Assembly (NCBI GenBank): GCA_017531805.1
Contig: JAFXKG010000008.1
Span: 1-42,988 of the forward strand
Length of the DNA stretch: 42,988 bases
From: Clostridia bacterium
Lineage (GTDB): Bacteria > Bacillota > Clostridia > Christensenellales > UBA1242
Direction: 5' to 3'
The notes below the pieces were generated by a model that had not been told where the DNA came from, ran no database searches, and saw only the letters and a list, made by a program, of their open reading frames with translations. The position numbers and the translations under genes are program-made. This document shows positions 1 through 42,988 of this stretch, in pieces; within the stretch, counting starts at the first letter, position 1; every line of letters begins with the position of its first letter.

Positions 1-1
1 C

Positions 2-172
2 GGTAGGAGTGATCTTGAAAACTGCTGCGACGAGGAAATTAACGTAGATGAAATATCGGTTGGCGGAATCGTGCTTATAAATTACCGAAATTCTCTATTC
101 AAAAAGGACGAAATCAAAACAATCAAAGATTTAACATATTTTGTTGACTCGGAGAACGCTGATGGGAATTAA
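2..172 (+). CDS. C-terminal fragment of an unrecognised protein
   Basis: This is an open reading frame that enters from the left edge and ends at TAA 170-172, leaving 56 residues. The visible tail includes the stretch ISVGGIVLINYRNSLFKKD and is mixed hydrophobic and charged. No domain is recognisable from so short a piece. Its last 11 bases overlap the start of the next gene, so the two are probably translationally coupled and belong to one operon with the ABC transporter. In such operons the upstream gene is often a regulator or sensor, but nothing here proves it. The codons are richer in G and C at third positions than those of the rest of the window. Confidence 0.55.
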   Translation, partial: GRSDLENCCDEEINVDEISVGGIVLINYRNSLFKKDEIKTIKDLTYFVDSENADGN

Positions 173-836
173 AATAACAAATCTTACGAAAAAATACGAT
201 TCGTTTGGCACGGAAATTGTTGCGCTTGGCGGTGTCAATCTTACTTTCAAAGACGGAGAATTAGTTGCTATTATAGGCGAGTCAGGCTCCGGCAAAACCA
301 CGCTCTTAAATCAGCTTTGTGGAATGGACGTGGCTGACAAGGGTGAGATTGTTATTGATGGGATTGATCTGACGAAGCTTTCTTCTGACGAGCTGTGCAA
401 AATGCGACGTAGTAAGATTGGTGTTGTATATCAATTCTACAATCTTATCCCGGAGCTTAACATAAGGGATAATATCACCCTTCCCGTAGAGCTTGACGGT
501 GGCAAGGTTGACGAGGACGAGCTATCGGAGATTTTGAAAACTGTCGGACTGTTTGGCAGAGAACGTGACTTTCCAAGTGCTTTGTCGGGCGGTCAACAAC
601 AAAGAGTAGCAATAGCACGCGCGCTTTATCAAAAGCCTTCTCTTATTCTTGCAGACGAGCCTACCGGCAATCTTGACGAGAAAAACAGCGAGGATATACT
701 CGGACTTCTTTGCAAGTTAAACGAAGAAAAGAAGATCACCGTAATTATTGTTACGCATAGCAAGGTAGTAGCCGACAGAGCCAAGCGCCTCATATCGCTT
801 AAAAACGGACAAGTCATTAGCGACGAGGTAAGATGA
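162..836 (+). CDS. ABC transporter ATP-binding protein, MacB/LolD/BceA type
   Basis: This 224-residue ATPase should power the FtsX-like permease encoded next to it, at the inner face of the membrane. It has a Walker A motif GESGSGKTT (about residues 39-47), a Q-loop region (VVYQFYNL), the signature LSGGQQQRVAIARAL, Walker B LILADEPTGNLD and a switch histidine in VTHS. The size and the GNLD after Walker B are typical of the family that pairs with FtsX-like permeases and moves peptides, lipoproteins or antimicrobial peptides. An earlier ATG at 141 is in frame, but the start at 162 has GGAG at a suitable distance, begins with the usual MGIKITNLTKKY, and overlaps the upstream stop. The permease gene follows after one base. 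The substrate cannot be read from the sequence. Confidence 0.9.
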   Translation: MGIKITNLTKKYDSFGTEIVALGGVNLTFKDGELVAIIGESGSGKTTLLNQLCGMDVADKGEIVIDGIDLTKLSSDELCKMRRSKIGVVYQFYNLIPELNIRDNITLPVELDGGKVDEDELSEILKTVGLFGRERDFPSALSGGQQQRVAIARALYQKPSLILADEPTGNLDEKNSEDILGLLCKLNEEKKITVIIVTHSKVVADRAKRLISLKNGQVISDEVR

Positions 837-837
837 T

Positions 838-1971
838 ATGAAAACTTTGTTCCATATCACCTGTGCAAAGATGATGAAAAGCTTTAAGAAAAGCTTGTTT
901 CAATCCTTTGCCGCCTTCGTTTCTATGTTTGCTATATCCTTCTTTGTGTGCTTCGTCATTTCTCTTGAAGCATTCAGAGCCGCAAATCCGACTTTCGGAC
1001 TTGAAGCCGTAGGTGGAGAAAATATATTAACGATAGAGTCTTTTAGCTCGTTCTTTAAGGAAATTGTATCGGGAATTAGTTTTATAGCAATAGCTATTGT
1101 AATTCTTTCCTTCGTTTCACTATTTATATTTGCGCGTTTGCGAACAGAAGAAAATAAACACTTTTTCGCAACGCTTACGAGTATTGGCGCAACAAGCGGT
1201 CAAAGAAAAGCAATTTCTATTACCGAAACGCTTATTTTATACGGAATACCGATCTTATTAGGTAGCTTTCTTGGAATGCTCCCTTCAAGTATATTTACGG
1301 GTATGGTTGCTCGCATTTTTGTCAGCGACTATACACACTCACCCGTTTCAATGCTAATTCCTGCTTTGCTCTCTGCGCTCGGTATCGTTTTAGTTCTGAT
1401 GTTTACTTATATTCCGAGCGTGCGGAGAAAGAAATCTGTAATTGAAACGGTAAAAGCGCACAACACAAAAGAAGCCGGCGAAATGCACAATTATAGAAAT
1501 TCGTACACGTTCCGTCACATGCCCGTAGAACAACGTATTGCCAAAAAGAGCGTTGCTTATTATAGCAGCACGTATAGAAGAATTACGTTTATGTTTATCT
1601 CTTGCGTGTTGTATCCCGTTTTAGCAGTAATTTTCTTTGTGCTTGTATCGGAAACAAGCGTAACAGATTATACGCCAAATTATGGTGTTGATGCTACTGC
1701 GCTTGTAGGAATATTTGCAGAAAAAATAGCAATATTCGGAGCTTTAGCTTTCCTTGCCTTAACGGCATTTGGAGTCTTGCAAACAATGTATATCATTCAA
1801 GCTCATAACCGGGTTAGGCGTGAAACACTTGCTACATATAAAAGCATTGGTATGACCGACAGCAGTATAAAAAAGGTGCTAAAATACGAGTATATAACTG
1901 CGGTTTTCCACGCGGTCATTTATCTTGTATTCATATTGGTTTTGGCTTTTGTCGGTATCAATAGTTTTTGA
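838..1971 (+). CDS. FtsX-like ABC transporter permease, possibly C-terminally truncated
   Basis: This 377-residue membrane protein is the partner of the preceding ATPase. About seven hydrophobic segments can be seen, near residues 19-43, 73-98, 127-150, 170-190, 249-271, 288-316 and 353-377. Two FtsX-type blocks are suggested: a first with four segments, containing the characteristic ARLRTEENKHFFATLTSIGATSGQRK, and a second with the matching RRETLATYKSIGMTDSSIKK. The second block would be expected to finish with one more membrane segment, but the protein stops right after the seventh. Full-length BceB-type permeases are near 650 residues, so this is a short relative or a truncated copy. GAGGT precedes the ATG. 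A terminator follows at 2032. Confidence 0.8.
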   Translation: MKTLFHITCAKMMKSFKKSLFQSFAAFVSMFAISFFVCFVISLEAFRAANPTFGLEAVGGENILTIESFSSFFKEIVSGISFIAIAIVILSFVSLFIFARLRTEENKHFFATLTSIGATSGQRKAISITETLILYGIPILLGSFLGMLPSSIFTGMVARIFVSDYTHSPVSMLIPALLSALGIVLVLMFTYIPSVRRKKSVIETVKAHNTKEAGEMHNYRNSYTFRHMPVEQRIAKKSVAYYSSTYRRITFMFISCVLYPVLAVIFFVLVSETSVTDYTPNYGVDATALVGIFAEKIAIFGALAFLALTAFGVLQTMYIIQAHNRVRRETLATYKSIGMTDSSIKKVLKYEYITAVFHAVIYLVFILVLAFVGINSF

Positions 1972-2031
1972 AAATATCAATATAACAAAAGCCTGCGACG
2001 GACTATGTACGCACAGACTTAACAAGATCAG

Positions 2032-2063
2032 CGGCAGGCTACAAATCGTAGTCTGCCGTTTTT
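2032..2063 (+). terminator. Rho-independent terminator after the FtsX-like operon
   Basis: An 11-bp stem CGGCAGGCTAC / GTAGTCTGCCG with one G-T pair and a five-base loop is followed by TTTTT. It lies 60 bases after the permease stop. Confidence 0.85.
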
Positions 2064-2204
2064 CTTTCCTTTATCATAATACACGAAAAGCAAAAATCCC
2101 CACTCTATTATATGAGTGAGAAAAAAAGAATATGAGTTACAAATAACTTTACGGACGCCTTCCGACCCCCTTCGATCCGTGAACGTCACAAAAGTTAAGG
2201 AGGA
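2064..2204. other. Non-coding junction segment
   Basis: No credible gene is seen. A small CACTC/GAGTG hairpin lies near 2100. The segment from about 2150 to 2204 takes the place where the 3' half of tRNA-Gly should be, and does not resemble a tRNA. It marks the change from the less AT-rich left block to the AT-rich remainder. Confidence 0.5.
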
Positions 2205-2245
2205 TAGCTTGGAAGGCTAGCGCTCTACCATTGAGCTACACCCGC
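2205..2245 (-). pseudogene. Truncated tRNA-Gly (anticodon TCC), 5' half only
   Basis: On the minus strand the gene begins GCGGGTG and continues through a normal D arm (GCTC/GAGC), an anticodon stem CTAGC and the loop CTTCCAA with anticodon TCC. After GCTA of the 3' anticodon strand the match stops. The variable loop, T arm and acceptor 3' strand CACCCGC are absent, so no functional tRNA can form from this copy. The upstream side is intact, with a promoter and structured leader. The break coincides with a change in base composition, so it is either an insertion or recombination point or an assembly join. Confidence 0.8.
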
Positions 2246-2247
2246 GT

Positions 2248-2520
2248 GATTTAATTTTGCCGTCCATTTATCATTTTGCTACGCAAAATTTCTTTTTTAG
2301 GCAAATCAAATCATTCTATGAAGGACAACCTTAAGAAGTTTTTCCTTCATTGCTTCTTTTCCAAAAGAAGATTCAATTTACCCAACATACCGTACTTATA
2401 TTCTTCCCCATTTCAAACAATTTCTCATGGTAAATTTATAACTTATTTCACTCTAAACATTCGTTGAGAGGAAACATATATTTTAATATATGCACAGCCA
2501 TATTTTTATGCAACGAGTGT
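2248..2520 (-). ncRNA. Structured leader of the tRNA-Gly unit
   Basis: Transcribed from the minus-strand promoter at 2521-2550. It contains a two-hairpin motif (plus coordinates 2318-2370): a CTTCTTTT/AAAAGAAG hairpin followed by ATGAAGGA ... TCCTTCAT. This matches, in opposite orientation, the element at 2690-2741 almost base for base. A second long-range stem pairs 2300-2312 with 2248-2261 and ends two bases before the tRNA 5' end. Whether this is a regulatory RNA or a processing structure is not known. Confidence 0.6.
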
Positions 2521-2550
2521 ATAATAACATAAATTTTATTAGATTGTCAA
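2521..2550 (-). promoter_or_regulatory. Promoter of the tRNA-Gly unit
   Basis: On the minus strand TTGACA (2550-2545) is followed, after 18 bases, by TATTAT (2526-2521), a good vegetative promoter pointing towards the truncated tRNA-Gly. Confidence 0.75.
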
Positions 2551-2611
2551 GGTAATTTTGATAAATTAAAAAGAAGTTTTTAAAAAAATTTTTATTTTTT
2601 TGATAAAAACA

Positions 2612-2640
2612 CTTGTTTTTTTATGTTTTATATTGTATAA
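2612..2640 (+). promoter_or_regulatory. Promoter of the tRNA Lys-Leu-Gln-His operon
   Basis: TTGTTT is followed by a 17-base spacer and a consensus TATAAT ending about base 2640. It points into the long leader and tRNA cluster. Confidence 0.75.
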
Positions 2641-2649
2641 TACAAAAGT

Positions 2650-2817
2650 CGTTAGTGATATAAGGCTAACCAAAACTTTATATAATCCACTTCTTGGAAA
2701 AGAAGTAATGAAGGAAAAACTTCTTAAAGGTTGTCCTTCATAAAACATGAGCAACCGCTCAAAAATGAAGTTTTGAAACTTGTTACAAAACGATTACAAA
2801 GGGCGGGTTGCTCATAT
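2650..2817 (+). ncRNA. Structured leader of the tRNA Lys-Leu-Gln-His operon
   Basis: In order: a GTTAG/CTAAC hairpin (2651-2670); a CTTCTT-GGAA-AAGAAG hairpin with a GNRA-type loop (2690-2705); an ATGAAGGA/TCCTTCAT stem (2708-2715 with 2734-2741) whose 18-base loop holds ACTTCTTAAAGG; then a 10-bp long-range stem ATGAGCAACC (2747-2756) with GGTTGCTCAT (2806-2815), closing two bases before tRNA-Lys. The middle two hairpins recur in the tRNA-Gly leader and, diverged, before tRNA-Gln at 18806. Confidence 0.65.
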
Positions 2818-2893
2818 GGTTCATTAGCTCAGTTGGTAGAGCACATGACTTTTAATCATGGTGTCCCGGGTTCAAGTCCCGGATGAGCCACCA
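2818..2893 (+). tRNA. tRNA-Lys (anticodon TTT), CCA encoded
   Basis: Acceptor GGTTCAT pairs with ATGAGCC, the discriminator is A and CCA is encoded. The anticodon loop is CTTTTAA, giving TTT, inside a CATGA/TCATG stem. All four arms are complete. First gene of a four-tRNA operon. Confidence 0.95.
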
Positions 2894-2936
2894 AAGAAGA
2901 TATCTCTGAAGAATTATTTAAGCGTGTTTTCAACAA

Positions 2937-3019
2937 GCGGATGTGGCGAAATTGGCAGACGCGCTAGACTTAGGATCTAGTGGGTGACCGTGGGGGTTCA
3001 AGTCCCTTCATCCGCACCA
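2937..3019 (+). tRNA. tRNA-Leu (anticodon TAG), CCA encoded
   Basis: Class II tRNA of 83 bases with a long variable arm. The acceptor starts GCGGATG and pairs with the strand before ACCA. The anticodon stem CTAGA/TCTAG encloses the loop CTTAGGA, so it reads CUA. Confidence 0.95.
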
Positions 3020-3050
3020 CTTATTTAAGTCTAATATCTTCTTATTATCA

Positions 3051-3125
3051 AGGGGTATCGCCAAGCGGTAAGGCACAAGACTTTGACTCTTGCACGCGAT
3101 AGTTCGAATCTATCTACCCCTGCCA
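3051..3125 (+). tRNA. tRNA-Gln (anticodon TTG), CCA encoded
   Basis: Acceptor AGGGGTA pairs with TACCCCT, followed by GCCA. The anticodon arm is CAAGA-CTTTGAC-TCTTG, anticodon TTG. It has the Gln-type short D arm region. Nearly the same body as tRNA-Gln(CTG) at 18806. Confidence 0.93.
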
Positions 3126-3338
3126 GAGAACATGTTTCTCAAAGTATTGGTCTTACGCTTGATTTACTTGCGTAAGATTAAATTTTATAAAAGGCAATTT
3201 GTTTGATTTACTGCTCTCCCTCCTTTTGCTTTTTAGCAAATCCTTAAGTAATCAACAAAATTGTACACCCAATAAACCCATTACTTATAATGCAGGGTTA
3301 CTGCACGCATCTATCTTGATAGGTGTCGTGTACATTAT

Positions 3339-3415
3339 GGTGGCCATAGTTCAGTTGGTAGAGCGCCAGATTGTGGTTCTGGTTGTCGTGGGTTCGAGTC
3401 CCTCTGGCCACCCCA
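3339..3415 (+). tRNA. tRNA-His (anticodon GTG), CCA encoded
   Basis: It has the His-specific extra G at -1 (3339) facing C73 (3412), a seven-pair acceptor and the anticodon loop with GTG. The preceding spacer holds an 8-bp TCTTACGC/GCGTAAGA hairpin (about 3150-3180) and a 7-bp stem TGTACAC/GTGTACA (3262-3268 with 3328-3334) that closes just before the tRNA. Confidence 0.95.
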
Positions 3416-3418
3416 CTT

Positions 3419-3446
3419 ACACAACAGCAATGTTGTGTTTTTTATT
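3419..3446 (+). terminator. Terminator of the four-tRNA operon
   Basis: Stem ACACAACA (3419-3426), loop GCAA and TGTTGTGT (3431-3438), followed by a T run. Confidence 0.9.
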
Positions 3447-3519
3447 TTCTTTGAAGGGATAATTAATACTAAAATTTATTTTGTTGATAAGCAAAAAACA
3501 ATCTAATACAGATTAGATA

Positions 3520-3548
3520 TTGACAAAAATTAAAATTTAAATTATAAT
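3520..3548 (+). promoter_or_regulatory. Promoter of the 108-residue protein gene
   Basis: Consensus TTGACA (3520-3525), 17-base spacer and TATAAT (3543-3548). AAGGAG at 3561 then places the ATG at 3572. Confidence 0.9.
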
Positions 3549-3571
3549 ATTGTACATCTTAAGGAGTAAAA

Positions 3572-3898
3572 ATGAAATCAAAACAATTAGCAAACAATTT
3601 TTCAGAATTATCATTTGATTATTTTGGAGAGTCCCTAATTTTAGATTGTGGAGAACCTATATTTAAAGACAGTCTAAATAAAGTATATTGTCAAGCACCA
3701 TCTTTAGAGTCTTTTAAAATATGCTTCAATAAACTAAAAGAACAATACTTAGTTACAATTAATCCGGACCTATTTAAGTCACTTGCAATACAACTTGCTA
3801 AGCGTAGACATTATCCTAAAATTGAAGCGGAAAAATATATAAACAATTGTGTAATGCAAATAAAATCACTTCAAAAAGAAAACTTTTTAAATTTATAA
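3572..3898 (+). CDS. Small protein of unknown function (108 aa)
   Basis: I do not recognise a family. It is a soluble protein without a signal peptide or membrane segment. The first half is acidic and mixed beta-like (SFDYFGESLILDCGEPIF). The second half looks helical and basic, with the repeated pattern KLKEQYL...LAIQLAKRRHYPKIEAEKYINNCVMQIKSLQKEN. It is a single-gene unit, with a perfect consensus promoter, an AAGGAG five bases from the ATG, and a terminator that begins inside its stop codon. The strong signals suggest a well-expressed gene. It sits between a tRNA operon and an SDR gene, which say nothing of its role. Confidence 0.8.
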   Translation: MKSKQLANNFSELSFDYFGESLILDCGEPIFKDSLNKVYCQAPSLESFKICFNKLKEQYLVTINPDLFKSLAIQLAKRRHYPKIEAEKYINNCVMQIKSLQKENFLNL

Positions 3899-3919
3899 GC
3901 AGTGAAACTGCTTTTTTTC
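3898..3919 (+). terminator. Terminator after the 108-residue protein gene
   Basis: AGCAGT-GAA-ACTGCT followed by seven T. The stem starts at the last base of the stop codon. Confidence 0.85.
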
Positions 3920-3961
3920 TTGCTTTAATTACATATAATTTACTTTTATATTTATATATGA

Positions 3962-3967
3962 TAAAAT
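3962..3967 (+). promoter_or_regulatory. -10-like hexamer placed for a leaderless SDR mRNA
   Basis: TAAAAT ends exactly six bases before the ATG at 3974, with a weak TTTACT 17 bases upstream. There is no ribosome binding site, so transcription would start at or next to the A of the ATG. Confidence 0.45.
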
Positions 3968-3973
3968 AATTTT

Positions 3974-4852
3974 ATGAATATAAAAAAATGGATTGAATTA
4001 AATAGTGATGATTTATGTGATAAAACAGCTGTAATTACTGGCGCTACTGGCGGATTAGGCAAACAATTATGCCTGTATCTTGCTGGACTTAATGCAAATT
4101 TGGTGCTTGCTTGTAGAAATCAAAACAAAACTGAAAATTTGATCAAAGAAATAAAATCCTTTTACCCTAATTGTAAAATAGATTATATTGCTTTAGATTT
4201 AGAAAACATGGACAATGTAAAATTGACAGTTGAAAAATTAAAAACAACAAATTTTGATTTTTTGATACACAACTCTGGCATATACAATGTATCAAGAAAA
4301 ACAACTACAAGTGGAATTGATAATATATTCCAAGTAAACTTTGTTGCTCCCTATTATATCACTAAAGAATTGTTGCCACATATGCGACACAACAAAGCAA
4401 AAGTTATTGCTGTTGGTTCTATTGCACATAATTATTCAAAGATTGACGAAAATGACATTGAGTTTAAAACAAGAAAAAAATCAAGCAAGGTATACGGCAA
4501 TAGCAAACGCTTTTTCATGTTTGCTTTATACGAACTTTTTAAAAAAGAAACAAACGCCAAACTTGCAATCGTTCATCCTGGTGTAACACTGACAAATATC
4601 ACAAATCATTATCATAAATCAATAAATTGGTTAGTAAAACTAGGCATGAAAATATTTTTCCCTAACACAAAAAAAGCCACACTTCATTTGTTAAAAGGCG
4701 TGTTTGAAAACAGCAATTATCTTGAGTGGTTTGGTCCAACAATTTTTTCTGTTTGGGGCAAACCTAAAAAACGATTATTAAAAACCACAAGTAAAAAAGA
4801 ATGCGAAAAAATATTTGAAATTGCAGAAAATTATTATAATAAATTAAAATAA
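3974..4852 (+). CDS. SDR-family oxidoreductase
   Basis: A 292-residue NAD(P)-dependent short-chain dehydrogenase/reductase. The nucleotide-binding TGATGGLG lies at residues 22-29, an NSG replaces the usual NNAG near residue 97, a catalytic serine is in AVGSIAHN near 148, and the YGNSK (Y-x3-K) pair lies near residue 173. After PGVTLTNIT the C-terminal region is basic and helical, as in the retinol-dehydrogenase-like branch that acts on lipid or bulky alcohols and ketones. The substrate is not determinable. No Shine-Dalgarno is present, and the ATG sits six bases after a -10-like hexamer. It converges with the murG-like gene, and both end at a shared bidirectional terminator. Confidence 0.88.
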   Translation: MNIKKWIELNSDDLCDKTAVITGATGGLGKQLCLYLAGLNANLVLACRNQNKTENLIKEIKSFYPNCKIDYIALDLENMDNVKLTVEKLKTTNFDFLIHNSGIYNVSRKTTTSGIDNIFQVNFVAPYYITKELLPHMRHNKAKVIAVGSIAHNYSKIDENDIEFKTRKKSSKVYGNSKRFFMFALYELFKKETNAKLAIVHPGVTLTNITNHYHKSINWLVKLGMKIFFPNTKKATLHLLKGVFENSNYLEWFGPTIFSVWGKPKKRLLKTTSKKECEKIFEIAENYYNKLK

Positions 4853-4868
4853 TTAAAAAAATATTAAA

Positions 4869-4895
4869 AAAAAGCGAAAACAATTCGCTTTTTTA
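4869..4895. terminator. Bidirectional terminator between the SDR and murG-like genes
   Basis: AAAAGCGAA (4870-4878) and TTCGCTTTT (4884-4892) form the stem, with A and T runs on both sides, serving the two convergent genes. Confidence 0.85.
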
Positions 4896-5933
4896 CTATT
4901 TTATAGTATTTTTAATAATTTCTAATATTTTATCTTTGCCATTTATTATTTGTATGTTTTTATATTGATTTTGATATTTATTTAAATACAAATTAAAATT
5001 ATTTATAGTCTTCAAAAATAATGTGGGTGTTAATTCTTTTTCTCTTATTATTTTTGCAACACCCTGATTGACATAATAATTTGCATTTTGAAGTTGATCT
5101 CCACGCGAACTACCATTTTCTAAAGGTATCAAAATCATTGGCAGTTTTTTATAAAAACTTTCTGCAGTTACACCGGCCCCACTTCTGCCAATTACAAAGT
5201 CTGCAAGGTTATATAAATTGACCATATCTGCACTTGTTTCCATTACATTATAATTTTCATACGATTTTACTTTTAAATTACCTTTGCCTACAATGTGTAT
5301 AATATTAAAATCATGCAACAAATCATTTAAAATAGGATATATCATATCATTAATTTTTTTACTACCCAAAGAACCACCAACAATCAATATAGTCTTTTTG
5401 TTGTCATCTAGTTTCAACTTTGATACATTTTTTTTGTCACTTAAAAATTGCTTGCTAAAAATAGGCCCTGTGTAAACAATCTTTTTGCTTTTGGTCTCTA
5501 GATTTTTAAAATTTACACACATAGTGTTGCAAATTTTTAATATAATTTTGTTTGCCAACCCAAAAGAAAAATCACTTTCATGTGCTATGAGTGGTATTTT
5601 TAAAAGTCTAGCGGCGATACATACAGGCAAAGACACATATCCACCTTTGCTGAATATAATGTCTGGTTTTATTTTTTTAAGTATTTTTTTTGCTTTTAAT
5701 ATCGAAGAAATCAAAACAAATGGCAACTTTAAGTTTTTTAAAACCTTTCCGCGTACAAGTTTGACGGCAGGTATTGTATAATACTTTGCCACATACTTTT
5801 TAACCTTTTCTTTTTCTACCCCATTAGAGCCTATATAAAAACACTCATATTCGCTTTTAAGTTCATCAATAAGATATAAATTAGGCATAACATGCCCTAG
5901 CGTACCGCCACCCGTAAATACAATCTTTTTCAT
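4896..5933 (-). CDS. murG: MurG-like UDP-GlcNAc: lipid I GlcNAc transferase
   Basis: A 345-residue GT28 family glycosyltransferase. MurG adds GlcNAc from UDP-GlcNAc to lipid I at the inner membrane face to make lipid II. The N-terminal GGGTLGHVMP (residues 8-17) is the first glycine-rich loop. SKGGYVSLPVCIAARLLKIPLIAHESDFSFGLAN is the family block with the acceptor-site HE. The C-terminal half has LIVGGSLGS, the GRSGAGVTAESF nucleotide-binding stretch, and the late GDQLQNA. It stands alone, not in a division and cell wall cluster, so it may be a second, specialised copy. No Shine-Dalgarno is present; TAAAAT on the minus strand (5945-5940) ends six bases before the ATG. Confidence 0.85.
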   Translation of the reverse strand: MKKIVFTGGGTLGHVMPNLYLIDELKSEYECFYIGSNGVEKEKVKKYVAKYYTIPAVKLVRGKVLKNLKLPFVLISSILKAKKILKKIKPDIIFSKGGYVSLPVCIAARLLKIPLIAHESDFSFGLANKIILKICNTMCVNFKNLETKSKKIVYTGPIFSKQFLSDKKNVSKLKLDDNKKTILIVGGSLGSKKINDMIYPILNDLLHDFNIIHIVGKGNLKVKSYENYNVMETSADMVNLYNLADFVIGRSGAGVTAESFYKKLPMILIPLENGSSRGDQLQNANYYVNQGVAKIIREKELTPTLFLKTINNFNLYLNKYQNQYKNIQIINGKDKILEIIKNTIK

Positions 5934-5939
5934 ATGCCT

Positions 5940-5945
5940 ATTTTA
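5940..5945 (-). promoter_or_regulatory. -10-like hexamer placed for a leaderless murG mRNA
   Basis: TAAAAT ends six bases upstream of the ATG on the minus strand. No good -35 is seen at 16-18 bases, so this is the weakest of the four leaderless candidates. Confidence 0.35.
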
Positions 5946-6126
5946 TGCAAAATATTAACCAAATATTAAAGGGTATTAACAAATATTTTAGTATTTTCAA
6001 ATGATATAACAATTATAAATAATCATAAAAAACAATCTTTATTGTTATCAAAAATTATTTTTTCTACAATGATATCTTTCTTATTATAAAGAAATCTAGA
6101 TTAAGTGAGTTTTTTTAAAAAATCTA

Positions 6127-6155
6127 TTGACATATTAAAACTGTTTTGATAAAAT
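6127..6155 (+). promoter_or_regulatory. Promoter of tRNA-Lys(CTT)
   Basis: TTGACA (6127-6132), 17-base spacer and TAAAAT (6150-6155). The tRNA starts 23 bases after the hexamer. Confidence 0.85.
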
Positions 6156-6178
6156 AAATATGTTTTAATTAACATTGT

Positions 6179-6254
6179 GGATCTTTAGCTCAGTTGGTAG
6201 AGCAACTGACTCTTAATCAGTGGGTCCGGGGTTCGAGTCCCCGAAGATCCACCA
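6179..6254 (+). tRNA. tRNA-Lys (anticodon CTT), CCA encoded
   Basis: Acceptor GGATCTT pairs with AAGATCC, the discriminator is A and CCA is encoded. The anticodon loop CTCTTAA gives CTT. A single-gene unit with its own consensus promoter and terminator, and without the long structured leader of the other tRNA units. Confidence 0.95.
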
Positions 6255-6262
6255 TTGGCATT
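6248..6262 (+). repeat. Copy 1 of a 15-bp tRNA-end direct repeat
   Basis: TCCACCATTGGCATT covers the end of the tRNA-Lys acceptor, its discriminator, CCA and eight flanking bases. An identical copy lies at 7013-7027. Confidence 0.85.
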
Positions 6263-6264
6263 GT

Positions 6265-6297
6265 AAAAAGAACCTGAAATTCAGGTTCTTTTTTTGT
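6265..6297 (+). terminator. Terminator of tRNA-Lys(CTT)
   Basis: Stem AGAACCTGA/TCAGGTTCT with A-run and T-run extension, followed by TTTTTTT. Confidence 0.9.
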
Positions 6298-6388
6298 TTC
6301 TATTTAGCCCCAACTTGTTCAAGACAAGCACACGCGGTGCAACCATTTTGCAATTATATCTTAGATTTGATTACAAGTGTATATTTTC

Positions 6389-6913
6389 TTATTTAATTTC
6401 TGTTGCATCTTCAAGAGATAAGGCACTTTTGGCTTTTTGTTCCAAATCTCTATAATATGTGTAAGGACCTTTTGCTTCGGCTTGTGTTTTTAATCTAAAT
6501 TTTTCAATTTTTTCTTCGGCTTCTTCCTTAATTCTTTGTTTATTGTTTTCTGCATGTTTTAAAAGAGATTTTGCATATTCTTCTCCGTGAGAATATATCA
6601 AAAAGTCTATCCAATCTTTTGTATATTCTTTGTCAACATAATTAGTTGATCCACTACCCATAATATTACTCTCATCTTTATATGTTGCAAATTTAAAGTC
6701 GGTAATATGAACTTCTAAACAGCATTCATCACCTCTTTTGTTAATAAACGCCATATAAGCATGTTCAAAAAATCCAAATTTATCAAAGAAATCTTCAATT
6801 CTTGCTTTTCTCTTATTTCCTAAATGTCTATCATACACTTCATAAGTCCATTCTGGATAACCTTTTTGCAATAAAAAATCATGTATGTTTTCTAATGTAT
6901 AAATTGTTTTCAT
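6389..6913 (-). CDS. Protein of unknown function (174 aa)
   Basis: Not recognised. The start used is ATG at 6913 with AAGGAG six bases upstream; an upstream in-frame ATG at 6973 would add 20 residues without a ribosome binding site. The first 100 residues are mixed and aromatic (MKTIYTLENIHDFLLQKGYPEWTYEVYDRH). Residues about 115-165 form a highly charged helix rich in Glu and Lys, likely a coiled coil. No membrane segment is seen. The gene lies alone between two 15-bp copies of a tRNA-Lys end, which hints that this 0.75-kb segment was inserted or duplicated. Confidence 0.75.
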   Translation of the reverse strand: MKTIYTLENIHDFLLQKGYPEWTYEVYDRHLGNKRKARIEDFFDKFGFFEHAYMAFINKRGDECCLEVHITDFKFATYKDESNIMGSGSTNYVDKEYTKDWIDFLIYSHGEEYAKSLLKHAENNKQRIKEEAEEKIEKFRLKTQAEAKGPYTYYRDLEQKAKSALSLEDATEIK

Positions 6914-7012
6914 AACATTCTCCTTAAAAGTATAGAAAGTATAGCATATTTTAATATTTATTACAATACCCAATTAAAAATTTATATAAAGTTCTTTTTA
7001 GACGGCTGAAAC

Positions 7013-7027
7013 TCCACCATTGGCATT
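7013..7027 (+). repeat. Copy 2 of the 15-bp tRNA-end direct repeat
   Basis: Identical to 6248-6262 but without a tRNA body in front of it. It is likewise followed by an A-rich hairpin terminator, so it looks like a relic of a tRNA 3' end with its terminator. Confidence 0.8.
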
Positions 7028-7058
7028 AAAAAGAGACCTAATTAAAGGTCCTTTTTTT
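7028..7058. terminator. Terminator of the collagen-like gene
   Basis: GACCT (7035-7039) and AGGTC (7046-7050) with A/T runs on both sides; on the minus strand it follows the stop at 7057. Confidence 0.75.
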
Positions 7059-7890
7059 ATTGAATTTGTGTGATAACTAAATGTGCAGATACAGGTCTTG
7101 TTCCACCATCAAGTGGTGTAATTGTAAGCGCTGTTGAATTCCCCGCTGGGTTTCTAACAGTTAAGATTGAATTTACTTCGGTAGTTGTGATAATGCTCAT
7201 ACCAATAATATCCGAAGTTCCTGTTGCACGGCCAACAACAGTATAATCCAAATCGGCACCATTTAAAGTTAAAATTAATTGACCAGCTTCCGTAACACCA
7301 ACATTAAATAACACTTGATATGAGCCAATTTGTGATAAATTAAACGAACTTGGTCCTGTTCTTGTTATATCACTTCCACTTGTTGGACCATCTTGTGGGA
7401 AGCTCACATCAGTTCCTGGTGCGACGGTTGCCGAATTATCTGGTGGCATTAAAGCATAGAAATCTGCAAAATTTAATATACCACCAGTGCCAGTTGCTCC
7501 CGTCGGTCCCGTTGGACCCGTTGATCCTGTGGGGCCAGTTTCACCAGCTATTCCTTGTGGACCTGTAGGTCCGGTTGCACCAATTGGACCAATGTCTCCA
7601 GCGGGACCTGTAGGACCTGTTGGTCCTATCTCGCCAGCTAAACCAGCAGGACCAGTTGGTCCTATTAATCCTTGAACGCCTTGTGGACCAGTTGGTCCGA
7701 TTGGTCCTTGCGGTCCTGACAATCCTTGTGGTCCCATAGGTCCCGGCATCCCTGCAGGTCCGGTTGGTCCACGCACAATAACTTGATTATCTATATAACT
7801 CGGATAACAACAATTATCACATTTTTTTCTTTTTTCTGGGCAACAATCGTTATCAAAATAGCAATTGTGGTCATCAAATCTTTTACGCAT
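7057..7890 (-). CDS. Collagen-like exosporium/spore surface protein (BclA-like)
   Basis: A 277-residue protein in three parts. Residues 1-40 are a cysteine-rich head (six Cys, including [16 protein letters not shown]). Residues about 41-140 are roughly 30 uninterrupted Gly-X-Y triplets, many GPT, which should form a collagen triple helix. Residues about 141-277 are a beta-rich C-terminal domain like the trimeric TNF/C1q-like end of BclA ([30 protein letters not shown]). Such proteins form the hair-like nap of exosporia, and the threonines of GPT are typical glycosylation sites. AAGGAG lies six bases from the ATG. No secretion signal is present, as expected for mother-cell-assembled spore proteins. 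Confidence 0.85.
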
Positions 7891-8003
7891 ATAAAACTCC
7901 TTATTACATAATATGTTGTTACTATAAAAAGTTACGACTTTTATTATGCTATACTAAAACTTGTAACAATTAAACCGCTTATTACTCATCATTTTATAGT
8001 ATG

Positions 8004-8037
8004 AAAAAGTAGTTAGATAATTCTAACTACTTTTTTT
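8004..8037. terminator. Terminator of metG
   Basis: GTAGTTAG (8009-8016) and CTAACTAC (8023-8030) with A and T runs on both sides; works for the minus-strand metG, whose stop is at 8068. Confidence 0.85.
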
Positions 8038-8067
8038 AATAATCTTAAAGGTTATTAATACTTTAAA

Positions 8068-9729
8068 TTATTTGTTGTTTTTTAGCATTAAAGTATCTTC
8101 TGAGCCTTTTGATAAATCGATTGCTGTAGCATCTAATCTTTCAAACATAATAGGAACATTTTCAAATACTACATTTGAGTCGTAAGACACTGGAGCCCAG
8201 TTTGTGTTTTCTTGTACACCTAACATCTTTTTAACCATTAATGCATGTTTTGGTAAGATTGGTTCGTAAAGGTTAGCCATATTAACAATCATATATATAC
8301 AATTTGATGTAACTTTGTTAAATTCTTCAATATTTGTTTTAGCCAATACCCAAGGTGTAGATTGGTCATAATATTTGTTTGCAAATTGTATAAAATCATA
8401 CAATCTTGTTGCCGCTGATCTTAATTCTCCTTTATCAATCAAATCTCCAACTTCTTGGTATGCTTTTGCAACTTCTTCTTTAACTTCTTTATCTAGATTT
8501 AATTCAGGCAATTTGCCTTCAAACTTTTTGCTTAAGAAAGCCAAATTTCTGTTTATAAAGTTACCATATCCACCAACCAAATGTTTGTTGTGTAAAGCAA
8601 CAAATTCGTCCAAACTGAACGAAGAATCCTTTCTTTCTGGATTGTTGAATATAAAATAATATCTTATAGAATCAGAGTCAAAATTTTGGATTAAAGAATT
8701 TACAGTAACCAAATTGCCTTTGCTTTTTGACATTTTTTCTTCGTTCATATTGATATATTCACAAGAAACAATCATTTCTGGTTTAGATATTGTTTCGTCT
8801 ATTGCACACAACAATGCTGGCAATATTACAGTATGGAACACAATATTGTCTTTACCGTGTGCATAATACGACACGGTATCATTGCTTCTGATAAATTCTT
8901 CAAAATCAAAACCTTGATTTTTAGCTGCTTCTGCACCAGCAGAAAGATATCCGATAACAGCTTCTATCCAAACATAAACTTTTTTATCATCAAATCCGTC
9001 AAAAGGAATATCTATACCCCAGTTTAATTGACGAGTAATTGCTCTGTCCCTTAAACCTTCTTTAAGGTATTTAGCAGTTTCATTAACGGCAGTTTGACGC
9101 CAATTATCTTTATATTTTTCATAATATGACTTAACTTTATCTGTAAGTTCTGATAATTTTAAATATAAATGAGTGTTTTCTTTTAAAACTGTGTTTGATT
9201 TACAAACCTTGCATTTTTTATCTTTTAAAATGTCTGGTGTTAAAGCAGTTAAGCACTTGTCACATTGGTCACCATCAGCAGTGTTGCCACATATAGGACA
9301 AATACCAACAATTTCCCTATCTGAAACATATTTATTACAACAAGGACAAAAATCTTCCAATTCAGTTTTAGAATATAACAAATTGTTTTTATCAATATTT
9401 AAAAGCTTTTTCTTTACATTGTCCTTATGAAATTGTTGCATTGTATTTGTATACATATCATAACTAAACCATAAGTCTTTGAAATTTTTAGAAAATTCCT
9501 CATGATAATGAGTTGCAATCTCTTTTGGATCAACACCTAACTTTTCTGCACGCAAAGTAATTGGAGTGCCATGACAATCAGAACCAGAAACATAAAGAGT
9601 TTTGTTACCATTTTTCCTAAAATATCTTGCTAAAATGTCTCCTGGCAAAAGTGCCGCCAAATGACCAACATGCATTGAATTGTTAGCATAAGGCCAAGCG
9701 CCACCAATAAAAACATTTTTTTTCTTCAT
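8068..9729 (-). CDS. metG: Methionyl-tRNA synthetase
   Basis: A 553-residue class I synthetase that charges tRNA-Met. The HIGH-type HVGH is at residues 20-23, after FIGGAWPYANN. The connective peptide carries zinc-knuckle cysteines (CPCC ... CPICG ... CDKC ... CKVC). The KMSKS motif sits near residue 330 and is followed by an anticodon-binding helical domain. The C-terminal EMAP-like tRNA-binding domain of many bacterial MetRS (total near 650 residues) is absent. The ATG at 9729 is preferred over one at 9741, because the GGAGG encoded by the extra codons is then the ribosome binding site. It has its own promoter. Confidence 0.96.
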   Translation of the reverse strand: MKKKNVFIGGAWPYANNSMHVGHLAALLPGDILARYFRKNGNKTLYVSGSDCHGTPITLRAEKLGVDPKEIATHYHEEFSKNFKDLWFSYDMYTNTMQQFHKDNVKKKLLNIDKNNLLYSKTELEDFCPCCNKYVSDREIVGICPICGNTADGDQCDKCLTALTPDILKDKKCKVCKSNTVLKENTHLYLKLSELTDKVKSYYEKYKDNWRQTAVNETAKYLKEGLRDRAITRQLNWGIDIPFDGFDDKKVYVWIEAVIGYLSAGAEAAKNQGFDFEEFIRSNDTVSYYAHGKDNIVFHTVILPALLCAIDETISKPEMIVSCEYINMNEEKMSKSKGNLVTVNSLIQNFDSDSIRYYFIFNNPERKDSSFSLDEFVALHNKHLVGGYGNFINRNLAFLSKKFEGKLPELNLDKEVKEEVAKAYQEVGDLIDKGELRSAATRLYDFIQFANKYYDQSTPWVLAKTNIEEFNKVTSNCIYMIVNMANLYEPILPKHALMVKKMLGVQENTNWAPVSYDSNVVFENVPIMFERLDATAIDLSKGSEDTLMLKNNK

Positions 9730-9752
9730 TTTTTCCTCCATAATTGTAGATA

Positions 9753-9781
9753 ATCATATCATTTTTTAGTAGTTTTGTCAA
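9753..9781 (-). promoter_or_regulatory. Promoter of metG
   Basis: On the minus strand, TTGACA (9781-9776), 17-base spacer, TATGAT (9758-9753). The leader is about 20 bases, too short for a T-box. Confidence 0.85.
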
Positions 9782-9865
9782 TTATAATATAATCAACAAC
9801 TAAAAATATAACATTATTTATTAGATTTTGTGGTTGTTTAAATAATGTCAAACAAAAATATTAAA

Positions 9866-9895
9866 AATAGTTAGATGAATTCTAACTATTTTCTT
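9866..9895. terminator. Terminator of argS
   Basis: AATAGTTAGA (9866-9875) and TCTAACTATT (9881-9890), a 10-bp stem with a five-base loop next to the argS stop. Confidence 0.8.
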
Positions 9896-9899
9896 TTAA

Positions 9900-11702
9900 T
9901 TATGCATTTTTTATTAATTGTTTTTTAGGTTTGATACCCATACAATTTAGCGCATTTTCGATTATGTTTTGTACGCACATTGTAAATGCCATCACAGATT
10001 TTGTATATGCTTGATTTTCTGTATCTACAAGTTTTATATTTGCACTCCAAATAGAGTGGAACATTGCAGCAAATTCTTTTAAATAATCTATAACCATATG
10101 TGGTGCCCTTTTTTCTGCTGAAAGAGCAATCACTGAAGGATACTTTGCCATAAACACAGTCAATTCTTTAATCAATTTTGGTGATTTTGAAATAAATCCA
10201 TTTAAATCATTTGCATCAAATTGATAATCATAGCCAAACTTAGTTTTAAAGTTATTTAGCAATGAGTTTGTCCTTGCATAAGCATATTGGATATAATACA
10301 CAAGATTGTCTTTTGATTTTTCTTTAACTTTAACCAAATCAAAAGTCATTTGTGTATCTGGACTTTTTGACAACATAAACAATTTTAATTCGTCCACATC
10401 GATAGATTGAGCCACATCAGTTAGCAATACAAATGTGCCTTTCCTTTTAGACATTTTGAAAGGAACACCATTTTTTTCTAGACTGACCATCTGCATCAAT
10501 TCTACTTCTAGTTTTGCTTGCTTGTCTGAAATAGCATCCACTGCACTAGTAATCCTTTTTACATAGCCACCATGGTCTGCACCAAACAAGTTGATCATTG
10601 TGTTGTAACCCCTGTCATATTTATCTTTGTGATATGCAATATCCGAAGCAAAATATGTAGGAGTACCGTCAGATCTTAACACAACCCTATCTTTATCGTC
10701 ACCGAATAAGGTTGATTTAAACAATGTCTGCTTTTCGTCAGAAAATCTTGATTCTTCTTGTTCTTCTTCATTGGCACTCCCACCAATAGGAGCATCCAAC
10801 TTTCCGCTATAGATTATATCAACAATTTCTTCTTGTCCGTCATCGTTTAGAACTTTAAATTTTTTTGATTTTAAACAATCAATAGCCTTTTCAATTTTAC
10901 CTGCTGAAACAATGTCTGATTCTGACACAAAAGAGTCGTATTCTAACCCTAACAATTTTAGACCTGTTGTTATGATTTTCATCATAGCATTAACTGCTGG
11001 TTTTTTAAAATTGTCATAGAATTCTTTTTCTGATGCGTTTACAAACTTATTGCCATGTTCAACAAAAATTTCTTTTGCGTAATCTATCAAGTAGTCACCA
11101 GGATAACAACCTTCTGGCACTTCTTTATTTACATCTTTGCCACAAAGTTGATTGTATCTAAACTGAATAGATTTTAATAGTGTGTTGATTTGTATACCAT
11201 AATCGTTTATGTAATATTCTTTTGTGACATCATATCCTGCTTTTGTCATAAGGTTTGATAAAGCCAAACCTAAAATTGCACCTCTGCAATGTCCAACATG
11301 TAAAGGTCCTGTAGGGTTTGCAGAAATAAATTCTAATAATACTTTACCCTTTTTTTCACCATTACCAAAATTGTTTTTTTCAATATTAATGTCTGCTAAA
11401 AAATCTTCCCAAATAGAATCTTTAAAAGTAATGTTTATATAGCCATTTATAACATCAACTTTATGCACAAAATCCAATTCTTCAATCTTTAAAGCCAACT
11501 CTTGTGCAATTATGTTTGGATTTTTGCGCAAAACTTTTGCAAAAACCATTGCTACATTTGTAGAATAATCGCTATCTGTTTGTGAAGGCGGTATAACAAA
11601 TTTGATACTATTTGCCAACCTGCTGTTTTCTTCATAATTATCCCCTAGATACTCTTTAATTACAGTCAATAAAGCAATATCTACTTTTTTAAATAAATCC
11701 AT
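9900..11702 (-). CDS. argS: Arginyl-tRNA synthetase
   Basis: A 600-residue class I synthetase for tRNA-Arg. An N-terminal Add1-type domain (about residues 1-115) precedes the HIGH-type motif in SANPTGPLHVGH (HVGH at 135-138). The KMSKS position reads MSKRKGT. A helical DALR anticodon-binding domain forms the C terminus, including YIQYAYARTNSLL. Length and order match the family. A strong RBS (AAGGAG) precedes the ATG, and a consensus promoter gives it its own short transcript, with no room for a T-box. Confidence 0.97.
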   Translation of the reverse strand: MDLFKKVDIALLTVIKEYLGDNYEENSRLANSIKFVIPPSQTDSDYSTNVAMVFAKVLRKNPNIIAQELALKIEELDFVHKVDVINGYINITFKDSIWEDFLADINIEKNNFGNGEKKGKVLLEFISANPTGPLHVGHCRGAILGLALSNLMTKAGYDVTKEYYINDYGIQINTLLKSIQFRYNQLCGKDVNKEVPEGCYPGDYLIDYAKEIFVEHGNKFVNASEKEFYDNFKKPAVNAMMKIITTGLKLLGLEYDSFVSESDIVSAGKIEKAIDCLKSKKFKVLNDDGQEEIVDIIYSGKLDAPIGGSANEEEQEESRFSDEKQTLFKSTLFGDDKDRVVLRSDGTPTYFASDIAYHKDKYDRGYNTMINLFGADHGGYVKRITSAVDAISDKQAKLEVELMQMVSLEKNGVPFKMSKRKGTFVLLTDVAQSIDVDELKLFMLSKSPDTQMTFDLVKVKEKSKDNLVYYIQYAYARTNSLLNNFKTKFGYDYQFDANDLNGFISKSPKLIKELTVFMAKYPSVIALSAEKRAPHMVIDYLKEFAAMFHSIWSANIKLVDTENQAYTKSVMAFTMCVQNIIENALNCMGIKPKKQLIKNA

Positions 11703-11727
11703 TGTTTCTCCTTAAATATTAAGATAT

Positions 11728-11756
11728 ATTATAGTTTAAATTTAATCTAATGTCAA
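11728..11756 (-). promoter_or_regulatory. Promoter of argS
   Basis: On the minus strand TTGACA (11756-11751), 17-base spacer, TATAAT (11733-11728): a full consensus. Confidence 0.9.
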
Positions 11757-11785
11757 TATAATAATTATTTTTGATAATTTTAAAA

Positions 11786-11815
11786 ATAAAAAAAGAGGTG
11801 CAACCTCTTTTTAAA
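11786..11815. terminator. Terminator of the carrier operon
   Basis: AAAAGAGGT (11791-11799), loop GCA and ACCTCTTTT (11803-11811), overlapping the stop of the carrier gene. Confidence 0.85.
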
Positions 11816-13247
11816 AACCTATTTGAACACCAAAGAACAATACAAGCAATGACAATGCAAATACTGCAAGTTGTATTTTCCATGTCCATTTAACCCATTT
11901 GCCATACGATACATTTGCCATAGACAAACTTATCAACAACACAGGATTTGTTGGCAACAATACATCTGAAAATCCATCAGCAATACAGTATACCAAAATC
12001 AAAAGCGTTGGAGATATACCTATAACCGAACAAATAGGCAACAATATTGGCATAACCAAAAATATTTTTGCAGATGCAGAACCTATAAACACTTGCAATA
12101 TTAAAATCAAAGCGTAAATTAAAAGGATGCTAACAAATATATTTTTACCTTGCAAGAAACTGATAACATAGTGCATTATTGTATCCAAAATGCCACTTTC
12201 TTGCATCACTAAATTGACGGATGAAGCAAGTGCAATCAGCAATACTGCAGGTAGCATTGACAACGCACCTTTGCCGATATAAGCAAATACTTGCTTTTTA
12301 TCATCGACAACCAAAATGCCTGCAATGATGCCACCTATAAGAAATGTTGCAGCCAAAATTGGTACAGCATATCCTGAAATTGGTCTTATAAGCGCCACTG
12401 ACGCAAGAATAATAAATTCTACTATAAAAAATGTTAAATAAACTTTAAAAATTTTATTGTCTTGTTTGCTTACTTCTGCAATGGTTAAATCTAATGATTT
12501 GCGTTTTTGGTTGTCACTTTCGTATGATAATGATAAATTTGGTTTGTCCGCAATCTTTTTTGTGTATCTTAACAAGAAAAAGCAAACTAGACCATATACC
12601 AACACAAAAAAAACAATCCTTAGCCATGCGCCACTAAGCGCGCTTATTCCCGCAAAACTTGATGCTATGTCTACAGAAAACGGATTAGTAATTGCGGCAG
12701 AAAATCCAAAGCAAGCTGCCAACAAACACACGCCTAAACCTGTCATGGTATCAAAACCTAAAGACAACATAAACATAATCATAAATGGCAAAAGTGTAAC
12801 AAGTTCTTCAAACAAGCCAAACAAACTGCCAAACAACATAAAGAACAAAACGCATACGCAAATGACAAGTCGTTTTTTGTTGCCAAATTTATTTACCATT
12901 TTGTTCATCATTATTTTTATGCCATTGGTTTTATCTAAAAGATTAAACACTCCACTCATAATCAAAAGAAACAAGCTTATCATCACAATGGTAGTGCTGC
13001 CTTCTGCAAAGAAAACCCTAAAAGGTGCAGTTATTATACGCCAAAATGCAATACCTTTTATGCTACCTTTTGTAAAAGTCCCTGCTATGATTTGACCATT
13101 GGCATCACGCAAAAAACTGCCTTGCGGTATACATAAAGTTAATATACCACTAACAGCAAGTATTGCAATCAAAACAATAACCACAGATATAAATGATTTT
13201 GAGTTTATTGTTGAAAATGATTTTTCTTTATTTTTATTGTTTTTCAT
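11811..13247 (-). CDS. YfcC/DcuC-family membrane carrier
   Basis: A 478-residue polytopic membrane protein, about 11-12 hydrophobic segments after a charged N terminus. It fits the C4-dicarboxylate anaerobic carrier superfamily, YfcC branch: IPQGSF near the first helix, FGLFEELVTLLPFMI, the polar CFGFSAAITNPFSVDIA helix break, a matching second half with GSASAKIFLVMPILLPICSVIG, and DVLLPTNPVLL. Members are annotated as carriers for dicarboxylates or basic amino acids, and the substrate here cannot be told. It follows the VTT-PlsC gene by 14 bases, inside which its AGGAA ribosome binding site lies, so the two form an operon. Confidence 0.8.
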   Translation of the reverse strand: MKNNKNKEKSFSTINSKSFISVVIVLIAILAVSGILTLCIPQGSFLRDANGQIIAGTFTKGSIKGIAFWRIITAPFRVFFAEGSTTIVMISLFLLIMSGVFNLLDKTNGIKIMMNKMVNKFGNKKRLVICVCVLFFMLFGSLFGLFEELVTLLPFMIMFMLSLGFDTMTGLGVCLLAACFGFSAAITNPFSVDIASSFAGISALSGAWLRIVFFVLVYGLVCFFLLRYTKKIADKPNLSLSYESDNQKRKSLDLTIAEVSKQDNKIFKVYLTFFIVEFIILASVALIRPISGYAVPILAATFLIGGIIAGILVVDDKKQVFAYIGKGALSMLPAVLLIALASSVNLVMQESGILDTIMHYVISFLQGKNIFVSILLIYALILILQVFIGSASAKIFLVMPILLPICSVIGISPTLLILVYCIADGFSDVLLPTNPVLLISLSMANVSYGKWVKWTWKIQLAVFALSLLVLFFGVQIGF

Positions 13248-13261
13248 ATGTATTTCCTAAA

Positions 13262-15160
13262 CTATTTTTTAAACAAACCACTTACAATATACCACATTAC
13301 AGCACTTCTTTTGTCTGTTGGTACAAAATAATATAGTTCCTTTTCTTCATAAATTTCAAAATCTTCGCCCGCGCCAAACAAAACCCTGTAAATACTATCC
13401 AGCGTAAAGATTTTTTCTATATCTTTTCCGTCTTGTGTACCGACATATTTAAGTCCATTTTTATCAAATGTACACACACCATTTCCTGCATGCCTTGTGC
13501 AAGATTTTCCGTCTGTTGACAAATGTCTTAACTCTACTTCGCTAGTTAAACTAAAATTAGGATTGTGTTGTATTTCTTTTTTAATTTCGTTTGTTTGCCA
13601 AGCATACCACTCTGCAATATTTTTAAACTCTACACCTTGTAATTGATACCTATTATCAACTTGTACAGTTAAATTACAATTTTGACAAGTTATAATGTTT
13701 TTGTTGGTTGTAAAACTGTGTTTTTGTTTGCATTTTGGACAAACACACAAAATATTTTCTAATCCTTTTGCTATATCTTTGTGTTTGTATATAATGTCAG
13801 GATTATTGTCTAACCATTTCCACTCGTCATAGTACAATGCCTCGTCAACTTTTTGTTTGATTTCTTTAATGTCTAAAGTTTTGGTTTGACCTGCTTTAAA
13901 TAGCTGGTTTAACTCAGCATTCACATGTGCACCTTTTCTGATTTTATCTGCCCATTTAGGTTTTGCCAAATAACTGCCATTGATTTTGATAGTATAAACA
14001 GCAACATCCATTTTTTGTATAAACTTATATGTAGTATCTTGTATGCCTTCAAACTGTCCTACTGTTGATAGCCTTGCCTCTGGCATCATTGCAAGCACTC
14101 CGTTTGAAGAAAGAACTTTTAAACTGTTCCTTAAATTTTCTACATCATTTGTAAACATACTTTTAGGGAATGCCCCTGTTGCACTAATAATACGACCTAA
14201 AAGTTTATGATGAAAATACATCCTTGCAACAATAAAATGTGGTTTTTCTTTCCTTAAAAGTTTGCCAGCATAGGCAAAGTCATAAAACGAGCCGTGATTA
14301 CATAAAACTATGCATGGTTTATCCAACTTGCCAACATTGTTTTTAAGTTTAATCTTTACTTTTGTTTTTATTGCACCATACAAACCCAAACCTACGCAAT
14401 TAAACACAAATGGATTGTAGTTGCCAACTTTGTTTTTTTCTTTTTCTTGACTGCGTTTGATGTATAAGTTGATTTTGTCAAATATTTGTTTTTTAAATTT
14501 CCACATTAAAATCAAAAGTACAATGATTGCCACAAATACAATAATCGACACAAGCCAACTTGTTGACATAGTTATATGACCTAAACCAACATCCAACAAC
14601 AATGATGGTATTGAGCCAATGCCTGTTATTAAAATATATTTATCATATCTCATGTTCATTGATGCTGCAAAAAAGCAAATAATGCCATAAGGAATTGCTG
14701 GCAAACAATATAAAATTATAACTATCAATGCAATTTTTTTAGATGCTTTTGCTCTGTTAAAATCAAAATCAATATTTGTTTCAAAAAAGTGTTTTAATTT
14801 TGCACCATACAACTTGTTTAAAATATAGATAATAGTGTTCCCTAAAAGGATGCCTATCAAACAAACAAGCAAACCTTTCCACAAACCAAAACTGATACCT
14901 GACACAACATGCAATGGTTCTGCTGGTACAAATGTAAAAATAACTTGTATCATTGCCATTATACAAATCACGATGTACGCGCGTATGCCAAGTTTACCTA
15001 TTGATTGTTGCACTTGTTCTTTGGTTGAATTTATGTTAAAAATCTCTTTTAAAACACCAAAATTATCTCCACTAAAAAGAAAAACAACCAAGCAAAAAAA
15101 TATCAATACAAAAAGCACTGACGCCCATATTTTCCATTTGTTTGTAGAATTTTTAGCCAT
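13262..15160 (-). CDS. VTT (DedA/TVP38-like) - PlsC acyltransferase - zinc ribbon fusion
   Basis: A 632-residue protein with three parts. Residues about 1-220 are a TVP38/VTT-type membrane domain (FTFVPAEPLHVVSGISFGLWKGLLVCLIGILLGNT, then LYCLPAIPYGIICFFAASMNMRY). Residues about 265-450 are a lysophosphatidic-acid acyltransferase domain, with the HX4D motif in LCNHGSFYDF and the second motif as MMPEARLST instead of FPEGTR. Residues about 485-515 hold a CPKC ... CQNC zinc ribbon. PlsC enzymes make phosphatidic acid at the inner membrane, and VTT proteins include lipid scramblases and transporters, so a joint lipid-synthesis and flipping role is plausible. AGAAGG precedes the ATG. It is first in an operon with the YfcC-type carrier. 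Confidence 0.85.
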   Translation of the reverse strand: MAKNSTNKWKIWASVLFVLIFFCLVVFLFSGDNFGVLKEIFNINSTKEQVQQSIGKLGIRAYIVICIMAMIQVIFTFVPAEPLHVVSGISFGLWKGLLVCLIGILLGNTIIYILNKLYGAKLKHFFETNIDFDFNRAKASKKIALIVIILYCLPAIPYGIICFFAASMNMRYDKYILITGIGSIPSLLLDVGLGHITMSTSWLVSIIVFVAIIVLLILMWKFKKQIFDKINLYIKRSQEKEKNKVGNYNPFVFNCVGLGLYGAIKTKVKIKLKNNVGKLDKPCIVLCNHGSFYDFAYAGKLLRKEKPHFIVARMYFHHKLLGRIISATGAFPKSMFTNDVENLRNSLKVLSSNGVLAMMPEARLSTVGQFEGIQDTTYKFIQKMDVAVYTIKINGSYLAKPKWADKIRKGAHVNAELNQLFKAGQTKTLDIKEIKQKVDEALYYDEWKWLDNNPDIIYKHKDIAKGLENILCVCPKCKQKHSFTTNKNIITCQNCNLTVQVDNRYQLQGVEFKNIAEWYAWQTNEIKKEIQHNPNFSLTSEVELRHLSTDGKSCTRHAGNGVCTFDKNGLKYVGTQDGKDIEKIFTLDSIYRVLFGAGEDFEIYEEKELYYFVPTDKRSAVMWYIVSGLFKK

Positions 15161-15180
15161 TAAACCTTCTTTATGAGTTA

Positions 15181-15210
15181 ATTATATAAAAGTTTGTACT
15201 AAATTGTCAA
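15181..15210 (-). promoter_or_regulatory. Promoter of the VTT-PlsC operon
   Basis: On the minus strand TTGACA (15210-15205), 18-base spacer, TATAAT (15186-15181). Confidence 0.85.
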
Positions 15211-15269
15211 ATAAATATTAAAAAACACTAAATATATAAATATTTCTTTATAAAATATAAAATTATGTA

Positions 15270-15298
15270 TTGAAAAATCATTTTTTTTATGATATTAT
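15270..15298 (+). promoter_or_regulatory. Promoter of the sigma-like gene
   Basis: TTGAAA (15270-15275), 17-base spacer and TATTAT (15293-15298), then AAGGAG and ATG at 15317. Confidence 0.8.
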
Positions 15299-15316
15299 CC
15301 ATATTAAGGAGAAATA

Positions 15317-16099
15317 ATGAGAGATTGGATTGTAAAGAAAAGGCTTAAAGAATTGAGTGTAAATGGTGTTATCCCTGCAAAAGCTCAATACGAATTAATA
15401 AAAGAATATCGTAATGATGTTAAAAACGGTATCCCGCCTGAAGAAAGTGAAGCACGCACAATTTTGATATTAGCCAACGAAAAACTTATACTATATACTG
15501 CAAACGAAGTATTAAAAACTAATATATTTGATAAAGAAGCTTCTCTTTACTTTGTTGGTATGCAAGCATTGATGGAAGCTATTGAAAAATTTAATGAAAA
15601 TCAATACTCTGTATTTACCACTTTTGCAGTAACCATGATTAGAAACAGGATGATTATACACATATATAGGTCAAGAAAAGAAACTTTAAAAATAGTATTT
15701 TTGTCAGATCTTGTAACATGTGATGATGATTTGGAATTTGAAATACCTGACGGCTATGATGTTGCCGAAACAGACGATGAAATAGATTTATCAGACACAA
15801 CAAAAGAAATTTTAAAGTACTTTAAATATCTTAATCCCCTACGCCAACAAATACTTTTAGACAAATTTGGGTTTTTAGGACACAAAAGAAAATCATTTGT
15901 TGAAATTTCGCTAGAACAAAATTTAACCCACCAAAGAGTAAATGGTCTTTGCAAAGACGCATTACAAAAACTTAGCATAATGTATAAAAGCAGATATGAC
16001 AAAACCTTAATCAAGCAAAGGAAAAAGCTTTTAAAACACAAACATGTTGTTTTGCCTGAAGTTGAAGAATATTTAAATCAATCTCAATTAACAATTTAA
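15317..16099 (+). CDS. Divergent sigma-70-family factor
   Basis: A 260-residue protein with the order of a short sigma factor. Residues about 50-120 resemble region 2 (LILANEKLILYTANEV, then FVGMQALMEAIEKFNENQYSVFTTFAVTMIRNRMIIHIYRSRK), including the aromatic core-binding and -10-melting stretch. An acidic linker follows (about residues 135-165). Residues about 168-215 resemble region 4, with a helix-turn-helix FVEISLEQNLTHQRVNGLCKDALQKL. A basic tail ends the protein. Region 1.1 and a clear region 3 are lacking. It is not SigE, SigF, SigG, SigK or SigA by its motifs. It has a single-gene unit and a vegetative promoter. What it transcribes is unknown. Confidence 0.75.
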   Translation: MRDWIVKKRLKELSVNGVIPAKAQYELIKEYRNDVKNGIPPEESEARTILILANEKLILYTANEVLKTNIFDKEASLYFVGMQALMEAIEKFNENQYSVFTTFAVTMIRNRMIIHIYRSRKETLKIVFLSDLVTCDDDLEFEIPDGYDVAETDDEIDLSDTTKEILKYFKYLNPLRQQILLDKFGFLGHKRKSFVEISLEQNLTHQRVNGLCKDALQKLSIMYKSRYDKTLIKQRKKLLKHKHVVLPEVEEYLNQSQLTI

Positions 16100-16123
16100 A
16101 AAAGAGGAACTTCCTCTTTTTTT
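16097..16123. terminator. Bidirectional terminator between the sigma-like gene and cls
   Basis: AAAGAGGA and TCCTCTTT with A and T runs on both sides, between convergent genes. Confidence 0.85.
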
Positions 16124-17672
16124 ATAACATAGGTGTAAATATTTTTGCAATAGCACAAAGTAATCTTGCACATGGATTTTGCTTATAGTCTTTCATGTCA
16201 ATAGAAATTGTAAACATATGTTCAAAATCTTTTTTTATTGCTTTTAATGCCGGAACATTATACATTAAAACGCCACACTCATAGTGATGTAGCAAACTAC
16301 GATAATCAAAATTTATTGTACCAACAATACCAATTTTGTCATCACAAATCACTTGTTTTGCATGGATAAATCCTTTTTCGTACTCGTAAATTTTAACCCC
16401 TGCCTCTTTTAAAGGTTTATATGTAGAGCGTGTCAACCAAAAAATAAATTTTTTGTCTGGCGTGTGTGGTGTGATAATACGCACATCAACACCTCGTTTT
16501 GCTGCAGTACATAAAGCATTTAAAAGTTTGTTATCGATGATTAAATAAGGTGTGGTTATCCAAATATAATTTTTTGCTTGATTTATCATGTTTAAGTACA
16601 CATTAAGTGATACATAATCTTTTATAAAATATTTTGGTCCATCACCATACGGACAAACATATCCATTGGCATTGATTGTTACTACTTCATTTGGCAGATA
16701 TTTATTATAATCTTCTTCAATTTGAGCCTGAACATTGTATAAAGGCAAAAACATGTATAACAAGTTTTTTACCGCATCGCCTTTGATGCGCACTGCTGTA
16801 TCCTTCCAATATCCATATTTTTGCACAATATTTACATATTCATCTGCTATGTTAAGACCGCTTACAAAGCCAACTTTTCCGTCAACAATGGTGATTTTTC
16901 TGTGGTCTCTGTTGTTGTGTACAGCAGATATTATTGGCAAAAACGAGTTGAATTTAACACATTTAATGCCCATTTGATTTAGTTTTTTTGCATAGTTATT
17001 TGGCAGTTTATTGATACTGCCAAGATCGTCGTACATTAAGCGTACTTCAACCCCTTGTTTTACTTTCTTTTTTAAGACATTTAAAATTTTGTTCCACATT
17101 TCACCACGCTCTATGATGAAATATTCCATGAATATATATCTTGTTGCCTTTTCAAGTGAATTGAGCAACTCTGCCAAAAAGATATCGCCATTGTGCAAAT
17201 ACTTAACTTCGGTATTTTTATATGTTTTCATACCTGTTGTTTTGTAAATATATTCAAACTGACCAAAATATTCGCCAGTTTCAGATTTTAAATCTTTTAC
17301 TTCTTGCTCGGTGCGTTTGGTACACTCAATAATTTTTTGTTTTGCAACTTTAAAATACTTTTTATGTTTTGGTGGCTCGTGCCTGCGCACAAACAAAAAG
17401 TAAATCATAATGCCAAAAAGCGGGAACGATAAAAATAAAATTACCCAAACAAGTTGACCTTCAATTGTCATATCCGAATTTATTACACGCACAACCAAAA
17501 CAAAGGCAAACACGCCCAAAACAATTTCAAGCGGTATAAATATATTATTTATAACAAGCGGATAATAATGGTTTATAACATAAGGTAACACCAAAGAAAT
17601 AGAAAGTTGCAATAAAATTGCAACTATCACTAATGTCATTCTACTAAAAATAATCTTAAAAAATTTTTTCAT
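16122..17672 (-). CDS. cls: Cardiolipin synthase (PLD family)
   Basis: A 516-residue membrane enzyme that joins two phosphatidylglycerols into cardiolipin and glycerol. Two or three N-terminal hydrophobic segments (about residues 10-95) include the PLDc_N-type sequence LVWVILFLSFPLFGIMIYFLF. Two HKD motifs follow: HRKITIVDGKVGFVSGLN near residue 254 and HAKQVICDDKIGIVGTINFD near 433. All catalytic H, K and D are present, so the enzyme should be active. It lies 26 bases after the GT8 gene on the same strand, and its ribosome binding site is weak (AAAGTGA), suggesting an operon with that gene. Confidence 0.95.
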   Translation of the reverse strand: MKKFFKIIFSRMTLVIVAILLQLSISLVLPYVINHYYPLVINNIFIPLEIVLGVFAFVLVVRVINSDMTIEGQLVWVILFLSFPLFGIMIYFLFVRRHEPPKHKKYFKVAKQKIIECTKRTEQEVKDLKSETGEYFGQFEYIYKTTGMKTYKNTEVKYLHNGDIFLAELLNSLEKATRYIFMEYFIIERGEMWNKILNVLKKKVKQGVEVRLMYDDLGSINKLPNNYAKKLNQMGIKCVKFNSFLPIISAVHNNRDHRKITIVDGKVGFVSGLNIADEYVNIVQKYGYWKDTAVRIKGDAVKNLLYMFLPLYNVQAQIEEDYNKYLPNEVVTINANGYVCPYGDGPKYFIKDYVSLNVYLNMINQAKNYIWITTPYLIIDNKLLNALCTAAKRGVDVRIITPHTPDKKFIFWLTRSTYKPLKEAGVKIYEYEKGFIHAKQVICDDKIGIVGTINFDYRSLLHHYECGVLMYNVPALKAIKKDFEHMFTISIDMKDYKQNPCARLLCAIAKIFTPML

Positions 17673-17698
17673 TTTTCACTTTTAAGTTATCAATACAA

Positions 17699-18502
17699 TT
17701 ATTTGATTTTGTATCTTTGATAATAGTCTTTCAAAATTCCCCTATAATTATCCTTCCAAGGTTTATTTGTACCAAGATAATGAACTATTACATTGTTTTT
17801 ATCTACCCATTCTAAATCCATAGGATTCTTTTTGTGTTTTCTGTTATATGCCCTGATATGTCTATCTGCAAGGTTATATTTATTTCTATCTACAAGCAAA
17901 ATTCTGTTTCCAAAGAATTTGCACAACACATCTTGATCATACAAAGTCATTCTCCAACCATTGTGTTTGATAAACTTAAATATTTTATCTGTGTCTATAA
18001 CCTTTCTAAGTTCTGAGATATTCATCACCATTACGCCAGTGTTCATGTAATAATAGTTTTTACCAACTGTAAGTCTTACTCTGTTAAACCATTGTAAAAA
18101 GCCTTTTATTTGTGTGCAGGCAACAAACAAATTACCTTTAAAATCTGTGTTGTACAAATCGTCAATATTATTGTGCACAATAAGGTCAGAATCCAAATAA
18201 AGAATTCTATCTACACTTTCTGGCAACAGACCTGGTGCGAATATGCGATAATAAATCTCATATGGATATCTCTTAACTTTTGGTGCACCTTTAAAAAGAG
18301 AGTTGTCCATATAAATGTAAGATAATTTAATATTTTCAGGGACAATAGATTCCATATATGCTTTGTCTTGGTCATCTAAATTTGTATGCATAACATACAC
18401 ATCAAAATCACTTTCTTTATTGTTGTCTGACAAAGAATTTATCATGGCTAAAAAATGTTTAATATACCCCTTGTTTATTGCACATAAAATATTTTTTTTC
18501 AT
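17699..18502 (-). CDS. GT8-family glycosyltransferase
   Basis: A 267-residue cytoplasmic glycosyltransferase of the LgtC/GspA type, which transfers galactose or glucose from UDP-sugar using Mn. The N terminus NILCAINKGYIKHFLAMINSL is the nucleotide-binding beta-alpha unit, the DxD motif reads YLDSDLIVH near residue 100, YYMNTGVMVMNI and YDQDVL follow, and HYLGTNKPW is the second metal-binding histidine region near the C terminus. The ATG at 18502 is preferred, with AAAGGTGG five bases upstream; a GTG three codons earlier lies inside that site. With cls downstream, the product may be a glycolipid or polymer at the membrane, but the acceptor is unknown. Confidence 0.9.
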   Translation of the reverse strand: MKKNILCAINKGYIKHFLAMINSLSDNNKESDFDVYVMHTNLDDQDKAYMESIVPENIKLSYIYMDNSLFKGAPKVKRYPYEIYYRIFAPGLLPESVDRILYLDSDLIVHNNIDDLYNTDFKGNLFVACTQIKGFLQWFNRVRLTVGKNYYYMNTGVMVMNISELRKVIDTDKIFKFIKHNGWRMTLYDQDVLCKFFGNRILLVDRNKYNLADRHIRAYNRKHKKNPMDLEWVDKNNVIVHYLGTNKPWKDNYRGILKDYYQRYKIK

Positions 18503-18525
18503 TTGTACCACCTTTTTATATAAAA

Positions 18526-18554
18526 ATTATATAAACTTTTTTTTATTATGTCAA
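18526..18554 (-). promoter_or_regulatory. Promoter of the GT8-cls operon
   Basis: On the minus strand TTGACA (18554-18549), 17-base spacer, TATAAT (18531-18526). Confidence 0.88.
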
Positions 18555-18575
18555 GTATACATAAAGTTTTTTAAG

Positions 18576-18603
18576 TTGCAAATACAAAATTTTGTGATAT
18601 AAT
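18576..18603 (+). promoter_or_regulatory. Promoter of the tRNA-Gln(CTG) unit
   Basis: TTGCAA (18576-18581), 16-base spacer, TATAAT (18598-18603), leaving a leader of about 195 bases. Confidence 0.75.
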
Positions 18604-18663
18604 ATAAATATCTCAATATAGATAACAATAAAACTTATAATTGCAAATTAAATTAAAAACTAT

Positions 18664-18805
18664 GTTAGATTAACAAAGGATAAAGTCTTCTCAAAAGGGA
18701 ACTATGAAGGGCAAACTTGTTGCCCTCTCATATAAATGTGGGCAAAAGCCCATAAGTTAAGTTTGAACATTGTTCAAACGATAAAACAGGGCTAATTGCC
18801 CACAT
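18664..18805 (+). ncRNA. Structured leader of tRNA-Gln(CTG)
   Basis: Elements in order: a GTTA/TAAC hairpin (about 18664-18674); TTCTC-AAAA-GGGAA; a TATGA-AGGGCA/TGCCCT-CTCATA hairpin (18703-18733); GGGC/GCCC and GTTTGAAC/GTTCAAAC hairpins; all enclosed from AATGTGGGCA (18735-18744) by TGCCCACATT (18797-18806), which runs into the first base of the tRNA. The order matches the leader at 2650-2817, so it looks like a diverged third copy. Confidence 0.6.
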
Positions 18806-18880
18806 TGGGGTATCGCCAAGCGGTAAGGCTCTGGTCTCTGAATCCAGTATGCGTTGGTTCGAATCCAACTACCCCAGCCA
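18806..18880 (+). tRNA. tRNA-Gln (anticodon CTG), CCA encoded
   Basis: Acceptor TGGGGTA pairs with TACCCCA, followed by GCCA. The anticodon loop is CTCTGAA with a T-T pair at 31-39, so the anticodon is CTG. The body is nearly the same as tRNA-Gln(TTG) at 3051. Confidence 0.93.
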
Positions 18881-18901
18881 AATTTGAATATAAGGAGTAA
18901 T

Positions 18902-19009
18902 ATGAAACAACCTGAAAAATGGAGAGAAACGATCAACCCTTTCACAATTAAATACAAGAATTTTGAATTAGAAGAAATATATGAACTTTGTAAGATCTTG
19001 GTTAAATAA
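18902..19009 (+). CDS. Small ORF (35 aa) downstream of tRNA-Gln
   Basis: The ATG is preceded by AAGGAG at the ideal distance. The product has 35 residues, starting MKQPEKWRETINPFTIKYKN and ending in an acidic helix, EEIYELCKILVK. It starts 21 bases after the tRNA end without an intervening terminator, so it is probably on the same transcript. No family is recognised. The strong ribosome binding site is the main argument that it is real. Confidence 0.55.
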   Translation: MKQPEKWRETINPFTIKYKNFELEEIYELCKILVK

Positions 19010-19037
19010 AAATATCTATGATAAGGATATTTCTTTT
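19008..19037 (+). terminator. Possible terminator of the tRNA-Gln unit
   Basis: AAATATC and GATATTT form a weak 7-bp stem followed by CTTTT. Confidence 0.4.
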
Positions 19038-19049
19038 AGCATATAATCA

Positions 19050-19077
19050 AAAAAAGACTGAACTATCAGTCTTTTTT
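19050..19077. terminator. Bidirectional terminator after the aconitase X operon
   Basis: AAAAAGACTGA and TCAGTCTTTTTT with a four-base loop; on the minus strand it follows the small-subunit stop at 19079. Confidence 0.85.
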
Positions 19078-19078
19078 A

Positions 19079-19528
19079 CTATTCTACTTCAACTATTCCT
19101 TCTGGTTTGATTGTGATTGTCATACCATCTTGTACATAGTTTAAAAATTCTTCTCCAAGAGAATCTATAACTGGCATTTTTGTATGTTCACCTTCTAACC
19201 AAACATCTGCCAAGATTACACCTGCACCTGCAAGAGAGTCTATTGGTTGACTGAACAACATACAAGCTGGTTGACGCCCCATAGAGCAAGCGCAATAAAG
19301 CACAAGTCCACCGGTTGTTGAACCAATAGTTTGAGGTAAGCATAGCGCTTTGCCTGCCATTTGTTTGCCATATATATCTTTGTTGTTTTGGTCTCCACAA
19401 GTTGCTTTTTTGTCTCCAAACTGAAGTGCTTTTTGAAATGATGCCAAAGTGTTTAATCCACCATGAGAAACCAATGCAGTGGCTGATATTTCACCTGGAG
19501 CAATAACTCTACCTTTAAAAGTTTTCAT
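19079..19528 (-). CDS. Aconitase X small (swivel) subunit, DUF126
   Basis: A 149-residue swivel-domain protein that closes over the active site of the large aconitase X subunit. It carries the family block NKDIYGKQMAGKALCLPQTIGSTTGG (residues about 49-74; the usual form has HPL and SGRGSST) and QPIDSLAGAGVILAD. Its ATG overlaps the large-subunit stop (TAATG), so the two are translationally coupled, and AAGGAGG lies just upstream. Split aconitase X enzymes are known as cis-3-hydroxy-L-proline dehydratases in bacteria and as mevalonate-phosphate dehydratases in archaea. Confidence 0.88.
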   Translation of the reverse strand: MKTFKGRVIAPGEISATALVSHGGLNTLASFQKALQFGDKKATCGDQNNKDIYGKQMAGKALCLPQTIGSTTGGLVLYCACSMGRQPACMLFSQPIDSLAGAGVILADVWLEGEHTKMPVIDSLGEEFLNYVQDGMTITIKPEGIVEVE

Positions 19529-20805
19529 TATCTTTTACCTCCTTTTGTGATTTGAACTAAAATTTCGTCATCAGTATAATATCTTGCAGTTGTGTATGTA
19601 CGCAATTTATTAGAAGATGTAATAACTGGCATTTTGCCACATAATGGATTGTTCATATACATCAACGGACAAATATATGACACAATCACGCCCATTGCTT
19701 TTAATTTTGGTGCGTAGTCGGTTTTTTCAAACTCTTTGATAACAGCAGGAGCTGCAGTAAATACTGTAGGTATAACAACCTTTTTGTTGCCTGCTTGTTT
19801 AAGTGCAACTTCCAATTTTTGTGTCCAAGATTTAAGTTGTTCTAAACTCATGTGCGGACAACCCATAAAGCAAAGTTTTGGTTTTGCATTAGGGTTTTTC
19901 CAAACAACTGGATAATTACCGTATACTCTTTGCAATTCTGCATCATCTATAACATAAACTTTAGCGTCTTTCCTTACAAGTTTTTTGCCTTGTTCTTTTG
20001 CTTCTGGTGTAAGATTTTCGATATGATATAAACCTACTGCACCATTAGAAGCAGTTGCTGCACCAAAGTCTTTTAAGTATGTACAAGTTGCATCGTCAAG
20101 TTCTTTACCAAGCCATTTATCAAGACCTTTAATGTATGGCACATCTTCCATGACTTTCATACCTATTGCAGAGCCAAGCAATTGTGCTTCTGGTTTTTTT
20201 GTTGTTTTAACTTCTATAATCCAACTTGCCTTTCTGCCTTCGTCAGTAACCAAACCAAAATATGGAACATATCCCAAAATTGAACCCATGATATCCATAA
20301 TACCAGAGTTACGGTTACAACGCGCACCCAAAACTGAGTTTGCATATACAACAGCAGAACTTTCTGCCCATGAAAGCACTTCACCTTGATTTGGTTTATT
20401 GCCTACTTCGTCCATATAACTGGTGCAAGTGAAGGCTGATTCGTCCAATAATCCAAGTTCTTTAAGTTGATTTTCGTAAAAATCTTGTTTGCTGTACATA
20501 AATTTGTTAAAAATCAAATTTTGCAAAAAGTTTTTAGGAACATTTTTATCACAAGGGCGCGGATCGCACGAAAACTTTTGTTTTGACACAACCCCTTCTT
20601 GAATAAGTTTGTTCATAAGGTCGTAAACAGGATCAAGTGCTTTAAGTCCAAATGATGTTACAAGATGATTGTATTCACTTGTAACAGGCACAAGTTTAGT
20701 AGCACCAAACAATTCTCCATAGCGGATAACTGTTTGCATAACTTTTTTAAGAGTCTCCCCCTTTTTGCCATCTAAGATGGCTTGTTGCTCTTTTGTAAGT
20801 TTCAT
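19528..20805 (-). CDS. Aconitase X catalytic subunit, DUF521
   Basis: A 425-residue large subunit of a two-chain aconitase X, an iron-sulphur hydro-lyase. Family features seen: MKLTKEQQAILDGKKGETLKKVMQTVIRYGELFGA at the start, the ANSVLGARCNRNSG block near residues 155-170, the GCPHMSLEQL block with its cysteine near 318, and cysteines in FTCTSYMDE. Most characterised bacterial members dehydrate cis-3-hydroxy-L-proline, but the neighbour here is an old-yellow-enzyme reductase rather than proline-catabolism genes, so the substrate may differ. The gene starts 16 bases after the reductase stop and has AAAGGAG. Confidence 0.9.
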   Translation of the reverse strand: MKLTKEQQAILDGKKGETLKKVMQTVIRYGELFGATKLVPVTSEYNHLVTSFGLKALDPVYDLMNKLIQEGVVSKQKFSCDPRPCDKNVPKNFLQNLIFNKFMYSKQDFYENQLKELGLLDESAFTCTSYMDEVGNKPNQGEVLSWAESSAVVYANSVLGARCNRNSGIMDIMGSILGYVPYFGLVTDEGRKASWIIEVKTTKKPEAQLLGSAIGMKVMEDVPYIKGLDKWLGKELDDATCTYLKDFGAATASNGAVGLYHIENLTPEAKEQGKKLVRKDAKVYVIDDAELQRVYGNYPVVWKNPNAKPKLCFMGCPHMSLEQLKSWTQKLEVALKQAGNKKVVIPTVFTAAPAVIKEFEKTDYAPKLKAMGVIVSYICPLMYMNNPLCGKMPVITSSNKLRTYTTARYYTDDEILVQITKGGKR

Positions 20806-20821
20806 ATTTTCTCCTTTAAAA

Positions 20822-22888
20822 TTAAATCTTCATACAAACATCCCAAGCGCCCCAAATTACTGTACGCAAGTTGCCCACTTGTTTTGCATCACCGATGATA
20901 TGAACATTTTTCTTTGCCTTTGCAATTGGTGCTGGATTGTAACCAACAGAAAGTATAACACTATCTGCCTTGATTTTGCTCAAATTACCTTGTTTATCTT
21001 TGATTGTAACAGTTTTGTCACCAATTTCACTTACAGTGGTTTCAAGGTAAGTAGCCACTTTTTTAAATTTGAAGAAATCTCTTAAATAACTTGTGTTGGC
21101 AAGGCATATTGTTTTTGAAACAATCAAATCATTTTTTGCTTCTACAATAACTGGTTTTTTGCCTTGTAAGAACAAGTCGTATGCAATTTCGCATCCACTT
21201 AATCCGCCACCGATAATAACTACATTTTTGCCAACTTCTTTACCCAATAAATAATCAACTGCTTCTATACCACGCTCTATACCAGGTATTGGCAATCTTT
21301 TTGCTTTTGCCCCAGTTGCAATGATAATTTCGTCAGCATCAATAGAATTAATATCACTGATTTCTGTATTAAATTTAATTTGGATTGGATATTTTTTAAT
21401 TTCTCTACAATACCAAGCAATAAGTGCACGATCTTTTTCTTTAAAACTCGGTGCAGCTGCTGCAATAAACACGCCACCAAGTTTGTCGCTTTTTTCGTAC
21501 AAAGTAACTTTATGACCACGCTTTGCAAGCACTATTGCAGCTTCCATACCACCAATACCGCCACCAATTACTGCCACATTTTTAATTTTCTTTGCTGGTT
21601 CTAATTTATATTTGTCTGATTGCATCACTCTTGGATCCAAAGCACAGCGTGCAATATGACTGGCATCGTATATTGATTGTGCGTTTGCAACACCTTTATA
21701 GTGTGACATATTAAAGCACGCATTATGACAACATATACAAGGACGAATATCTTCTAGTCTGTTTTCTATAAGTTTTGTAACCCACTCACTATCTGCTAAA
21801 AACTGACGCGCAACACCAACAGCATCAATCTTACCTTCAGCCACTGCTTGTGCACCAACATCAGGCTCCATACGACCAGCACATACAACTGGGATATCCA
21901 CAAATTTCTTGATATGTGCAACATCGTCCAAGTTGCAATTTTGTGGCATATACATTGGTGGATGAGCCCAATACCAACTGTCATAAGTGCCATTGTCTGC
22001 ATTAAGCATATCGTAACCTGCATCTTGAAGATATCGTGCCGCGCGTTCGCTCTCTTCCATATCACGACCAACTTCGTGATACTTTTCACCAGGCAGAGCA
22101 CCTTGGCAGAAACCTTTAACTTTGCTTGTAACTGAATAGCGTAGTGAAACAGGATAATCTTTACCACATTTTTCTTTGATGGCTTTTACAATGTCTGTTG
22201 CAAATCTGTAACGATTTTCAAACGATCCGCCATATTCGTCAGTGCGATGATTTGTATATTTTGTTGTAAATTGGTCTAGCAAATATCCTTCGTGCACAGC
22301 GTGTACTTCCACACCATCAACACCTGCAAGTTTGCACATTTCTGCAGTACGCGCAAATGCGTCTACTATTTTTTCTATTTCCTTTTTTGTTATTGCACGA
22401 CACTTAACTTTGTCTGACCAACGAGACGGAAGTTCACTTGGACTTGCACTTTGATACCTAACATCAATGATAGGTTTTAAAATATCCCGCAACACAGGTG
22501 TGTTGTGTATCATAACAAGTGGAGTTGGTATAGCAAACGATCTGCCCATACCAGCAGTAATTTGTATAAACAACTTTGCGCCAGTTTTGTGAATTTCGTC
22601 CATAAACTCTTTAAGTTGTTTAAACATTTTTTTGTTTTGATATAACCATTGCCCCATATATGTACTTTTGATTGGTGCAATACCTGTAACAATCAAACCA
22701 ACATTGTTTTTTGCTTTTTCTAAAAAGAATTTTGCAGCTTCTTTATCAAAATGATTGCCAGTAAGTTCCATCCAACCAAACAAAGAAGTACCTCCCATTG
22801 GGCACAATACTATTCTGTTTTTGATTTCTACATTGCCTATTTTCCAAGGTGTAAATAAAGCGTCAAATTTTTTGTCTGTTTTTTTCAT
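20822..22888 (-). CDS. Old-yellow-enzyme-type NADH:flavin/2,4-dienoyl-CoA-reductase-like protein
   Basis: A 688-residue two-part reductase. Residues about 1-370 are a TIM-barrel FMN domain (NRIVLCPMGG, then EVHAVHEGYLLDQFTTKYTNHRTDEYGGSFENR). CICCHNACFN near residue 388, with CALDP further on, supplies the 4Fe-4S ligands. Residues about 430-688 hold FAD binding (VAVIGGGIGGMEAAIVLAKRG) and NAD binding (NVVIIGGGLSGCEIAYDL). The architecture is that of FadH, trimethylamine dehydrogenase and bile-acid or enoate reductases, which reduce activated C=C bonds. Together with aconitase X it suggests dehydration followed by reduction of a hydroxy acid or cyclic substrate. The strong GGGAG site sits before the ATG. 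Confidence 0.9.
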   Translation of the reverse strand: MKKTDKKFDALFTPWKIGNVEIKNRIVLCPMGGTSLFGWMELTGNHFDKEAAKFFLEKAKNNVGLIVTGIAPIKSTYMGQWLYQNKKMFKQLKEFMDEIHKTGAKLFIQITAGMGRSFAIPTPLVMIHNTPVLRDILKPIIDVRYQSASPSELPSRWSDKVKCRAITKKEIEKIVDAFARTAEMCKLAGVDGVEVHAVHEGYLLDQFTTKYTNHRTDEYGGSFENRYRFATDIVKAIKEKCGKDYPVSLRYSVTSKVKGFCQGALPGEKYHEVGRDMEESERAARYLQDAGYDMLNADNGTYDSWYWAHPPMYMPQNCNLDDVAHIKKFVDIPVVCAGRMEPDVGAQAVAEGKIDAVGVARQFLADSEWVTKLIENRLEDIRPCICCHNACFNMSHYKGVANAQSIYDASHIARCALDPRVMQSDKYKLEPAKKIKNVAVIGGGIGGMEAAIVLAKRGHKVTLYEKSDKLGGVFIAAAAPSFKEKDRALIAWYCREIKKYPIQIKFNTEISDINSIDADEIIIATGAKAKRLPIPGIERGIEAVDYLLGKEVGKNVVIIGGGLSGCEIAYDLFLQGKKPVIVEAKNDLIVSKTICLANTSYLRDFFKFKKVATYLETTVSEIGDKTVTIKDKQGNLSKIKADSVILSVGYNPAPIAKAKKNVHIIGDAKQVGNLRTVIWGAWDVCMKI

Positions 22889-22922
22889 TAGCTTTCTCCC
22901 TTTTGTTTTTTAAAACAAAACA

Positions 22923-22952
22923 ATGCTATCACAAAAAAAAGTGCAAAGTCAA
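22923..22952 (-). promoter_or_regulatory. Promoter of the reductase-aconitase X operon
   Basis: On the minus strand TTGACT (22952-22947), 18-base spacer, TAGCAT (22928-22923). Confidence 0.6.
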
Positions 22953-23034
22953 ACAAATTTTTTTGCTATAAAAATAATAAATTTTATTTATTTTTAAAAC
23001 AACAAAAATTTTTTTAAAAACTTTTAAAAATCTC

Positions 23035-23063
23035 TTGCCAATATATTTTGTTTGTGTTAGTAT
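23035..23063 (+). promoter_or_regulatory. Likely promoter of the ABC-2 operon
   Basis: TTGCCA (23035-23040), 17 bases, TAGTAT (23058-23063). The start would fall near 23070, just where the leader stem begins. Confidence 0.5.
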
Positions 23064-23070
23064 TATATAG

Positions 23071-23142
23071 TCTTCTATGTTTTGGCCCTAACAAAAAGGC
23101 GGTTTATGTTAGTGTCTGTTATTAAACATTTTTAATAGAAGA
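23071..23142 (+). promoter_or_regulatory. Structured leader (candidate riboswitch or peptide-controlled leader)
   Basis: An 8-bp closing stem TCTTCTAT (23071-23078) with ATAGAAGA (23135-23142) encloses a 6-bp stem CTAACA/TGTTAG (23088-23093 with 23107-23112) and a small TGTT-ATTA-AACA hairpin, a three-way junction. The 13-base loop of the middle stem holds AAAAGGCGG, which could also act as a ribosome binding site for a nine-residue leader peptide MLVSVIKHF at 23106-23135. It does not match a riboswitch class I know. Confidence 0.55.
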
Positions 23143-23146
23143 TTTG

Positions 23147-23175
23147 TACCAAGAGAATGCTTTTGGTATTTTTTT
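23147..23175 (+). terminator. Attenuator terminator in the ABC-2 leader
   Basis: TACCAAGAG (23147-23155), loop AATG, CTTTTGGTA (23160-23168), then seven T. It lies after the promoter and before the first gene, so read-through must be regulated. Confidence 0.8.
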
Positions 23176-23195
23176 GTTGTAAAAAAAGGAGGAAA

Positions 23196-24182
23196 ATGTC
23201 AAAAATTATACAATTTAATAAGATTTGTAAAGACTTCAAAGTATCTCTAAAAAAATCTGGCAAAAACAAATTTTTGAATCTGTTTAAAAGAGAACACAAA
23301 ACTATCTCTGCTTTAAAGGATGTTAGTTTTGAAGTTGAAGAAGGCGACATTGTTGGGTACATAGGACCAAATGGTGCTGGCAAAAGCACTACAATTAAAA
23401 TCATGAGTGGTATCCTTAACCCAACCTCTGGCGAATGCAGTATTATGGGATACACGCCATGGAAAGACAGAAAACAGTATGTAAAAAACATAGGCGTTGT
23501 ATTTGGACAACGATCTCAACTTTGGTGGGATGTGCCCATAATTGATAGCTTTGAGCTGCTTAAAGATATCTATAAAATACCTACAGACGAATACAACGAA
23601 ACTTTAAATGAACTTATCGAAACATTGAACTTAAAAGAATTGTTAAACCGCCCTTTAAGACAACTTTCGTTAGGTCAAAAAATGAAATGTGAACTTGCGG
23701 GTTCGCTGTTGCATAGGCCAAAAATCCTATTTTTGGATGAGCCCACAATTGGCCTTGATGCAGTTACGAAATTATCTGTTAGAGAATTTGTTAAAACCAT
23801 AAATAAAAAATGGAACACGACAATTATTCTTACAACACATGACATGAGTGATATTGATGCACTTACAAACAAAATAATACTCATTGGTCGTGGGCAAATA
23901 TTATACAAAGGTAGTTTTAGCGCCATCAAAGAAAAATACGACCACATAAAACAAATAGAAGTGGAATTTGCTAAACCCTATGACAAAATTGAACTTGAAG
24001 GATACGAAGTACTATCCCACAATCACAACTTTGCTACACTTAAAAACAAAGAAGAAATTAACTTCCACACAAAAGATTTCTTTAATGCTATCAGCAAGAA
24101 GTATGATGTTGTGGACTTCTCTGTAGAATCCATCAGTGTTGATGAAATTTTGGCAAAACTCTACACAGAGTTAAAGTTGTAG
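23196..24182 (+). CDS. ABC-2 type exporter ATP-binding protein
   Basis: A 328-residue ATPase of the COG4586-like, DrrA-related group. Walker A GPNGAGKST near residues 65-73, Q-loop VVFGQRSQLWWDVP (the W-rich stretch is typical of this group), signature LSLGQKMKCELAGSLLH, Walker B ILFLDEPTIGLD and the switch histidine in LTTHDM. The last 90 residues form the extra C-terminal domain. The ATG at 23196 has AAAGGAGG upstream; an earlier ATG at 23157 lies inside the attenuator and is rejected. The two permeases follow directly. Substrates of this exporter type include drugs and dyes in studied cases; here it is unknown. Confidence 0.9.
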   Translation: MSKIIQFNKICKDFKVSLKKSGKNKFLNLFKREHKTISALKDVSFEVEEGDIVGYIGPNGAGKSTTIKIMSGILNPTSGECSIMGYTPWKDRKQYVKNIGVVFGQRSQLWWDVPIIDSFELLKDIYKIPTDEYNETLNELIETLNLKELLNRPLRQLSLGQKMKCELAGSLLHRPKILFLDEPTIGLDAVTKLSVREFVKTINKKWNTTIILTTHDMSDIDALTNKIILIGRGQILYKGSFSAIKEKYDHIKQIEVEFAKPYDKIELEGYEVLSHNHNFATLKNKEEINFHTKDFFNAISKKYDVVDFSVESISVDEILAKLYTELKL

Positions 24183-24189
24183 GTGCATT

Positions 24190-24987
24190 ATGAGTTCGTA
24201 TTTAGGACTATTTAAAATGACATTTAAAGGCGAATTGCAATATCGTGCAAAAGCCGTATCTGGTGTCATTACTCAAGTGTTTTGGGGATTGATGTACATA
24301 TACCTTTACACCGCTTTTATGGGTGGTAAAATCATTGAAGGATTTTCTATCTCTCAAATGATAAGTTATGTGTGGATTGGTCAAGCTTTCTTTGTTCTGC
24401 GCTTTGCAGATTTACCTAAAAATTGCGCCAAAGAAATTGAAAACGGCAATGTTTGTTACAAATTTGTCCGCCCTGTAAACTTGTATAATCAATGGTTTGC
24501 AGAACATTTTGGTTACAAACTTTCATCTACAATAATAAGATGTATACCACTAAGCATTGTTGCTTTCTTGTTGCCAAAAGGCATAAGATTGACACTTGCA
24601 ACAAGTTTTACATCTTTTGCCTTGTTTGTGATTGCTCTTTTACTTGGGGCTCTCATTACATCTGCGATATCTATGATTTCTGTGTTCTTGACATTTAAAA
24701 CATTGTCCGCAAAAGGCACTTTGTCTATTGTAAACACTGTTTGTGGAGTGTTAGGTGGTATGTATGTACCATTAATATTCATGCCACAAGGTGTGCAAAA
24801 TGTTCTTAACTATTTGCCTTTTAGATTTATTATGGACTTGCCAGCTAGAATTTACATTGGTAATATTCCACCGCTAGAGGCATTAAAATTTATTGCAATA
24901 GCTGTCGCTTGGCTTGTTGCGTTGATTATTATTGGCAAAATACTTATCAACAAAGCAAGCAAAAACACAGTGATACAAGGGGGTTAA
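24190..24987 (+). CDS. ABC-2 type exporter permease 1
   Basis: A 265-residue membrane protein with six hydrophobic segments, of the COG4587 type: YRAKAVSGVITQVFWGLMYIYLYTAF near the start, MISYVWIGQAFFVLRF, and YNQWFAEHFGYK. It forms the heterodimeric membrane channel with the next gene product. Its start is seven bases after the ATPase stop, with TAGGTG as ribosome binding site. Confidence 0.85.
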   Translation: MSSYLGLFKMTFKGELQYRAKAVSGVITQVFWGLMYIYLYTAFMGGKIIEGFSISQMISYVWIGQAFFVLRFADLPKNCAKEIENGNVCYKFVRPVNLYNQWFAEHFGYKLSSTIIRCIPLSIVAFLLPKGIRLTLATSFTSFALFVIALLLGALITSAISMISVFLTFKTLSAKGTLSIVNTVCGVLGGMYVPLIFMPQGVQNVLNYLPFRFIMDLPARIYIGNIPPLEALKFIAIAVAWLVALIIIGKILINKASKNTVIQGG

Positions 24988-24988
24988 G

Positions 24989-25768
24989 ATGTTATACAAC
25001 AAATATGTTAAGATGCACACAAAATCAACAATGCAATATCGCTCTAATGTAATGATGTTATCATTTTCAGCCTGTCTTATATCGATAGGTGAACTACTTT
25101 CAATTTTTGTATTATTCAAAAATTTTAAATCAGTGGGATATTGGGGATTTTATGAAACCGCACTTATGTTTGGGATAATCACCGCCGTTTATTCGCTAAC
25201 TGAGTGTTTTGCTAGAGGGTTTGATGAGTTCCCTAGCCTTATCAAAAATGGTGATTTAGATAGACTTATGGTTAGGCCTGTAAATATGGTTTATCAAATA
25301 TTTGGCTCTAAAATAGAGTTTTCTAAACTGCTTAAAGCATGTTTGGGCATTGTAGTAATGATAATTGCAATAATCAACCTAAACATTATCTGGACTTTTA
25401 CAAAAATATTAGTATTGGTTATGACTGTAATCTGCGGATGCCTTGTAATTTGGGGCGTTATGTTGGTTGGTGCAGGCATCAGCGTATTTACTATTGAAAA
25501 TTTAGAATTTATCAATATATTTACAAATGGTGCCAAAGAAATTGCATACTTTCCAATCAATATTTACAACAAATGGTTGTCTAGATTGTTTACATTTATT
25601 ATTCCTGTTGCCTGCTTTAACTATCTGCCACTTTCTTATATAATGGGTTATGGCAGTTTGCCTAGCGTAGTCTACGCCCTATCACCATTGTTTGGAGCCT
25701 TGTTCTTGATACCTTGCCTTTTATTATTTTTATGGGCATTAAAAAGATATCAAAGTTCTGGCACATAG
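24989..25768 (+). CDS. ABC-2 type exporter permease 2
   Basis: A 259-residue six-segment membrane protein, the COG3694-type partner of permease 1. Matching features are QYRSNVMMLSFSACLISIGELLSIFVLF, the arginine-rich NGDLDRLMVRPVN loop and FPINIYNKWLSRLFTFIIPVACFNYLP near the end. The ATG follows the previous stop by one base, using GGGGG inside the upstream gene's end as its site. A terminator closes the three-gene operon. Confidence 0.85.
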   Translation: MLYNKYVKMHTKSTMQYRSNVMMLSFSACLISIGELLSIFVLFKNFKSVGYWGFYETALMFGIITAVYSLTECFARGFDEFPSLIKNGDLDRLMVRPVNMVYQIFGSKIEFSKLLKACLGIVVMIIAIINLNIIWTFTKILVLVMTVICGCLVIWGVMLVGAGISVFTIENLEFINIFTNGAKEIAYFPINIYNKWLSRLFTFIIPVACFNYLPLSYIMGYGSLPSVVYALSPLFGALFLIPCLLLFLWALKRYQSSGT

Positions 25769-25800
25769 CAAAAAGACACTCTGTTACGAGTGTCTTTTTT
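25769..25800 (+). terminator. Terminator of the ABC-2 operon
   Basis: AAAAAGACACTC (25770-25781), loop TGTTAC, GAGTGTCTTTTTT. Confidence 0.9.
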
Positions 25801-25837
25801 ATATTTATTTTTTTCGATTTTAATATTTAATTTTCTA

Positions 25838-25866
25838 TTGACAAGATGCTTTTTCAATGATATCAT
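25838..25866 (+). promoter_or_regulatory. Promoter of the 220-residue protein gene
   Basis: TTGACA (25838-25843), 17-base spacer, TATCAT (25861-25866). Confidence 0.8.
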
Positions 25867-25884
25867 GAAATAAAGAAGGTAAAT

Positions 25885-26547
25885 ATGAAATATTTAAGCA
25901 AACAAAACATACAACTTAATGGCAAACTTGTTTACAATTATACTTATGATTGCACCAAAGACGCAAAAGAAAATAATTGGAAGGATTGCCCTATTGTAAG
26001 TTTGTCAACCAAAAGCGAATTAAAACATTTTAAAATCAAACTTATTAACAACAGTGTTTTAAATGTTAGCAATTTTAGCAGTTGCGAAGTACGAAAAATT
26101 ATAAAATGTTATTTTAAAGATTGTTATGCAATAATTGAACTAGACAGGCAACGCTTAGTTACCGTGGTTTATATCGCAAACAACTATAATGTACTCAATT
26201 ATTATCTTGAGAATAGAATTTTATCCCCTGAAGAAATTGACGCTCTATTGTCAAATGAAAAAATAACAGAAATCAGTGCAAAAAATATAAAAACTTTTAA
26301 TATTAGAAATGCCAGACAAAATTGCCAAAGTTTCTTTGAAAATTTGCCAACACAATGCTATTTAAGTGACGAGTATTTAAAAGAGATTGTACAAAAAATT
26401 AGAGATAAAGAAATACCTATGGTGATAGAAAATGTAGCAGACACTCAATTTGTAAACATTGACGCTTGCAGAAAATTTAATCTTAATGTTTTTAAAGAAC
26501 ATTTAAATAAAGCACGCAAAGAAAAAGTTGGTTTAAATATTAAATAA
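25885..26547 (+). CDS. Protein of unknown function (220 aa)
   Basis: Not recognised. A soluble protein without membrane segments. The N-terminal half is beta-like with scattered cysteines (CTKDAK, NWKDCPIV, SSCEVRKIIKCYFKDC). The C-terminal half is helical and charged (YLSDEYLKEIVQKIRDKEIPMVIENV), ending in a basic tail. It is a single-gene unit with its own promoter, an AAGG site and a terminator, and borders the phage-head cassette, with which it converges. It could be an ordinary host gene marking the cassette's left edge. Confidence 0.75.
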   Translation: MKYLSKQNIQLNGKLVYNYTYDCTKDAKENNWKDCPIVSLSTKSELKHFKIKLINNSVLNVSNFSSCEVRKIIKCYFKDCYAIIELDRQRLVTVVYIANNYNVLNYYLENRILSPEEIDALLSNEKITEISAKNIKTFNIRNARQNCQSFFENLPTQCYLSDEYLKEIVQKIRDKEIPMVIENVADTQFVNIDACRKFNLNVFKEHLNKARKEKVGLNIK

Positions 26548-26550
26548 AGA

Positions 26551-26578
26551 AAAAACTGTTCGTCTGAACAGTTTTTTT
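26551..26578. terminator. Bidirectional terminator at the left edge of the phage-head cassette
   Basis: AAAAACTGTTC (26551-26561), loop GTCT, GAACAGTTTTTTT. It ends both the host gene and the cassette. Confidence 0.88.
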
Positions 26579-26581
26579 GTT

Positions 26582-27127
26582 TTAATTATTTACAATATTA
26601 ATGCAATTATTTTCGTTTGTTTCTATAACTTCTATCTTTTCATCAGTTGTTATTTCTGCTTCGGTTTTTTCTGCTGTTTTGTTCAATTTTTCCAAAATTG
26701 ATTGTTGAATATTGCTGATTGTCTTCATATTTTGTTCCAAGTCCATTGTAATTTTGTCTACAAGAATTTTGAAATCATTTTTATCAGTGTCATCAATATT
26801 TTCAACTTTTTCATCAATGGGTATAATTTCTACCGCTTCTTGTGCAATTTTGGTTTCAGTTAACTCTTGTTCTGCTTCAGTTACAGTTTCTTCAACAGCG
26901 GTTTCAGAGATTACTGTAGCAACTTTTTTATCCTTGCTTTCTTCTTGCTTTAAATAGATTTTTGTAGGGTCACTGATGATACCAATAACCACTAAAAGAC
27001 CTAAGACTGCAGTAGAAATTTCATTTATGTAAGCAATGTCAAACTCTATATTAAAAGCTTGCAAAATCAACAATGCTGCACTGACTAGTGAAATCCAAAA
27101 ATTATAATTTGTAAGTCTGTTTTTCAT
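26582..27127 (-). CDS. Holin-like protein (phi LC3 type) with long acidic tail
   Basis: A 181-residue protein. Residues 1-60 match the small phi LC3-type phage holins: NYNFWISLVSAALLILQAFNIEF, a second hydrophobic segment ISTAVLGLLVVIGIISDP and the typical DPTK turn. Those holins usually end near residue 80. Here about 110 further residues follow, rich in Glu, Thr, Ile and Lys (ISETAVEETVTEAEQELTE), probably helical or disordered. Holins permeabilise the membrane for lysis, but no endolysin is encoded nearby, so another membrane role is possible. It is the last gene of the cassette, 101 bases after the gp10-like gene, with a good AAGGAG site. Confidence 0.75.
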   Translation of the reverse strand: MKNRLTNYNFWISLVSAALLILQAFNIEFDIAYINEISTAVLGLLVVIGIISDPTKIYLKQEESKDKKVATVISETAVEETVTEAEQELTETKIAQEAVEIIPIDEKVENIDDTDKNDFKILVDKITMDLEQNMKTISNIQQSILEKLNKTAEKTEAEITTDEKIEVIETNENNCINIVNN

Positions 27128-27228
27128 TTTTACTCCTTTCTATCTTTGAAAGTTGTTCAAAGACTAAATTCCTTTCTAAGAAGTAAAGATATCTATAATA
27201 AATATTAAACCTTTTAAGCATTGATAAA

Positions 27229-28656
27229 TCAATATTCATAATAATCCAAAACAACATGGTCAACTTGCGCACTGCTGTCGTTTGAAGAAATTTCTAATCG
27301 CATTTGTTTGCAATTAATTTTAAAACAAAATTCGTTTAAACCTGTTTTGTAAGTTGTAAAACTGATGCTTTTGCCATCGTAAATAAGATTAAACTTGATG
27401 TTTATATCGGCTTTTACTGTCAATTTTGTAAATAGTTTAACTTTGTAGTTATCCACCAAATCACTTGATGACCAATATTTTGGCAAAGATTCATCAAAAC
27501 TGGTTGCACCCTGTTGAATCTGACCAAGTTTTTTGTTATCCTTGGTGTTAAATGTGCAAAGCATTGTTTCAATCTTTTCTGTCTTAAGTGGCAAAAGAGA
27601 CTTAATATCAACACCCCTTACAACCTGATAAGAATAATCGTTTATATCAACAACAACAAGCGCATTGTTGATACAATCAAATTGTTCACACAAGATTTTG
27701 TTGTTGTCTTCAAAATCAAGTTTTACTGCCAAATAATATTTATCTCCAAGCGATGATGCAACTGCATTTTGATTTAAACCTGTTAACATGTCATGTATAT
27801 TAACATTTGTTTTGCTGACTTTTACACCATTAAAGGTGTGCAAACCTTCGTTTGTCATAAACATAATAATATTGCCACAAACACTAACTGTATTTGACAG
27901 AATTTTTGTATTTGACAAGTAAACCTGATTTACACTGATGTTGTTTTTAACAAAACTGATTTTTGATATTCCGTAATCTCTAAACACAAATACATCATGA
28001 TCAAAAGTAACAATTTTTCTTGCATATCCTAAGTCGTCTTCAAGTGAAATATAGCCCGAATTTTTGCTTATATTACCAATATTTTCTGCATCTAGGTCGG
28101 TAGCATACCACACCTTAAACGCAGGCTCTTGAATAGTACAAAACAAAACTCCGTCGTTCATACACATGCTTGTAATGATTGGCACATCACTCACTGTATA
28201 AGGTGAGTAACCTGTTTTCCAGATTTTCATTTGCTCTTTGCTTGCTAAGATAATAACATCTTCGTCATTTTTTTTGTAACTAAGCGTAATAGGCGCACTA
28301 TCAAACTCTAAACTATACAACCAATACAAATCCATATCCTGATCAAACATTTGATTTAAATAAACCTTTTTGTCTGACCCATAAACCAACAACTTGTGTT
28401 GTGTATTGCCTGATTTTTTGTAAAATTGTTTAAAATATGCAACACCGTCGATGCTTTCAAGATTTAATTTGTCAGTATTAAGCGGATATAGTGTCATATC
28501 ATCAACATCATATGGCAATTTTGCAACACCAACACCCATACAGTTTAGCAGTTTGTTGTCAGTTGGCAAGCAGTTATAAAATTTGTCTACCGCAACAATA
28601 TTTTGATTAGAAAAATTGTTGAACTTTTTTATTTCAACAGATTTTTTAATACTCAT
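27229..28656 (-). CDS. gp10-like tail-hub/packaged-DNA stabilisation protein
   Basis: A 475-residue beta-rich protein in the place where P22-like phages have gp10 (472 residues), the tail protein that plugs the portal after packaging. It repeats blade-like units ending in patterns such as KQFYKKSGNTQHKLLVYGSDKKVYLNQ, PIITSMCMNDGVLFCTIQEPAFKVWYATD and CGNIIMFMTNEGLHTFNG, in line with a beta-propeller. The match is by length, order and fold pattern, not by a firm motif. The start ATG (28656) overlaps the previous stop as ATGA and has GAGGAG six bases upstream; an ATG six bases earlier is too close to that site. Confidence 0.6.
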   Translation of the reverse strand: MSIKKSVEIKKFNNFSNQNIVAVDKFYNCLPTDNKLLNCMGVGVAKLPYDVDDMTLYPLNTDKLNLESIDGVAYFKQFYKKSGNTQHKLLVYGSDKKVYLNQMFDQDMDLYWLYSLEFDSAPITLSYKKNDEDVIILASKEQMKIWKTGYSPYTVSDVPIITSMCMNDGVLFCTIQEPAFKVWYATDLDAENIGNISKNSGYISLEDDLGYARKIVTFDHDVFVFRDYGISKISFVKNNISVNQVYLSNTKILSNTVSVCGNIIMFMTNEGLHTFNGVKVSKTNVNIHDMLTGLNQNAVASSLGDKYYLAVKLDFEDNNKILCEQFDCINNALVVVDINDYSYQVVRGVDIKSLLPLKTEKIETMLCTFNTKDNKKLGQIQQGATSFDESLPKYWSSSDLVDNYKVKLFTKLTVKADINIKFNLIYDGKSISFTTYKTGLNEFCFKINCKQMRLEISSNDSSAQVDHVVLDYYEY

Positions 28657-29216
28657 CCCCATCTCCTCATAGGCATTTCAAAAACTTTAAGTTGTTTAAG
28701 TCCTTCTGCTTTTTCACAATATGTTCGACGAAAGATATCATACTCTTCAAACATGCCTTTTGTTAAAGCATAAAACGAACATAATCCCATAACCAGCACA
28801 TCTGGACTAAAGGTTTGCAAAAAATCAATTTCATCAAAAAGAGATGAAATTTTTGGATATGTAGCAAATTTAATAAAATATTTACCATCTTCGGCAAAAG
28901 TTATGTTTCTGCCAACAATTTTATAATCAACAAAATTTCCATCTTTTGTTATTTCTACAATCTTTATATAATTGTTCAACTTGTTCAATGCATATCGTTT
29001 GTTTTCTGTTTGTATTTCTTCTTCCACTGTTACAGGTATATAATTTGTGCACAATTCTTGTATTGCATACTGACTTAGATTTAACAATCTTGACAATTCT
29101 TCATTAGATTGCAATGTCGTTTCTTCAGTATCTTCAGTGATATTGTTTAAAACTTCTAATTCTTGCCCCAAACCCAAAAATTCTGCACTTTGTTTTATAA
29201 TATCAATAATTTTCAT
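28653..29216 (-). CDS. Head-completion adaptor (gp4/gp6-like)
   Basis: A 187-residue mostly helical protein between capsid and tail-hub genes, the place of head-tail adaptors such as P22 gp4 (166 residues). Early helices IIKQSAEFLGL and EELSRLLNLSQYAIQELCTNY are followed by a beta insert and helices containing SPDVLVMGLCSFYALTKGMFEEYDIFRRTYCEKAEGLK, a layout typical of connector proteins that ring the portal. The ATG at 29216 overlaps the upstream stop as TGATG, and AAGGAG precedes it. Confidence 0.65.
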   Translation of the reverse strand: MKIIDIIKQSAEFLGLGQELEVLNNITEDTEETTLQSNEELSRLLNLSQYAIQELCTNYIPVTVEEEIQTENKRYALNKLNNYIKIVEITKDGNFVDYKIVGRNITFAEDGKYFIKFATYPKISSLFDEIDFLQTFSPDVLVMGLCSFYALTKGMFEEYDIFRRTYCEKAEGLKQLKVFEMPMRRWG

Positions 29217-29542
29217 CAATTCTCCTTAAGTTTATCTTCCATCAGATTATTAAAATCAGAGAGAACTTTGCGTTTGTCGTCGTTCTCTCTGATTTCATTA
29301 TCTTGCTCTATTTGGTTTAATATTTTATCAATATTTTCGCTTCTTGTTTCGACAACATATTTTAATGTCCTTTCGTCTAAAAATTCGTACGGTAAGGTCA
29401 AACAAAAAGTGTTGTCTATTTGAGATGTGTTATGAACCTCAAACTTACCTTTTGATGTATCATAAACCACATAATAATCTTTATCTATATTTTTTATTCT
29501 TTTTGAAATTTCGTATACATCATGAGTAAGTTTGATTATCAT
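29216..29542 (-). CDS. Small phage-cassette protein (108 aa), unknown function
   Basis: Not recognised. The first half looks beta-rich (IKLTHDVYEISKRIKNIDKDYYVVYDTSKGKFEVHNTS) and the second half is a charged helix (ENIDKILNQIEQDNEIRENDDKRKVLSDFNNLMEDKLKEN). Its position straight after the capsid gene, and its overlap with the adaptor gene, mark it as part of the head operon. A head-decoration or assembly role is possible but unproven. Confidence 0.7.
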   Translation of the reverse strand: MIIKLTHDVYEISKRIKNIDKDYYVVYDTSKGKFEVHNTSQIDNTFCLTLPYEFLDERTLKYVVETRSENIDKILNQIEQDNEIRENDDKRKVLSDFNNLMEDKLKEN

Positions 29543-29575
29543 AATTTCTCCTTAGTTTTTTAATTTACGCAGATT

Positions 29576-30754
29576 TTAAACTGCAAAAGGGTTTGTTACA
29601 TTTGCACTAATATTTGTAAATTTAGCTTGGCCATTTGGTTGGTCACAAATTAGGTCGGCATATTTAACCAGTGTCGCACTATATGCTGGATAACCTGCTT
29701 TTTGACGCAAGATTTTACCGCCTTCGCCTTCAATCCACTCCCAATCACAAAGTTGATGAAGAGTAAATTTGCTTGTGTCTAACATGTATAAAGTATCGTC
29801 TGGAATAAACCTATCTGACACAACAGGAATTCCGTTGAAAGTCATAGCTTTATATCCACCTTCAAGCATAGTTACATCAATGTTTCTTCTATAACAAGAA
29901 AGGTATTCTTGATATGCGCGTTTTACGCCTGATCCACAAGAGATAAAGTCAATGTTTGAACCAGTATTTTCTTCTAAAAAGTCTACTGCTGATTGCAAAA
30001 CACCATCACTGATTTCTTGAGATGCAGTGCTGATATATGGAGTAAGCCAACCATTTGTTGCTCTTGTCAAACCATAAAGAGTTGCACTGTCACCAAAGAT
30101 AGCGCCAAGACCAGTGATTTCGTTGTCTTTGCTACCTTGAACATAAAACATATCGCCAGCTTCGATTGTTGCACTTGGTGCAGATGTAAATTGGACAGTT
30201 TTGTTTACTCTGTCAACATATGCGATACGAAGACCAGCATTTTTCTTTGTTGTGCCTGCATATACATCAATAACCATACCTTCGATAAGGTTTTTTACGC
30301 TATCCATTGTTGCTACACCAGAAGCATAATTTGCAACTGTGCCTACAACACCACTTCCGTCGCCGTACAACATACGACCAAGATTAAATTTTGATGCTGA
30401 AAGCAAGCCTTCCATTTCTGCATTTAACAAATCGATAAATGCACCACTATTGTTAGAACTTGCTCTGATTGCTTTGTCACTAATTTCTATAGTGCCATAA
30501 AGGTTTTTTAAAGTTGTTTTAAATTGTACATAATTGTTTTCGTTAGCAGTTGGCAATTCGCCTGTTTCACTGCCTGCACCGATACCACCGTTAAGTCCAA
30601 CCGGTGCAACTTTGATGATTTGTTTACCATAAACATCGCTAGAAGATTGCTTAATCTTTGCAAGCAATGGGTTTGTTTTTGTATTTAATTGATTGCACGC
30701 TGCAACCAAGTATGCATCTTTTAATGCATTTTGAGCTGTTGTTAAGTCTATCAT
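29576..30754 (-). CDS. Phage major capsid protein, HK97 fold
   Basis: A 392-residue shell protein of the HK97-fold families (P22/gp5-like and related). The N terminus has a helical arm (TAQNALKDAYLVAACNQLNTKTNPLLAKIKQSS). EISDKAIRAS and the long spine helix FIDLLNAEMEGLLSASKFNLGRMLYGDGSG follow. An inserted beta domain lies near residues 160-210, and the A-domain elements ISCGSGVKRAYQEYLSCYRRN and FNGIPVVSDRFIPDDTLYMLD complete it. Nothing in it looks decayed. It is directly downstream of the scaffold gene. Confidence 0.88.
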   Translation of the reverse strand: MIDLTTAQNALKDAYLVAACNQLNTKTNPLLAKIKQSSSDVYGKQIIKVAPVGLNGGIGAGSETGELPTANENNYVQFKTTLKNLYGTIEISDKAIRASSNNSGAFIDLLNAEMEGLLSASKFNLGRMLYGDGSGVVGTVANYASGVATMDSVKNLIEGMVIDVYAGTTKKNAGLRIAYVDRVNKTVQFTSAPSATIEAGDMFYVQGSKDNEITGLGAIFGDSATLYGLTRATNGWLTPYISTASQEISDGVLQSAVDFLEENTGSNIDFISCGSGVKRAYQEYLSCYRRNIDVTMLEGGYKAMTFNGIPVVSDRFIPDDTLYMLDTSKFTLHQLCDWEWIEGEGGKILRQKAGYPAYSATLVKYADLICDQPNGQAKFTNISANVTNPFAV

Positions 30755-30771
30755 TTAGACATTTCTCCTTT

Positions 30772-31326
30772 TTATTTTTGTTTGATAATTGATTTTGCCA
30801 AACGACCTGCTTCTTGTATGGTTGTAGGTTGTTTTGGCGGAGTTAAAGCAAAGTTTGCACTTGTTTGCATTTTGATTGGAGTATTTTGAGTTACATTTGA
30901 TAAATATTCTTTTACAATTTTATCTTTGATTGTTTGATTAGAATAAATGTAGTTATTCAAAAACTCATCATCAGACACATAATCTTGTGCAGTTTTGTAA
31001 TTGTTTGATATAAGTTTTATTGCTTCTTCCTTGATGTCAACATCTTGATTGTTTGCCAAAGTTTCTTTTAGCGCGCTACTAAAAGGTTTGGCTATTTCAA
31101 ACTTTGTTACAAAATCTTCTACTTTTTTCTCTTGTTCTGCTCGCTTTTCTGCTTGTTGTTTGTATTCGTTTTGTTCTGTTTCAAGCGTTGCAAGCCTTTG
31201 ACTTTTCTTGGTAAACTCTGCTTCTAAATTTGAATAGGCCTTTAACAAACTTTCGGCATCTTTAAATTTACCAAACTCTGATGTGGAGCCTAAATCTTTT
31301 TGATTTGGTTGTTCCATATTTTCCAT
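30772..31326 (-). CDS. Phage scaffolding protein
   Basis: A 184-residue acidic helical protein directly upstream of the capsid gene, the standard place of scaffolds. Residues about 25-75 form a predicted coiled coil rich in Glu, Lys and Gln (NLEAEFTKKSQRLATLETEQNEYKQQAEKRAEQEKKVEDF). The C terminus is short and basic (ARLAKSIIKQK), as needed for capsid binding. Scaffolds direct shell assembly and then leave. The ATG is eight bases after AAGGAG. Confidence 0.8.
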   Translation of the reverse strand: MENMEQPNQKDLGSTSEFGKFKDAESLLKAYSNLEAEFTKKSQRLATLETEQNEYKQQAEKRAEQEKKVEDFVTKFEIAKPFSSALKETLANNQDVDIKEEAIKLISNNYKTAQDYVSDDEFLNNYIYSNQTIKDKIVKEYLSNVTQNTPIKMQTSANFALTPPKQPTTIQEAGRLAKSIIKQK

Positions 31327-31329
31327 AAA

Positions 31330-33192
31330 TTATTCTCCTTGTATTTGTTTGTTTATTGCAAGTTTATGTTCTTCAATATGTTTTAACAATCTTGCAATTA
31401 TTTGTTTGCTGTTAAGTTTGCGCTTGATTTCACCACCTAATATATAAGCGGTGTGCTCATCAATATGTATTTTGTGATCGTCAATAGGCAAAATTTCTAC
31501 CTTGTCCGCATTTGTTGCAGATATATTTTCTTCTTTTGCTTTTTGAATTTGCAAAGCATTAAGGTCTACAGTATTTTCCCACATACCAAAACCTAACAAA
31601 TCTAAACACTTTTTACGCATGCTGGCACTAAATTTACCATCTTGGTCAAACATTAAACCTTGCTTAATCAAATCCATAAGCATGGTACGGCGTCTTGCCA
31701 AACTTTCTGCACCATCACTAGACGCATCAAACACAACATCATCACTGCAAATTTCGTTTTGATCCCAGTAGTACATTTGCATTTCGCCACTTTCACCTGC
31801 AATTTTAAGCAATCTTGGAAGCACAGCATATTGCTTGTACAATCTTAAAATATATTTAGCCACAAGTTTAACCGCAAGTTTTGACGAATCTATTGATGTC
31901 AACAATCTTGTATCATCTTGTTCTGCCAAAAGTTGCAACGCTACACCAGACATATTAGAGTATTGTGCATAACTATCAGTCATCATGTCACTTACGCCTG
32001 ACACTGTTTTAAATTCGCTAAGCAATCTTTCTTCTTCTTTGTCAAAATCTATTGTCAATTTTGGATTTTGCATAATTTCTGGAACTTTGCTACCTTGCCT
32101 GTATACCAAAACCTTGCCTGGTGACAATCCTTCTATCTCTAAAGCGTCGGTATCAACACTGCCGTCTTCAACTGCCAAAACATTCATGACAGAACGATTA
32201 AAATATTCATGTTTTCTGTTTCTGACTGCGTTGTATGCTCTTTGCAACGGAATAAGCCTGTCAACAACACTCACACCAAAGAAACTGCCTGGCAAATAGT
32301 TAGATATTTGCTTAACAAACGGAAAAGTTCTGTTTGACAATTCATCATTTACATATGGCAACTCTCCGTCAAACAAAAGTTTGTTGCCCGCAACGATTGT
32401 CAACCTTCCGTTTGGATGTTTTTTGCTTGGTCTTTCGTATCTTTCGATTAAGATACAATGATTGTCAAGTTGTACACTTGCCATTTTGTTTATGTGAGCA
32501 TCGTATCCAAGTCCACCAAGATTGCCAGTGTGAGAGTCTAGTGTAAACGAGTTCACCTTTTCTGGTTCTACATCTACGCTCCATAACGATTTAATTTCGC
32601 CAATATCAACTGCTTTTGCATGAATTATACTTTTTAAATCTTCTAGCCTTTCACAAGCAAGATTGTCAGGGAAAATTTCAAAAGGCGACACAACTTCAAC
32701 ATTGACATCACCTTCTTTTATGTTGTTACCTAAATCGTCAACCGCAACCATTTTGCCAGAGTTTGTATCCCAAACTACTTTATAAAAAACTGTGCCACAA
32801 ATTTCGCTCCAAGTTGTTGCTGTTTTAACAATGTCCGCAAGGTTTAATCTTTCCGCCACCGAATTGATGATTTCTTTGCTTAGTTTTGCACTTTCTATAT
32901 CTGCGTCATCTGTTGATGCTGGCACAACTGTGATACTTGGTGTTTTTGATGTAACCTTAGAAATACGAGTTTCTACAATTGGTGCTATGTGGTTAAACAC
33001 TTCTTTTTCTTGCCAAAAATATTGTTTTTCGTCTTGATTGATTGCACCATTGCGTGCTATGTAACTATATTGATTGCCAAGCAAAAAGTTGATGTTTAGT
33101 TGCCACTGAGCTTCTAAACTTCTTCTTGCCTCCCTACGCGCATTAAAATCAAACAATACTTCTTCAACGATTTTTTGATGAGATTTATTCAT
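31330..33192 (-). CDS. Phage portal protein, P22/T7-like
   Basis: A 620-residue portal protein, the dodecameric ring through which DNA enters the head. It fits the large podovirus-type portals: the N terminus NARREARRSLEAQWQLNINFLLGNQY, EVVSPFEIFPDNLA in the wing, the NYLPGSFFGVSVVDRLIPLQRAYNAVRNRKHEYFNRSVM block near the middle, and the GVSDMMTDSYAQYSNMSGVALQLLAEQ stem-crown stretch. A long helical C-terminal part follows. It overlaps the preceding small gene by eight bases. No frameshift or stop interrupts it. Confidence 0.88.
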   Translation of the reverse strand: MNKSHQKIVEEVLFDFNARREARRSLEAQWQLNINFLLGNQYSYIARNGAINQDEKQYFWQEKEVFNHIAPIVETRISKVTSKTPSITVVPASTDDADIESAKLSKEIINSVAERLNLADIVKTATTWSEICGTVFYKVVWDTNSGKMVAVDDLGNNIKEGDVNVEVVSPFEIFPDNLACERLEDLKSIIHAKAVDIGEIKSLWSVDVEPEKVNSFTLDSHTGNLGGLGYDAHINKMASVQLDNHCILIERYERPSKKHPNGRLTIVAGNKLLFDGELPYVNDELSNRTFPFVKQISNYLPGSFFGVSVVDRLIPLQRAYNAVRNRKHEYFNRSVMNVLAVEDGSVDTDALEIEGLSPGKVLVYRQGSKVPEIMQNPKLTIDFDKEEERLLSEFKTVSGVSDMMTDSYAQYSNMSGVALQLLAEQDDTRLLTSIDSSKLAVKLVAKYILRLYKQYAVLPRLLKIAGESGEMQMYYWDQNEICSDDVVFDASSDGAESLARRRTMLMDLIKQGLMFDQDGKFSASMRKKCLDLLGFGMWENTVDLNALQIQKAKEENISATNADKVEILPIDDHKIHIDEHTAYILGGEIKRKLNSKQIIARLLKHIEEHKLAINKQIQGE

Positions 33193-33397
33193 CCTTTCCT
33201 CCCTTTTTGTAAATTGGTTTTATGTTTTTTGGCTTTATGTATCTGCCAATTTCACCGTAAAGTTCATTTAAGCATTTTTCACATAAATAAACACTTCCGT
33301 CAAAAACAAACTTTTTGTTAACAATCTGATAATTGCAAGCATTATTGCAACCACTTGCATCACATTTAACTTTTGGTTTTGCTGTTTCTACTATCAA
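33185..33397 (-). CDS. Small zinc-binding phage-cassette protein (70 aa)
   Basis: The start is TTG at 33397, with GGAG seven bases upstream. The product has a likely zinc site built from C-x4-C-x3-C (CDASGCNNAC) and a later CEKC, followed by a basic tail (PKNIKPIYKKGGKDE). It overlaps the gene before it by 32 bases and the portal gene after it by 8 bases, a very tight packing. Such small zinc proteins are common near portal genes of prophages; the role is unknown. Confidence 0.7.
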   Translation of the reverse strand: MIVETAKPKVKCDASGCNNACNYQIVNKKFVFDGSVYLCEKCLNELYGEIGRYIKPKNIKPIYKKGGKDE

Positions 33398-33683
33398 TTT
33401 CTTTCTCCTTTAGTTTAAGTAACAAACGCTGTTTTTCTGCTTCCAACTGCTCGTCTGTCATTTTGTCATAATCAATTGTTTTTTCTGCATAATGCTGATA
33501 TATTAATTTGATGATATCAGCATTTGGTGGCAAACTTTTTTCGTTTATCTTTTGCTTAACCACTTTAAGTTCGCCAGTTTCTTCATCTACGCTATATTCT
33601 GTGGTTATTTCTTTAGTTGTAAGACCAGTTATACACTGTTTTAACGCCTTAAGTGTGTTGTCATCAAAAATATTGGTTTTTAT
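33366..33683 (-). CDS. Small terminase-like protein with no canonical start codon
   Basis: The reading frame is open from the TGA just above 33683 to the stop at 33366. The first ATG/GTG/TTG-type start is GTG at 33563, which would remove 40 well-formed residues and has no ribosome binding site. AAGGAGG lies ten bases before an in-frame ATA at 33683, giving a 105-residue product beginning with IKTNIFDDNTLKALKQCITG. A helix-rich N-terminal half and a very charged C-terminal helix (KMTDEQLEAEKQRLLLKLKEKE) fit a small terminase or a packaging accessory. The start codon is my inference. Confidence 0.5.
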   Translation of the reverse strand: MKTNIFDDNTLKALKQCITGLTTKEITTEYSVDEETGELKVVKQKINEKSLPPNADIIKLIYQHYAEKTIDYDKMTDEQLEAEKQRLLLKLKEKEIDSRNSKTKS

Positions 33684-33684
33684 G

Positions 33685-35112
33685 TCACATCACCCTCCTT
33701 GCTTTGTTTAGTCGTATCAATCTTTCTTTTTCTCTTTGCACAATGTTAAGTTCAGGTTTTGGCTTTTTATTTTCCGGACGCGACATTATGTAATATCTCA
33801 ATTCGTCCATACTATGGTCGTCTACTTTTACTGGACTATCTCCCTTGCCCCACCTGTAACCCTTAATTTCTCTTATAAGGTTTTTGCAGGTGTTAAAGAT
33901 AAAAAGTTTTACTTCTCCATTGCTATTTTTAAGATATGATTTAACGCGCTGTATACCAGAAAACACATCTTTGTTTACATTGGTATTTACCAAAATGTTG
34001 TAGTCGTAAAACAAGTCTGCTACGCTTTTTCTAGATGCAAGTGTTGTTTGATTTGCGGCACTATCTATCATTGCTTCTAACATACCGTTGCTGTTTCTAT
34101 GCCAGTGTAGTTGATTGCTGATTTCGTGTATTTTGTTGCTGTGATATTCTATATCTTTTTCCTTTTCGTAGTGCTCTGCGACTATGTATATATTTCCATC
34201 GTAATCTACTGCATACCAATGACAAGAAAGCGGATTTTTTAAGCCTGGGTCTATTGACAATTTATCTTGCCAATCATATGGCAAATCAAAAGGTTCTATC
34301 ACATGTACATTTTCATCAAATTCTGGATACACCCTGCCACCAACATCCATAAATTCGCCATATTGTCTAGACCTTAATTCTTGCTCAGACATACTTGCTT
34401 TCATGGCATTTTTGGCTTGTTCGCTTATATGTGGGTTGTCGTCCCACTGCATAAATTCGTACCAGATATTATCGTCATTAAACCTGTTCATAAATATTTC
34501 ATCATAAACAAAAGTCATACCTTTAAGTGGTGTCATTGTTGCAAAAATATCACCATTTTTATCCAATACTCGCATGCGACACTCTTGGTAAATATCATAA
34601 GGCGGTTCTTCGTCAAACCAGACATAGTCTAGGCTTGTGCCCTGAAATTTTTCTCTGCCTTGGTCACAACTTTTAAAACCAATTTTACTGATAGAGCCAA
34701 ATATGTTTTTTATCAAAATATAGTCTATGACGCCGTTTTGATAATTATCTTTACGCCCTTTTGTCATCACAATATCTTCTATCCAATCTGGGTTTAAATA
34801 GTTTAAAATTTTGCTTTGTGCTACATCTCTTTGCACCTGTGTGGATAAACTTACAACCCAACCAGACGTTGCACCACACACTTCTCTATACGGATGACAC
34901 CCGCGTGCCATGTAGACAACTTCTACCGCACCACACTCTGTTTTGCCACTTCTGTTACCGCCAAACACCCATCTATTTTTTTTATAACACTGATGAAAAG
35001 CAATCTGCTTTAAGTGTTTTTTATCGCCTGTATTGTAGTAATGAAGTTTGTTTTTGTTTTTTCGGTCGTTTTGTATTTTTTCTATTTTTAATATTTCTTC
35101 AACCAAATTCAT
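33685..35112 (-). CDS. Phage terminase large subunit
   Basis: A 475-residue DNA-packaging motor. The ATPase half has Walker A GGNRSGKTE near residues 52-60, Walker B LDYVWFDEEPP near 165 and the coupling motif TMTPLKG near 198. The nuclease half shows the acidic residues of the RNase H fold: SIDPGLKNP near residue 275, MIDSAANQ near 333 and DHSMDELRYYIMSR near 440. All catalytic residues are present. The type (GGNRSGKT) is that of P22-like and T7-like phages. It is the first gene of the head operon, with AAGGACG before the ATG. Confidence 0.92.
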   Translation of the reverse strand: MNLVEEILKIEKIQNDRKNKNKLHYYNTGDKKHLKQIAFHQCYKKNRWVFGGNRSGKTECGAVEVVYMARGCHPYREVCGATSGWVVSLSTQVQRDVAQSKILNYLNPDWIEDIVMTKGRKDNYQNGVIDYILIKNIFGSISKIGFKSCDQGREKFQGTSLDYVWFDEEPPYDIYQECRMRVLDKNGDIFATMTPLKGMTFVYDEIFMNRFNDDNIWYEFMQWDDNPHISEQAKNAMKASMSEQELRSRQYGEFMDVGGRVYPEFDENVHVIEPFDLPYDWQDKLSIDPGLKNPLSCHWYAVDYDGNIYIVAEHYEKEKDIEYHSNKIHEISNQLHWHRNSNGMLEAMIDSAANQTTLASRKSVADLFYDYNILVNTNVNKDVFSGIQRVKSYLKNSNGEVKLFIFNTCKNLIREIKGYRWGKGDSPVKVDDHSMDELRYYIMSRPENKKPKPELNIVQREKERLIRLNKARRVM

Positions 35113-35139
35113 TTTCGTCCTTAATTTACACCAAAAGTC

Positions 35140-35156
35140 GTAAAGTTTACCCTAAA
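35140..35156 (-). promoter_or_regulatory. Possible operator upstream of the phage-head operon
   Basis: A perfect 11-base palindrome GTAAAGTTTAC (35140-35150) overlaps TTTAGGGTAAA (minus strand, 35156-35146), 35-45 bases before the terminase ATG. The second motif recurs at 36542-36552, upstream of the regulator gene. A clear sigma-A promoter is not visible here. Confidence 0.45.
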
Positions 35157-35185
35157 CATGTCAAAATTTTTGCAATTTTTTATGT

Positions 35186-35191
35186 TACAAT
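35186..35191 (+). promoter_or_regulatory. -10-like hexamer placed for a leaderless SH3-protein mRNA
   Basis: TACAAT ends six bases (all T) before the ATG at 35198; no ribosome binding site is present. Confidence 0.4.
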
Positions 35192-35197
35192 TTTTTT

Positions 35198-35959
35198 ATG
35201 ATTTTGTTATTGATTTTTTTGTTGTCTATACAGAACACAATGTTGCCAGCTTATGCAACCAATACTCAAAAATTTTACGCGCGTATTATGCAAGAAGGTG
35301 TTATATTATACAAATCACCTATAGATGTTTTAGATACAGAAAATGTGTTTTTTGAGTTGCCACGCACATATTTTGTAGAGCTGATTGACAGTGCCAATCA
35401 ACAGTTTTTTATGGTAAACTATATGTCGTTTACAGGTTATGTAAAAAAAGAGTGTGTACAAACTATTGTAGGCACTCCTAAAAAACCTTTTTTAACTGAT
35501 ATCAGTTTCCGCATTTACGCAGAGCCAAGCCGTGATATGCGTAGCGAACCCACAACAAGCGGTGGAAGTTTAAGCCAAGTAACTTACATACCTTTGATGT
35601 CTAAAAATCTTACCTTTATTGGCAAAATTACAGGCGAAGAACTTGTGTCTGGCAGAACGGATATATGGTACTATTGCAAATACAGTGCAGACCGCGATTA
35701 TTATGGATATGTTTATAGCGATTTTTGCGATCAACTTACACCAATCTTAGACAACACAGAAAGCGTAACTTACACTTCTAGCCCTGTTTTTAGCACACCT
35801 CAACAACAGCAAACAGCCATACCTTTAACAGACAAAACAACAGGAATAATCATTGCCATATTGTTTGTACCAGCAGGCATATTTGCCTTTATGATATTAA
35901 AAAACAAAAAAATACTAAAACAAGAAAAAATCCACTCAAAAGAAGTTGTAGATTATTAA
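35198..35959 (+). CDS. Membrane-anchored SH3-like surface protein
   Basis: A 253-residue protein with an N-terminal signal peptide (MILLLIFLLSIQNTMLPAYA), an outer part of two SH3-like repeats (the second with FRIYAEPSRDM and WYYCKYSADRDYYGYVYSDFC) and a single membrane segment near residues 213-236 followed by a short basic tail. The topology puts the repeats outside the membrane, probably facing peptidoglycan. It is divergent from the terminase operon and convergent with the regulator gene, with only a four-base overlap at its end. It looks like a host gene. No Shine-Dalgarno is present. Confidence 0.75.
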   Translation: MILLLIFLLSIQNTMLPAYATNTQKFYARIMQEGVILYKSPIDVLDTENVFFELPRTYFVELIDSANQQFFMVNYMSFTGYVKKECVQTIVGTPKKPFLTDISFRIYAEPSRDMRSEPTTSGGSLSQVTYIPLMSKNLTFIGKITGEELVSGRTDIWYYCKYSADRDYYGYVYSDFCDQLTPILDNTESVTYTSSPVFSTPQQQQTAIPLTDKTTGIIIAILFVPAGIFAFMILKNKKILKQEKIHSKEVVDY

Positions 35960-36441
35960 ATTGTTACTTCGCACTTATAAGCCATCCTTCTGTTTTTTAA
36001 ATCGTCTTTAATTGCCAAAATCCAATCTTCTGCATTTAAAATTGTTTCCAACTTTACAAGATATTTTGACCTATTTAAAGCATTTGCCAAATTTAAATAT
36101 GCATGTTCTATGCGTCTAAAAGCGGTGCGCTCTTTTAATTCTAAAACACCGCATAACTCACTCATAGTTAAACTATAATGCATTTTTACAAAAAGAACTT
36201 TTTTGTCTTCTTCCTTTAATCCTTTTATAGCTGTGTCAACTATCACTTTAAGATTAATTAATTGGTTTTTCCTTGTAATTAAATCTATAATATTATTGCA
36301 AACATCTTCCGCACCATATTCCAATGTGCAAGGACCAAAATACATAGCATGGTTTCTTATAAACTTGTCTATTGCGTCACATTTTTTGCTAAGCAACCTA
36401 TATGTTTTAACAATAGTTTCACTATCATAAATATCAATCAT
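35956..36441 (-). CDS. Sigma-region-4/ArpU-like transcription regulator
   Basis: A 161-residue helical protein. Residues about 95-140 form a helix-turn-helix like sigma region 4 or the ArpU phage late-gene activators (LKEEDKKVLFVKMHYSLTMSELCGVLELKERTAFRRIEHAY). The first 90 residues are helical and may dimerise. The ATG at 36441 has AGGGGTG upstream; a longer frame reaching 36573 lacks any site. It lies 0.8 kb upstream of the phage-head operon, on the same strand, and shares an upstream 11-mer with it, so it may activate that operon. That link is an inference. Confidence 0.65.
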   Translation of the reverse strand: MIDIYDSETIVKTYRLLSKKCDAIDKFIRNHAMYFGPCTLEYGAEDVCNNIIDLITRKNQLINLKVIVDTAIKGLKEEDKKVLFVKMHYSLTMSELCGVLELKERTAFRRIEHAYLNLANALNRSKYLVKLETILNAEDWILAIKDDLKNRRMAYKCEVTI

Positions 36442-36464
36442 TTTATCACCCCTGATTGCAAAAG

Positions 36465-36494
36465 AGTATAATTCATAAAATGTCGAAAAGTCAA
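36465..36494 (-). promoter_or_regulatory. Promoter of the regulator gene, with a 0A-box-like site
   Basis: On the minus strand TTGACT (36494-36489), 18-base spacer, TATACT (36470-36465). TGTCGAA, the Spo0A box core, lies in the spacer on the plus strand (36481-36487). Confidence 0.6.
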
Positions 36495-36541
36495 GCATAT
36501 ATGACAAGTTTTTTACAAAAATAAAACAAAAATGACACATT

Positions 36542-36552
36542 TTTACCCTAAA
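36542..36552 (-). repeat. Second copy of the TTTAGGGTAAA motif
   Basis: An 11-base match, same orientation, to the motif before the terminase operon; here about 100 bases upstream of the regulator ATG. Confidence 0.5.
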
Positions 36553-36692
36553 AATGCCATTTTTATCAAACATTTGTTCTATTTTGTAAAATATATCAGT
36601 TTTATTTCTATCATTTATATAATATCATATTTTGCAATTTTTTACAATCAATCTGCCAAAAAACAAAGATTTTTTTGTGTGTAAAAAATAAA

Positions 36693-36714
36693 AAAACCGC
36701 TAATTCGCGGTCAA
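36693..36714 (-). terminator. Terminator of the SSB-like gene
   Basis: ACCGC (minus strand) GAATTA GCGGT followed by a T run; the stem overlaps the last codons and the TAG stop. Confidence 0.75.
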
Positions 36715-37335
36715 GTTTTCTATTGGTGACAATTTTGATATTGAAACTTCGTATGCAGTTTTTACAATAGGTTCATCACATCCTTCAATATGCTTTGAAT
36801 ATTCTCTGCTTTGAATTCTACCAACGACAGATAAGCAGGTCCCTACCGCCATACCATTTACAAATTGAGCATTTCTACCCCAAGCAATGCACGGTATATA
36901 ATCCGATTTGTTATAATTTCTATTTACTGCCAAAAGCATATCACAAATTTCTCTAGAAAAAGGTGTTGTACGATAAATTGCAGGCTTGCAAATATATCCG
37001 TTCATTTCGATTGTATTTGCATTTGCACCATCATCCCAATCGCACAATTCTCTCACAAACACAGACAAAACAAGTTTCCTTTTGTTGTCCTCTAGTTTGT
37101 TAAAACTTCTAAATTGTCCTTTTAAAGCGATTTTGTCGCCAACAAAAATAGGTTTTGACATTAAAATTCTTTCTGATATTGTAATTGGAATAATGTCATA
37201 TTGTCCACTTAAGCGTGGTATTTTTAAATGAAAACCAAAAAAGTTTTCGTCCATAACAGCGTGGTTCATTTGTGGCAAATCTACAACTTCGCCTTGCAAA
37301 TAAACCTTATTGTTATTTAATAACTCTTCAATCAT
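36700..37335 (-). CDS. Two-domain single-stranded-DNA-binding-like protein
   Basis: A 211-residue protein with two OB-fold units of the SSB type. Unit one spans about residues 8-100 (NKVYLQGEVVDLPQ, ISERILMSKPIFVGDKIALKGQFRSF). Unit two spans about 107-205 (IEMNGYICKPAIYRTTPFSREICDMLLAVNR, YIPCIAWGRNAQF, TCLSVVGRIQSREY), the latter close to canonical SSB. The acidic DDDIPF-type tail of replication SSB is missing. It probably binds single-stranded DNA as an accessory to replication, repair or recombination. A host gene by context, though its closeness to the regulator and packaging genes leaves a cassette role possible. Confidence 0.8.
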   Translation of the reverse strand: MIEELLNNNKVYLQGEVVDLPQMNHAVMDENFFGFHLKIPRLSGQYDIIPITISERILMSKPIFVGDKIALKGQFRSFNKLEDNKRKLVLSVFVRELCDWDDGANANTIEMNGYICKPAIYRTTPFSREICDMLLAVNRNYNKSDYIPCIAWGRNAQFVNGMAVGTCLSVVGRIQSREYSKHIEGCDEPIVKTAYEVSISKLSPIENLTAN

Positions 37336-37348
37336 TTGTTTCTCTCCT

Positions 37349-38110
37349 TTAGTTTTTGATTTGAGTTCCTTGTATATTTATTGTAAAATCATTGTAATAT
37401 ATCAGTTGCCCGATAGGAACAACACTTGTTTGTTTTAATTTAAAGTGTTCTAACACCAGTTTTAAACCATCTATTATATTGTCTGAATTATTATGGAAAA
37501 GAACTATGCTTCCGTTTTTAGATTTAGATGTAACTCTGCCAGCAATTTGACTTGCACTTAAGCCTTTCCAATCTAGACTATCAACATCCCACTCTATACA
37601 ACTTAGGCTCAACTCATCACAAACTTCAATTAAATTATTGTTGTAATAGCCATAAGGCGGACGGAACAACTTTGGTGTAAAACCTGTCAAATTCTTTATT
37701 AATTCTATATTAGTTGTAAGTTCTTCTCTTATTTCATTTTTGCTTAGTTTTGTCATATCAGGATGCGTATTTGAGTGTATACCAATTTCAAAACCATTGT
37801 TGTAAATTTCCTTTACCATATCTGGATATTTTTCTATCCAAAAACCCACAAGGAAAAATGTTGCTTTTACACCATAACTATCACACACCGACATAATTTC
37901 TCTTGTTTTATCTGCACCCCATGCAGCATCAAATGAAATTGCCACTTTATTTTCATCCGTTTGAACAGAATATATTGGCAATCTTTTACTTGCACTACAA
38001 TAAGTATGCCCAACAGGCAAACCAGACAAATTTAGCAAAAACGCCGAGAAAAAAACTACTATCGCCAAAGCGACTTTTAATGTTGCTTTTTTAAAAAACA
38101 GCACCTTCAT
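37349..38110 (-). CDS. PdaB-like sporulation polysaccharide deacetylase
   Basis: A 253-residue CE4 deacetylase with an N-terminal signal-anchor (VALAIVVFFSAFLLNLSGL, residues about 12-30). Family motifs are SFDAAWGAD (motif 1, catalytic D), HSNTHPD (metal histidines), RPPYGYYN, WDVDSLDW and a final FHNN in place of the usual LHD/LHP. The AAWG in motif 1 is the mark of the PdaB sporulation branch, which acts on spore peptidoglycan. It stands 13 bases upstream of the SSB-like gene, so the two may be cotranscribed. AAGG precedes the ATG at a longish distance. Confidence 0.88.
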   Translation of the reverse strand: MKVLFFKKATLKVALAIVVFFSAFLLNLSGLPVGHTYCSASKRLPIYSVQTDENKVAISFDAAWGADKTREIMSVCDSYGVKATFFLVGFWIEKYPDMVKEIYNNGFEIGIHSNTHPDMTKLSKNEIREELTTNIELIKNLTGFTPKLFRPPYGYYNNNLIEVCDELSLSCIEWDVDSLDWKGLSASQIAGRVTSKSKNGSIVLFHNNSDNIIDGLKLVLEHFKLKQTSVVPIGQLIYYNDFTINIQGTQIKN

Positions 38111-38191
38111 AGATATCTACCTTCCCATCCTATCATATTAAATTATTTAAGCAAAATTTTTATGATATAAATTATACGATTAATTTGCAAG

Positions 38192-38233
38192 AAAAAAGAG
38201 ATTTCCGTTACTTTTTGTCGAAATCTCTTTTTA
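38192..38233. terminator. Bidirectional terminator with a 0A-box-like loop
   Basis: AAAAAGAGATTTC and GAAATCTCTTTTT form a 13-bp stem. Its loop and 3' arm contain TTTTTGTCGAAA, a match to the Spo0A box, about 105 bases before the deacetylase ATG. Confidence 0.7.
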
Positions 38234-38243
38234 AAATATGTAT

Positions 38244-38540
38244 TTATTTCTTTATATTTTTAGCCCCACAACTTTTACATGCAGAATCAGTCTCTGATAT
38301 AAGAGAACCACAATATTCACAATACAAGTTTTTTGGCTTTTCTTCTTTAATTTGATTGATTGAATTTTCTAACGATTCGTTAATCTTTGTTTTCGCCACA
38401 TCAAACAATCTTTTATGATTGCTATACTTAAGTGATTTAACAATAACACAAACAACAACAATAAAAAATATAGAAAAAAAGATAACAGGTATCACTATAC
38501 CCATTGTTCCAACTATTTCAAATGATTTTTCAAAACTCAT
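38244..38540 (-). CDS. Small membrane protein with zinc ribbon (98 aa)
   Basis: One membrane segment (GIVIPVIFFSIFFIVVVCVIV, residues about 14-34) is followed by a charged cytoplasmic helix and a C-terminal zinc ribbon CEYCG ... CKSCG (residues about 74-93). Such proteins are common near sporulation and division genes but have no fixed role. It has its own AGGGG site and lies downstream of sigG, whose terminator separates them. Confidence 0.75.
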   Translation of the reverse strand: MSFEKSFEIVGTMGIVIPVIFFSIFFIVVVCVIVKSLKYSNHKRLFDVAKTKINESLENSINQIKEEKPKNLYCEYCGSLISETDSACKSCGAKNIKK

Positions 38541-38605
38541 AATTTACCCCTTGTTTTTATTATTATAAATAAACTACAAACCAAATGTCAATAAAAAACA
38601 AAAAA

Positions 38606-38627
38606 AAGAAAGGCTTTAACCTTTCTT
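38606..38627 (-). terminator. Terminator of sigG
   Basis: AAGAAAGG (38606-38613), loop of six, CCTTTCTT (38620-38627), followed on the minus strand by a run of T; overlaps the stop codon. Confidence 0.85.
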
Positions 38628-39396
38628 ATAAGCATTTTTTAATGTGTTCTAAAGCATTTTTTTCAAGTCTGCTAACTTGTGCTTGAGATATACCAACCGC
38701 ATCACTAACTTCCATTTGAGTCTTACCAATAAAATATCTTAAATTTAAAATTTCTCTTTCTCTATCATCAAGTTGTTTGATAGCGTCTAACAAATCTGTG
38801 TGATCAATCCACTTTTCTATAGAGTGTTCAGTATCCGCTACATGTTCTGATATTCTCATCTCTTCATCGCCATCTGTCTTTATAGAATCATCAAGCGATA
38901 ACGGTGTGGAAATTGCATCGATCGCATCATAAACTTCCCTTATTGTTATATTCAAATCTTTTGCAACATCTTCCATAGCAACTTCACCAATACAATTTTC
39001 TTGCAAGCGTTCTTTGCTTTTTAAAACCATGTAAGCAGTGTCTCGTATACTACGACTAACTCTAAGCGCAGATGAGTCTCTTAAAAAGCGTTTGATTTCT
39101 CCAATTATCATTGGCACTGCATAAGTAGAAAATTGCACATTGAGTGTAACATCAAAATTGTCTATTGCCTTCATAAGACCAACACATCCAACTTGAAAAA
39201 TGTCATCCATATTTTCTTTACATGTGATAAATCTTTGTGCAACTGATAACACCAAGCGCATGTTACAATAGATGTAATAGTCTTTTGCAGATTGATCACC
39301 TGCTTTGATTTTATCAAGCAACTCTTTAGATTGTTGATGTGTAATTTTTGGTAAAGTACTTGTGTCAATACCACAAATATAAACTCTTCTTGCCAT
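38626..39396 (-). CDS. sigG: Sporulation sigma factor SigG
   Basis: A 256-residue sigma-70 factor that drives late forespore transcription. The short N terminus RRVYICGIDTSTLPKI is diagnostic of SigG. Region 2 spans residues about 40-110 (NMRLVLSVAQRF, DDIFQVGCVGLMKAIDNFD, FSTYAVPMIIGEIKRFLRDSSALRVSRS). Region 3 (ERLQENCIGEVAMEDVAKDLNITIREVYDAIDA) and region 4 (LDDREREILNLRYFIGKTQMEVSDAVGISQAQVSRLEKNAL) are complete. AGAGGT precedes the ATG. In most spore formers sigG lies behind sigE in the same direction; here it points away from spoIIGA-sigE across 150 bases. Confidence 0.95.
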   Translation of the reverse strand: MARRVYICGIDTSTLPKITHQQSKELLDKIKAGDQSAKDYYIYCNMRLVLSVAQRFITCKENMDDIFQVGCVGLMKAIDNFDVTLNVQFSTYAVPMIIGEIKRFLRDSSALRVSRSIRDTAYMVLKSKERLQENCIGEVAMEDVAKDLNITIREVYDAIDAISTPLSLDDSIKTDGDEEMRISEHVADTEHSIEKWIDHTDLLDAIKQLDDREREILNLRYFIGKTQMEVSDAVGISQAQVSRLEKNALEHIKKCL

Positions 39397-39475
39397 TTTT
39401 TATACCTCTATTTTATTGTTCCTTACAAATTAATTTTTATCCAAAGAAAATTAAAATAGATAAAAAATAAAAAAA

Positions 39476-39540
39476 TACGACAAAATACTAAAAATAAGTA
39501 AATTTTAATTATTTAAAAATAAAAAAATAATATGTATAAT
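39476..39540 (+). promoter_or_regulatory. spoIIGA promoter region with a 0A-box-like site
   Basis: TATAAT (39535-39540) ends six bases before the ATG at 39547, with a poor TTTAAA at -35. ATACGACAAAAT near 39475-39485 is, in reverse, TTTTGTCGTAT, six of seven core bases of a Spo0A box, centred about 65 bases before the expected start. Spo0A activation of spoIIG is established in Bacillus. Confidence 0.5.
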
Positions 39541-39546
39541 TTTTTT

Positions 39547-40353
39547 ATGACAATTTACATAGAAAGTTTTTTAATTCAAAATATTTTAATTAATTTTTGT
39601 TTGTTAAGATTGATATATTTAACAACAAAAAACAAAACCAGCAACATTAAAATAATATTTGCAAGTATCATAGGTGCAGGTTTTAGCGTAATTTCTGCCG
39701 TGTATCTCTACAACACTATTGTACTTAACTTAATCAAACTTGTCTGTGCTTTTGTGATTTTGCACATCGCATTTAAACAAACAAAAAAACAATTTATATT
39801 TAATTTTATACTATTGTTTATATTTACATACGCGTTAGGTGGAGCAATAATGAGTTTAAGTTCTAGCACTTATTATACATCGTTTGGCATGGTCTCTACA
39901 AGCAAGTTTAATTTAGAAGTTATCACATTAATTATCGCTATATTTACTTATATTTTTGAACTTGTCACAAAGCACTTAAAAGCAAAAATAAAAACAAATG
40001 ATTTGATATACCAACTTAATTTATATTATCAAAACAAAAAAATTTGTATCAATGCTTTTTTAGATACAGGCAATCTACTACAACATAAGGATAATCCTGT
40101 TATCATTATAGATTTAAAAAGTTATTTAAAACTAACAAATAAAAATATGATAAACTTTTATTTAGATAACACATCTCAGATTTCAACAGGCACCGTCAAC
40201 GGAAACAACAGTTTAAAATTATATCAAATCGACAAAGCAGAGATATTCAAAGGCAAGCAAAAAATAAAACTAAATAATCAATACATAGCAGTAAGCACAA
40301 ACAATTTTTCAGATAATAATTATCAAGCATTATTATCACCATTGTTTTTTTAG
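39547..40353 (+). CDS. spoIIGA: Pro-sigma-E processing protease SpoIIGA
   Basis: A 268-residue membrane-bound aspartic protease that removes the pro-peptide of SigE in the mother cell. Five hydrophobic segments fill residues 1-150. The soluble domain holds the catalytic motif FLDTGN with Asp 173, followed by the HKDNPVIIIDL pattern of the family and a late LYQIDKAEIF strand. The start at 39547 gives the family's usual MxIYIESFLIQN opening; an ATG 15 bases earlier lies inside the -10 hexamer. No Shine-Dalgarno is seen. sigE follows after eight bases. Confidence 0.92.
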   Translation: MTIYIESFLIQNILINFCLLRLIYLTTKNKTSNIKIIFASIIGAGFSVISAVYLYNTIVLNLIKLVCAFVILHIAFKQTKKQFIFNFILLFIFTYALGGAIMSLSSSTYYTSFGMVSTSKFNLEVITLIIAIFTYIFELVTKHLKAKIKTNDLIYQLNLYYQNKKICINAFLDTGNLLQHKDNPVIIIDLKSYLKLTNKNMINFYLDNTSQISTGTVNGNNSLKLYQIDKAEIFKGKQKIKLNNQYIAVSTNNFSDNNYQALLSPLFF

Positions 40354-40361
40354 GAGTAAAT

Positions 40362-41105
40362 ATGAAAAAAATTATTGAAAACATTAAATTAATTACAAAA
40401 AAAATAAAAAATTGGTTATACAAAATATTTAAAGGTGATTTTTTATCTCCACAAAATATCGTCAATTATATTTTTACTGCGGAAAGTTTACCCGAACCAT
40501 TAAACACAGAAACTGAATTTGAGTTAGTAAAATCTTTTCAAGAAGAAGATAATCTAAACGCAAAAAGCAAGCTAATTGAGCACAATTTAAGACTTGTAAT
40601 GTATATCGCAAAAAAATTTGAAAGCACAAAAACAGAACTTGCTGACTTAGTATCAGTAGGCTCCATTGGATTAATCAAAGCAGTGGATAGTTATAAACTT
40701 GACAAAAATATTAAACTGGCAACCTACGCAAGTCGTTGTATAGAAAACGAGATTTTGATGTATCTTAGAAAAATAAACAAAAGTATTAATGATTTAAGTC
40801 TTGATGATTCGCTTGTAAGCGACGACGAAGGCAGTAACCTAACACTTGGCGAAATGATACCCGACACTAAACAAGTATACGAAGAAATAGAACTTAAAGA
40901 CCAAAAATCGTATTTATTACAATCAATCACAAAACTAAATCACAGAGAGCGAAAAATAATGTGCATGAGATACGGACTAGCAGGATACGATGAACTTACT
41001 CAAAAAGAAGTAGCCGATAGCATGAACATATCTCAAAGCTACATTTCTAGACTAGAAAAGAAAATTTTAAACAAACTCAAAAAAGACATGACAAAAAACT
41101 TTTAA
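40362..41105 (+). CDS. sigE: Sporulation sigma factor SigE (pro-form)
   Basis: A 247-residue mother-cell sigma factor made as an inactive precursor. The basic-hydrophobic pro-sequence and linker occupy about residues 1-35 (KKIIENIKLITKKIKNWLYKIF). The typical SLPEPL then leads into region 2 (NLRLVMYIAKKFESTKTELADLVSVGSIGLIKAVDSYKLDKNIKLATYASRCIENEILMYLRK). Region 4 is complete (LNHRERKIMCMRYGL...LTQKEVADSMNISQSYISRLEKKIL). GGAG lies before the ATG. It forms an operon with spoIIGA, and a bidirectional terminator ends it. Confidence 0.95.
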   Translation: MKKIIENIKLITKKIKNWLYKIFKGDFLSPQNIVNYIFTAESLPEPLNTETEFELVKSFQEEDNLNAKSKLIEHNLRLVMYIAKKFESTKTELADLVSVGSIGLIKAVDSYKLDKNIKLATYASRCIENEILMYLRKINKSINDLSLDDSLVSDDEGSNLTLGEMIPDTKQVYEEIELKDQKSYLLQSITKLNHRERKIMCMRYGLAGYDELTQKEVADSMNISQSYISRLEKKILNKLKKDMTKNF

Positions 41106-41130
41106 AAAAACACGCATTTGCGTGTTTTTT
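41104..41130. terminator. Bidirectional terminator after sigE
   Basis: ACACGC (41110-41115), loop ATTT, GCGTGT (41120-41125), with A and T runs on both sides; shared with the convergent gene. Confidence 0.88.
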
Positions 41131-41959
41131 ATGGTGTATAGTAATCTGTTTTATCATCCAACTCATCTTCTTCAGGTGGCAATTCTATAAAAAATTCAAC
41201 TTCTACTTCAGGTTCCTTTTCATGTTCCTTATTTTCTTCTTTGTTATAATAAGTTAATTTATATTCGCCAGATTCTTCATCATACTCTGCTTCACCATCA
41301 AAATCTATTTCATTATCATCTTCAATAACATAATCTAGCAATTCTTCATAACCAATAGACACTTCTTGTTGCCTAATCAATACTGTATTAAATTTAATTC
41401 TTGATACCAAGTAGTAGCCATCATCTCTATCGTCTAAAAATACTTCATATTCCCATGCTTGAGCTTTGTTGTTTTCATTAAATCCTTTAAAAATATAATC
41501 ATCCCCAACTTCATCAAAGTGAAATTCAATTCTTGCATCATCTGTTTCTGAATTGCTTTCAACTAAAGAAAATAAAAACAACATATTTTCATCTTCATCA
41601 CACTCTAATTCTTCATTTAATTCCAATATTTTTTCTCTAGTTTCTTCGTCATAGTCATCAATATCAAAATCACATTCTAAATCAGACATCATTATAGGTT
41701 TTATGTTTATCAATGTGTCTTTAAAATCTTTATATTCAATATGTTGCAACTCAACAAATAAATCATCATAAGCAATGTCATACTTTGAAGTTTTGCCATC
41801 CATAGAGAAATCTTTATCAAGATTAAGCTTTTGCACAAAACTTTTTGGCAATTTTGAAATTGCATATTTATATTTAGTTGCAATAAAAGAATCTACTTTT
41901 TCTACCAAATCTAAAACCTTATTAAATTTTTCAGAAAACACTTTATATTTATCTTCCAT
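41129..41959 (-). CDS. Acidic protein of unknown function, paralogue A (276 aa)
   Basis: Not recognised. It opens with MEDKYKVFSEKFNKVLDLVEKVDSFIATKYKYAISKLP, a helical N terminus shared with the next gene upstream (KYKVF, FNK-LDL). The middle contains beta-like segments, among them YIFKGFNENNKAQAWEYEVFLDDRDDGYYLVSR, again matched in the paralogue (YKYVGFNDDNK). The last 60 residues are extremely acidic (EEDELDD). No membrane segment, no signal. The acidic character and paired copies resemble immunity or phage-defence partner proteins, but there is no evidence for that. GGAG site present. Confidence 0.75.
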   Translation of the reverse strand: MEDKYKVFSEKFNKVLDLVEKVDSFIATKYKYAISKLPKSFVQKLNLDKDFSMDGKTSKYDIAYDDLFVELQHIEYKDFKDTLINIKPIMMSDLECDFDIDDYDEETREKILELNEELECDEDENMLFLFSLVESNSETDDARIEFHFDEVGDDYIFKGFNENNKAQAWEYEVFLDDRDDGYYLVSRIKFNTVLIRQQEVSIGYEELLDYVIEDDNEIDFDGEAEYDEESGEYKLTYYNKEENKEHEKEPEVEVEFFIELPPEEDELDDKTDYYTP

Positions 41960-42010
41960 AGTTTTCTCCTGTTTTTATTATAGCACAAACAAAAAATATG
42001 TCAATATTAA

Positions 42011-42034
42011 TAAAAAAACACGTCAAAGCGTGTT
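42011..42034 (-). terminator. Terminator of paralogue B
   Basis: AACACG and CGTGTT with a six-base loop; on the minus strand a T run follows. Confidence 0.75.
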
Positions 42035-42677
42035 AAATATCAAATTCAGGTGTAAATTCTATCTCCATTTCCTCTTCATATGCATCTTCATCTTCTACAG
42101 ATTGTAAAATTTCTTCATAAAGCAAATTTTCTTTTTTACAATCAAGCATCCATCCTCGTGAAGATTTCTCCACACATAAATTATAATCTTCTCCATCAAA
42201 ATCAATATAAACATCAAAATACATATCAATAACATTTTTATTGTCATCATTAAAACCAACATATTTGTATTGACCATCAATTTCCTCTACATGAGCTTGT
42301 AGAACATTATTTTTGCTTGCAGTATTACACAAAGATAAAGTAAACAATCTTACAGGTTTTTTAATTTGCAAACCTCGTTTGGTTTGTTGCGGCATTATTT
42401 CTTCTTCAAAAAACCTATACAACTCAATCTCCGCTCTTAAATAATTTGTTTTTTCAATATAATCTAATTCTAATCTGTTTTGATAAATTCTCATTTCGAT
42501 GTTATTTTTATCATCATCTATATAAAAATCTTCCCATTTTAAAATTTTGTCGATTACATCTTGCGACAATTTATTAATCAAAGTTTTATAAATCCTTGCC
42601 AAACCAGCATCCGCTTGTTCTATCAAATCTAAAGTTTTGTTAAAACCTTTTTTGAAAACTTTATACTTTTCTTTCAT
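42033..42677 (-). CDS. Acidic protein of unknown function, paralogue B (214 aa)
   Basis: Related to paralogue A by the N terminus (MKEKYKVFKKGFNKTLDLIEQADAGLARIYKTLINKLSQDVIDKIL) and by the central YKYVGFNDDNKNVIDMYFDVYIDFDGEDYNL. It lacks the long acidic tail and ends EDEDAYEEEMEIEFTPEFDI. Each copy has its own ribosome binding site and terminator, so they are separate units that arose by tandem duplication and have diverged a lot. The function is unknown. Confidence 0.75.
   Translation of the reverse strand: MKEKYKVFKKGFNKTLDLIEQADAGLARIYKTLINKLSQDVIDKILKWEDFYIDDDKNNIEMRIYQNRLELDYIEKTNYLRAEIELYRFFEEEIMPQQTKRGLQIKKPVRLFTLSLCNTASKNNVLQAHVEEIDGQYKYVGFNDDNKNVIDMYFDVYIDFDGEDYNLCVEKSSRGWMLDCKKENLLYEEILQSVEDEDAYEEEMEIEFTPEFDI

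Positions 42678-42988
<311 letters not shown>

Follow-up and report, generated by a model that had tools for sequence, protein, structure and literature searches.

Gene content of the head cassette

The window, i.e. the whole stretch of 42,988 nucleotides that was analysed, harbors ten minus-strand ORFs spanning positions 26582–35112, neighbouring ORFs being separated or overlapping by no more than ~120 bp (ORF list of the window), in line with the tightly packed, same-strand head cassette of the original prediction. The unit reaches past the interval first assigned to it, up to position 36573, and takes in an SH3 protein and a phage-type regulator. The GC content of the cassette (0.29–0.35) is like that of the surroundings (0.28–0.37), as had been claimed. 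The core gene order is kept at 35 loci of the order Christensenellales from 11 families other than that of the window; these order loci were chosen from long contigs whose capsid match scored better, a non-random set in which the capsid count is by construction.

The names terminase, portal, capsid and holin are borne out by family matches. The large terminase (TerL; 33685–35112) matches PF03237 (3.5e-16) and PF17289 (4.9e-5) in Pfam, the major capsid protein (29576–30754) matches phrog_14242 (1.3e-57), and the holin-like protein (26582–27127) matches the holin family phrog_297 (3.7e-12) and Phage_holin_1 (1.2e-4). The portal protein (31330–33192) is of the P22 type that marks a short-tailed head module (P22_portal PF16510, 1.4e-25; phrog_156, 7.5e-40). 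Against profiles of solved structures, the portal retrieved one portal at 7.5e-6 and the capsid a capsid protein at 0.0056.

The names of three other genes rest on gene order, as no convincing family match was found in Pfam or PHROG for the scaffold-, adaptor- and plug-like proteins of the window. The scaffold-like protein (30772–31326) lies between portal and capsid and has homologues at 34 of the 35 order loci. The 188-aa adaptor-like protein (28653–29219), named from its position, is present at 35/35 loci; none of 20 homologues matched PHROG, and the structure profiles gave a single irrelevant match (0.071) and no phage adaptor or nozzle chain. The 477-aa plug/tail-nozzle-like protein (27229–28662; 34/35 loci) retrieved no solved structure at E up to 1, and nine of 20 homologues, the window's own copy not among them, match phrog_3287, a "virion structural protein". 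The tenth gene, left unnamed by the original prediction, encodes a conserved 108-aa protein at the head-completion position (29216–29542; 29/35 loci), and a 70-aa protein with a CXXC motif read by eye (33185–33397), zinc-binding-like, has homologues at 24/35 loci.

The catalytic motifs of the terminase, described earlier as intact, are invariant: in an alignment, GGNR[ST]GK and WFDEEP, which we take to be Walker A and Walker B, and residues Asp288, Asp350, Asp432 and Asp436 are unchanged across 19 homologues. Downstream of TerL lies a TerS-like gene (33366–33653), a candidate truncated small terminase retaining the C-terminal part only, the start of which is uncertain and was placed by comparison. 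The 65-aa ORF beginning at the first listed start (GTG at 33563) is probably annotated too short, because, read upstream, the frame meets no stop before one near 33690 and homologues from the genus are 72–109 aa long; the same stop leaves the protein no further N-terminal room. The terminase small subunit family phrog_309 was matched by 5/10 scanned members of the TerS-like family (4/9 distinct, two sequences being identical; E 1.3e-5 to 0.017), the sole genus member scanned, L032, giving no match. These matches are confined to positions 191–266 of the 319-position profile, whereas the TerS of phage contig L128 matches positions 131–284; a profile comparison of the family with this TerS (hhalign) gave a probability of 6% and an E-value of 0.006. 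In free phage relatives, six of the seven proteins tested upstream of TerL match TerS families and are 161–223 aa long. It is likely, on moderate evidence, that the gene is a TerS that has lost its DNA-binding half, a loss proposed as a mark of GTA (gene transfer agent) terminases (PMC6854486).

Ahead of TerL, a candidate promoter/operator on the minus strand (35113–35197) contains the block TGRCAAGTTT...TTTTGGTGTAAATTA, aligned in 12 sequences of the genus, to which we ascribe a putative regulatory function. It is followed by the plus-strand SH3-like gene (35198–35959), named from alignment and an SH3_3 match at E 0.073 only, and by a minus-strand gene (35956–36573) for a phage-type transcriptional regulator with a sigma region-4-like part (phrog_36, 2e-6 for the window copy). 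All 14 regulator homologues match the transcriptional regulator family phrog_36, and 12/14 match phrog_248, a transcriptional activator.

As in GTAs, the cluster is without genes for self-replication or integration: no replication, repressor, integrase, tail or endolysin gene was recognised among the cassette ORFs. A tail-like gene of other genera (c41) was found in 0/10 genomes, those of the genus and of two neighbours, in a search that had no positive control; this one tail-like profile was also the whole of the search that found neither a second operon nor a tail fibre or receptor-binding gene.

Distribution, inheritance and selection

Within the window's family, the portal gene was found in 134/147 genomes and 41/42 genera, presence counts that are by construction, as the profiles were built from loci of this family. 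Absence at the locus in close relatives was looked for and not seen: all eight genus genomes searched, window included, carry the portal, and the seven others have the same neighbouring genes (SH3, regulator, SSB and pdaB). The capsid gene is present, nearly always in single copy, in 237/396 genomes of the order, where it occurs in 18 family groups (gene order was read in 12), and in 11/398 genomes across the phylum, that of the window included. Ten loci of the family have shortened portals of 350–489 aa. Two genomes that are 97–100% complete (G034 and G048) are without both portal and capsid, and the capsid is missing from 159/396 order genomes; the cassette is therefore dispensable.

Two other markers were tried. 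ComEC, considered as a correlate of the cassette, was uninformative, being present in 35/36 genomes, carriers or not. DUF7934 (c16), tried as a guide to relatives in the rest of the phylum, was rejected: it matched 19/398 genomes, one of them above the cut-off, with short matches that in our judgement resemble coiled-coil noise, except that in G619. The G619 match lies ~2 kb from stretch L163.

We compared a cassette tree of 30 genomes, four of them gapped for want of TerL in the locus, with an rpoB tree; all trees in this study are "quick" trees. The two trees have 17 of 27 splits in common, against a mean of 0.3 and a maximum of 3 in shuffles, and differ in the other 10; the Mantel correlation is 0.49, with 0/999 permutations as high. 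Values of dN/dS near 1 were looked for and not found, the three core genes lying at 0.02–0.12 in few unsaturated pairs: 0.033 for TerL (one pair), 0.023–0.046 for portal (two) and 0.046–0.117 for capsid (three), compared with 0.055 for SSB (one pair) and 0.038 for pdaB (two). TerL, portal and capsid are, in these few pairs, under purifying selection. Medians are 0.20–0.33 for the small structural genes and 0.28 for the regulator, and one SH3 pair gave 0.52. Phage-derived structural and packaging genes have been fixed in the host lineage, with losses.

Free phage relatives and known transfer agents

Full phages and prophages with portal and capsid homologous to those of the cassette, as in P22-like phages, do exist (L126–L131, L134–L136, L138, L163 and L164). 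In the capsid tree, one branch parts 37 cassettes from 13 phages (SH-aLRT 93); the portal tree gives the same split with an SH-aLRT of only 78, and the TerL tree requires two changes instead of one. From these trees L137, L165, L166 and L167 were dropped as partial or very long branches, and the groups were redrawn after the gene content of metagenome contigs was known. An initial capsid tree, drawn with an "other" group of mixed content whose "phages" included metagenome cassette contigs, had rejected a single clade (p 4e-43), with L137 inside the cassette clade and L165–L167 far outside.

The scaffold is shorter in cassettes (median 217 aa at 64 genome loci and 216 aa on 45 IMG/VR contigs) than in the eight IMG/VR phage contigs where one was found (297–431 aa; p ~1e-5), with phage-length scaffolds in 3/64 genome cassettes. 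Unlike the cassettes, the free relatives show no c7, SH3 or regulator match in the stretches examined. The comparison of cassettes with free phage relatives suggests steps of domestication, in which the DNA-binding half of TerS would have been lost, scaffold and portal shortened, and the regulator and SH3 genes fixed. As a caution, 45 of the 64 contigs that this capsid retrieved from IMG/VR bear the cassette marker; these 45 probably represent chromosome.

The GTA of Rhodobacter capsulatus (RcGTA), whose host belongs to the Alphaproteobacteria, has another phage ancestor and a longer tail than the cassette's. It shares with the cassette a phage-derived head cluster (PMC6854486, PMC7947584); its TerS without N-terminal DNA-binding domain (PMC6854486) and its dedicated regulator, GafA (PMC9638019), have probable counterparts in the TerS-like protein and the phage-type regulator. 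Another of the closest described systems is a podovirus-like GTA of Faecalibacterium, FpGTA (PMC12946183). FpGTA is likewise a chromosomal ten-ORF operon with TerL, portal, scaffold and capsid and without replication genes, and has a possible TerS without obvious DNA-binding domain. It differs in having a further operon, which encodes tail fibre, receptor-binding protein, holin and endolysin, whereas the cassette holds its own holin-like gene, and in its particles, which have been shown and contain ~9 kb of DNA (PMC12946183). Close similarity between the two is not expected, because clustering of all scaffolds of that study named FpGTA homologues only in Faecalibacterium (PMC12946183). The same study reports GTA-like packaging of host DNA in Christensenellaceae genera (3/25 events) and names no genes for it (PMC12946183, 2026). 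Among the papers listed by our searches, it was the only one that we judged relevant to packaging in Christensenellales; a paper found by genus name is, in its accessible part, without mention of phage or capsid (PMC12306168).

Proposed function and alternatives

With good though not full confidence, we read the cassette as a domesticated, vertically inherited GTA of P22-like (short-tailed) phage origin, common to much of Christensenellales, and probably used for particles that pack the bacterium's own DNA. We also lean, by a little, towards an order-wide ancestral GTA, with one short-tailed phage domesticated early in Christensenellales and inherited through many families. The GTA-like half of the original prediction is strengthened by vertical inheritance across the order, by a TerS-like protein that probably lacks the DNA-binding half and by the published podovirus-like GTA (PMC12946183).

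In the working that we propose, the regulator (35956–36573) would turn the operon on via the promoter ahead of TerL, and a small head would be assembled on the portal from capsid and shortened scaffold. TerL, together with a TerS deprived of its DNA-reading half, would initiate packaging on chromosomal DNA irrespective of its sequence and make a cut as soon as the head has been filled. The vertex may then be sealed by the adaptor, plug and 108-aa proteins, which would form a very short nozzle; proteins of the holin type would aid particle release, and the released DNA could be taken up by kin.

A particle like PBSX of Bacillus subtilis, a Gram-positive GTA-like element that kills and does not inject the DNA it carries (PMC12946183), would pack host DNA yet kill competitors or kin instead of transferring genes. 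Identical gene content would do for such a particle, DNA delivery by the cassette is putative, and the same doubt has been raised for the Faecalibacterium GTA (PMC12946183). We nevertheless hold it to be unlikely, as nothing among the cassette ORFs was recognised as an immunity gene or as a tail fibre like those of bacteriocins, and killing alone has no obvious need of a fully conserved packaging motor.

The neighbourhood of the locus bears on a host-serving packaging within the cell, e.g. for DNA or protein storage or in sporulation, with no release. In the window's genus the cassette adjoins sigG, spoIIGA, sigE and pdaB, and the SH3-like protein, with an N-terminal signal-like and a C-terminal membrane segment read from its sequence, is encoded opposite TerL in 50/50 loci where both were found. 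Holin-like genes are, moreover, not universal, a homologue lying near the cassette at only 12/35 order loci and a BhlA-like one at only 14/35. However, the holin-like gene is kept at all seven fetched loci of the genus, and SSB, a marker of this neighbourhood, is near the cassette in only 12/58 loci outside the genus and in 0/10 loci with shortened portals, so that an intracellular role appears improbable to us.

An ordinary prophage, or a remnant being lost, could be argued from the phage-derived genes, the full phages and prophages related to them, and the ten shortened portals. Stops inside the portal match occur in G033, G039, G097, G128 and G139, and none inside the shortened portals, among the matches listed. 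No integrase lies on the window's contig (C6), the three PF00589 matches of the genome being on C8, C1 and C9, and no flanking direct repeats of at least 18 nt were found within 24500–37500, which agrees with the integrase and att repeats reported missing at the outset. Nor did the searched genomes of the genus show a complete, integrase-bearing prophage at this locus; their integrase matches lie off the cassette contig, apart from one weak match in G011, ~20 kb away from the portal gene. Together with the co-inheritance across the order and the low dN/dS of the core genes, the lack of an integrase on the contig largely contradicts this explanation, which we consider very improbable, and the clean prophage remnant that the original prediction had kept in play is given up. 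Least probable of all is a satellite or helper-dependent mobile element with its own head genes, the other half of that prediction, which a compact head module in which no replication gene was recognised would suit, but which is weakened by a chromosomal, mostly single-copy cassette co-inherited with its host, with neither integrase on the contig nor flanking repeats.

Even genomes of only about 1 Mb that bear spore genes keep the cassette, which takes up ~1% of their chromosome. If it is indeed a transfer agent, uncultured gut bacteria, some of them with near-minimal 1 Mb genomes, would maintain machinery dedicated to sharing DNA. Known transfer agents are, to our knowledge, few outside Alphaproteobacteria, and this one would be among the widest-spread of them. 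The host-DNA particles that have been reported for Christensenellaceae from human stool would then also stem from the cassette, which supplies a testable gene set for the host-DNA packaging seen in this family (PMC12946183).

The head and packaging genes of the window

The window, contig C6 of an assembly of 921 kb that is 81% complete, carries ten genes at 26582–35112, all on the minus strand and close-packed with small gaps and overlaps in our ORF reading. They encode TerL (the large terminase), a short protein resembling the small terminase (TerS-like), a CXXC protein, a P22-type portal, a scaffold-like protein, the major capsid protein, a 108-aa protein, and adaptor-like, plug-like and holin-like proteins. 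The names portal, capsid, TerL and holin come from matches to family models; the scaffold, adaptor and 108-aa proteins are named by gene position, and the plug name is supported via homologues only. The portal is 74–77% identical to those of named relatives, among them Candidatus Onthoplasma faecipullorum; according to PMC12306168, Onthoplasma belongs to the Christensenellales family UBA1242, and its reduced genomes unexpectedly contain sporulation genes. Over window regions 16122–18511 and 23157–26547, genes of 516 and 270 aa are found ~8 kb away from the holin gene, beyond an ABC exporter set, a 220-aa gene without Pfam match and others; they follow closely after the holin gene in five of seven genus loci (L032–L038).

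The Walker A, Walker B and acidic nuclease residues of TerL are invariant across 19 homologues. More telling is the TerS-like family: five of ten members (four of nine distinct) match phrog_309, terminase small subunit (E 1.3e-5 to 0.017), these matches being confined to the C-terminal stretch of the profile; the sole genus member scanned gave no match. On contig L128, a free relative, a 165-aa TerS matches profile positions 131–284, and its N-terminal half reads by eye as a helix-turn-helix. In the window, a stop near 33690 ends the open frame of the TerS-like gene and leaves no room for such a half. Judged from its sequence, the TerS-like protein is likely a TerS without the N-terminal half; since direct profile comparison with the L128 TerS is weak (probability 6%, E 0.006), this identity and truncation are likely rather than proven. 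Loss of the DNA-binding domain is proposed in PMC6854486 as the defining trait of the TerS of gene transfer agents (GTAs), and PMC12946183 reports the same loss in FpGTA, the podovirus-like GTA of Faecalibacterium.

Gene order and distribution

We compared gene order in 40 family loci and 35 loci from 11 other families of the order, whose proteins were not used in building the profiles. All 35 order loci have portal, TerS-like, adaptor and, by choice, capsid genes, and 34 each have TerL, scaffold and plug. Next come c16 (DUF7934; 32/35), the 108-aa gene (29/35), SH3 (28/35), the zinc protein (24/35), the regulator (22/35), and the BhlA-like (14/35) and holin-like (12/35) genes. SH3 and TerL lie on opposite strands in all 50 loci having both. 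The SSB gene is near the cassette in 7/7 genus loci, in 12/58 others (families f1, f8, f15 and f20) and in none of ten loci with shortened portals, a pattern that suggests one ancestral place and later moves.

Several loci depart from this arrangement. The portal is shortened to 350–489 aa in ten family loci from several genera (L053–L057, L059–L063), with no internal stops among the matches listed and with regulator, SH3 and zinc genes near the cassette in none of the ten. Beyond the capsid gene, L132 (1–15525), L115 (13203–20254), L091 (8658–16250) and L120 lack the cassette's tail half and continue with restriction-modification genes (cytosine methyltransferases, McrBC, a type I system, Mrr/helicase, LexA-like). 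The plug gene at 65138 of the 67.7-kb L132 record suggests an inserted island somewhat below 60 kb; it was not found in the L115, L091 and L120 records. In L042, L044–L046, L048 and L066, and in L041 and L043, TerL is absent from the 20 kb around the portal, or parted from it by a large gene (803–1120 aa, without PADLOC match).

The portal is present in 134 of 147 family genomes (97/106 good ones) and 41 of 42 genera, in one copy in most of them. Capsid profile matches, nearly always single, occur in 237 of 396 order genomes (201/329 good ones) and 72 of 142 genera. Across the phylum they number only 11 in 398, the window's own included; five of the others are strong, showed no cassette-type TerS-like, SH3 or regulator gene in their surroundings, and look like phages or prophages. 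Losses do occur, since two near-complete relatives (G034, 100%; G048, 97%) have neither portal nor capsid. The capsid gene is doubled in tandem in L052, L069, L117 and L119, and in L148 (genome G424) an in-frame TGA replaces the otherwise invariant Cys370, for which an error, a truncation and recoding are all conceivable.

Inheritance, selection and regulation

Co-inheritance was assessed in 30 genomes, drawn from the family of the window and from ten more (f3, f6, f8, f15, f17, f19, f20, f29, f32, f33). The five-protein cassette tree shares 17 of 27 splits with the rpoB tree, against a mean of 0.3 and a maximum of 3 in 999 label shuffles, and the distances correlate at 0.49, a value reached by 0/999 permutations. 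The ten discordant splits are mainly deep, and the displaced lineages include the fast shortened-portal ones.

Nei-Gojobori dN/dS was calculated within the genus on pairs with unsaturated dS, most pairs being saturated. TerL (0.033; 1 pair), portal (0.023–0.046; 2 pairs) and capsid (0.046–0.117; 3 pairs) resemble SSB (0.055; 1 pair) and pdaB (0.038; 2 pairs). Medians are 0.20 for scaffold, 0.33 for adaptor, 0.31 for the 108-aa protein and 0.28 for the regulator; SH3 gave 0.09 and 0.52, and plug zero usable pairs.

The regulator, at 35956–36573, is phage-type, 14/14 homologues matching phrog_36 (transcriptional regulator). The 85 bp before TerL, where it may act, contain a block that aligns across 12 genus sequences.

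Relation to phages and gene transfer agents

The capsid is encoded on 64 IMG/VR contigs. Of these, 45 bear the TerS-like gene that marks the cassette and are probably chromosomal; true phages are among the remainder. IMG/VR classes as viral many contigs with chromosomal cassettes (L079–L083, L085–L118, L121, L122, L124, L125, L132, L133). The 64 genome cassettes have a median scaffold length of 217 aa, with 304–368 aa in three of them, and the 45 cassette contigs have a median of 216 aa, versus 297–431 aa in 8 phages (p ~1e-5). Portals are slightly shorter in cassettes than in phages; capsids are not. One branch parts 37 cassettes from 13 phages in the capsid tree (SH-aLRT 93) and, weakly, in the portal tree (78), and the TerL tree requires two changes. 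An earlier capsid tree, whose phage set contained cassettes, had rejected a single clade. The closest GenBank phage capsids are only 25–29% identical.

The gene search in PMC12946183 names four MAGs, Christensenellaceae not among them; all scaffolds were then searched there for FpGTA homologues, and vesicles, the same paper states, can imitate GTA read patterns. The cassette would be the natural candidate source of the GTA-like packaging reported there in Christensenellaceae (PMC12946183). That the cassette is domesticated, under selection, vertically inherited and DNA-packaging is well supported, and its best reading is that it quite probably encodes a gene transfer agent.
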